DNA of 38,965 nt, taken from contig JAMFSN010000151.1 in the NCBI GenBank assembly GCA_026225295.1, positions 1-38,965 of the forward strand, read 5' to 3'. Position 1 is the first letter of the stretch. Each line of letters opens with the position of its first letter. This DNA comes from Frankia alni (GTDB lineage Bacteria > Actinomycetota > Actinomycetes > Frankiales > Frankiaceae). Positions 1 to 38,965 of this stretch are shown piece after piece. The notes beneath the pieces are model-generated. The model made no database searches and was not told the DNA's origin. It saw nothing but the letters and a program-made list of their open reading frames with translations. The position numbers and the translations under genes were made by a program.

Positions 1-114
1 ACCGATGCCACGTCGCCGGTTACCGGCCCGCGAATGGCCCGGAGAGCCGGGAACGAGTCGCAAACCCGAGGATGGTGATCGCGATGCAGGCCGCTGAGCT
101 GTGGCGATACGGAG

Positions 115-185
115 AGCGGGCGACGGGAATCGAACCCGCGTTGCAAGCTTGGGAAGCTCGTGTTCTGCCTCTGAACTACGCCCGC
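115..185 (-). tRNA. tRNA-Gly (anticodon CCC)
   Basis: The reverse complement folds into a standard cloverleaf. The acceptor stem GCGGGCG pairs with CGCCCGC, the T-arm has the GGTTCGAATCC-type loop, and the 7-base anticodon loop TTCCCAA gives anticodon CCC with U33 in place. The base after the acceptor stem is U, as is usual for bacterial tRNA-Gly. No CCA is encoded. The 114 bases before it hold no supportable gene. Confidence 0.9.
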
Positions 186-468
186 GTAGTGCTCGTGCAG
201 CCTACTACGTCCCGGACCGGCGCCTCCGGCGTGTCGGCGCCGGTCGGCGGTCCAGCCGGCCGACCGCCGGGCCAAGAATGGTAACCCTGCGTCAACCAAT
301 GATCAACAGGGTGTCTAGATTGCCGAAAGTCACGATCTGGGGCAAGTATCCATATCTCTGATGCGATCTTTAGGTTCCATCCATGACGATGGCCTATTCT
401 GGGGAGCAACGGCACGGCGGAGTAGGCCAGTCCGCATCCTCGCCAGTCACATCCGACGGGAGGCGCCC

Positions 469-1392
469 ATGGATCTTGGCCGAGTCGACCTCAATCTTCT
501 CGTGGTGCTCGACGCGCTGCTGCGCGAGAAGAACGTCACCCGGGCCGGCGAACGCCTCCGCCTGAGTCAGTCCGCGACGAGTACCGCGCTCGGTCGGCTC
601 CGTAAGCTGTTCAACGACCCGCTGCTGGTCCGCAACGGACGCAGCCTCCAGCTCACCCCGCGGGCCGTGGCGCTGGTTGAGCCGGTCGCGGCGGCGCTCG
701 CCATCATCGACCACGCCATCTCCAGCCGGCCCGACTTCGACCCGGCCACCGACGAGCGGGTCTTTACGATCGCGGCCAGCGACTACGTCACGGTCCTGCT
801 GGTGCGCCGGCTGATCGCGCAGGTCGGCGAACGGGCCCCCAAGGTGCGGATCAATGTCCGGCCGGTCACCGAAACCTCCGTCGACGCGGTCGAGCGTGAC
901 GAGATCGACCTGGCGATCCTGCCCGACGAACTGGTCGGCCCCGACCGGCTGCTGGCCTGCTCGCGGACCCCGGTCATCTCCGACCGGCTGGTCGGGGTCA
1001 TCTCGCGCGACCACCCCGAGCCCGGCGACCGGCTCACCCGTGAAGTGCTGGCCAGCCGTCCTTACCTGATGTGCGTCCACGAGGACCGGCTCGAAGAAGA
1101 ACTCGACCGGCTCGACGCGAAACGGTCCGTCGAAGCGGTGGCCAGCACCTTCGTCGCCATGCCGTTCATGTTGCGGGGCACCCAGCTGGTTGCCCTGGTC
1201 CCCGAACGGTTGGCCGCGGAACTGGCCGACGCCGCCGACATTCGCCTGCTCGAACCGGATTTTCCGCTCCGGTCGCTGTGCAAGACCATGTTCTGGCACG
1301 CGCTGCGCGACTCCGACCCCGCGCACCGGTGGCTGCGCGACCAGGTCCGGGAACTGTCCCTCACCGGGTCGCCGATCGTCCGTAGCGCCTGA
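469..1392 (+). CDS. LysR-family transcriptional regulator
   Basis: A 307-residue LysR-type regulator. Residues about 8-66 form the winged helix-turn-helix, with the family pattern around LREKNVTRAGERLRLSQSA and the wing ending in LTPRA. The remainder is the periplasmic-binding-protein-like effector domain, resembling the NodD-like subgroup. The ATG at 469 is preferred over upstream in-frame starts because GGGAGG lies at 458-463 with a 5-base gap and because the family N-terminus begins at the MDL..VDLNLL segment. The gene lies just upstream of, and on the same strand as, the amidohydrolase and permease genes, so it is a likely regulator of them. This is inferred from position only; the effector is unknown. 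Confidence 0.9.
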   Translation: MDLGRVDLNLLVVLDALLREKNVTRAGERLRLSQSATSTALGRLRKLFNDPLLVRNGRSLQLTPRAVALVEPVAAALAIIDHAISSRPDFDPATDERVFTIAASDYVTVLLVRRLIAQVGERAPKVRINVRPVTETSVDAVERDEIDLAILPDELVGPDRLLACSRTPVISDRLVGVISRDHPEPGDRLTREVLASRPYLMCVHEDRLEEELDRLDAKRSVEAVASTFVAMPFMLRGTQLVALVPERLAAELADAADIRLLEPDFPLRSLCKTMFWHALRDSDPAHRWLRDQVRELSLTGSPIVRSA

Positions 1393-1564
1393 TCCACGGG
1401 CCCGCACGGGTCCGACCGGCCTGACCGGCGCCCGGCTCGCCGCCTGATCCTCCGGCGTTGCGCGGCTGGTTCAGTCCCGCCCGATCCGGCGTGCCCACCC
1501 CGGCCCGGCAACCCCTCGCAAACGCAGGCGATCACCCGGCGACGGGCTGTATCCCGTCCCGGGT

Positions 1565-1642
1565 ACGTGACGGTATACAGAAGTTATTTCCACGTTACGC
1601 GCCGGATCGGTGTTGGAAACGAAACCGCCCGACAGTCGTTTC
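1565..1642. promoter_or_regulatory. Inverted repeats upstream of the amidohydrolase gene (possible operator)
   Basis: The 320-base gap between the LysR gene and the amidohydrolase gene holds no ORF with coding character. It contains a perfect 7-bp inverted repeat, GAAACGA (1616-1622) and TCGTTTC (1636-1642), and an imperfect one, CGTGACG (1565-1571) and CGTTACG (1592-1598), around a relatively AT-rich stretch with TATACA. These could be a promoter and LysR binding site, but no clear -35/-10 pair can be assigned. Confidence 0.3.
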
Positions 1643-1712
1643 GCGTGCAGGTCAGACCCCCAAGGACCCGGGGGCGGACCTGGTAGTCCACCGCCCGAGG
1701 ACAGGACCCGGT

Positions 1713-2438
1713 ATGACCACACCCGCCGCGATCAGCGTCGATGCCCGTCCCTACGAGTTCACCTTCGATCCCGCGACGACCGCCCTCGTGATCATCGACA
1801 TGCAGCGTGACTTCCTCGAGCCCGGCGGTTTCGGCGAGAGCCTGGGCAACGACGTCTCGCAGCTCCGGAGCACGATCAAGCCGCTCGAGGCCGTCCTCGC
1901 CGCGACCCGCGCGGCTGGTCTTGAGGTCATCCACACCCGGGAAGGGCACCTGCCCGACCTGTCGGACTGTCCACCGAGCAAGTTGACCCGCGGCCGGGGC
2001 GACACCCATATCGGCGACCCGGGGCCCAAGGGCCGCATCCTGATCCGCGGCGAGTACGGCCAGGACATCATCGACGAACTCGCCCCGATCGACGGCGAGA
2101 TCGTCATCGACAAGCCGGGCAAGGGCGCGTTCTACGCCACGGCCTTCGGTGACGTCCTGATCGAGAAGGGCATCAAAAGCCTGGTCGTGGCCGGCGTGAC
2201 AACCGAGGTGTGCGTGCACACGACGGTCCGGGAAGCCAACGACCGCGGTTACGAATGCCTGGTTCTGGCCGACTGCGTCGGCTCCTATTTCCCCGAGTTC
2301 CAGCGGGTTGCGCTGGAAATGGTCGCGGCACAGGGCGGCATCTTCGGCTGGGTCGCCGGATCCACCGACTTCCTCGCCGCGCTCGCCACCGCGGCGCCGG
2401 CCACGGCCAGCGCCACGACCGTCCTCCAGCCTTCCTGA
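1713..2438 (+). CDS. Biuret-hydrolase-like cysteine amidohydrolase (isochorismatase-like fold)
   Basis: A 241-residue cysteine hydrolase of the isochorismatase-like superfamily. The catalytic triad is visible: Asp29 in IIDMQRDF, Lys134 in DKPGKGAF and Cys167 in TTEVCVHTT. As recalled, the segments [27 protein letters not shown] and [13 protein letters not shown] closely match rhizobial biuret amidohydrolase (BiuH), which cleaves biuret to allophanate and ammonia. A related ureidoacrylate or other carbamoyl substrate cannot be excluded. ATG 1713 is chosen because GAGGACAGG lies at 1697-1705; upstream in-frame codons lack family similarity. The NCS2-type permease gene follows after 33 bases, suggesting an uptake-plus-hydrolysis operon. 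No allophanate hydrolase gene is in the window. Confidence 0.85.
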
Positions 2439-2471
2439 CGCAGCCTTCCTGAAGAATTAGGGGAACCCGCC

Positions 2472-4160
2472 ATGTTGAAATTCGCCTCGGGCGGCGAAGC
2501 GCCGTCGTCCGGAATAGCCCTGCCCTACTGGGTCAAGGGCGACACCAATGCCTTCTTCGGTCTCGGGATCAACGTCCTGGTCAACGTGCTCGTGCTGACC
2601 GGGCTGTGCCTCGGCGTTGTGCACATCCCCAAGAATGACGTGTACGGCGCGATCCTGCCGGCCATGGGCATCGCCCTGCTGCTCGGCAACATCTACTACA
2701 CGTTCCTGGCCCGCCGGCTGGCCACGCGGGAGAACCGCGACGACGTCACGGCCATGCCCTACGGGCCGAGCGTGCCGCACATGTTCATCGTCACCTTCGT
2801 CATCATGCTGCCGATCTACCTGAAGACGAAGGACCCGATCAAGGCCTGGGAAGCCGGCCTGGCCTGGGCATTCATCATCGGGCTGATCGTCGTCCTCGGT
2901 GCCTTCGTCGGGCCCTACATCCGCAGGTTCACCCCTCGGGCGGCCCTGCTCGGCGCCCTGGCCGGTGTGTCCCTGGCCTTCATCTCCATGCGGCCGGCCG
3001 GCCAGATGTGGGACAAGGCGTGGATCGCCCTGCCGGTTTTCGCCCTCATCCTGATCGGCCTGATGACCAATATCCGGCTGCCCGGCAATATCCCGATCGG
3101 ACTGGCCGCTCTGCTGCTCGGGACGGCGATCGGCTGGATCGGCGGGGCCATGAACACCCCGGACGTCACGGCGTCGGCGAAGGACATCGCGCTTTCGCTA
3201 CCGACCTTCCACTTCGGGAACCTGTTCTCCGGTCTGTCGAATATTTCTCCCTTGCTGGCGACCGCTATTCCGCTCGGCGTCTACAACTTCACTGAAGGGA
3301 TGACGAACGTCGAGAGTGCCGCTTCGGCCGGCGACAACTACAACCTGCGGAGCGTCCTGCTCGCCGACGGCTTCGGGGCGATCATCGGGTCGGCCCTTGG
3401 CTCGCCGTTCCCGCCGGCCGTCTACATCGGCCACCCCGGATGGAAGGGCGCCGGTGGGCGGACCGGTTACTCGATGGCGACCGGGATTGTCATCGCCGTC
3501 CTGTGCTTCTTCAGCTTGTTCGGTCTGCTCGGGGCGGTCCTGCCGCTTCCGGCGATCGTGCCGATCCTGCTGTACATCGGCCTCCTGATCGGGGCCCAGG
3601 CCTTCCAGGTGACGCCCCGGGCGCACGCGGCGGCGGTGGTCGCCGCGCTGCTACCCAACATCGCGAACTGGGCCACCGGCCAGATCGACGACGCATTGTC
3701 GGCCGCGGGCACGAGCGCCGCGCAGCTCGGCGAGGCAAAACTCGAGAACGCCGGCGTCGTCTACCACGGTTTGTCAATCTTCGGGGACGGGGCGATTCTG
3801 GCCGGTCTGGTCCTCGGGGCGATCGTCGCGTTCATCATCGACAAACGCTTCATTCCGGCCGCGGCATTCGCGGCCGCCGGCGCCATCCTGTCGTTCGTCG
3901 GGCTCATCCACGGCACCAAGGTCGAGTGGGATGCCAACAACGGCGAGGTTTCGCTCGGCTATCTCTTCGTCGCCATTCTGTGTCTCGCGTTTGCCGCGAC
4001 CAAACCCGAACCCCGGGTCCCCGACGCGGACGAGATCGAGCTCGAGCGGCTGCACGGCGGGGGCGCGGCCATCCCCGAGCAGGCTCCGCGCGGGGAGGCC
4101 ACGCTGAACGGCGGAACCTCCAGCCCGGAACCGGTTGGAGGCGCACCGGCGGCCACCTGA
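2472..4160 (+). CDS. NCS2/xanthine-uracil-type permease
   Basis: A 562-residue polytopic membrane protein with about 12 hydrophobic segments between residues 20 and 510 and a hydrophilic, Pro/Glu-rich C-terminal tail. The patterns NFTEGMTNVESAASAGDNYN and LGSPFPPAVYIGHPG resemble the NCS2 (nucleobase-cation symporter 2) and AzgA-like permeases of unassigned substrate. Start ATG 2472 has AGGGGAA at 2459-2465. It follows the amidohydrolase gene in the same direction, so the probable substrate is whatever that enzyme hydrolyses, such as biuret or a ureide. Substrate specificity is inference; membership of the permease superfamily is fairly secure. Confidence 0.8.
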   Translation: MLKFASGGEAPSSGIALPYWVKGDTNAFFGLGINVLVNVLVLTGLCLGVVHIPKNDVYGAILPAMGIALLLGNIYYTFLARRLATRENRDDVTAMPYGPSVPHMFIVTFVIMLPIYLKTKDPIKAWEAGLAWAFIIGLIVVLGAFVGPYIRRFTPRAALLGALAGVSLAFISMRPAGQMWDKAWIALPVFALILIGLMTNIRLPGNIPIGLAALLLGTAIGWIGGAMNTPDVTASAKDIALSLPTFHFGNLFSGLSNISPLLATAIPLGVYNFTEGMTNVESAASAGDNYNLRSVLLADGFGAIIGSALGSPFPPAVYIGHPGWKGAGGRTGYSMATGIVIAVLCFFSLFGLLGAVLPLPAIVPILLYIGLLIGAQAFQVTPRAHAAAVVAALLPNIANWATGQIDDALSAAGTSAAQLGEAKLENAGVVYHGLSIFGDGAILAGLVLGAIVAFIIDKRFIPAAAFAAAGAILSFVGLIHGTKVEWDANNGEVSLGYLFVAILCLAFAATKPEPRVPDADEIELERLHGGGAAIPEQAPRGEATLNGGTSSPEPVGGAPAAT

Positions 4161-4220
4161 CCGGTGGCTGTCTGGCTGACGGTCACCTGACCCGACAGCA
4201 TCTGCGTACGGCCTCGAAGA

Positions 4221-4262
4221 ACGGGCGCCGGGCCGGGAGAATCCTCCCGGCCCGGTGCCCGT
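4221..4262. terminator. Bidirectional hairpin terminator between convergent genes
   Basis: A 19-bp stem with one G-T pair (4221-4239 against 4244-4262) and a 4-base loop lies between the permease stop and the stop of the convergent MFS gene. There is no long T-run on either side, but position and strength fit a shared terminator. Confidence 0.75.
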
Positions 4263-4294
4263 TCCGGGTGCCCGGTCCGGTACCCGGGGGTCTG

Positions 4295-6181
4295 TCAGGC
4301 GCTGCTGGACGGCGTCTGATCGTCCGCTGAGGACGCGGCCGCGTGGTCAGCCGCGGCCGGCGCGGCTTCGGGGCTGGCCCCCGCCGCCGTCTCCCCGCCG
4401 GACGTGACCCCGTCGACCGGTGTGGCCGACTGGTCCGGAACGGCCGTCCCACCGGCCGCGACCGGCGTGGCCGTCGCGCCTACGCTGACCGGCGCCGATC
4501 CGTCGGCCAGCATCTTCTCGAGCTCGGCCTGGACCGCGGCCTCGTGCTCCTGCTCCCGCTGCCGGGCCCGGCGCGGACTCCAGTCGCCGGCCATCACGAA
4601 GACCAGCGGAATGAAGACCAGCTCACCGCCCACACACACCCAGTACCAGTGCTGCCACTGATGCGGGGCCTTCTTCTGGGCGGCCAGCACCTGGTGGCCG
4701 TGCGCGGCCAGAAAGGTCAGGTCGGCCGCGTGCTTCTGCGCGGCGAGCAGGGTCGGCGCCCCGACCTTGGCAATGGCCGACTGCAGCAGCGCCGGCGGGA
4801 TCTTGCTTGAATCCGGGTAGGTGGCGAGCTGGTTGAAGAGCGCCTGGTTGGCCTCGACCTTGGCCAGCAGGGGAGCCCCGACCCGGGCCTGGGCGGCCTG
4901 GGCCTGCGTCCCGTAGGCCACCAGCGGGTCGACCCCGTTGACGACCACCGGAACCACAAAGGCGGCGGCGGCCACGACGATCCGCAATATCCAGCCCCAG
5001 ACCGCCAGCCCGGTCGCGGTGAGCGCGGGATTGTGCTTCTCGATGGTCTCGGTGAAACTCGCCATCCACGGCGCGTAGGCGACGCCCAGGAATACCGCCT
5101 GAATGGACATGACCGTGGCCAGGTGGTAATAGGACGTGTCGGGATGGGTCGCCAGCCGCAGGAAGATGATCGTCATGATCACGGCGCCGACGCCGCCGAC
5201 GACCATGAACGGCTTGCGCACGCGCAGTTTGTCGGACAGCACCCCCACCACGACCAGTGCGATCGCGTCACTCGCCCACAGCCAGTTACTGACCCCGTTC
5301 GCGTCCTTCTCCGTAAATCCGAAGACGGTGGTGAAGTACACGACCGAGAACTCGACGGCCGAGTAGTAGATCAGCAGGAACAGGCTGATCGCGAGGGCGG
5401 AGGCGATGATGTCGGGCCGCATCATCTGCTTCCACGGCTTCTCCAGGGCCCGGGAGATGTCCAGCCCCTTGGCCTTGGCCTCGATCAGGGCCCGGTCCCG
5501 GATCGTCATCATCAGTTGGTCCCGAAGCCGGGGCGACAGCTCGCGCAGGCCGACGACGGCCAACGCGAACACCACAAAGCCCGCGGCTCCCGACACGTAG
5601 AACTGGTAACGCCAGTCGGGGTGACCGCCCAGCGTGTTGCTGGAGACCACGGCCACCACCAGGCTGCCGAGTACCGGGCCGAGGGTCCAGAAGCCCATCG
5701 CGGCGGCCCGACCGATCTGCGGCGAGAAGTCGCGGACCAGGGCCGGCGTCGCGACCAGGATGATTCCTTCGACGAAGCTGAGCGCGGCGAACAGGAGCCC
5801 GAACTCGAACTCGGTACCCGCGTGGGGCAGGCCGAACAACGTGATGGCGGCGGTGATCCCGAGCCCGTAGGCGACGAGGTTGGCCCGGCCCCACCGGTCG
5901 GCGAGCCCAGCCACCAGGGAAGCGAAGGCGCCCAGAATGTTGCCGAAGGCGATGATGTAGATGAAGTAGGTGAAGGACATGCCGTATTGCCGCAGAATGG
6001 ACGGCGCGACGCTGCCTTCGACGTAGAGCTCATAGTAGAGAACAATGGCGGCCAGGACGACGATGCCGAGGTAGGTGTACCGGGGCCCGGTGTCCGGGTA
6101 AGCCGTTAACTGTCGATTCCAGAGTCGGCTGATCGGGTTGACGGAAGGCTTGTCGCGCGCTTCGATCGTGGTCGATGACAA
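4295..6181 (-). CDS. MFS transporter with large extra loop and long C-terminal tail
   Basis: A 628-residue major facilitator superfamily protein. Twelve hydrophobic segments are visible, and the family signature between segments 2 and 3 is present as GLADRWGRA (residues 92-100). Two features are unusual. About 95 mostly Ala/Gln/Lys residues (415-509) are inserted between the last two membrane segments, containing two related units, RVGAPLLAKVEANQA and KVGAPTLLAAQKHAA. A low-complexity Ala/Pro/Ser tail runs from about 533 to 628. The start is a TTG at 6181 preceded by GGAGAA; a nearby ATG is out of frame. The gene converges on the amidohydrolase-permease pair. Substrate unknown; metabolite-proton symport of an organic anion or ureide is plausible. 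Confidence 0.85.
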   Translation of the reverse strand: MSSTTIEARDKPSVNPISRLWNRQLTAYPDTGPRYTYLGIVVLAAIVLYYELYVEGSVAPSILRQYGMSFTYFIYIIAFGNILGAFASLVAGLADRWGRANLVAYGLGITAAITLFGLPHAGTEFEFGLLFAALSFVEGIILVATPALVRDFSPQIGRAAAMGFWTLGPVLGSLVVAVVSSNTLGGHPDWRYQFYVSGAAGFVVFALAVVGLRELSPRLRDQLMMTIRDRALIEAKAKGLDISRALEKPWKQMMRPDIIASALAISLFLLIYYSAVEFSVVYFTTVFGFTEKDANGVSNWLWASDAIALVVVGVLSDKLRVRKPFMVVGGVGAVIMTIIFLRLATHPDTSYYHLATVMSIQAVFLGVAYAPWMASFTETIEKHNPALTATGLAVWGWILRIVVAAAAFVVPVVVNGVDPLVAYGTQAQAAQARVGAPLLAKVEANQALFNQLATYPDSSKIPPALLQSAIAKVGAPTLLAAQKHAADLTFLAAHGHQVLAAQKKAPHQWQHWYWVCVGGELVFIPLVFVMAGDWSPRRARQREQEHEAAVQAELEKMLADGSAPVSVGATATPVAAGGTAVPDQSATPVDGVTSGGETAAGASPEAAPAAADHAAASSADDQTPSSSA

Positions 6182-6367
6182 CGCTTCTCCATTCTTCTCC
6201 GGCGGTCGCAGATCGAAGACCGCGCAGTGACCGCTGGTCAGTCTTGTGCACCCGGCACCGTCGAGGCCGGGCCGTGGACTGAAACCAATGTCAAGGCATG
6301 GTTGAACCGCTGGTGTGGCCGGACGTTCGATTCGACGGAGACCTCTGCGCCCTTCCCCCCGGTACTG

Positions 6368-6423
6368 TGATACGTGTCATATATCGAGAGGTAACATAAT
6401 CGCTACCGTTCGACTTCTGTCAA
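6368..6423 (-). promoter_or_regulatory. Putative promoter and operator of the MFS gene
   Basis: Read on the minus strand, a perfect -35 TTGACA (6418-6423) is followed after 16 bases by GATTAT (6396-6401), a fair -10. Just downstream lies the near-perfect 12-bp palindrome TGATACGTGTCA (6368-6379), well placed for a repressor to block transcription. The leader to the TTG start would be about 200 bases. The rest of the 389-base gap (6182-6570) shows no gene. Confidence 0.45.
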
Positions 6424-6570
6424 GGGCTCCAATGCGCACCCCGATCCGGGGGTGGAGCTTCGGGCGGGGTGCGGGTCCGCGCCCTCAAAACTCTCAGTAA
6501 CGACTCGATCGTCAAGTGTGACGATCAGGCGCGGGGGCGAGCGTTCCGGCCGGCCCCGACCGGGTCGCGC

Positions 6571-7362
6571 TCAGAGTGTCGCCGCGTAGTCGGGCACGTG
6601 TCGGTACTGCTCAAGGGGCGGCCGGACGTACCCGTCGTCCTCCCGCCGGTCCGGCAGGCTGACCGCCGGGCGCTCCACCGTGTCGTAGGGGATCTGGCCC
6701 AGCAGGTGGTGAATGCAGTTGAGCCGGGCGGCCCGCTTGTTATCCGCCTCGACCACCCACCAAGGTGCCGGTGCGGTGTCGGTCTGGGCGAACATCTCGT
6801 CCTTGGCCCGGGAATAGTCGACCCACCGGATCCGCGATTCGAGATCCATCGGCGACAGCTTCCACTGGCGTAGCGGATCGGTCGCGCGGGCCTGGAACCG
6901 CTTTTCCTGCTCGGCGTCCGAGATGGAGAACCAGTACTTCAGCAGAATGATCCCGTCATCGATCAGCATCTTCTCGAAGATCGGCGCCTGGGTCAGGAAG
7001 AGTTCGTACTCCGCGGGCGTCGCGAAGCCCATCACCCGCTCCACCCCGGCCCGGTTGTACCAGCTCCGGTCGAACAGCACGATCTCGCCGGCGGCCGGTA
7101 GGTGGGCGATATAGCGCTGGAAATACCACTGCGTCCGTTCACGGTCGTTCGGGGCCGGCAGCGCGACCGTCCGGACGGTCCGTGGGCTCAGGTACTGCGT
7201 GATGCGTTTGATGACGCCGCCTTTGCCGGCCGCGTCCCGGCCTTCGAAAATCACCACCACCCGGCTTCCGGAGCGCCCGACCCAGTCCCGCAGGTAACTC
7301 AGGTCGATCTGGAGCCGGGTCAGTTCGGCGTTGTAGATCTTTTTCTTGGGCGTCCGCGCCAT
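6571..7362 (-). CDS. ppk2: Polyphosphate kinase 2 (PPK2) family protein
   Basis: A 263-residue cytosolic PPK2 enzyme, which transfers phosphate between polyphosphate and nucleotides. The Walker A motif is EGRDAAGKGG (residues 40-49) and the Walker B region is IVLFDRSWYNRAGVE with Asp98. The lid region with TDPLRQWKLSP and the WVDYSRAKDEMF segment are also family-typical. Length and motifs fit single-domain PPK2 class I, which usually forms NDPs or NTPs from polyphosphate; the exact nucleotide preference cannot be read from sequence. The ATG at 7362 follows a GGGG directly and lacks a well-spaced ribosome-binding site. Confidence 0.93.
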   Translation of the reverse strand: MARTPKKKIYNAELTRLQIDLSYLRDWVGRSGSRVVVIFEGRDAAGKGGVIKRITQYLSPRTVRTVALPAPNDRERTQWYFQRYIAHLPAAGEIVLFDRSWYNRAGVERVMGFATPAEYELFLTQAPIFEKMLIDDGIILLKYWFSISDAEQEKRFQARATDPLRQWKLSPMDLESRIRWVDYSRAKDEMFAQTDTAPAPWWVVEADNKRAARLNCIHHLLGQIPYDTVERPAVSLPDRREDDGYVRPPLEQYRHVPDYAATL

Positions 7363-7513
7363 CCCCGGATGGTGTCACTGTCGGGCTACCCGCGCCCGAC
7401 GGTCGCGGCGACCGCCCGGCGGTGGGTGGCAACGGACCGTTCCGGCCGGGGGGACCACGGGTTACCGTCGTCGGTCATGGGTAACCCCCGGCCCCGCCGG
7501 GTAATCAACAGCC

Positions 7514-7762
7514 ATGTCATACGACCAGGACGGCGTCCCGCCCCGCGACCTGACCGACGTCGATCTCGACCGCGAGGTGACGAGGCTCCACGACACCCGG
7601 CACGACACGTTCCTGAACGGCACCGAGGACGCGTTGGCGGCCCACACCCGGCGGATGCTGGCGCTGGAAGGTGAGTTCCTCCGACGGTTCCCGGCGGCCT
7701 CGTCGCCCGATCCGCTCCGGACCCGGGCCGGCAGTCGGGAGGCGGCTGGTCAGACCCCTTGA
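7514..7762 (+). CDS. Small conserved actinobacterial protein (DUF6158-like)
   Basis: An 82-residue soluble protein. The core VPPRDLTDVDLDREVTRL, followed by HDTRHDTFLNGT and a HTRRM..LEGEFLRRFP segment, is a pattern recalled from small actinobacterial proteins grouped as DUF6158. Function is unknown. It is predicted to be helical and charged, with no membrane segment or signal. It stands alone between divergent PPK2 and the thioesterase gene. ATG 7514 has no strong ribosome-binding site. Confidence 0.65.
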   Translation: MSYDQDGVPPRDLTDVDLDREVTRLHDTRHDTFLNGTEDALAAHTRRMLALEGEFLRRFPAASSPDPLRTRAGSREAAGQTP

Positions 7763-7909
7763 GGGGGCTCTGATCAGCCGGTTCGGACCGCTTATCACCG
7801 TCGTGGCGAGTGAGGGATCAGCTGTGATGTATCTCCCGATCTGAATGATTATCGGCGAGCTTCGCGGCTTGGGCCCGAAGATCCCGGTCGGCTCAGTAGA
7901 TTGCTGGTC

Positions 7910-8698
7910 GTGGCTGATGCGCTCTACCTGCCCGACGGTGACCTGCTGGTGCCGACCGAGCTGACCCGTGGGCCGTGGTGGCCGACGGCCCAGCACGGTG
8001 GGGCGCTCGCGGCCGCCATCGTCCGGGCGGTGGAAGCGACGCCGTCGTCGATCGACTCTCCGATGCAGGTGGTGCGGTTCACGGTCGACATCACCCGCCC
8101 GGTCCCGCTGGAACCGATGCTGATCCGCTCCGAACTGACCCGGATGGGCCGGCGGGTGCAGATCGTCGACGCGACGCTGAGCATCGGCGACAAGGAGTAT
8201 GTGCGGGCCCGGGCGCTGCGCATCCGGATCGCGGACGTTCCGGTGCCGGCCTGGCCGCCGACCCCGTTCACGCCGACCGACACCGCGGCCGGAACGGTCC
8301 GCCCGCGGCGCCCGGGCGAAGGCCCGATCAGCTTCCACCTGGACGGTGTCGAGATCCGCTACGTCACCGGGCAGTGGGACGACGAGGGTCCGGCGACCGT
8401 GTGGATGCGGTTGCGTCATCCGATCGTGCCGGATGAGGAGCCGAGCCCGACCCAGCGGGTCGTCGCCGCCGCGGACTTCGGCAACGGGTTGTCCCGGCTG
8501 CTGCCGTTCGACACCCACACGTTCGTCAACCCCGACCTGACCGTCGTGCTGGCCCGGCCGCCGGTCGGCGAGTGGATCGGGATGGACGCCGTGACCCGGC
8601 TGTCCGACCAGGGCATCGGGCAGGCCGAAAGCCTGCTGTTCGACGGGAACGGCCCGCTCGGGCGGGCCATGCAGTCGCTGTTCGTCGAGGAACGCTGA
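7910..8698 (+). CDS. Acyl-CoA thioesterase-like protein (double hotdog, TesB-type)
   Basis: About 262 residues forming two hotdog-like halves. The N-terminal half contains GPWWPTAQHGGALAAA and FTVDITRPVPLEP. The C-terminal half contains VVAAADFGNG and FVNPDLTVVLARPPVGEWIG. This layout is characteristic of the thioesterase-like 4HBT_3/TesB family in actinobacteria, which hydrolyses acyl-CoA thioesters in the cytosol. The start is uncertain: TTG 7901 and GTG 7910 are in frame and neither has a clear ribosome-binding site; GTG 7910 is preferred. It converges on the flavin reductase gene. Confidence 0.8.
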   Translation: MADALYLPDGDLLVPTELTRGPWWPTAQHGGALAAAIVRAVEATPSSIDSPMQVVRFTVDITRPVPLEPMLIRSELTRMGRRVQIVDATLSIGDKEYVRARALRIRIADVPVPAWPPTPFTPTDTAAGTVRPRRPGEGPISFHLDGVEIRYVTGQWDDEGPATVWMRLRHPIVPDEEPSPTQRVVAAADFGNGLSRLLPFDTHTFVNPDLTVVLARPPVGEWIGMDAVTRLSDQGIGQAESLLFDGNGPLGRAMQSLFVEER

Positions 8699-8748
8699 GC
8701 GGCTGAGCAGCTGAGCCAGCCGGTCGGGCCCCGCGCGCCAGGCGGGCT

Positions 8749-9541
8749 TCAGCCGAAGCGCTCGGTCCGGATGCGGTCCGGCTCGTGGCCCGCGTCGGCC
8801 AGCGTCGAGGCCACGCTCTCGACGAAATCGGTGGGCCCGCAGACATAGATGTCGGGTTGAACGTCCGTCGGCCAGGTCGCCCCGGCCAGCATCGCGGGCG
8901 TCACCCGGCCGCGGTAGCCGGTCCAGCCCTCCGGCGCGTGCCGGGTATAGGTCCAGGTCAGAGCGAGTTGCGCGGGTTGGCCGGGATCCGGCGGCCGGGT
9001 GGCCGAGCCGACGGCCAACCCGATCAGTTCGGCGGCGTACGGCGCTTCGACCGGTGACCGGGCCGAGTAGAACAGCCGGGCCGGTACCGGCCGGCCGGCC
9101 CGCGCCCAGGCCCGGACGATCGCCCGCAGCGGCACGACGCCCGACCCACCGGCGACCAGTTGCAACGGCGTACGGGCCGCGCGGGCACTCCAGACGAAAT
9201 AGCCGCCGACCGGGCCGCGGATCATGATGACGTCCCCGGCCCGCGCGTCCTCGACCAGGTACGACGACACCTCACCGCCGTCGACCTCGGTGATGCCCAG
9301 CTCGACCCGGCCGGGCTCGTCGTAGGGCGCCGCGATCGAGTAGCTGCGTTCCGCGCGGTAGCCGTCGTCCGCGGTGAGCAGGACATCGGCGTGCTGGCCG
9401 GGGCGGTGCCCGGGCCAGCCGGGCACGTCGAGCACCAGAACGTTGTGGCGCGGGGTGTCCAGCCGCATCGACACGATGGTCGCGGGCCGCCACGGCATCC
9501 GGGCGGCGGCCAGGGACGCCACCGCCGGTCTCGGGTCGGTG

Positions 9542-9549
<8 letters not shown>
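8749..9549 (-). CDS. FAD/NAD(P)H ferredoxin-reductase-type oxidoreductase
   Basis: A 266-residue FNR-superfamily flavoprotein. The FAD-binding beta-barrel carries RSYS (residues 68-71), the NAD(P)H-binding half carries GGSGVVPLRAI, and the C-terminal part has the YVCGPTDFVE motif. No 2Fe-2S ferredoxin domain follows, so it ends as a plain FAD/NAD reductase. GTG 9549 is chosen because it overlaps the stop of the upstream molybdenum-enzyme gene by 8 bases, giving tight translational coupling; longer frames run into that gene. It probably passes electrons to or from that partner enzyme. Confidence 0.87.
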
Positions 9550-10156
<607 letters not shown>

Positions 10157-10255
10157 GGTGCTACCTCCGCCTGGGAACGTGGCCGCCGCCCGGCCGGACC
10201 TCCGGACCTGGGTCTTGGGACGGCCCGATTCTTCCGGACCCAGGTGTCCATGGGA

Positions 10256-10588
10256 TCACGAGGATGCGTCGGCCGCCAGATCGTCCCGGTAGCCCGGATC
10301 GACGAGGCCGAGATATTGCGGGTGCCCGCGCAGGAAGGCGACGACGAACGGGCACAGCGGCACCACGGTCCGACCGGCGGCCGCCATGTCGTCCAGGGCG
10401 GCGCCGATCAGCCGGCCACCCAGGCCGTGCCCGGAACGGGACCGGTCGATCTCGGTGTGGGTGAAGATCCGCTGGTCGGCCCCGTGCTCGCGGTAGGCGG
10501 CAAAGCCAGCCAGGGTGCCGTCGACGCGGATCTCGTACCGGTGGGCCGCCCGGTTGTCGGAGACGTCGATCTCGTCGGTCGCGGTCAT
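10256..10588 (-). CDS. Small GNAT-fold acetyltransferase (YjdJ-like)
   Basis: A 110-residue minimal GNAT protein. It contains IDRSRSGHGLGGRLIGAAL, the acetyl-CoA pyrophosphate-binding segment, and PLCPFVVAFLRGHPQY, typical of the short Acetyltransf_CG/YjdJ family. ATG 10588 is chosen because GGAGG lies immediately upstream; the longer open frame through 11632 is antisense to the sigma factor gene. The acceptor substrate is unknown. It is transcribed away from the divergent sigma factor gene. Confidence 0.85.
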   Translation of the reverse strand: MTATDEIDVSDNRAAHRYEIRVDGTLAGFAAYREHGADQRIFTHTEIDRSRSGHGLGGRLIGAALDDMAAAGRTVVPLCPFVVAFLRGHPQYLGLVDPGYRDDLAADASS

Positions 10589-10774
10589 GCCTCCATCCTG
10601 CCTCCCGGCGGCCGGTCGATGGCCGGGCCGGCCCGGATCCGCGCCGGGGGAGGGCCGGGCGCGCGCGGGGTGGCCGGCCGTGGTCCGGTGCCGACCGGGC
10701 CTCCGCCGGGGGGCGACATATCGCTCATACGCCCCTAAGCTGCGGGCGGGGTCAGCGTGACATCGGGAGTGCGG

Positions 10775-11476
10775 GTGACGGACGAGCAGCACCCTCGGGC
10801 CGAGTTCCACACCTTTTTCCAGCGCCATCACTCCGAGATGGCGCGGTTCGCCTACCTGCTCACCGGCGAGCGGGACGCCGCGGAGGACATTGCCGCGGAC
10901 GCCTTCGTGGCCGTGTGGCGGCGGTGGGAGACCGTGCGCAACGCCGAGCTGCCGGTCGCCTACCTGCGTCGGACGGTCGCGAATCTGGCCATCAGTCGGA
11001 TCCGCCGCTTGATCCGCGAGCGGCGGGGGCTCGGCATCATCGGAGTTTCGGACGACCGGTCCGACGGACCGGACGTGCCGGCCGTCATCGACGTGCGGGC
11101 CGCCCTGGCGGCGTTGCCGGCCCGCAAACGGGCCTGCGTGGTGATGCGGTTCGCGTTCGACCTGTCCGAGGAGGAAACGGCCCGGACGCTGGGCGTCTCG
11201 GTCGGCACGGTCAAGAGCCAGACGTCGCGGGGGCTCACCGAACTCACCCGACTGCTCGGTCCCGGGTCGGGCGCCGGTTCGACTCCCGGTTCTGGGGCGG
11301 CCGGTTCTGGGGCGGCCACTTCGCCCGCGCCCGGTTCCCCGGACGGCCGGGCCGGCTCGAAGGTGAGCCGGGCCGCATCCCGCGGGGTCGGGCTCGCCGG
11401 CCGCACGGCCCGGCCGGCCGCGCGCCGGGTCGGCGTCGAACCCCGGTCGGTGCTGCGGGGCCGGGGGGCGGTATGA
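10775..11476 (+). CDS. ECF RNA polymerase sigma factor (SigE/SigM-like)
   Basis: An extracytoplasmic-function sigma factor. Region 2 is visible as FAYLLTGERDAAEDIAADAFVAVWRRW and adjoining residues, and region 4 as LPARKRACVVMRFAFDLSEEETARTLGVSVGTVKSQTSRGL, split by a short linker. An extra C-terminal tail of about 70 residues is low-complexity Gly/Ala/Ser/Arg. GTG 10775 has GGGAG five bases upstream; GTG 10757 is an in-frame alternative. The stop overlaps the ATG of the next gene by 4 bases (ATGA), so the downstream membrane protein is likely its partner and possible anti-sigma factor. Confidence 0.9.
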   Translation: MTDEQHPRAEFHTFFQRHHSEMARFAYLLTGERDAAEDIAADAFVAVWRRWETVRNAELPVAYLRRTVANLAISRIRRLIRERRGLGIIGVSDDRSDGPDVPAVIDVRAALAALPARKRACVVMRFAFDLSEEETARTLGVSVGTVKSQTSRGLTELTRLLGPGSGAGSTPGSGAAGSGAATSPAPGSPDGRAGSKVSRAASRGVGLAGRTARPAARRVGVEPRSVLRGRGAV

Positions 11477-12759
11477 GCCGTCGCCCGCCGGGGCGTCGGC
11501 GCCGGTCCGGCGCCCGGTCCGGGGCGGGATCGACCGGCCTGGAACCGGGCCCCGAGGTCGGCGCGTTGCTGCGCGACCAGCTCGGTGACTTCGAGCCCGA
11601 CGGCGACCGGATGCTGCGGATGATCGAATCACGGATCACCGCGGACGATCAGGCCGCCGACCGGCCCGTCGTCGCGTTGATGGGCCCGGCCGGCCGCCGC
11701 CGGTCCCGCTCGGGCCCCGCGACGGCCCGGTTCCGACCGGGATCGACGCCGGTCCTGGTCGGCGCGGTCGGGGCGGTGGTCGGCGTGGTGATTGTCGCCG
11801 CGGTGGCCGTCGGCTCGCTGCGGACCGGCCACGGCCTGCAGGTCTACGCGGTCGGTGACGCGACGTCCGGGCCCGCCGCCACGGCGTCGTCGAGCCGGGC
11901 CTCGACCGCGCTGGGGGCGGCGGTGTCGACCGCCAAGCCATCGGTGGGCACCCCGGGGACCGCCCCGGCGGGTCCGCCGGCGGGCGAACCGCGCACCAGC
12001 GGCGCGCTCGGGCCCACGGTCGCGACCACCTCGACCCCCGCCGGCGGCCCGATCCCGCTGCCGCCGACCGGCGCCCGGGACTGGGCCCTGCTCGGCGTGA
12101 CCGACGACCCGGGGACGGCCGTGCGGGCCGCGAAACCCACCGGGCACCTCGGCGCCCTGGCCGTGACCGGCTCCCGCACCGTGCTGACCAGTGGTGGTCC
12201 TCGATTTTCGTGGCGGGGTGGCACCCCGACCGCGGCCGGGACGGATGACGGCCGGCGGCTGGCCGTGCCGCTCGTCGGCGGCCGGTTCCGGTTGGCCGGC
12301 ACGGTCGGCGCCCACGGTGACGTGGTCGTGCTGCACGCCGGCACGGTGAACGGATCCGCGCAGGTCGTCGTGCACGCCGGATCGGCGGTCACCGAACGGG
12401 CGATCCGAGGCGGCCCCGGTAGCGTCGACGCGACGATCACCGTCCGGCTGCCGACCTCGGTGGCCGGTTCGGCCTACACGATCGACCTGGTCGGCGGCCC
12501 CGCGGCCGGCAACCAGGCCGCCCCGTCGGCCGGGCGCGCTGACCGGTCCTCGATCCGAACGGACCGGTCCGGTGCGGCGCACCACGGTGCGGCGGGCGGT
12601 GCCGGCGCCCCGGACGGCTCCGGTGACGCTGGTGGCTCGCGGGGCGGCGGTACCGGGGCCGGCGGTACGGGTGCCGCCCACTACGGCTCGGGGACCGTCC
12701 CGAATCCCAGCGGGCCGCCCGCCGGACTCCTGACCCTCAGCAGCGCGATTCTTTTCTGA
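11473..12759 (+). CDS. Single-pass membrane protein, probable sigma-factor partner
   Basis: A 428-residue protein with an Arg-rich cytoplasmic N-terminus, one transmembrane helix at about residues 92-115, and a long Pro/Ala/Thr-rich exported part ending in a Gly/Ser/Ala-rich tail. The cytoplasmic segment around residues 27-56 (PEVGALLRDQLGDFEPDGDR and following) resembles the short helical N-termini seen in proteins encoded beside actinobacterial ECF sigma factors. No zinc-binding HxxxCxxC anti-sigma motif is present. The ATGA overlap with the sigma gene supports co-regulation. The role as anti-sigma or surface sensor is inference. Confidence 0.75.
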   Translation: MSRRPPGRRRRSGARSGAGSTGLEPGPEVGALLRDQLGDFEPDGDRMLRMIESRITADDQAADRPVVALMGPAGRRRSRSGPATARFRPGSTPVLVGAVGAVVGVVIVAAVAVGSLRTGHGLQVYAVGDATSGPAATASSSRASTALGAAVSTAKPSVGTPGTAPAGPPAGEPRTSGALGPTVATTSTPAGGPIPLPPTGARDWALLGVTDDPGTAVRAAKPTGHLGALAVTGSRTVLTSGGPRFSWRGGTPTAAGTDDGRRLAVPLVGGRFRLAGTVGAHGDVVVLHAGTVNGSAQVVVHAGSAVTERAIRGGPGSVDATITVRLPTSVAGSAYTIDLVGGPAAGNQAAPSAGRADRSSIRTDRSGAAHHGAAGGAGAPDGSGDAGGSRGGGTGAGGTGAAHYGSGTVPNPSGPPAGLLTLSSAILF

Positions 12760-12814
12760 ATTTTTTCGTTCGGGCGGCAACCTTCCGCCGCCGTCGAGCG
12801 ACTGGACAACTGAG

Positions 12815-12880
12815 CGTCCACGGACGTGGACGTTTCGGGCTCGCCCGTCCCTCGCTATCCCCCCCAGCCGGGGACGGGCG
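12815..12880 (+). terminator. Hairpin terminators after the sigma operon
   Basis: Two inverted repeats lie in the 178-base gap: a perfect 8-bp repeat CGTCCACG (12815-12822) with CGTGGACG (12825-12832), and a perfect 10-bp repeat CGCCCGTCCC (12842-12851) with GGGACGGGCG (12871-12880). Their position after the stop at 12759 suits termination, though T-runs are absent. Confidence 0.55.
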
Positions 12881-12937
12881 GGCCTGTGTCCCTACGGGGC
12901 CGGTGCCCGTGCGGGTCGCGGAGGTAGCGTCGTCGGT

Positions 12938-13429
12938 GTGCGCCGGATTCTGCTCAGCCCCTCCTGGTGGCTCCGGCATGTTCTGATGATCGTCCTGGTG
13001 GCGGTGTTCCTGCGGCTGGGTTGGTGGCAGTTCCAAAAGGGCCGGTCCAACAGTGACCTGCAGAACCTCTTCTACGGCATCGAGTGGCCGTTCTTCGCCG
13101 GCTGCGTCATCTTCGGCTGGTGGCGGATGATCACCGACGAGCTGGGCTGGTCGCCCTCCGGGGACGCGGACGCGGCCTTCGGAGAGCCGGGCGGCCAGCC
13201 GGCCGGTGCGCTGAGTGGCCGCGGCGCGGGGGCCCCCGGGACGCCGGCTGGATCCGGGCCGGAGTCGTTCGCGGCGTCGGTGGCCGGCGCGGCGTCGGCG
13301 TCGGCGGCCGGTTCGGCGGCCGGCCCCCCGGACGAGGACTTCGACGACGAGGAGGACATTGAATTGGCCGAGTACAACCGCTATCTGGCGGCGTTGGCGG
13401 CTCGTGATGACCAGCGGAGTGGTCGGTGA
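12938..13429 (+). CDS. Small two-helix membrane protein with acidic tail
   Basis: A 163-residue protein with two predicted transmembrane helices (about residues 13-30 and 49-65). The N-terminal LRLGWWQFQKGR segment recalls the L-G-W-Q signature of SURF1-type proteins, but the rest of SURF1 is absent. After residue 75 it is a Gly/Ala/Ser-rich linker and then the acidic DEDFDDEEDIELAEYNRYLAALAA helix. The GTG start at 12938 has GGAGGTAG upstream. It overlaps the DUF3817 gene by 4 bases (GTGA), a pairing recalled as common in actinobacteria. Function unknown. Confidence 0.75.
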   Translation: MRRILLSPSWWLRHVLMIVLVAVFLRLGWWQFQKGRSNSDLQNLFYGIEWPFFAGCVIFGWWRMITDELGWSPSGDADAAFGEPGGQPAGALSGRGAGAPGTPAGSGPESFAASVAGAASASAAGSAAGPPDEDFDDEEDIELAEYNRYLAALAARDDQRSGR

Positions 13430-13857
13430 CCTCGGCCGAGACGCCGGCCCCGACCGCCGACCCGGCGGTCGGAGCGGCCGCGTCCGCCGACCCGGCCGCG
13501 GTACCGCGCCAACGCGCGGCCGCCGGCTGGACCTCCGCCCCGAAGATCCAACGGGCTCTCAAGCGGTACCGGATCATCGCCTGGGTGGTCGGCGTCGGTC
13601 TGGTCATCCTGGTCTGCATCGGGGTGCCGCTGCGCTACCTGGCTCATTTCACCGGCGTGGTCGCGGTCGTCGGTCCGCTGCACGGGGCTCTTTACATCGT
13701 GTACCTGCTGGCCGTCGCTGATCTTTCGCTGCGGCTGCGGTGGTGGCCGGTGCGCACCGTCCTGGTCATGCTGGCCGGCACCGTTCCGTTCCTGTCGTTC
13801 GTCGCCGAGCGTTACGTGACCCGGCACGTCGAGTCGAGGACCACCAGCCGGTCCTAG
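13426..13857 (+). CDS. DUF3817 integral membrane protein
   Basis: A 143-residue protein. After a disordered N-terminal 40 residues comes the DUF3817 domain, with KRYRIIAWVVGVGLVILV, an HFTGVVAVVGPLHGALYIVYLLA segment, and a final helix around VLVMLAGTVPFLSFVAERYV. Three membrane helices are expected. GTG 13426 overlaps the previous stop (GTGA), so it is translated with the upstream small membrane protein. Function is unknown for the family. Confidence 0.88.
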   Translation: MTSAETPAPTADPAVGAAASADPAAVPRQRAAAGWTSAPKIQRALKRYRIIAWVVGVGLVILVCIGVPLRYLAHFTGVVAVVGPLHGALYIVYLLAVADLSLRLRWWPVRTVLVMLAGTVPFLSFVAERYVTRHVESRTTSRS

Positions 13858-13898
13858 CCGGTTGGAATGTCCGCGCGCGTCGTCGGTCGGGCGGGCCG

Positions 13899-14360
13899 AT
13901 GGTTGATGATGGCGACATGCCGTTCCGCTCGCGCCCGTGCCCGCCATCGTCGTCCCGGCCGCTGCCTTCGCCGCCCCGCGCGGCCCGGAATTTCGCCGCG
14001 GTACCGGTAGCCGGGCCGGCCGCCGCGGGCCCCCTGATCGTCGCGGCGATCATCGTCGCCCTCACGTCGTGCGGCGGGGGCGGCGGCTCGACCGCGGCGC
14101 CGGACGACGCGCAGGCCGCCTGCGCGGCGCTGGCCCGGACCAAGGCTGACCTGCCGAAACCGGCGGTGGTCGACCTGAAGCGGCTTTCGGCCGCCGCCAA
14201 CCTCGGGACGGCCGCCGCGGCGGAGAACAAGAAGTACGCGGTCCTGGGCGCGCCGCTGAACAACGTGCTGGCCGACATCCAGGCGTCCGACACCGCGAAA
14301 CTGCAGACCGACGTCCGGGCCGCCCTCTCGGTGTGCAGCGATCTGAAACTCCCACACTGA
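13899..14360 (+). CDS. Putative small lipoprotein
   Basis: About 147-153 residues. A hydrophobic export segment ends at a lipobox-like LTSC followed by five glycines (Cys52 if ATG 13917 is the start), so it is probably a secreted lipoprotein. The mature part is helical, with LSAAANLGTAAAAENKKYAV and a final Cys in SVCSDLKLPH, giving possible disulfide partners with the Cys near DDAQAACAAL. No family is recognised. ATG 13899 and ATG 13917 are both possible starts; neither has a strong ribosome-binding site. Confidence 0.65.
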   Translation: MVDDGDMPFRSRPCPPSSSRPLPSPPRAARNFAAVPVAGPAAAGPLIVAAIIVALTSCGGGGGSTAAPDDAQAACAALARTKADLPKPAVVDLKRLSAAANLGTAAAAENKKYAVLGAPLNNVLADIQASDTAKLQTDVRAALSVCSDLKLPH

Positions 14361-14432
14361 GAGTAATGACGTAACTGCTTGACGTGATATGAACGGTGGT
14401 GACAACGGAGTCGACTCCCGTCTGGGGCTGCC

Positions 14433-15506
14433 GTGCCGTTTGCTTTCGCAACCGTTCGTGATGGCCCCTCCTATGGAGGTCAGTTCCTCGCCCTGGCCGG
14501 ACTGCTCGCGCTGATCGGCGTGGTCGCGGCCCGCAGCGCGACCCGGCAGGCCCGGGCCACGCGGCCCGGGGCGGCCCGCCGGGGCTGGACCGGCCTGGCC
14601 GCCGTCGCCGTCGGCGGGACCACCGTCTGGGCCGCCCACCTCATCGACGTCGTCGGCTGGTGCCCGGCGGCGACCGGTTCGTTCGACCCGGCCGGTGCGG
14701 CCTTGTCGTTGTCGGTGGCGGTCGCGGCCGCGGTCGGAGGCCTGGCCGTCGCGGGAAGCGGCCCTACCGGCCCGGCCCGGGTCGCGACCGGCGCCGCTCT
14801 CTTCGGCACGGGGGCGTGGACGGCGGACGTGGTGGGCCCGGGCGCCATGGCCCTGGCCGGGGCGTCCCATCCCCGTCCCCTGGCGGCGTTGCCCGCGCTC
14901 GCCCCGGCCCTCGGGGCGGCGTTGATCTCCCTGCTGGTGGTGCTGCGGGGAGCGGGCGGCGGGTGGGCGACGGTCGGTGTGGTCGTCAGTGCCGGCGCGT
15001 GGACGGCGACCCACCTGATGGCGGCCGCGAGCGGCGCTCCGCGGGCGGCCGGCGGTGGTCCCCGGCTGACCAGCGTGTCCTCCACCTACGGACTCGTGCT
15101 GGTGGCGGTGGTGCTGCTGGCCGTGGCGGTCGTCATGGCCATCATCGTCGGGGCCGTGACGGACGACCGGGCGCGCGCTCCCGCTCAGCCGCGGACGGCT
15201 CGGCGGCAACTCGCTCCGGCGCACCGGCCGCCGGACCGGGCCGTCCTCGAGGGCCCCCGGTTCCCGGCCCGGCTCGGCCGTTCCGCGCCCGAGCCGTCCG
15301 GCGTGCCCGCCCGGTCCGCCGTGCCCGCCCGCTACGCCGTGCCCGCCCGCGAACCGGTCCCTTTTCCGGCCCGCTACTTCGAGATGGACACCGTCGAACT
15401 GCCGACCACCGCGGGTCCGGCCGCCCGCCCATCGACCGGCGGCCCGCGACGCGGGGGTCGGCGCTGGTACCGGATCCGTCCGTACGCCGACCACCGCTAC
15501 CGATAG
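14433..15506 (+). CDS. Membrane protein with degenerate MHYT-like repeats
   Basis: A 357-residue protein with about seven membrane helices followed by a cytoplasmic Pro/Arg-rich tail. Three spaced segments, GGTTVWAAHLIDVVGW, GTGAWTADVVGPGAMA and SAGAWTATHLMAAAS, line up with the three MHYT motifs of the MHYT sensor domain (normally W-x-MHF and AxMHYTGM), but most of the Met/His/Tyr metal ligands are replaced. No GGDEF, EAL or kinase domain is attached. The tail includes tandem VPAR(S/Y/E) units at about residues 290-308. GTG 14433 is the first suitable start. The MHYT relationship is inferred from spacing. Confidence 0.7.
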   Translation: MPFAFATVRDGPSYGGQFLALAGLLALIGVVAARSATRQARATRPGAARRGWTGLAAVAVGGTTVWAAHLIDVVGWCPAATGSFDPAGAALSLSVAVAAAVGGLAVAGSGPTGPARVATGAALFGTGAWTADVVGPGAMALAGASHPRPLAALPALAPALGAALISLLVVLRGAGGGWATVGVVVSAGAWTATHLMAAASGAPRAAGGGPRLTSVSSTYGLVLVAVVLLAVAVVMAIIVGAVTDDRARAPAQPRTARRQLAPAHRPPDRAVLEGPRFPARLGRSAPEPSGVPARSAVPARYAVPAREPVPFPARYFEMDTVELPTTAGPAARPSTGGPRRGGRRWYRIRPYADHRYR

Positions 15507-15599
15507 CAGTGGTTGACCGTCCGTTCCAACCTCGCGGGGCTGTGAGGTGACGCACAACGCGGGGTCGTCCGGCGGCAAGATCGACGATCGTCCCCAGCT

Positions 15600-16400
15600 G
15601 TGCCGAGCTTCCGCGTCGACGACGGCGTCGTCATCCACTACGAGCAATGGGCGGGCGGGCCGGCGGCCGCTCCGGCCGGCCCCACCGGCCCGCCGGTCCT
15701 GCTGCATCACGGTTTCGTGGCCGACCACACGAGCAACTGGGTCCGCACCGGGTTCGTGGGCGCGCTGGTCGCCGCCGGCCGCGACGTCGTCGCCCTCGAC
15801 GCCCGCGGGCACGGCCGGTCCGACAAGCCCCACTCCCCGTCATCGTACGGCGAGCACCGGATGGCCCAGGATCTGTCGATGCTGGCCGACGTGCTCGGCC
15901 TTGAGCAGTTCGACCTGGTCGGATATTCGATGGGCGCGGTCGTGTCGCTGCTGGTCGCGACGACGCCTGACCCCCGGTTGCGCCGACTGGCGGTCGGCGG
16001 GGTGGGCGCCGGGGTGGGCGCCGGGGTGCTGCGGTTCGGCGGCGTCGACCGGTCCGTCCTGGAGCCGGGGCTCGTCGCCGGGGCGCTGCTCACCGAGGAC
16101 GTCACCACCATCACGGACCCGGCCGCGGCCCGGTTCCGGGCGTTCGCCGACGTGACGGGGGCCGACCGCTTCGCGCTGAGCGCCCACCTGCGGGCCGTCC
16201 GCGATCAGTCGGTGGCGCTCGACCGCATCGCGGTGCCGACCCTGCTGTTCGTGGGCACCGCGGACGACCTGGCCACGGAGCCGGGGCAACTGGTCGACGC
16301 GATTCCCGGGGCCCGACTCGTGGAGTTCGACGGCGACCACCTGTCGGTGCTCGGCGACCCGAAGCTGACCGGGACGGTCGTCGCCTTCCTCGCCGAGTAA
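15600..16400 (+). CDS. Alpha/beta hydrolase
   Basis: A 266-residue alpha/beta-hydrolase-fold enzyme. The nucleophile elbow is GYSMGA with Ser110, the oxyanion region is HHGF (36-39), the acid is probably in GTADDLAT and the histidine lies in EFDGDHLSVL. The DARGHGRSDKP motif is typical of esterase, haloperoxidase and lipase-like members. The GTG start at 15600 is the first in-frame start matching the family N-terminus. The substrate is unknown. Confidence 0.87.
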   Translation: MPSFRVDDGVVIHYEQWAGGPAAAPAGPTGPPVLLHHGFVADHTSNWVRTGFVGALVAAGRDVVALDARGHGRSDKPHSPSSYGEHRMAQDLSMLADVLGLEQFDLVGYSMGAVVSLLVATTPDPRLRRLAVGGVGAGVGAGVLRFGGVDRSVLEPGLVAGALLTEDVTTITDPAAARFRAFADVTGADRFALSAHLRAVRDQSVALDRIAVPTLLFVGTADDLATEPGQLVDAIPGARLVEFDGDHLSVLGDPKLTGTVVAFLAE

Positions 16401-16503
16401 CCGGGTCGTTTACCCGGCGCCGGTTCGGACGGTCGCCGGGCCGGTTACCGTGGACGCTGCCGCGGTGGGGGCCATGGGTGGGGAACCGGGGGAGGTGGCC
16501 GCA

Positions 16504-18321
16504 GTGTCGTCCGTCGACCGGTCCAGCGCGCCGCCCGTCCGCCCCGATGACCGGCGCCCCGGCGATCTACGTTCCGACGATCTCGGACCGACCGGCTTAG
16601 CCACCGCCGAACTCGGCGACCTGCATGAGTTCGACGACCTGGACGATTTCGGCGACCTGGACGAGCTGTACGCCCTCGACGAGGTCGAGCGGCGGTACGG
16701 GATCGACGCCCGGGACGACTTCGACCCGGCTCCGCCGCGGCTGGGTCGGACGCGCCGATTCCTGGCTCTGGCCCTGTTGCCGGTCGCCCTGGGCTGGCAG
16801 CTCGCCCAGCCGTTCGCGGGCCGCATGGTACCGACCGCCCGGGGACTGGTCAGCGGCCTGCGGGCCCTGTTCCGCGCCGCTGTCTGGCCGCTGCGGGCGG
16901 CCCGCGGGGACGTCGTGGCCGCCTTCGCGACCCTGCGTTCGGCCGGGCGCGTCACCACGTCGTTCCTGGTCGTCGGGTTCGGTATCGCCGCCGGAGCGGT
17001 CCGGACGGCGGTGTGGACGATCACTTCCGCGGTCGCCGCCGGAGCCCAGGCGCTCGGCCCGTCCGCCCGGGTCGCGTGGGCCAGCGGGGTGTGGCTCGGC
17101 GAAGCCGGCCGCGGGTTCTCCTGGGCGTTGACGGCCCGGCTGCGGTCGGCCTCGGCCCGGCTGCGGGCCGCCGCCGGGCGCGCGCCGCTCCCGGCCCGGG
17201 TCGCGGGCCGGGGCCCGGTGGTCGTCGTCCGCGGCGGCGGCCGGGCCGGTGCGGCCTTGTGGCCGGGGGTGGAAGCCGGACTGCGGGTGGCCGGGGCGGT
17301 GGTGCTGGCCTTCCTGGGTCGGGCCCTGGTCCCGGCCCGTATCGGGAACCGGTTCGGAGCGGCCGGTTGGGGTGCGGTCGACCGGACCGGCGCCGCCGCG
17401 CGGGCCCGGACGGTGGCCGGCCTGCGCGCGTCGTCCCGGATCGCGCAGGCCGGCTTCCGGGTCGCGCTGCGGGGGTGCGATCCGCTGGCCCGGCTGGTCT
17501 GGCTCCTGGTGGCCACGGCCGGCCAGCTGGTCGCGGTGGTCGGGCGCGGCGCGTCGGCCGCGGCGCGGCTGACTTTCGCGGCGCTGCGCCAGCTCGGCCT
17601 GACGGTCGCCGCCGGGTTGCGGACCGCGGTGCGGGTCGGGGTGGCGAACGCCCGACCGGTCCTGCGGGCGGTCGGCGCCGCCGGCCGGCTGGCCATGCTG
17701 GCTCTGCGGGCCGGTCTCGCGCTGGCCAGCCGGGTGCTGGCCGTCGCCGGGCAGGGGCTGCGGGTCGGCGCGGCCGCCGGGCGACGGGTCTTCGGGATGG
17801 CCCTGGCCGCGGTGCGGCGGGCCTTCGTGGCCCTGACCGGCGGGCTGCGGATCGTGGCGCGGACGGCGGGCGCCGGGCCGCGGGCCGCAGCAGCTGGTGG
17901 GCGCCCGATCCTGGCCTGGACGCGGGGGGCCAGCCGGACGGCCCGCTACGGAACGGCCGCGATCACCCGACCGGTGCGTGGCTTCGCGCGGGGTTCGGGC
18001 CGGTACGCCGGACTGGGCGCCCGGTCCGGGCAGGCCCGGGGGCGGGTACTGGTCGTCCGGAGCGCGGGGGCCGGTGGGATCGTCGGCCGGTCGGCGTACG
18101 ACGCGGTCGCCCACGCCCGGCTCAGCGCGTCGGGACGGGTTGACCGCCGTCCGGTCCGATCGACGCCCTGGGCGAACCGGCGGCCGACCTCCGCGCCGAG
18201 CCGGGTTCCCGCGCCGCGCCCGGCGCTGGCGTCAAGGGTCGAGCCGCTGGCGGCGCCGGTCGATCAGCTGACCGGGCAGGTTGCTCAAGAACAACAGGAG
18301 CCACCAGTAACTGGCGAGTGA
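16504..18321 (+). CDS. Lysine-free Ala/Arg-rich amphipathic protein, unknown function
   Basis: A 605-residue protein of no recognised family. Residues about 20-77 are strongly acidic with repeated D-D-L/F-D-D-L units (for example LHEFDDLDDFGDLDELYALD). A hydrophobic stretch follows at about 86-104. Residues 105-560 are a long chain of Ala/Val/Leu/Gly-rich helical segments punctuated by Arg, each about 20-30 residues and often reading A-G-R/L-R-A. I see no lysine and only one cysteine. Third codon positions are almost all G or C, so this frame is probably real despite long antisense frames. GTG 16504 is chosen for GGAGGT at 16491-16496. Its 3' end overlaps the convergent TMEM175 gene by 90 bases. 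Confidence 0.65.
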   Translation: MSSVDRSSAPPVRPDDRRPGDLRSDDLGPTGLATAELGDLHEFDDLDDFGDLDELYALDEVERRYGIDARDDFDPAPPRLGRTRRFLALALLPVALGWQLAQPFAGRMVPTARGLVSGLRALFRAAVWPLRAARGDVVAAFATLRSAGRVTTSFLVVGFGIAAGAVRTAVWTITSAVAAGAQALGPSARVAWASGVWLGEAGRGFSWALTARLRSASARLRAAAGRAPLPARVAGRGPVVVVRGGGRAGAALWPGVEAGLRVAGAVVLAFLGRALVPARIGNRFGAAGWGAVDRTGAAARARTVAGLRASSRIAQAGFRVALRGCDPLARLVWLLVATAGQLVAVVGRGASAAARLTFAALRQLGLTVAAGLRTAVRVGVANARPVLRAVGAAGRLAMLALRAGLALASRVLAVAGQGLRVGAAAGRRVFGMALAAVRRAFVALTGGLRIVARTAGAGPRAAAAGGRPILAWTRGASRTARYGTAAITRPVRGFARGSGRYAGLGARSGQARGRVLVVRSAGAGGIVGRSAYDAVAHARLSASGRVDRRPVRSTPWANRRPTSAPSRVPAPRPALASRVEPLAAPVDQLTGQVAQEQQEPPVTGE

Positions 18322-18887
18322 CGTCGAGAGAAAAGCGATCCCGATGGACGACCCGGCGACGGCGAAGATCGTGCAACCCCGGGCCCGGGCCCGCGCCCAT
18401 TCCGGCCCGCTGTAGGGCGGCGTGAAGAGATTGCGTACGCGGGCGACGTAGCAAATCAATTCGATCGCCAGGCTGGCCAGCAGCAGATCGCCACCGAATA
18501 TCGCCGAGGCCAGCGGATTGTCGCTGTTGGTGCCGAGCATGTCCGCGAAGTACGGCATCAGCGAGATGGCGAACAGGAACACGAAATTGACCCAGGCCAC
18601 GCGGTCGTCGTGGGTACCGATCCTGCGCATCACCCGGTGATGGGCCCCCCAGTACTTCGCGGTGAGCCAGAACGCCAGCCGTAGGCGAGATACGACGCGC
18701 CCTGCTTGCCGATCTGGTGGGCCAGTGCGCCCGGTCCGGCGTGGTTGAGGTCGGGCACCTTGATGTTGAGCACCAGGAGCGTCATCGCGATGGCGATGAT
18801 GCCCTCCGAGAGCGTCACCACCCGGTCGATCGTTACGGCTAGCGGCTCCGGATCGTTCGTCATCCGGCAGGTCTCACAAACCGGCAT
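18232..18887 (-). pseudogene. TMEM175-family potassium channel gene with frameshift
   Basis: Two adjacent frames together encode a TMEM175 (DUF1211) family channel of about 217 residues. The first (18887 to about 18676) begins near MTNDPEPLAVTIDRVVTLSEG and contains the hallmark segment LSEGIIAIAMTLLVLNIKVP. The second gives FWLTAKYWGAHHRVMRRIG and the last membrane helices, ending at 18232. The frames join at about 18673-18681, where adding one base in GGCTGGCG would restore a continuous protein. It is either a true one-base deletion or a sequencing error; no slippery run is present. The family motif FSDG is LSEG here. The 3' end overlaps the convergent Ala/Arg-rich gene. Confidence 0.8.
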
Positions 18888-18933
18888 CCCTGTCGGCCCG
18901 GGACACGCGGCCGGTCAGGTCGGGCCAGAACGT

Positions 18934-18964
18934 TTGACCTTCCACCCGGGTTGAAGGTTTACGG
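18934..18964 (+). promoter_or_regulatory. MerR-type promoter and operator
   Basis: A -35 TTGACC (18934-18939) is followed by a 19-bp spacer (18940-18958) and a -10-like TTACGG (18959-18964). The long spacer is the signature of MerR-activated promoters. A 22-bp palindrome at 18937-18958 (ACCTTC ... GAAGGT, one mismatched pair) sits between the elements, as in known MerR, CueR and ZntR operators. Transcription would begin about 18971, next to GTG 18972, so the mRNA is probably leaderless. Confidence 0.75.
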
Positions 18965-18971
18965 TCGTTCC

Positions 18972-19676
18972 GTGGTCACCTACCGGATTTCCGAGCTCGC
19001 CGCGCGGACCGGCTTTTCGGCTTCGACGTTGCGGTACTACGAACGGCTCGGGCTGCTCTCGAGCGACCGGAGCCCGGCCGGCTACCGGCTGTACGGCGAC
19101 CGCCATGTCGCCCGGCTCGCTCTGGCCCGGCGCGCGAAGCGGCTGCGGCTGTCCCTCGCCGACATCGGCCGCCTGCTGCGGGACTGGGACAGCGGGCGCT
19201 GCGGGCCGGTTCAGGCGCGGCTGCGGCGGCTGGTCGACGCCCAGTCCCGCCAGGTCACCGAGCGGATCGCCGACCTACGGACGTTCGAGGCGGAGCTGGT
19301 CGAGACCCGGGCCGGGCTCGATCGGCCGACCCCGGCCGGCCCGTGCGACGACACCTGCGGCTGTGCCGCCGAGGCGGGTCCGGCGGCGGCGGTCGCCTGC
19401 ACGCTGACCGCCGCCGGCCGGGCCGACCGCGCCGCGACCTGGTCGACGCTGTTGGCCGCCGCGGCAACGCGCCGAACCACCGCGGCCGGGCTCCGGTTCA
19501 CCTTTCCCGCCGACCCGCTGTTGATTGGACAGCTCGCCGAACTGGCCGTGCGCGAACAGGAGTGCTGCCCATTCTTCAGCTTCGCGCTCGGCATCCACGC
19601 CGCCGACGTTTCCTTGACGGTGCAGGCGCCGCCGGATGCGTACCCACTGTTGGCCCAGGTGTTTCCCGCCGCCTAG
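18972..19676 (+). CDS. MerR-family metal-sensing regulator with extra C-terminal domain
   Basis: A 234-residue regulator. Residues 3-70 form the MerR winged helix (RISELAARTGFSASTLRYYE, then LGLLSSDRSPAGYRLY). Cys77 aligns with the conserved cysteine at the start of the dimerisation helix in ZntR/MerR metal sensors, and Cys125, Cys129 and Cys131 (PCDDTCGC) form a metal-loop-like cluster. A further domain of about 80 residues carries EQECCPFFSFALGI and VSLTVQAPPDAYPLL, recalled from other actinobacterial MerR proteins but not named. GTG 18972 is chosen because the operator occupies the upstream TTG 18951. It probably autoregulates; the metal and other targets are unknown. Confidence 0.88.
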   Translation: MVTYRISELAARTGFSASTLRYYERLGLLSSDRSPAGYRLYGDRHVARLALARRAKRLRLSLADIGRLLRDWDSGRCGPVQARLRRLVDAQSRQVTERIADLRTFEAELVETRAGLDRPTPAGPCDDTCGCAAEAGPAAAVACTLTAAGRADRAATWSTLLAAAATRRTTAAGLRFTFPADPLLIGQLAELAVREQECCPFFSFALGIHAADVSLTVQAPPDAYPLLAQVFPAA

Positions 19677-19710
19677 CGTTCCGCCGGCACCACATTCGCG
19701 GTCCGACCTG

Positions 19711-19941
19711 CTATTTTCGCTTCTTCTCGTCGATCCCGAGACCGCGCTCGTAGATGCGCCGCCCGACGCGCACCCGACGCCCTTTCCCCTCGCAGGAGCC
19801 GCACAGCCGCCACGCTTTTTTCGTCGGCGACGGTGACTTGCCCGTCCCGCCGCACGACTTGCAGGCGGCGAAGGGCCAGATTGCGCAGGCGCCGATCCAA
19901 CTGATGGCGAGGCCCAGCAATATCAAAATAAGCACTACCAC
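19711..19941 (-). CDS. Small membrane protein with two CxxCxGxG zinc motifs
   Basis: A 76-residue protein: one N-terminal transmembrane helix (residues 1-25, VVVLILILLGLAISWIG and following) and a cytoplasmic part with CKSCGGTG and CGSCEGKG, the DnaJ-type zinc-knuckle repeat, then a basic tail ending in EKKRK. GTG 19941 is preferred because GGGGGA precedes it and it removes an unlikely antisense extension through the EamA gene. Two knuckles can bind one zinc ion. Function unknown. Confidence 0.7.
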   Translation of the reverse strand: MVVLILILLGLAISWIGACAIWPFAACKSCGGTGKSPSPTKKAWRLCGSCEGKGRRVRVGRRIYERGLGIDEKKRK

Positions 19942-20002
19942 GAATCCCCCGATTCTCGTAGTCGAGTACGAGGCTAACGGTGGGAGATCTCGTTTACCGG
20001 TG

Positions 20003-20020
20003 AACGGGATCTTTCCCGTT
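20003..20020. promoter_or_regulatory. Perfect 7-bp inverted repeat upstream of the zinc-knuckle gene
   Basis: AACGGGA (20003-20009) and TCCCGTT (20014-20020) with a 4-base loop lie about 60 bases upstream of the zinc-knuckle gene start and 110 bases upstream of the divergent EamA gene. It may be an operator or a small 5' hairpin. Confidence 0.3.
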
Positions 20021-20131
20021 ATCTGACCATCTGTAATTGATCTAGTCCTCCGAGTCACCGGCGGTCGTAGCTGAGCGATAGGGGGCCGGGCGAAGCTGGA
20101 CCTCCGGGACAACCGTGCTGAGGCTGGGCTG

Positions 20132-21124
20132 GTGACCGCGACGGCTTCACCGGGCCGAATCCCCGCGAACCCCGGCGGCAGCCTCATCCCCGGCCCACGG
20201 GGCGCCGGGTCGGGCCGGGCCGCGCCGGCGCTCGCCGTCACGGTGGTCGTCTGGGCCAGCGCGTTTCCGGCGATCCGGGTGGCCGTCCCCGATCTCGGCG
20301 CGGCGGGGCTGTCGGTGGCCCGCCTGCTGGTCGCCTCGCTGACGCTGGCGGTGGTCGCGCCGTTCGTGGGACTGCGCCGGCCGGCGGCCCGGGACCTGCC
20401 GCTCATCGCCCTGTGCGGCCTGACCGGCATGACGGCCTACCAGCTGCTCCTGAATGAGGGGGAGGTGGTGGTGGCGGCCGGCGCCGCGAGTCTGCTGATC
20501 GCCACCGCGCCGGTCTACAGCGTGCTGATCGCCGCGGTGGTGCTCGGTGAACGGCTCACCGTGCGGCGCGGGGTCGGCAGCCTGATCGCGTTCGCCGGCT
20601 CGGGGCTGATCGCCGTCAGCCACGGCGGGCTCCATTTCGGCGTCGCCGCGCTGCTCGTCCTGGCCGCCGCGGCCGTCCAGGGGACCTATCACGCCGCGCA
20701 GAAGCCGCTGCTGGCCCGGTACACCGGTTTCGAGGTCACCACCTACGCGATGTGGGCGGGCACGCTGCTGATCCTGCCGTGGTCACCGGCGTTGGTGCAC
20801 CACCTGCCGCGGGCCGGGGTCGGCGCCTGGGCCGCGGTGGCCTTCCTGGGCGTCATCTGCTCGGCGCTGGGCTTCGTGAGCTGGGCCTACGCCGTGGCCC
20901 GGGTGGAGATCAGTTACGCGACGGCCTGCCTGTACCTGGTCCCCGCGGTCGCGCTGGTCATCGCGTTCGTCTGGCTGGGGGAGACGCCGACCCGGCTGGA
21001 ACTTCTCGGGGGCGGCGTCGCGCTGCTCGGGGTGATGGCCGCGAATACCGGTCGGCGTCCTGACCGGGGCGGACCGGCGGGCGCGGCGGAATCGGCCGGC
21101 CCTCCAGGGGCCACGACGAAGTGA
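20132..21124 (+). CDS. EamA/DMT-family transporter
   Basis: A 330-residue drug/metabolite transporter with ten predicted helices in two EamA repeats: the first from about residue 33 (VVVWASAFPAIRVAV) and the second from about 175. The motif VWLGETPTRLELLGGGVALLGV near the end is characteristic. GTG 20132 is the first in-frame start. Members export metabolites, amino acids or drugs; this one's substrate is unknown. Confidence 0.92.
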   Translation: MTATASPGRIPANPGGSLIPGPRGAGSGRAAPALAVTVVVWASAFPAIRVAVPDLGAAGLSVARLLVASLTLAVVAPFVGLRRPAARDLPLIALCGLTGMTAYQLLLNEGEVVVAAGAASLLIATAPVYSVLIAAVVLGERLTVRRGVGSLIAFAGSGLIAVSHGGLHFGVAALLVLAAAAVQGTYHAAQKPLLARYTGFEVTTYAMWAGTLLILPWSPALVHHLPRAGVGAWAAVAFLGVICSALGFVSWAYAVARVEISYATACLYLVPAVALVIAFVWLGETPTRLELLGGGVALLGVMAANTGRRPDRGGPAGAAESAGPPGATTK

Positions 21125-21157
21125 TCCCGGGTTACCTCGACCCCTCGGGAGCAGATC

Positions 21158-21400
21158 ATGACGATCCGGACGCACATCGGCGTGAACGTCGACGGCTTCA
21201 TCTCCACGCCGGACGGCCGGCCCGCGGTCCTACGGATGCCGACCTTCGCCGGGCGGAACTCCCACGGGATGCCGGAGTTCCTGGCCGGTTGCGGGCAAAC
21301 CTGTGCCGGCCGTGGCCCGGGTTGCGGGCCTTCGTTGTGACCAGCAGTCCATTGCCGACCACCGGGCTGCCGCACGGCCGCCGATATCGCGGCTGTGCGG
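21158..21400 (+). pseudogene. Dihydrofolate reductase/RibD-C family remnant
   Basis: The ATG at 21158, with GGGAG just upstream, starts TIRTHIGVNVDGFISTPDG and MPTFAGRNSHGMPEFLAGC, the N-terminus of a RibD C-terminal/dihydrofolate-reductase-like protein. After about residue 45 the frame leaves the family. In another frame, WPGLRAFVVTSSPLPTTGLP, a recognisable internal segment, follows from about 21310, with part of the gene missing between. The C-terminal two thirds are absent. The gene is broken by an internal deletion and truncation. Confidence 0.7.
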
Positions 21401-21445
21401 GGACCCGACGCCGTCGGACAGGCACCCGGTTTCCGGCAGGTTCGA

Positions 21446-21679
21446 TCATTCCTCGATCGAGCTGTCGCTGACCAACGGGACAGACATGTCGATGCTCGGC
21501 GCGGGGCTGGACGCATTCACCCACGGCATCTGAGCCCGGGCCTGGGTGGTTTGGAGCCATTGGGTATCGGCGATGTCGCGGCGCTCCTCGATGACTCGCA
21601 GAATGGTCAGCACAAATATGGAGCCGACCGCCAGGATCGTTGTCAACATCAGGGCAGCTAGTAAGAGTTTTTCGGCCAT
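21446..21679 (-). CDS. Small single-pass membrane protein
   Basis: A 77-residue protein with one transmembrane helix (about residues 4-27, LLLAALMLTTILAVGSIFVLTIL) and a hydrophilic C-terminus. GAGAAGG precedes ATG 21679 at good spacing. It lies 25 bases after the XRE regulator gene on the same strand and may be its partner. No family recognised. Confidence 0.6.
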   Translation of the reverse strand: MAEKLLLAALMLTTILAVGSIFVLTILRVIEERRDIADTQWLQTTQARAQMPWVNASSPAPSIDMSVPLVSDSSIEE

Positions 21680-21704
21680 GGGCTATCGCCTTCTCGATAA
21701 GTGT

Positions 21705-22286
21705 TCAATTGCGGGCCTCGCACGAGACTCGCTGGTTTTTGCGACGGGCGAGCAGCGACAGTTCCGCGATCCGCTTCTCGTCGGTAATTCCATAGCAGGC
21801 CAACAGGGCTTGCAGGTCGGTCCGGGAGACCGTGACCTCGCCGACTTCGATCCGGTGAATCTTTGATGCCGAACAGTCCATCGCGGCCGCGACGTCCTTC
21901 TGGGTCAGGTGGGCCCGTCGACGCTCCTCCTGCAGCTCGTCCCGCAGCTGCTCGATTTTGGCCGGCCCGGCGTCGGTGGCTCCCCGACTTAATGCGTCCT
22001 CCGTTTGTTGTTCCACCCAGAGCGCCTCTCTCTCGATTGTCCGTGGGGTGGGGACCAGCATCCGGGCCACATCCCACTGCCCGGTCAATTCGGCAACCGC
22101 CGACTGCCGCCTCTCGTCGCCAGGCTGCTGCTGTGCATCCAGCGTAAGCGCACCGATCTGGCGCTTTGGCCAGATGTCAAGGTGCTTCCAGCTATTGAGC
22201 GCTATATCTAGCTGGCGCTGGTCGGCTCGATTGATATCAGGTTTCAACACGTCGGGTCGGTGGGTGGCTGAGGGCTCTACGTCCAC
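21705..22286 (-). CDS. XRE-type helix-turn-helix protein lacking the DUF5753 domain
   Basis: The frame can encode 193 residues. The C-terminal 70 carry an XRE helix-turn-helix, LTQKDVAAAMDCSASKIHRIEVGEVTVSRTDLQALL, very like the N-terminal domain of the DUF5753 regulator at 22981-23862. The N-terminal 115 residues match nothing recognised, and the DUF5753 sensor domain is absent. The start is uncertain: GTG 22286 has no good ribosome-binding site and a later start such as Met76 is possible. It could be a stand-alone repressor or the remnant of a larger regulator. Confidence 0.6.
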   Translation of the reverse strand: MDVEPSATHRPDVLKPDINRADQRQLDIALNSWKHLDIWPKRQIGALTLDAQQQPGDERRQSAVAELTGQWDVARMLVPTPRTIEREALWVEQQTEDALSRGATDAGPAKIEQLRDELQEERRRAHLTQKDVAAAMDCSASKIHRIEVGEVTVSRTDLQALLACYGITDEKRIAELSLLARRKNQRVSCEARN

Positions 22287-22727
22287 CGGCCAACCACCGG
22301 TCGGGATTCGTCAGCGTGCCACAAGGCAGAGTGCGTCGTCGGGCGCGTACTCCCGCGGCCGTCCGCTGTCCAGATTCGTGGACAGCGCCGGGCCGCGGCG
22401 GCTACCGCGGTTCGGCAACCCAGCGCCTCCGAGACCGTCGTGTCTCCTCGAGGAAGGCCGGGCCTCGGCGGACGGAGGCGAAGGTCCCCGACACCGGGCT
22501 CGCGGTCACCGCCGCCGCCAGCCAGACTCGACGTGCGGTTCCGGGATCTTTGCGACAGTGTCGCGCGCACCATGTGCGGCCGGTGGGGGAAGAGGCAATA
22601 GTGTCGTTGGGTAGACCCAAAAATCTGCGGTGTTTTGCCCGAGGTTAGATCTTTAACACATATTGCTCGCTTCGGTGCCAAGCGTCTGACCCGCGTGAAC
22701 GGCGACTCGAGAGGAAGCATAACAGGC
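22287..22727. other. Intergenic region without a supported gene
   Basis: A 441-base gap between divergent genes. Open frames here have poor codon character and no ribosome-binding site. The last 80 bases are AT-richer, with TTAACACATATTGC around 22651-22664, likely the promoter area of the DUF397 gene. Confidence 0.5.
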
Positions 22728-22961
22728 ATGCGCAACGAAAACGAGAGCCGGCCGGAGCAATTCCTTTCCACCGATCACCTATCCTGGAGGAAAAGCAGCG
22801 CCAGTGGCACAGGAAACTGTGTGGAGGTCGCGCTCGCGGATACGTGGGTGTTTGTGCGGAACTCGCGGGATCCGCACGGAACGGTGGCGCGGTTCGCTCC
22901 ACCCGGCTGGGGCGCGTTTCTCTCAGGGGTCAGTCGTGGCGAGTTTGACCTGAGTTCGTAG
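22728..22961 (+). CDS. DUF397 protein
   Basis: A 77-residue member of DUF397, with LSWRKSSASGTGNCVEVALA, VRNSRDPHGTVARF and WGAFLSGVSRGEFDL, covering the whole short family. These proteins are typically encoded next to XRE-DUF5753 regulators in actinobacteria (WhiJ/AbaA-like and Scr1-Scr2 pairs). Here the partner converges from the opposite strand 20 bases away. ATG 22728 matches the usual length. The likely role is modulation of the regulator, by family analogy. Confidence 0.9.
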   Translation: MRNENESRPEQFLSTDHLSWRKSSASGTGNCVEVALADTWVFVRNSRDPHGTVARFAPPGWGAFLSGVSRGEFDLSS

Positions 22962-22980
22962 CAACACTGTCCCGGTTCGG

Positions 22981-23862
22981 TCAGAGGTCTCGCAGGCCTT
23001 CCTGCATTCGAGCCAGGAAAGCCGGAGTCTCGTCCGACGAGGTGATCTGCTCCAGTTGCCAGAAAACTCCCAGATAATTGACCGGTGTCATCTCGCTGCG
23101 CTCCTCCGGGGAGTTCTCGCGGATGAACAGCTCGCCGGTCGGGTTTTCGATGTACATCACGTCCTCGTCCTCCGGCTCCGGAAACTCGAATATCACGTAA
23201 GGAACGCGCAAGCGGGGATACATGCCGAGCTTGAACGACATGATTCGGATGGTGATGTTCGGCTGCTCGGCGCTTTCCTGGAGGTGGCGGATCTGTTGGC
23301 GCATCACCGCCGGATTTCCGACGATGCGGCTGATCACGGCCTCGTCCAGGATGAAGTGCGTATCGGGCGGATTCTCCCGGGTCAGCACCTCCTGCCGTTG
23401 CGTCCGAAGATCAACCAAGGCGTCGGTTCGCTGTGCTCCGTCGAACGCGGTGATGACGTTTCGGGCGTATTCCTCGGTCTGTAATAATCCGGGCACGAGC
23501 AGAGGTTCGAAGTTTCGGATGACCGAAGCCGACGACTCGCAGCCCAGGAACGAGATGTACTCCGGGGTCGCGACGTCCTTGTAAAGATTCCATCGCGGGG
23601 GCTCCCGGGATGCCCGGGCCGTGCTGACCAGGTTCTCAATTCTTTCCTGGTCGAGTTCGTAGTGATTCAGCAGCGCTCGAAGGTCGTTGGTGCTGATATT
23701 CACGGCGCCGGTCTCGATCCGGATCAACTTCGATGCCGACCAGTCCATTGCCGCGGCGACCTCGCGCTGGGTCTTGTCGCACGCCTCACGGGCATTGCGC
23801 AGTTCGCTCCGCAGGCGCCGGCGGTGGATCGTCGGATCTGGGCCCTGACTGATGTTCGGCAT
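22981..23862 (-). CDS. XRE-family regulator with DUF5753 domain
   Basis: A 293-residue regulator. The helix-turn-helix lies at about residues 16-72 (TQREVAAAMDWSASKLIRIE), followed by a DUF5753 sensor domain (about 105-285) with the hallmark LVPGLLQTEEYAR, the FILDEAVISRIVGNPAVMRQQ segment and the ENPTGELFIRE region. This is the WhiJ/Scr1 architecture. ATG 23862 is chosen because GAGG precedes it and the N-terminus then fits the family; the frame extends 25 codons further without similarity. It converges with the DUF397 gene. The target promoters are unknown. Confidence 0.92.
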   Translation of the reverse strand: MPNISQGPDPTIHRRRLRSELRNAREACDKTQREVAAAMDWSASKLIRIETGAVNISTNDLRALLNHYELDQERIENLVSTARASREPPRWNLYKDVATPEYISFLGCESSASVIRNFEPLLVPGLLQTEEYARNVITAFDGAQRTDALVDLRTQRQEVLTRENPPDTHFILDEAVISRIVGNPAVMRQQIRHLQESAEQPNITIRIMSFKLGMYPRLRVPYVIFEFPEPEDEDVMYIENPTGELFIRENSPEERSEMTPVNYLGVFWQLEQITSSDETPAFLARMQEGLRDL

Positions 23863-24542
23863 CCCTCGCACCTTCCTCTTTCTTCTTTCTGCAGCTTCAA
23901 GACCCCTGGGCGGTCGGTGTAGCCAGCAAACAGCCAACTGGCACCCAGCGAGGGTGCAAGGAGCCTAATCGATAGGTGTCGGATATGGTGCGCACTCACC
24001 GCTCTTTGTTGCCGCTCACGCTTACGGAGGCGGGCCGACGTGGCGCGTCGCGCACAAGACCCGAATTCCAATGAATGGGCGGACAGCGTCCGTATTGGCT
24101 ATAGGCGCGCCCTAGCGGTGCAGGTCGCAACGGTGCCTCGCCCCAGCGGCGCGCGCCCGTGGTCGGGAAACAGGATTCCGATATCACCCCGGATTTGAGA
24201 CCGAGGCAAAGTCGAAGCCCGGGCGGAAATCGGGAGAGTGCCGCCCCGGCTGGCCGGGGCGCGCGGGGCCCGGCAGTCCGCCTTCGCCAGCTCCCGTGGC
24301 TTCATCGGCGCGCGGCGAGGCTCCGTCCGGCCGCCCAGCCGCCGGCCGAGCCTGGTGGCCGGGGCCCTCGAAGCGGCGGGATCGACCCCTCTGGGTAGCG
24401 ACATCGAAGTCATGCGGTCCTCGATCGGCCGGCCGGTCGAGCCGACGTCACGAACCCGGAGAAAGTATTCCGTTGACGGCCGCGAGGCTCCGGGCCCATT
24501 CTTACGGCAGTCGCCACGGCCAGCCGGGAAGAGGAGGAAGAG
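23863..24542. other. Long region without a supported gene
   Basis: A 680-base region upstream of the small ORF and tRNA array. Open frames on both strands are Arg/Pro-rich, lack ribosome-binding sites and match nothing recognised. It contains the promoter of the XRE gene on the minus strand near 23863-23990 and probably the promoter of the 24543 ORF. Confidence 0.5.
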
Positions 24543-24659
24543 ATGCACAGCCAGGGCTGCACCTTCCGGTATCCCGGTCCCGAGCGAGATCACGCCGATG
24601 CCATGCGACCGCCGTGGCACCAGATCGGGAGTCCCCAGGCGGGCGTCCCTCTGACCTAG
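24543..24659 (+). CDS. 38-residue ORF with strong ribosome-binding site, unknown
   Basis: ATG 24543 is preceded by GAGGAGGAAG, a near-ideal ribosome-binding site. The reading frame of 38 codons (beginning MHSQGCTFRYPGPERDHADA) ends in TAG at 24657-24659, 18 bases before a Rho-independent terminator. It is hydrophilic, with one Cys and four His residues, and matches no family I know. The start, stop and terminator arrangement suggests a real transcription unit. Confidence 0.55.
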   Translation: MHSQGCTFRYPGPERDHADAMRPPWHQIGSPQAGVPLT

Positions 24660-24676
24660 ACGGTCACAGGACGTCG

Positions 24677-24716
24677 ACCGCCCAGGGAGTTTCCCTTCCC
24701 GTCGGGCGGTTTTTTC
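24677..24716 (+). terminator. Rho-independent terminator
   Basis: ACCGCCC (24677-24683) pairs with GGGCGGT (24704-24710) and is followed by a T-run (24710-24715). An inner AGGGA/TCCCT stem (24684-24688 with 24692-24696) extends it. It ends three bases before the tRNA-Trp gene, so it closes the small-ORF transcript just before the array. Confidence 0.85.
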
Positions 24717-24718
24717 GT

Positions 24719-24791
24719 GGGGGCGTAGCTCAACGGCCAGAGTAACGGTCTCCAAACCCGTGTGGTGGAGGTTCGAATCCTCCCGTCCCTG
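24719..24791 (+). tRNA. tRNA-Trp (CCA), weak acceptor stem
   Basis: A 73-base cloverleaf with anticodon loop CTCCAAA (anticodon CCA, U33 present) and a T-arm GGAGGTTCGAATCCTCC. The acceptor stem GGGGGCG/CGTCCCT has two G-U pairs and the top of the anticodon stem is mismatched. No CCA encoded. First gene of a six-tRNA array. Confidence 0.75.
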
Positions 24792-24934
24792 CTGGCACAG
24801 CCCCTTTCTCGGGGAGCGTTCGTTCGTTTCAAACTCCACAGTGGACATGAAAGGGTCGGGGCGCCAACCCTGGCCGAAATCGACGAAAGAGAAGATCGCA
24901 GGATCGGGATCGGGCCACGCCGGCGCACGATCGA

Positions 24935-25008
24935 GGGACCTTAGCTCATTGTGGGGGAGCGCCTTTTGTGCACACAGGAGGTGCGGGGTTCGAAACCGCG
25001 AGGTTCCG
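24935..25008 (+). tRNA. tRNA-Ala (TGC), degenerate anticodon arm
   Basis: The acceptor stem GGGACCT/AGGTTCC retains the G3-U70 pair that defines alanine identity. The D-arm is normal. The anticodon loop reads TGTGCAC, giving TGC, but position 33 is G instead of the near-universal U, one anticodon-stem pair is T-C, and one T-stem pair is mismatched. It is either a decaying gene or an unusual element-borne tRNA. Confidence 0.55.
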
Positions 25009-25010
25009 CT

Positions 25011-25087
25011 GTGACCGTAGCTTAATCTGGTAGAGCGCCACGTTGTGGGCGCGGTGGTTGCGGGTTCGACTCCCGCCGGTCACCCCA
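25011..25087 (+). tRNA. tRNA-His (GTG) with encoded CCA
   Basis: Acceptor GTGACCG/CGGTCAC, anticodon loop TTGTGGG (GTG), discriminator C as in tRNA-His, followed by CCA at 25085-25087. One A-C mismatch lies in the anticodon stem. It begins three bases after the tRNA-Ala gene. Confidence 0.8.
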
Positions 25088-25088
25088 A

Positions 25089-25161
25089 GCTGGCGTAGCC
25101 TAGCGGTTAGGGCGCCTCCCTGTCACGGAGGAGATCACGGGTTCGAATCCCGTCGTCAGCG
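25089..25161 (+). tRNA. tRNA-Asp (GTC)
   Basis: Well-formed cloverleaf: acceptor GCTGGCG/CGTCAGC, anticodon stem CCTCC/GGAGG with loop CTGTCAC (GTC), and T-arm CGGGTTCGAATCCCG. No mismatches other than G-U. No encoded CCA. Confidence 0.9.
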
Positions 25162-25172
25162 CGCATTGTCAC

Positions 25173-25246
25173 GGCTGGGTAGCTCAGTTGGTAGAGCAAC
25201 GGAACCATAATCCGTGCGGTCGAAGGTCCAAGTTCTTCTCCAGCCA
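25173..25246 (+). tRNA. tRNA-Met (CAT), C33 variant
   Basis: Acceptor GGCTGGG/TCCAGCC and D-arm are normal. The anticodon stem ACGGA/TCCGT encloses loop ACCATAA, giving CAT but with C at position 33. The T-loop reads TCCAAGT, departing from the usual TTCAAGT. This resembles an elongator (or tRNA-Ile2-like) CAT tRNA with altered invariant positions. Confidence 0.7.
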
Positions 25247-25315
25247 CGTCAGGTCCCGGCAGGTGGCCAGGCGGGGGTCGCGGCTCCGGATCCTGCGGTG
25301 CGGACGCACGGTCAC

Positions 25316-25397
25316 GCTGGTGTTGGGCAGGTGGTGAGCCCCGCGGTTTGTAACACCGTCGCCTTCGGGCAAGGAGGTTCGATTCCTCCCGCCAGCA
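25316..25397 (+). tRNA. tRNA-Tyr (GTA), class II
   Basis: An 82-base gene with acceptor GCTGGTG/CGCCAGC, D-stem GGGC/GCCC, anticodon stem GCGGT/ACCGT with loop TTGTAAC (GTA), an extra variable arm around GCCTTCGGGC, and T-arm GGAGGTTCGATTCCTCC. The long variable arm is right for bacterial tRNA-Tyr. Discriminator A; no CCA. Confidence 0.85.
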
Positions 25398-25429
25398 CGT
25401 ATGCCTTCGTCGAAGGGATCGGTATTATT

Positions 25430-25470
25430 GGAGGGTTGTCCGAGCTGGAAGGGACGCGCCCGCGATCATG
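25430..25470 (+). other. tRNA-Ser/Leu-like 5' fragment
   Basis: GGAGGGTTGTCCGAGCTGG and the following bases resemble the acceptor 5' strand and D-arm of a class II tRNA such as tRNA-Ser. No matching anticodon arm or 3' half could be folded downstream. It is probably a decayed last member of the array. Confidence 0.35.
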
Positions 25471-25475
25471 AGGGC

Positions 25476-26146
25476 AGATATGAAGCTCGGTATGAAGCAG
25501 AGCTCCCAGGAACGGTCCGAACTCCACAAACCGACCACGGAATGTGTCGAAACCCGCTGGTTCAAGCCCCGTCGCTGTAGATACCCCCGAAGGTTCCGTG
25601 TGTCCGCCGTCGGGCACTCCGAAGGCCGGCCAAGCGGTTCAGTCCTGGACTTGCGTGCGACGAGAGCCGCCAGAAAGCGGGGCACGTCTGCTTTGGCAGT
25701 GAGCTGCTCCGGTGTGGGCCACGGCCAGAACGGCGGCGGAAAATCCGACCGTTAATGCTTCCGGCGGTGATCAGTCGCTCACTCCTTCCCGGAAACATGG
25801 CCGCGCGGGTGTTGGCCCGATGGGCCGGCGTCGCCTGATGTCGAGCTGCGACGACGAGCTGGACGCCGGCTGCGCGAAGGTCGGCGGTTCCCAGGGCTTC
25901 CAAGCCTGGGTGGATGACTACGCGTTGAACGGCCAGCGGATCGGCTGCGGGTAGACGCCGGGCCTAGCGAGCTCCCCGGGTGATCCGCACCGAAGGTTCG
26001 TCCCGTTTTCCCCATCGACCGGGCGGATCTTCGACTACCCCGCAATGACGGTCCCGAGCCGGACACGAAAGGCTCGGGACGGCTGATCCGTTCCCGCGGG
26101 CATCGGTACGAGGGGTGGAGATGGGACGACCAGCGGGTGGGCGGGG
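25476..26146. other. Region with no firm gene; one possible 38-codon ORF
   Basis: The 670 bases between the tRNA array and the broken sigma gene lack a recognised gene. The only frame with protein-like character is ATG 25838 to TAG 25954 (38 residues, starting SSCDDELDAGCAKVGG and ending in DDYALNGQRIGCG), overlapping TGA of another short frame. It has no ribosome-binding site and no known match, so it is noted without a CDS call. Confidence 0.3.
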
Positions 26147-26738
26147 ATGAGCGACGAGGACCGCCGGCGCTTCGAAACGCTTTACGGCGCGACGTACCAC
26201 CAGCTCATGGGGTACGCCCTGCGTCGTACCGCCGACCCGGCCGACGCCGCCGACGTCGTCGCGGAGACGTTCCTGGTCGCGTGGCGGCGCATCGACGTCG
26301 TTCCGACCGGTGACGCCGCCCGGCTCTGGCTCTACGGGACGGCCCGCCGGATCCTGGCCAATCAACGCCGGGGGAGCCAGCGGCGGCTCGCGTTGGCCGA
26401 CCGGCTGCGCCAGGACCTCGCCGGCGTGGCGGCGGCGTTCGGGACCGCCTTCGGCGGACGGCCCGGACCAGCGAGCGATCGCGGCCGCATTTGCCCGGCT
26501 CAAACTGGCTGACCAGGAGGTTCTCGGCCTGGTGAGTTGGGAGTCGCTCGACCGCGGCCAGGTCGGCGTGGCGTTGGGGTGCAGTCGCGCGATGGTCGCG
26601 GTCCGCCTGCACCGCGCCCGCCGACGCTTCGCCGCCGAACTCGCGGAAGAAGGCATCTGGCCGCAATCGGTCCGGGTACGCGGACATGAATCGGTCGGAC
26701 GGGCGATCACCCGTCCCGGCCCGGAGGAGATCCGATGA
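26147..26738 (+). pseudogene. ECF sigma factor gene interrupted by a frameshift
   Basis: ATG 26147 starts a normal sigma region 2: RFETLYGATYHQLMGYALRR, then ADAADVVAETFLVAWRRID. Region 4 lies in a second frame from about 26455 to 26738: LKLADQEVLGLVSWESLDRGQVGVALGCSRAMVAVRLHRARRRF. The switch occurs around 26450-26470, consistent with a one-base insertion (or two-base loss). The second frame's stop overlaps the next gene's ATG by 4 bases (ATGA), as expected for the original operon. A sequencing error is possible; otherwise the sigma factor is inactive. Confidence 0.8.
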
Positions 26739-27739
26739 CCGGCGCGGCCGGCGGCCACGACCCGATCAGCACGTTCGTCCGGCGGGCGGCGGCGGTTCGT
26801 GACGAAGACCTGGTCTCCCAGGCCGATCCCAACACCCAGGAGGCCCTCATGCACGACATCACCACGAGCGCACGGTCCGCCGCGCACGGCGCGGCCGGGC
26901 GGGCCGAGAAAAAGTTCGCCCCGCCCCGGCACCCCCGCCGCGTCCGGCGCGGGCTGATCGCCGTCGTAGCGATCCTGGCCGTGGGCGGATCCGTCGCGGC
27001 GGGGTGGGCGGCGCTGCGCGGCTCGCCGCGGGAGCAGACAACGGTTGCGTGCGCGACCCCGGGCGGCACCTCGTACATCGACGCGGTGACCGGCGACCCG
27101 CTCGTCGACTGCGCCACCGCCTGGCAGCGCGAGACGGGGCACGAGCCGCCCACGTTGGTCGCCTACCGGACGGCCGGCGGCGGAGTCGTCGTCGTGCCCA
27201 AGGGATCGAAGGTGCCGGCGGACTACCGGCCGCTCGGGCGGACCTTCACGCAGGACAGCCGCCTCATCGAGCTGGCGGCCTCGCTCAACGACTGGATCGG
27301 CGGGCTGAACGCCCGGTGTAACTCCGGGCCCCAGTCCCGGGCGCTCGCCTCCCGGCACCTCAACCGCCTGGGGCTCACCGGCTGGACGCCGGTCTTCATC
27401 CAGCGATCCCCCGACGGTCGGTCCACCTGCGGTGACTACATCGGGCTCGACCACGTCAACCGACGCGTCCAACTGGGTTCGATGCCTGCCGCTGGCCCGT
27501 CGGCGCCCGACCGGCAGCTGAGGACTCTCGCCAACCGGCTCGGCGCGGAGTTCGCCACCGGGTGCCGGAAGCTCGACGACGCCGCCACCGAGGTCACGTC
27601 CGTCGCCACCCGCCTCGGGTTCAGTCCGGCGAGGAACGAGATCCAGGTCAACCAGGTACCCGACCCGAAGGCGGCGTGCACGCGGATCGACATGGCCGTG
27701 GGCGGGACGGCGTCGGTGACCCTGCGCGGGCCGAAGTGA
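26735..27739 (+). CDS. Single-pass membrane protein, sigma-factor partner
   Basis: A 334-residue protein with a cytoplasmic N-terminus, one transmembrane helix at about residues 73-94 (LIAVVAILAVGGSVAAGWAAL), and an exported C-terminal domain with seven or so cysteines, suggesting disulfides. Early residues include RRAAAVRDEDLVSQADPNTQ, a short helical segment typical of proteins paired with actinobacterial ECF sigma factors. ATG 26735 overlaps the sigma gene's stop. Intact here although the sigma gene is broken. An anti-sigma or sensor role is inferred. Confidence 0.8.
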   Translation: MTGAAGGHDPISTFVRRAAAVRDEDLVSQADPNTQEALMHDITTSARSAAHGAAGRAEKKFAPPRHPRRVRRGLIAVVAILAVGGSVAAGWAALRGSPREQTTVACATPGGTSYIDAVTGDPLVDCATAWQRETGHEPPTLVAYRTAGGGVVVVPKGSKVPADYRPLGRTFTQDSRLIELAASLNDWIGGLNARCNSGPQSRALASRHLNRLGLTGWTPVFIQRSPDGRSTCGDYIGLDHVNRRVQLGSMPAAGPSAPDRQLRTLANRLGAEFATGCRKLDDAATEVTSVATRLGFSPARNEIQVNQVPDPKAACTRIDMAVGGTASVTLRGPK

Positions 27740-27759
27740 GGTAGCGACCAGCGATTCAG

Positions 27760-27784
27760 GGGGTCCGCGCACACAGCGGGCCCC
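27760..27784 (+). terminator. Hairpin terminator
   Basis: GGGGTCCGC (27760-27768) pairs with GCGGGCCCC (27776-27784) over 9 bp (one T-G) with a 7-base loop, 20 bases after the membrane-protein stop. Only TT follows. Confidence 0.6.
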
Positions 27785-27915
27785 TTGAGCGCGGGTGAAC
27801 CCTCGCTGTCGGCCAGACGGTCCCATCCTTCCTCGCGCTCGGTCGACGAGAGCTGACGCTCAGCGTGTCCAGGTTGTACGGCCTGGAAATCGGTGGCCGC
27901 GTCGCCCGCAGACGG

Positions 27916-28401
27916 TCAGTCCGTGAAGCTGCCGGTCAGGTCGGCGGTGTTGGTGCTGCCGGGTGAGCCCGCACCCGCGGTCTGCGTTACCAGCTTCCCG
28001 TCCACCGTGCCCGTCGCGGACAGTGTTCCGCCGTTGTACCGCATGGTCAGCCCCCATTCGTGGCGTCCGGTGCCGTACGGGACCGTGACCGTCTTACGCC
28101 AGGGTGGTTTCACCGCCTTCTCCTCGCTGACCTTCCCGTCGAGCGTAAACGTGAGGGAGAGGGTGGCCGTGCCGGTCGCGTCCAGCTCGAGGAGGTGGTG
28201 TTTCGGCGCCGGGCTCGAGGAGGTTGCCGCGGAGGTCTCCGGTGGCGTGGAGGTGGCCGGTGGCGCCGGTTTTCCGCACGCGAAGAGCAACCCCACCCCC
28301 ATCAGCGTGACGACGACTGTTCGGGTCACGGTTGGTAGCAGCCCGGCGATGCGCGGGACGGGCTCCGCGAACGATCGCCTGGGACAAGATCGGAAGACCA
28401 T
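27916..28401 (-). CDS. MmpS-like secreted lipoprotein
   Basis: A 161-residue protein. A hydrophobic segment ends in LLFAC (Cys42 from ATG 28401; GTG 28329 is an alternative start giving an 18-residue signal peptide), so it is probably a lipoprotein. After a Pro/Ser/Thr-rich linker, the domain LELDATGTATLSLTFTLDGK, PPWRKTVTVPYGTG and ATGTVDGKLVTQ resembles the beta-sandwich domain of mycobacterial MmpS proteins. MmpS proteins normally work with MmpL transporters; none is nearby. Confidence 0.75.
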   Translation of the reverse strand: MVFRSCPRRSFAEPVPRIAGLLPTVTRTVVVTLMGVGLLFACGKPAPPATSTPPETSAATSSSPAPKHHLLELDATGTATLSLTFTLDGKVSEEKAVKPPWRKTVTVPYGTGRHEWGLTMRYNGGTLSATGTVDGKLVTQTAGAGSPGSTNTADLTGSFTD

Positions 28402-28966
28402 AGCGGCAGACGTTACAGAGAAAACCGGCGCACCGGCCCGAAGTGGGCGTAACCGGTCAACAGAGTCCGAGTTCGTCGCATCCCGGCCCTAAAGGACCAT
28501 TTCGCTCCGAAGCTCAAAGAGCCGAAGCCGTTGTTTGCAACGCGCCGTTTTCACCTCCTGGGGGGAGCACGTTCCGACACTTTCGTCATCGTTCCCCAGC
28601 GATGACCCGTTGCCGGGCTCCTATGAGCTGCATCTGCCCTCGGACAACGTGACCATCTGGTACATGGTGACGCCAAAGCGAGACCGCATTCGCCACGCTG
28701 AACTGCGACGAGTTACGACCGAACCGCGCGCCATCGCGCTCCAGGACCGAAGGAAGGACGACGTCGGACTTGGGAAACACCCAGCCATCAAATCGAACGG
28801 TGACGTTCGGGACGGACCAGGCCGCGAAAGCCGACCAGATCAACTTGGTCACGTACTGGTCGCGACCAACGGCAACGAACGGAGACCAACGAACATGAAC
28901 GGGTGACCGTGGTCCGGGCCTCTCGACCCGGAAACGCCTGGCATCACAGGGATATCGGAGGAAAAG
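28402..28966. other. Region with no firm gene; possible degraded ORF
   Basis: The 565 bases before tRNA-Ser hold one weakly protein-like frame on the plus strand (about 28535-28906), containing LPGSYELHLPSDNVTIWYMV and PKRDRIRHAELRRV. This is vaguely like a small toxin-type fold, but there is no clear start or ribosome-binding site and GC at third positions is poor. It may be a decayed gene. Confidence 0.25.
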
Positions 28967-29055
28967 CGGAGGGCGTGGGATTCGAACCCACGAGACAGGT
29001 CACCCCGTCTAGCAGTTTTCAAGACTGCCGCCATCGGCCTCTAGGCGAGCCCTCC
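28967..29055 (-). tRNA. tRNA-Ser (TGA)
   Basis: The reverse complement gives a class II tRNA: acceptor GGAGGGC/GCCCTCC-type stem, anticodon stem GCAGT/ACTGC with loop CTTGAAA (TGA), a long variable arm, and T-arm GTGGGTTCGAATCCCAC. The discriminator is G, the serine determinant. All stems are sound, unlike several genes of the array, so this is a normal chromosomal tRNA and a possible boundary of the accessory region. Confidence 0.95.
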
Positions 29056-29091
29056 AGAGCCACCCCTACCGTACGGGGTCGGGCGCCCTGG

Positions 29092-29700
29092 TCAGTCTCC
29101 CACGATCTTTGCACCGGGCGGCGGGGAGGCTACCCGCCCGCCAGGACCGTCCAGACCGACGGCAGCCCCGCCCCAGTGCAGGGCCAGCAACGTCAGGGCG
29201 GCGACCGATACCGCGTCGCGGATCTGACCTTCGCGGATCATCCGCTCGACGACGGACCGCGGGAACCAGTCGTGCCGCAGGTCGCCCTCCTCGGGGTCGA
29301 GATTGGTCGGGCCGGGAGTCAGCTCGGTGGCCAGGAAGATGTTGGCGCCCTGGTCGCAGTAGCCGTACGCCTCGAACAGGCGGCCGAGCCGGACCAGCGA
29401 TCCGGCCCGCAGGCCGGTCTCCTCGGCCAGCTCGCCGCGGGCCAGTTCCGCCGGGTCGACATCGGGACGCCCCGGCCAACTGCCCTGCGGGAACTCCCAA
29501 TAGCGGCCGCCGACCGGGTACCGGTACTGCTCCACCAGGTGGAAGCCGTCCCGCTCGTACGGGACGATCAGGGCGAAGTCCGGCTTCGACACCACGCCGT
29601 ACAGCCCGGGGGAGCCGTCGGCGCGCTCGATCTCGTCCTCACGCAGCGTCAACCACTTGTTGCGGTACCTGATCGTGCTAGAGATGGTCCGGATCGTCAT
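29092..29700 (-). CDS. Nudix hydrolase (ADP-ribose pyrophosphatase-like)
   Basis: A 202-residue Nudix protein. The fold is shown by ADGSPGLYGVVSKPDFALIVP, YRYPVGGRYWEFPQGSWPG and the Nudix helix ending ELAEETGLRAGSLVRLG. The catalytic Glu pair in the EE-T-G part is kept. By ungapped alignment the Arg of REUxEExGU is Gly and the earlier Glu eight residues before is Val, though a gap could change this. Members hydrolyse ADP-ribose or related nucleotide sugars. ATG 29700 starts the family N-terminus (TIRTISSTIRYRNKWLTL). It is divergent from the proline-rich ORF. Confidence 0.87.
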   Translation of the reverse strand: MTIRTISSTIRYRNKWLTLREDEIERADGSPGLYGVVSKPDFALIVPYERDGFHLVEQYRYPVGGRYWEFPQGSWPGRPDVDPAELARGELAEETGLRAGSLVRLGRLFEAYGYCDQGANIFLATELTPGPTNLDPEEGDLRHDWFPRSVVERMIREGQIRDAVSVAALTLLALHWGGAAVGLDGPGGRVASPPPGAKIVGD

Positions 29701-29812
29701 GCCCCGATGTTTCCCTACCCTTCACCCACCTAGGCCGACCAGGCCTGTCGATTGGTCGGATCCGCGGGCGGAGATCGGTTTCCCCCGTTGCTGATCGAGG
29801 TAGGAGCGCGCT

Positions 29813-30103
29813 ATGGCCGCAGTCAACGACGTAGATGAACGGGCCCCTGAGGCGTCAGCCGGGCCGATTGCGGGACCTGATCGGGTGAGGCCGGACGACC
29901 CGGCCCGGCTTTGGCCCGTCCGGCGCGGAGCCTGGGCGGTACGACCGAAGCAGCCGGACAAGCCACCGCCGCTGGACCCGGCCGAGCCCATCCCGGACGA
30001 CCCGGGCCCGCTCATGCCGGACAGCCCGGACGATCTGCCGCCCGCGCCGATCGAACCGTCCCCCGACACGAGTCCGGCCGAGCCGGAGCCCGAACCCGTC
30101 TGA
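29813..30103 (+). CDS. Proline/aspartate-rich small protein
   Basis: A 96-residue, apparently disordered protein. The first 45 residues are mixed; the remainder is dominated by Pro, Asp and Glu (for example PLDPAEPIPDDPGPLMPDSP). AGGTAGGAG lies six bases before ATG 29813, supporting translation. No family recognised. It sits between the divergent Nudix gene and the nitroreductase gene. Confidence 0.5.
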   Translation: MAAVNDVDERAPEASAGPIAGPDRVRPDDPARLWPVRRGAWAVRPKQPDKPPPLDPAEPIPDDPGPLMPDSPDDLPPAPIEPSPDTSPAEPEPEPV

Positions 30104-30192
30104 ATCCGGAAGCGAGCCCGAACCCGGAACCCGACTGAACCGCGCGGCCCGTTCGCCCGACCTGACCACCCCGCCCGGCCGGTCGAGCGGGA

Positions 30193-30238
30193 CGCGGCAG
30201 ATGGTGACGCACAGTCGTCGCTTTGCGCGGCAGATGGT
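30193..30238 (+). repeat. 13-bp direct repeat upstream of the nitroreductase gene
   Basis: CGCGGCAGATGGT occurs at 30193-30205 and again at 30226-30238, 33 bases apart, just before the nitroreductase start. Could be paired regulator sites or chance in GC-rich DNA. Confidence 0.35.
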
Positions 30239-30252
30239 CTACGGTCAGGGTC

Positions 30253-30912
30253 ATGCCGCTTCTCGACCTGAACCCGGATCAACTGCTCACCACGACCCGC
30301 AGCGTCCGCAAGCGGCTCGACCTCGACCGCCCGGTCGAGGCGGAGATCGTGGACGAGTGCCTGCGGGTCGCGCTCCAGGCCCCGAGTGGTTCCAACCAAC
30401 AGGGCTGGCACTGGATCGTCATCACCGATCCTGACCTCCGGGCCGCCATCGCGGACCACTACCGGCAGGCCTCCGCCGCCTACTTCGCGAACGCGTTGGC
30501 CGAAATGGAAGCCGCTGAGGCGGCCGGTGCCGACCCGGCCGCGGCCCGGACCCGCCGCCGCGTGCATGAGTCGGCGGTTTATCTGGCCCAGAACCTGCAG
30601 CGCGTCCCCGTGCTCATCCTCGGCTGTCTGGAGGGGGACATCGAGCAGATCCCGCCCGGCTACACGGCCGGCTTCTGGGGATCGCTGATGCCGGCCGCGT
30701 GGAGCCTCATGCTGGCCCTGCGGGCCCGCGGCCTCGGGTCGGCCTGGACCACGCTGCACCTGGGTCGCGCGAAGGAGATCGCCGAGCTGCTGGGCATCCC
30801 GGCCGGCGTCAGCCAAGGTGTGCTGCTGCCCGTCGCGCACAGCATCGGGACCGATTTCAAGGTCGCTCCGCGAGCCCCCCTTGAGCGTGTTGTGCACCGT
30901 AACCGCTGGTAA
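30253..30912 (+). CDS. Nitroreductase-family FMN oxidoreductase
   Basis: A 219-residue nitroreductase. The FMN-binding start TTTRSVRKRLDLDRPV, the APSGSNQQGWHWIVI segment and the late GLGSAWTTLHL with ELLGIPAGVSQGVLLPVA segment are family hallmarks. Such enzymes reduce nitro compounds, quinones or act as FMN-dependent dehydrogenases using NAD(P)H. ATG 30253 is preferred to the upstream TTG. No ribosome-binding site is strong. Confidence 0.88.
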   Translation: MPLLDLNPDQLLTTTRSVRKRLDLDRPVEAEIVDECLRVALQAPSGSNQQGWHWIVITDPDLRAAIADHYRQASAAYFANALAEMEAAEAAGADPAAARTRRRVHESAVYLAQNLQRVPVLILGCLEGDIEQIPPGYTAGFWGSLMPAAWSLMLALRARGLGSAWTTLHLGRAKEIAELLGIPAGVSQGVLLPVAHSIGTDFKVAPRAPLERVVHRNRW

Positions 30913-31086
30913 CAGCCCCAGCGTCCGAGATGGTCGACCATCCGACCGGGTGCGGTGGCGGAGCGTCGATAGCATTTAACGCCCAGTCCGGATACTGTGC
31001 GTGACATGGTGGATGCGATACGGCCCGAAAGGGGCCGTCCTGGGAAGCCTGATACCCGGGCGGCTGACTCGGCCGCTGGTGGGCGG

Positions 31087-31227
31087 ATGTCGACCGGGCC
31101 GGCCGATCGACGGGTGTACGTCCTGGACAGTGATTCGTGGGCGGCCATCTCCGGCTTCCTGGAACCCTCGGGCCGTGACCTCGCCGGTCTCCGCGCGCTG
31201 CTGTCGACGGCGACCGTCCTGTCCTGA
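31087..31227 (+). pseudogene. C-terminal remnant resembling a DUF1778 (TacA-type) antitoxin
   Basis: The frame 30997-31227 ends in RRVYVLDSDSWAAISGFLEP and LAGLRALLSTATVLS, which resembles the toxin-binding C-terminus of DUF1778 antitoxins (pattern R-V-x-x-L-D-x-x-x-W-x-x-F). The ribbon-helix-helix N-terminus is absent, and no GNAT toxin follows. It may be a degraded toxin-antitoxin remnant or a short unrelated protein; ATG 31087 is an alternative start. Confidence 0.4.
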
Positions 31228-31269
31228 GCCCGCGGTCGTCCCCGGAACGTCCGGCCGGGGCCGGGTAGC

Positions 31270-32271
31270 GTGGCCGTCGTGCATGCCGTGATGATCAGTT
31301 CGCCGGGTGGTCCCGAGGTGCTGCGCTGGGAAGAGGTGCCCGACCTGCCACCGCCCGGCGACGGGGAGGTGGCGATCGAGGTCGTGGCCTCCGCGATCAA
31401 CCGGGCCGACCTCCTGCAACGCCAGGGCGTCTACCCGCCTCCGCCGGGCGCGTCGGAGATCCCGGGCATGGAGTGCTCCGGCCACATCAGCGCGCTCGGC
31501 CCCGGGGTTGACGGCTGGAAGGTCGGCGACGAGGTCTGCGCGCTGCTGACCGGCGGCGGGTACGCCACCCAGGTCGTCGTGCCGGCCGGCCAGGTGCTGC
31601 CGGTACCGATCGGGGTCAGCGTGGCCGAGGCGGCCGGGCTGCCCGAGGTGGCCTGCACCGTGCAGTCCAACCTGTTCGAGGTGGCCCGGATCCGGGACGG
31701 GGAGTTCGTCCTGCTGCACGGCGGCGCCTCCGGCATCGGGACGTTCGCCATCCAACTGGTCCGGGCCGCCCGGCCGGCGTCGACCGTGGCGGTCACCGCC
31801 GGCTCCCCGGCCAAGCTGGAACGGTGCCGCGAACTCGGGGCGCAGGTCGCGATCTCCTACCGGGACGAGGACTTCGTCGCGGTCGTGCGGGAGGCGAGCG
31901 GGGGCCGCGGCGCCGACGTCATCCTCGACAACATGGGCGCGTCCTACCTGGCCCGCAACGTAACTGCCCTGGCTCCCGACGGCCGGCTGTGCGTCATCGG
32001 CATGCAGGGCGGCGTCAAGGCCGAACTGAACCTCGGCGCGCTGCTCGCCAAGCGGGGCGCGGTGCACGCCACCAGCCTGCGGGGCCGACCGTTGCATCAG
32101 AAGGCCCGGATCGTGGCGGCGGTCCGGGACGAGGTCTGGCCGCACCTGGCCGCCGGTCGGATCCGGCCCGTCATCGACCGGGCGCTGCCGATGAGCGAGG
32201 CGGCCGAGGCCCACCGGGTGGTGGGGGATCTCACCCACGTCGGGAAGGTTCTGCTGGTCACGGGGGCCTGA
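31270..32271 (+). CDS. NAD(P)H quinone oxidoreductase (zeta-crystallin/PIG3-like)
   Basis: A 333-residue zinc-free medium-chain dehydrogenase/reductase. SAINRADLLQRQGVYPPPPGAS is the PIG3-type signature and HGGASGIGTFAIQLVRA is the NADPH-binding Rossmann loop. GDEVCALLTGGGYA and the closing LPMSEAAEAHRVVGDLTHVGKVLL are typical. It reduces quinones with NADPH. GTG 31270 is the assumed start; ATG or GTG a few codons later cannot be excluded. Confidence 0.92.
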   Translation: MAVVHAVMISSPGGPEVLRWEEVPDLPPPGDGEVAIEVVASAINRADLLQRQGVYPPPPGASEIPGMECSGHISALGPGVDGWKVGDEVCALLTGGGYATQVVVPAGQVLPVPIGVSVAEAAGLPEVACTVQSNLFEVARIRDGEFVLLHGGASGIGTFAIQLVRAARPASTVAVTAGSPAKLERCRELGAQVAISYRDEDFVAVVREASGGRGADVILDNMGASYLARNVTALAPDGRLCVIGMQGGVKAELNLGALLAKRGAVHATSLRGRPLHQKARIVAAVRDEVWPHLAAGRIRPVIDRALPMSEAAEAHRVVGDLTHVGKVLLVTGA

Positions 32272-32353
32272 CCGGGCCAGTTCGCCGCCGCGAAGGCCAG
32301 TTTCAGCCGATTGGCTATGGATCACCGGCCCAATCGTCCGCCACGCTGTCGGC

Positions 32354-32947
32354 ATGGTCCGCCGTTTCGGCCAGCTTCAGGCTGGTCTCGTCCTGTACGG
32401 CCTGAGCATGTCGCTGATGGTGCTGGCGAATCTCGGCCTCGATCCGTGGGACACCCTGCACCAGGGACTCGCCCACCGCACCGGCATCGCCTTCGGCACC
32501 ATGACGATCGTTGTCGGCGCCTCGGTGCTGCTGCTGTGGATCCCCCTGCGGCAGCGTCCAGGCGTCGGCACGATCTGCAACGTCTTCGTGATCGGCCTGG
32601 TCGTCGACGGTGCGCTGGCCTGGATCCCGGCCCCCGGGCTGCTCCCGGTGCGGGCCTTGTTCCTGGTCGCGGGGGTCGGCCTGAACGGCGTGGCGACCGC
32701 CGTCTACATCGGCGCCGGGCTCGGCCCCGGCCCGCGCGACGGCCTGATGACCGGGTTGGCCGCGCGCGGCTGGTCGGTCCGCGTCGTGCGCACCGGCATC
32801 GAAGCCACCGTCCTGCTCACCGGCTGGCTGCTGGGCGGCACGGTCGGGATCGGCACCGTTCTGTACGCCATCTCGATCGGCCCGCTCGTCCACGAACTGA
32901 TCCCGTTTTTCACCATCCGCCTCCAGGGGGCAGGATTGGAGGCATGA
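32354..32947 (+). CDS. YczE/YitT-like integral membrane protein
   Basis: A 197-residue membrane protein with five to six helices. The pattern GLSMSLMVLANLGLDPWDTLHQGLA and the GLGPGPRDGLMTGLAARG segment is typical of the YczE/YyaS family. Function unknown. Its stop overlaps the ATG of the Bpa gene by 4 bases (ATGA). Confidence 0.88.
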   Translation: MVRRFGQLQAGLVLYGLSMSLMVLANLGLDPWDTLHQGLAHRTGIAFGTMTIVVGASVLLLWIPLRQRPGVGTICNVFVIGLVVDGALAWIPAPGLLPVRALFLVAGVGLNGVATAVYIGAGLGPGPRDGLMTGLAARGWSVRVVRTGIEATVLLTGWLLGGTVGIGTVLYAISIGPLVHELIPFFTIRLQGAGLEA

Positions 32948-33480
32948 CGGATCAACCGGACCAGCACGTCGTCGTTGTGGGGCCGGACGGACAGCTCTCG
33001 CCGCTCGGCGACGGCTCCATTCCGCCCGCCGCCGACCCTAACGACGCCGCGGAACAGGCCGCCTCGCTCACCGCGATGGTGTCCCAGCCGGACAAGGTGA
33101 TGCGGATCGGCACCATGATCAAACAGTTGCTGGAGGAGGTGCGGGCCGCGCCGCTCGACGACGCCAGCCGGATCCGGCTGCGCGAGATCCACCGTAGCTC
33201 GATCAAGGAGCTCGCCGACGGTCTCGCGCCCGAGCTCAAGGAGGAGCTCGACCGGTTGACGCTGCCCTTCGACGAGGAGAAGACGCCCACCGACGGCGAG
33301 CTGCGGATCGCCCAGGCCCAGCTGGTCGGCTGGCTCGAAGGCCTTTTCCACGGCATCCAGACGGCGCTGTTCGCCCAGCAGATGGCGGCCCGGGCCCAGC
33401 TCGAGGAGATGCGTCGCCGGGCGCTGCCGGCCGGCCAGCAGCCGGGCGACTCCGGCCTGGGGCGCGGCGCCTACCTCTGA
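32944..33480 (+). CDS. bpa: Bacterial proteasome activator (Bpa/PafE)
   Basis: A 178-residue protein matching Bpa, the ATP-independent ring activator of the 20S proteasome in actinobacteria. The four-helix core includes DKVMRIGTMIKQLLEEVRAAPLDDASRIRLREIHRSS, a KELADGLAPELKEELDRL helix and GWLEGLFHGIQTALFAQQMAARAQLEEMR. The C-terminus ends in GAYL, like the GQYL tail that docks in the proteasome pocket. Starts at ATG 32944 with GGAGG upstream and is coupled to the YczE gene. Confidence 0.95.
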   Translation: MTDQPDQHVVVVGPDGQLSPLGDGSIPPAADPNDAAEQAASLTAMVSQPDKVMRIGTMIKQLLEEVRAAPLDDASRIRLREIHRSSIKELADGLAPELKEELDRLTLPFDEEKTPTDGELRIAQAQLVGWLEGLFHGIQTALFAQQMAARAQLEEMRRRALPAGQQPGDSGLGRGAYL

Positions 33481-33533
33481 CCGGTGCCGCCGCGGCCGGC
33501 GGGGGCCGCGGCCGGCCGGGTCAGTTGGCCGGG

Positions 33534-34931
33534 TCAGTTGGCCGGGCTCACGGACGACATGTTGAAGTCCTTGACCCGGATGGCCGGCATCCGGGTCAGC
33601 GTGAACCAGTCGGCCCACTCCCGGGGCATCGTCGGGGCCGGCGCGCCCACCTCGGCGCACCGGCCCAGCAGGTCGACCGGGCTCTCGTTGAAGCGGAAGT
33701 TGTTCACCGCCCCGACGACCTCGCCGTCCTCGACCAGGTAGACGCCGTCGCGGGTGAGACCGGTCAGCAGCAGCACCTGCGGGTCGACCTCGCGGATGTA
33801 CCACAGCGAGGTGAGCAGCAGGCCGCGTTTCGTCGACGCGATCATCTCGTCGAGGGAGGCGGTCCCGCCGCCCTCGAGGATCAGGTTGTCGATGAACGGC
33901 GTGACCGGCGCGCCCACCCGGCGGGCCGACGCCCGGGTGTGGACCAGGGTGGCGAGCTTCCCGTCGCTGATCCACGGCGTGCGGCTCAGCGGGAGCCCGT
34001 TGTCGAACACGCTGGAGGTCGCCGACGAGTGGGCGGTCACCACGAACGGCTCGGCGCCCAGCTGCCGGTCGGCGGGGTCGGAGTACATCTCCAGCCCGGC
34101 CGGCCCGAGGGACTCGCCGACCCGGGTGCCGCCCCCCGCCTTGCTGAAGACCGTCCGGCCCTCGGCCGCGTCGCGGCCGGCCGCCGACCAGTAGGCATCC
34201 AGCACCAGGTCGGCCACACAGGACGGCGGCAGCAGCGTCTCGTACCGGCCGGCCGGCAGCTCCACGGTCCGTTCGCACCACGCGAGCCGCTGGCGTAGGA
34301 GGGCGTCGGTGGCCGGGACCGAGATGTCGGTGAAGTCCCGGGTCGCCTGCCCGTGCCAGACCGACCCGCCGGGCCGGCCGTTCTTGGCCGTCCACTCGAC
34401 CGATCCGGTGGGCTGGGTGTGCCGCAGCCGCACGCCCGTCGACGTGCCCAGCCAGGTGGTGGTGGTGACGTGCTGGGCGAAGCCGTAGAGCAGCCGGCCG
34501 TCGGCCCGGGCCGCCCCGAACGCGTCCCCGAGCTCCCGGGCCAGGGCGGCGAACACCCCGGTGGTGGTCGGTTCGGCCGGGTCGGTGAAGCCCGCCGAGA
34601 CGGCCGCCTCGGCCGGGGTGACCAGCTCGGAGTAGTCGTCGGCGGCCTCGGCCGCGCGGGCGTCGGTCTCGGCCGCCGCGACCAGCTCGGCCAGCGCCGG
34701 GTCGGACGGCCCGCCGACCGTGCTGGTCGAGCGGACCCCGAAGGACTGCCCGACGATGCTGATCACCGTCACCGACCGGTCGCGGGTCGCGCCGTTGGTG
34801 GTCAGCGTGTTGCCGGCCCAGCGCAGGTTGACGCTGCTCGACTCGTTGGCGATGACGACGCAGCCGTCCGCCGAGGAGAGTTCCAGCGCCCGTTCCACGA
34901 TCGTGGACGATGTAGCGGACCCGGCGGTCAC
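33534..34931 (-). CDS. tldE: TldE/PmbA-family metalloprotease subunit
   Basis: A 465-residue TldE-like protein, the non-catalytic partner of TldD. It carries the family C-terminal region RVGAPVTPFIDNLILEGG, LLLTSLWYIREVDPQVLLLTGLTRDGVYLVEDGEVVGAVNNFRFNESPVDLL. It lacks an HExxxH motif, as expected. GTG 34931 overlaps the TldD stop by 4 bases. TldD/TldE form a heterodimer that degrades or matures unfolded peptides, including some RiPP precursors. Confidence 0.92.
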   Translation of the reverse strand: MTAGSATSSTIVERALELSSADGCVVIANESSSVNLRWAGNTLTTNGATRDRSVTVISIVGQSFGVRSTSTVGGPSDPALAELVAAAETDARAAEAADDYSELVTPAEAAVSAGFTDPAEPTTTGVFAALARELGDAFGAARADGRLLYGFAQHVTTTTWLGTSTGVRLRHTQPTGSVEWTAKNGRPGGSVWHGQATRDFTDISVPATDALLRQRLAWCERTVELPAGRYETLLPPSCVADLVLDAYWSAAGRDAAEGRTVFSKAGGGTRVGESLGPAGLEMYSDPADRQLGAEPFVVTAHSSATSSVFDNGLPLSRTPWISDGKLATLVHTRASARRVGAPVTPFIDNLILEGGGTASLDEMIASTKRGLLLTSLWYIREVDPQVLLLTGLTRDGVYLVEDGEVVGAVNNFRFNESPVDLLGRCAEVGAPAPTMPREWADWFTLTRMPAIRVKDFNMSSVSPAN

Positions 34932-36478
34932 CGGCCGGCCTCCCTTGCGGTGTTGAGGATGTTCACGTTGCGGAACAGCGCTGCCGGGCAGCCGTGGCTG
35001 ACCGGCGCGACCTGGCCGGGCTGGGCCTTGCCGCAGTTGAACGCGCCCCCCATGACGTACGTCGACGGGCCGCCCAGGGCGTCCAACGACCCCCAGAAGT
35101 CGGTCGTGGTGGCCTGATAGGCGACGTCGCGCAGCTGCCCGACGATGCGGCCCTTGCGGATCTCGTAGAACCGCTGGCCGGTGAACTGGAAGTTGTAGCG
35201 CTGCATGTCGATCGACCAGCTCTTGTCGCCGACGACGTAAATGCCCTTGTCGACCTGGGCGATGAGCTCCTCGGTGGTCGGGCCGCCGGGGGCCGGCAGC
35301 AGCGAGACGTTGGCCATCCGCTGCACCGGCACGTGGGCGGGGGAGTCGGCGAACGCGCAGCCGTTGGACCGGGTGACGCCCAGCGCGGCCGCGTTCTGGG
35401 CCGCCATCCGCCGGTCGAGCTGGTAGCCGACCAGCGTCCCGTCCCGCACGATGTCCCAGCTGGTGGTGGCCACGCCGTCGTCATCGAAGCCGATCGTGGC
35501 CAGCCCGTGCTCGGCGGTCCGGTCGCCGGTGACGTGCATCAGCGGCGAGCCGTAGCGCAGGCTGCCGAGCTGGTCGAGGGTGGCGAAGGACGTCCCCGCG
35601 TAGGCGGCCTCGTAGCCGAGCGCCCGGTCAAGCTCGGTCGCGTGGCCGACCGACTCGTGGATCGTGAGCCACAGATTCGACGGGTCGACGACCAGGTCGT
35701 ACCGGCCCGGTTCGATCGAGGAGGCCTTGGCCCGCTCGGCCAGCAGGGACGGGATCAGCTCGATCTCGGCGTCCCAGTCCCAGTTGCCCGACGGTGGACC
35801 GGCGACCATCCACTCCCAGCCCCGCCCGACCGGCGGGGCGATGGTGCGCATGGTCTCGAAACCGCCCGCCGCCCGGTCGACCCGGGTCGCGGAGATCTGA
35901 CTGATCAACCGGACCCGCTGCTGGGTGGTGGTGGTGCCGGCCAGGTCGGCGTAGTACTTGTTCTCGAGCACCTGACCGAGATGCCCGTCGACATGGTCGA
36001 CGTCCTGGGCGCCGAGCAGGGCCCGGCACAGGCCGCCGACCCGCTCGATCTTCTCGCCCGGGTCGACCGCGAACGGGTCGACCGCGTAGGCCGACACCCA
36101 GGTCGCGGCGGCGTGGACCGGCTCGTCGGCCAGCTCGACCGGTTCGGCGTTGAGCGGCCGGCTGACCTTGGCGATCTCGATGGCTTCGCGCGCGACCCGG
36201 ACCGCCTCGTCGACGGTCAGCTCGACGCCGCCGGCGAAGCCCCAGGTGCCTTCGTGGACGACCCGCACCGCGAAACCCACGGTGTCGTCGTCGGAGCGGC
36301 TCTCCAGCCGGCCGTCGCGGAAGCTGAGCCCCTGTCCCTTGAGTCGCTCGACCCGCACGTCCGCATGACTCGCGCCCAGGTCACGGGCGGCTGAGAGTGC
36401 GGCGTCGGCGATGGTGGACCGTGGCAACTCGAGGAAGGCCGGGTCGACCGCGTGTGGTGGGGACGTGGCTGCGGGCAT
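34928..36478 (-). CDS. tldD: TldD-family metalloprotease
   Basis: A 516-residue TldD. The zinc-binding HESVGH motif is at residues 274-279 (HExxxH). Upstream is the N-terminal domain with SFRDGRLESRSDDDTVGFAVRV, and downstream RMANVSLLPAPGGPTTEELI, NCGKAQPGQVAPVSHGCPA and the C-terminal NVNILNTA segment. ATG 36478 is the first family-consistent start. It is the first gene of a two-gene operon with tldE. No RiPP precursor gene is evident nearby, so a general peptide-degrading role is as likely. Confidence 0.95.
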   Translation of the reverse strand: MPAATSPPHAVDPAFLELPRSTIADAALSAARDLGASHADVRVERLKGQGLSFRDGRLESRSDDDTVGFAVRVVHEGTWGFAGGVELTVDEAVRVAREAIEIAKVSRPLNAEPVELADEPVHAAATWVSAYAVDPFAVDPGEKIERVGGLCRALLGAQDVDHVDGHLGQVLENKYYADLAGTTTTQQRVRLISQISATRVDRAAGGFETMRTIAPPVGRGWEWMVAGPPSGNWDWDAEIELIPSLLAERAKASSIEPGRYDLVVDPSNLWLTIHESVGHATELDRALGYEAAYAGTSFATLDQLGSLRYGSPLMHVTGDRTAEHGLATIGFDDDGVATTSWDIVRDGTLVGYQLDRRMAAQNAAALGVTRSNGCAFADSPAHVPVQRMANVSLLPAPGGPTTEELIAQVDKGIYVVGDKSWSIDMQRYNFQFTGQRFYEIRKGRIVGQLRDVAYQATTTDFWGSLDALGGPSTYVMGGAFNCGKAQPGQVAPVSHGCPAALFRNVNILNTAREAGR

Positions 36479-36530
36479 GGGCTCATCCTCTCAACCGGTC
36501 CGGGGGCCCCGCCTCCCGACTCGCGCCACG

Positions 36531-36610
36531 ACCCGCGCGGACCGGCGCGGACCGGCGCGGACCGGCGCCTGCCGGCGCGGACCGGCGCGGCCCGGCGCGG
36601 CCCGGCGCGG
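36531..36610 (+). repeat. 10-bp tandem repeat in the TldD-HAD gap
   Basis: About eight head-to-tail units of (A/C/G)CCGGCGCGG, a 10-base period nearly exact over 36541-36610. They lie between the tldD start and the HAD gene stop (36612), so they may vary in number between strains. Confidence 0.85.
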
Positions 36611-36611
36611 C

Positions 36612-37448
36612 TCAGGGAAAGAGGCGTTCGAGGACGAGGGCCACCCCGTCGTCGTCATTGCTCGCGGTGATCTCGTCGGCGACGGCCAGGACGTCCGGAT
36701 GGGCGTTGGCGACGGCCACCGCCCGGCCCGCATAACGCAGCATCGGCAGGTCGTTGGGCATGTCTCCGAACGCGATCACGTCCGCGGCCGAGCCGCCCCG
36801 GGCGCCGACGATCCCATGGAGGGCGGTGGCTTTCGAGACCCCGACGCCGGCGATCTCGACCAGGTCGAGGCTCGAGGTGGTGACGACCGCATCGTCGCGG
36901 GCCAGCTCGGCGATCTCCCGCCAGACGTCGGCGAACGGAGCGGTCGCGCCGGCCCGGTGTTCGGGCTGGGGAGTCGCGGCCGGTTGGCGGTCGGCCACCC
37001 GGACCAGCAGTTTGGTCACCGGCAGCCGCGCGACCAGCTCGGTCAGCGGACCGACGAGTTCCCCCGGATCGGGCCAGTGGGTGATGAACGCCGGCTCCCG
37101 GCCGAACCGCAGCCCGCTCTCGACCGCGAAGGCCACCTCGGGGACCAGGCGGCGGATGGTGGCGGCCAGCCGCAGCGCGGCCGGGGCGGCCAGATGGTGC
37201 TGCTCGACGACGGCGCCGGTGTCCAGGTTGTAGGTGATGGCGCCGTTTCCGCAGATGGCCAAGCCCGACGCCCCGGTCTGGGCCACCACTTCGGCCATCA
37301 CCCGGGTCGGGCGGCCGGTGACGAAGACGACGGTGGATCCGGCTGCCTCGACCCGGGCCAGGGCCTGCCCGGTGCGGACCGAGATCGTGCCGTCCGACCG
37401 GATGAGCGTCCCGTCCAGATCGGTGGCGACGAACAGCGGACCAGCCAT
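36612..37448 (-). CDS. HAD-superfamily (Cof-type) phosphatase
   Basis: A 278-residue HAD hydrolase of the Cof/COG0561 type. The nucleophile motif is ATDLDGTLI (Asp10, Asp12), motif II is VFVTGRP, and motif IV is IAFGDMPNDLPML. A large type-IIB cap lies between residues about 80 and 190. Phosphosugar or phosphorylated cofactor substrates are typical. ATG 37448 is chosen because residues before it are not family-like. It is divergent from the hisE operon. Confidence 0.92.
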   Translation of the reverse strand: MAGPLFVATDLDGTLIRSDGTISVRTGQALARVEAAGSTVVFVTGRPTRVMAEVVAQTGASGLAICGNGAITYNLDTGAVVEQHHLAAPAALRLAATIRRLVPEVAFAVESGLRFGREPAFITHWPDPGELVGPLTELVARLPVTKLLVRVADRQPAATPQPEHRAGATAPFADVWREIAELARDDAVVTTSSLDLVEIAGVGVSKATALHGIVGARGGSAADVIAFGDMPNDLPMLRYAGRAVAVANAHPDVLAVADEITASNDDDGVALVLERLFP

Positions 37449-37497
37449 GGGACGTGAGTCAACCAGCCTCGGCACCGCGACGGGTAACATCGCGGAC

Positions 37498-37581
37498 ATG
37501 GTGGGCTTGGGCAGCTCCGGGGGCTGGGCGGGGCGAGGCAGCGCCGCGGGCCGGCCGGGCTTCGAAGGCCGCTCCCGATGA
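37498..37581 (+). CDS. 27-residue leader ORF overlapping hisE
   Basis: ATG 37498 to TGA 37579-37581 encodes a Gly/Arg-rich peptide (starting [20 protein letters not shown]). Its TGA overlaps the hisE ATG at 37578 as ATGA. A -10-like TAACAT (37485-37490) ends seven bases before this ATG, so it could be the first codon of a leaderless mRNA. There are no His codons, so this is not a classic attenuation peptide. Confidence 0.45.
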
Positions 37582-37841
37582 AGACATTCGAGGAACTGTT
37601 CGCCGAGCTGACCCGCAAATGGGAAGCGCGGGAGGCGGGATCCGGCTCGGTTACGGCCTTGGAGGCCGGGGTTCACGAGCTCGGTAAGAAGCTGGTCGAA
37701 GAAGCGGCCGAAGTGTGGATGGCTGCCGAATATGAATCCCCGCGGCGACTGGCCGAAGAAATCTCCCAGCTCCTTTACTGGAGTCAGCTCCTGATGATTT
37801 CCAGGGGCTTGTCGCCCGAGGACGTATACTCCCACCTGTGA
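37578..37841 (+). CDS. hisE: Phosphoribosyl-ATP diphosphatase (HisE)
   Basis: An 87-residue HisE, which hydrolyses phosphoribosyl-ATP to phosphoribosyl-AMP in histidine biosynthesis. The MazG-like fold shows [28 protein letters not shown], with the metal-binding EExxE motif, and [21 protein letters not shown]. The upstream sequence has no strong ribosome-binding site, but the ATGA overlap with the leader ORF may couple translation. The stop overlaps hisG by 4 bases (GTGA). Confidence 0.95.
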
Positions 37842-38686
37842 CGTTGCGCATCGCCGTGCCGAACAAGGGAGCACTGGCCGGGCCGTCGGCCCAGCTGTTG
37901 GCGGACGCTGGTTACCGGGCGCATCGGGACGGCCGCGAGCTGGTGGTGGCCGACGACGAGAACGACGTCGAGTTCTTCTTTCTGCGCCCGCGCGACATCG
38001 CCGTGTATGTCGGTTCCGGGAAACTCGATGTCGGCATCACCGGTCGCGATCTGCTGGTTGACTCGGGCGCGGCGGCCACCGAACTGCTGACGCTCGGATT
38101 CGGTGCGGCGTCCTTCCGGTACGCGGCGCCGGACGGTGAACTGTCCTCGGTGGCCGAGATCGCCGGCCGGCGGGTGGCCACCTCGTTTCCGGGCCTGGTT
38201 GAGCACGATCTCGCCCGTCGCGGCCTCACGGCGACCATCGTCCGGCTCGACGGCGCCGTGGAAACGGCGGTCAAGCTGGGCGTCGCGGATCTCATCGCCG
38301 ACGTCGTCGAGACCGGGCGGACCTTGAAGGCGTCCGGGCTCGCGCTGCTGGGCGAGCCGATCCTGACGTCCGAAGCGGTGCTGATCGTCAAGCGCGAGAC
38401 CCGACTGCGCCGCGAACACGAACGCCTGCTGCGCCGCATCCAGGGCGTCCAGGTGGCGGCGCGTTACGTGCTGATGTACTACGACGTGCCCAGCAGCCTG
38501 GTCGACAAGGCGTGCGAGATCACGCCGGGCTTCGAATCACCGACGATCTCGCCGTTGCGGACCGAGGGCTGGTCGGCGATCAACGTGATGGTGCTGCGAC
38601 CCGAGGTCAACCGGATCATGGACGACCTGTGGGACCTGGGCGCCCGCGGCATCTTCGTCACCGCGATCCAGGCCTGCCGCCTGTAG
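37838..38686 (+). CDS. hisG: ATP phosphoribosyltransferase (HisG, long form)
   Basis: A 282-residue HisG, which condenses ATP and PRPP in the first step of histidine synthesis. The N-terminal part shows [14 protein letters not shown] and the PRPP/ATP-binding [23 protein letters not shown]. The C-terminal third (from about 205) is the regulatory domain typical of long, hexameric HisG, with [22 protein letters not shown] 37838 overlaps the hisE stop. Confidence 0.97.
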
Positions 38687-38703
38687 CGCTCGAATCCGCC
38701 CGC

Positions 38704-38750
38704 CGGCCCCGCCCGCCGGCCCTGCCCGTCGGCCCCGGCGGGCGGGGCCG
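38704..38750 (+). terminator. Strong hairpin after hisG
   Basis: A perfect 16-bp inverted repeat (38704-38719 with 38735-38750; arm CGGCCCCGCCCGCCGG) with a 15-base loop lies 18 bases after the hisG stop. No T-run, so it may act with Rho or as a bidirectional terminator. Confidence 0.7.
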
Positions 38751-38792
38751 CCGGCGCTGGCTGGCCGGAGCGGCGGTGTCAGGGGGCCGGAG

Positions 38793-38959
38793 TTGACAGT
38801 GTCAGCGCGCGTTCCGCGCACGCTGACGATGCCAGTTGTCGCGCAGGACTTGATTGGCATCGTCTCCGCACGTCCCCACGCCCGTCGACGACGACAGCTC
38901 CGAGGCCCACCGCGAGTGTCATCGTCCCGGCGCCACAGAGCCTTCGCTGACCCTGTCAA
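38793..38959. mobile_element. MITE-like 167-bp segment with 15-bp terminal inverted repeats
   Basis: The ends read TTGACAGTGTCAGCG (38793-38807) and CGCTGACCCTGTCAA (38945-38959), inverted with one mismatch. Inside are two more inverted repeats: 11 bp (38801-38811 with 38817-38827) and a perfect 10 bp, GACGATGCCA (38825-38834) with TGGCATCGTC (38855-38864). There is no ORF. No target-site duplication is seen. This could be a non-autonomous transposable element or a structured regulatory region. Confidence 0.45.
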
Positions 38960-38965
38960 ACCGAC

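Follow-up and report, generated by a model that had tools for sequence, protein, structure and literature searches.

Introduction

tRNA array units have been described on Mycobacterium chromosomes, plasmids and phages (PMC5966550; PMC6515697; PMC12803027) and are defined as groups of at least 20 tRNAs at a density of at least 2 per kb (PMC5966550). They have been called a putative antidefence system, and their purpose and the timing of their expression were stated as unknown (PMC12803027). A text search of PMC5966550 and PMC12803027 revealed no discussion of a promoter, terminator or attenuator of the arrays. For the anticodon-nuclease-insensitive tRNAs of C1 mycobacteriophages, a role against anticodon nucleases has been described (PMC10264068). 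In the leaders of rRNA (rrn) operons of E. coli and mycobacteria, boxes of the boxA/boxC type bind the Nus antitermination complex (PMC6614801; PMC5676007).

Descriptions exist of tRNA arrays, of attenuators and of rrn boxes separately; a search of the open-access literature found no paper joining the three. Here, we analyzed a 38,965-nucleotide stretch of Frankia alni DNA, referred to below as the window, in which an initial annotation had recognized a compact cluster of tRNA genes. That annotation contained neither the status of the cluster as a remnant of an array of 21–27 tRNAs, nor the upstream head with its leader ORF and terminator, nor the box behind tRNA-Trp. The window holds the remnant of a large array, and we consider it probable that such arrays are tRNA banks, inducible by stalled translation, under the control of attenuation and Nus antitermination.

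Results

Array tRNA genes and their counterparts in the host genome

The window is one contig (C218) of a 5.78-Mb genome assembled in 412 contigs, the sole member of its genus among 35 family genomes. ARAGORN and the Rfam tRNA model confirmed the six annotated tRNA genes, all located on the plus strand. The first array gene, tRNA-Trp(CCA) (24719..24792, 59.2 bits), is followed by tRNA-Ala(TGC) (24935..25009), tRNA-His(GTG) (25011..25087, 58.6 bits), tRNA-Asp(GTC) (25089..25162, 70.8 bits), tRNA-Met(CAT), which may also be Ile2-like (25173..25247, 48.3 bits), and tRNA-Tyr(GTA) (25316..25398, 45.9 bits). The oddities ascribed to two of these genes were found as described: the degenerate tRNA-Ala combines G33 and a T-C mismatch in the anticodon stem with a G3-U70 pair and falls short of the Rfam tRNA cut-off of 29 bits, and tRNA-Met has C33 and an altered T-loop. 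As in the nuclease-insensitive tRNAs of C1 mycobacteriophages, these anticodon-loop changes occur in tRNAs of the tRNA-rich array type; in the phage tRNAs, however, the changes lie at the nuclease sites, whereas those in tRNA-Ala and tRNA-Met of the window look like decay. The tRNA-like fragment of the annotation (25430..25463, plus strand) proved to be nucleotides 1–35 of an array tRNA-Ser(gct), 88.6% identical and truncated at the anticodon stem. The CCA end noted in the His gene is indeed encoded, but it is nothing special: CCA is likewise part of the host's second His gene and of several further tRNA genes in this genome.

Genome-wide, 53 tRNAs were found. Trp, Ala(TGC), His, Met and Tyr are copied outside the array, and most array members duplicate better-scoring host genes. 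The assembly contains no Asp gene outside the array and no Phe gene at all. At each of 11 loci examined in relatives, these two genes are direct neighbors, and an assembly gap is the most likely reason why the housekeeping Asp-Phe pair is missing here. Another contig of the same assembly (C115) carries three copies of about 45 nt of the tRNA-Phe 3′ end (2872–2924, 6100–6145 and 7207–7251; L276–L278) without the rest of the gene, which resemble the leftovers of integrative elements at tRNA-Phe and make an assembly break at Asp-Phe plausible. In view of these copies and of the pairing in all 11 loci, replacement of the housekeeping Asp by the array Asp was rejected in favor of the gap. The window Asp is a sound gene of the array type, with 60/74 matches to array Asp versus 55–56/74 to housekeeping Asp.

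Remnant of a larger colinear array

A DNA search of the family identified homologous stretches in four of the eight genomes of a Pseudofrankia-type genus (g7); most family genomes have no array. The four arrays (L078–L081) comprise 21–27 tRNAs in one order, Trp-Pro-Arg-Gly-Thr-Thr-Gly-Phe-Gln-Ile-Leu-Glu-(Ser)-Lys-Met-(Asn)-Ala-His-Ala-Asp-Val-(Arg)-Arg-Tyr-(Arg)-Leu-Ser/Leu. The window retains Trp, Ala, His, Asp, Tyr and the 5′ half of Ser(gct), the tRNA that ends the relatives' arrays, in this same order, and the others are lost. The window tRNA-Trp and the leading tRNA of each relative's array are 77–78% identical, and tRNA-Tyr is 80% identical to the array Tyr of L080. Homology also takes in about 50 nt in front of tRNA-Trp and 80 nt behind it, covering leader, Trp gene and spacer. 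The window tRNA-Ala(TGC) is evidently a descendant of the array Ala(CGC). tRNA-Met is out of place in the order and has no clear counterpart in the relatives' arrays; its derivation from a mutated Val gene was unsupported by alignment.

Given this colinearity, the sequences identify the six-gene cluster as what deletions have left of an actinobacterial tRNA array unit, and not as a designed set of six. With published units, the arrays share dense packing on one strand, coverage of nearly all amino acids, duplication of the host set, deviant anticodon domains and occurrence on plasmids and phages; the kinship that the initial annotation had suggested with arrays of actinobacterial plasmids and phages was thus right. 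In size, the window, with six tRNAs and a fragment, lies below the published minimum of 20, which the relatives pass with 21–27; its density, six tRNAs in 0.68 kb, is within the definition. In this genome, the array has lost about three quarters of its tRNAs, Ala and Ser are ruined and the head is intact. The description of the set as partly decaying therefore holds, and the remnant may be nearly functionless. Searches for this array in phage and plasmid records yielded only similarity of single tRNAs.

In the array of G032, a dispersed g7 repeat of about 118 bp (L079:2655–2773), present at many loci of that genus, is inserted between tRNA-Arg(gcg) and tRNA-Thr(cgt), at the place occupied by tRNA-Gly(tcc) in other arrays.

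The neighborhood PmbA-TldD-...-sigma-...-DUF3817-tRNA-Ser is common to the relatives, and in the window the part from the sigma gene to tRNA-Ser is inverted. The distance from DUF3817 to tRNA-Ser is 2.4 kb in Frankia G003 versus 15 kb in the window, with the array inside, which indicates that the array sits in a genome-specific segment (13857–28966, adjoining tRNA-Ser(TGA)) and was moved or acquired. Neither an integrase nor an att repeat of tRNA-Ser flanking an island was seen around the array. The region had been described as gene-poor, in agreement with frame composition, and as flanked by broken genes, for which the only support is one sigma-factor gene split over two frames. In this sigma-70 family gene (26147–26738), regions 2 and 4 lie in different ORFs, through a frameshift or a sequencing error.

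Head of the window array

Upstream of tRNA-Trp, the window contains the parts of a putative attenuator on the plus strand, and the relatives' arrays show the same head parts. A weak promoter candidate (24473..24502; TTGACG, 18 nt, CATTCT) was recognized by eye; a consensus scan found no promoter there, so it is kept as a candidate only. Homologous heads have TTGACA or TTGACG at the same place. A good ribosome-binding site, GAGGAGG (24531..24537), precedes a predicted leader ORF of 38 amino acids (24543..24659; MHSQGCTFRYPGPERDHADAMRPPWHQIGSPQAGVPLT*), behind which lies a predicted intrinsic terminator (24676..24715), consisting of GACCGCCC, a 20-nt loop and GGGCGGTT with six T. A ribosome-binding site with a short ORF thus stands before the terminator, and the terminator before the array genes. 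The hairpin is imperfect (score 16 versus a shuffle mean of 7, reached by 2 of 20 shuffles) and was missed, owing to its loop, by a generic terminator scanner that allows loops of at most 8 nt. It ends about 3–8 nt before tRNA-Trp, with the T run 3 nt before the gene. This leaves no room for anything in between, a promoter included, and array transcripts would therefore have to pass the hairpin.

An antiterminator was predicted at 24638..24682, where GGCGGGCGTCC pairs with GGACGTCGACCGCC and encloses the hairpin TGACC-TAGAC-GGTCA. In the folding model, this pairing would occupy the 5′ arm of the terminator. It is the minimum-energy fold of the window head, with a z of −2.65 for the whole region; tested alone as a duplex, the window pairing gave a z of 0.05, not above chance. 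The enclosed hairpin and the GGAC/GACCGCC pairing are conserved in the Frankiaceae arrays.

Leader-peptide attenuators, such as those of the trp operon type and the actinobacterial whiB7 leader, consist of a promoter, a ribosome-binding site, a short ORF and alternative antiterminator and terminator hairpins. Judged by sequence, the array heads have a ribosome-binding site, a short ORF and a terminator as well, along with a candidate promoter and a predicted antiterminator. Unlike those attenuators, they stand before a tRNA array, not before genes for biosynthesis or resistance, and contain single scattered Trp codons instead of a run.

An rRNA-type antitermination box behind tRNA-Trp

The spacer behind tRNA-Trp holds AACTCCACAGTGGA, which is nearly the Nus antitermination box of rRNA operons; by its likeness to rrn leaders, an rRNA-type box TTTCAAACTCCACAGTGGA was assigned to 24827..24845 (plus strand). 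Its exact core AACTCCACAGYGGA occurs once in the window genome and once in each array-bearing Frankiaceae relative, and is lacking in the array-less Frankiaceae genomes save for one match in G023, which has no tRNA nearby and was set aside as apparently due to chance. Frankiaceae rRNA operon leaders carry TTGAGAACTCAACAGCGTG about 205 nt before 16S. The array box and the rrn-leader box of the same family share the core TTGANAACTCNACAG and are identical at 15 of 17 bases, suggesting, as rrn boxes of this kind bind the Nus complex, that the array box is most likely a Nus site. In contrast to boxA/boxC of rrn leaders, it lies behind tRNA-Trp within a tRNA array, and a base is inserted or changed after AACTC. 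A second promoter (TTGACA) was also considered for this place and rejected, because no fitting −10 region was visible by eye and the rrn leaders explain the box better.

Recurrence of boxes and heads in other actinobacteria

Scanning with the 19-mer TTGAMAACTCCACAGYGGA yielded 62 loci in GTDB contigs (257 Gb), about 7–8 of which are expected by chance on arithmetic grounds, and three in IMG/VR. At 44 of these 65 loci, the box marks the start of a tRNA array, either by itself or right behind a tRNA-Trp gene. The box-led arrays belong to Micromonosporaceae, Streptosporangiaceae, Pseudonocardiaceae, Frankiaceae and one viral contig. At L141 and L198, tRNA-Trp-like genes with a T-T pair atop the anticodon stem, uncalled by ARAGORN, lie about 100 nt before the box.

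The remaining 21 box loci have no tRNAs, and at some of them the box precedes integrases or other genes. Boxes were observed 100–340 nt before phage-type integrase genes in the regions of L184:4186 and L193:1648, and near a DUF2637 gene in L142; these three could be nut-like sites of actinobacterial integrative elements. At L154:5112 (Actinoplanes sp. NBRC 103695), a terminator-like hairpin and a box stand directly before a PHP-domain gene without an array, perhaps the same switch placed on a protein gene.

A terminator score of at least 18 was reached in 42 of 48 heads (mean 22.3 versus 7.3 in shuffles), a statistic that, like all those on heads, is optimistic because the related sequences are non-independent. 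The head sample was selected by the box; three further arrays identified through their homology (L133, L136 and L138) also have the head. A leader ORF preceded by a ribosome-binding site was found in 42 of the 43 terminator-bearing heads, and its stop codon always lies 14–25 nt before the terminator, where −75 to +12 was allowed. In many heads, only 8–30 nt separate the terminator from tRNA-Trp. Pairing of the leader end with the terminator 5′ arm exceeded that of shuffled sequences in the 43 heads as a group (mean z −1.43), an excess not seen for 64 control terminators taken from these loci (mean z −0.12).

The codon TGG occurs 51 times in the leader frame versus 21 and 15 times in the other frames, an excess that may come in part from the antiterminator strand. 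All 22 Trp-first arrays have a Trp codon in the leader, versus 13 of 20 others. The leader peptides show weak constraint at the amino-acid level (pN/pS 0.70), are equal in length in 13 of 13 compared pairs and differ greatly between genera; the RWR at the C-terminus of many of them may be no more than a by-product of the antiterminator strand. The head is absent in some arrays (L139, L202 and StAugustine, L272), and the M. alvei plasmid array has a box and no clear attenuator.

Phage arrays

In large IMG/VR contigs, tRNA-Trp or tRNA-Asn was found 100–170 nt before a box variant, with a leader ORF and a hairpin in several of them. A head of this kind is also present in the mycobacteriophages Myrna, Phabba and ScoobyDoobyDoo, where a leader peptide MFTTADTTRG.LERA.YRPWH.. 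precedes two conserved hairpins and then the array; their leaders show a 3-nt indel that preserves the frame. The first tRNA in the Phabba and Myrna arrays is not Trp. The PWH motif of these phages recalls RPPWHQ of the window leader and RQPWHS of a Nonomuraea plasmid leader.

Discussion

The window array is a remnant, and the parts of its head recur, with conserved order and spacing, in other arrays. From these sequences, we infer a switch that would work as follows. The array would be made as one long untranslated transcript, whose head comprises promoter, leader peptide, terminator, often tRNA-Trp, the Nus box and then the other tRNAs. A ribosome that reaches the leader stop codon would mask the antiterminator's 5′ strand, allowing the terminator to form and keeping the array off. 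A ribosome that stalls earlier, through a shortage of charged tRNA (with Trp as the best candidate) or other causes, would let the antiterminator form and transcription read through into the array, and the Nus box would then carry the polymerase across some kb of untranslated DNA. The array could thus act as a reserve of tRNAs that becomes available when translation runs short of them, as under attack by tRNA-cleaving toxins, and so relieve the depletion. Resistance to such toxins, which the initial annotation had also raised, may be a role of the window array as well. That the actinobacterial and actinophage arrays in general form a class of inducible banks, in which a leader attenuator senses stalled translation (first of all a shortage of Trp-tRNA) and a Nus box aids the crossing, is in our estimate an evenly balanced proposition.

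The terminator might instead end an ordinary small-protein gene located before an array that has its own promoter. Ordinary genes, too, have terminators 10–40 nt behind their stop codons, and the strong variation of the leader peptides among genera would suit such a gene; the short interval between terminator and tRNA-Trp in many heads, however, is too small for a promoter, the antiterminator pairing exceeds that of other terminators, and several actinobacterial families, as well as phages, share the arrangement, which makes this explanation improbable. A plain decaying genomic island, that is, an acquired array without present function whose head is a fossil of former regulation, has roughly an even chance of being the right description of the window. 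It agrees with the survival of six genes out of more than 20, with the subthreshold Ala and truncated Ser, and with the position in a 15-kb genome-specific segment by tRNA-Ser that spans 2.4 kb in Frankia G003; against it, Asp, Trp and His still score 58–71 bits, and the head retains its frame, ribosome-binding site and terminator.

Codon compensation for foreign genes, a frequent proposal for phage tRNAs (see PMC10264068 for discussion) and suggested by the initial annotation for this locus, found no support, as no result points to a missing host isoacceptor: except for Asp, where the assembly gap is the best explanation, each array tRNA has a better copy in the host, and intact arrays span nearly all amino acids and not rare codons. 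We regard it as very unlikely. A housekeeping cluster of the genus is more unlikely still and can practically be dismissed. The initial annotation had named sole copies conserved in all relatives as the mark of ordinary housekeeping genes; this does not fit Trp, Ala, His, Met and Tyr, which are duplicated. The array Asp is the single Asp gene of the assembly, but the housekeeping Asp-Phe pair has most likely fallen into an assembly gap. The array is absent from most family genomes, and the Asp itself is nearer to array Asp than to housekeeping Asp.

If the arrays are indeed stall-inducible tRNA banks, they would gain a trigger and a testable purpose. A conserved attenuator combined with an rRNA-type box predicts arrays that are silent in normal growth and switched on when translation stalls. 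The arrays of phages and plasmids would then be tied to tRNA-depleting defences by their regulation, beyond what sequence alone offers, and the window locus would be a fossil or half-fossil of such a tRNA bank.
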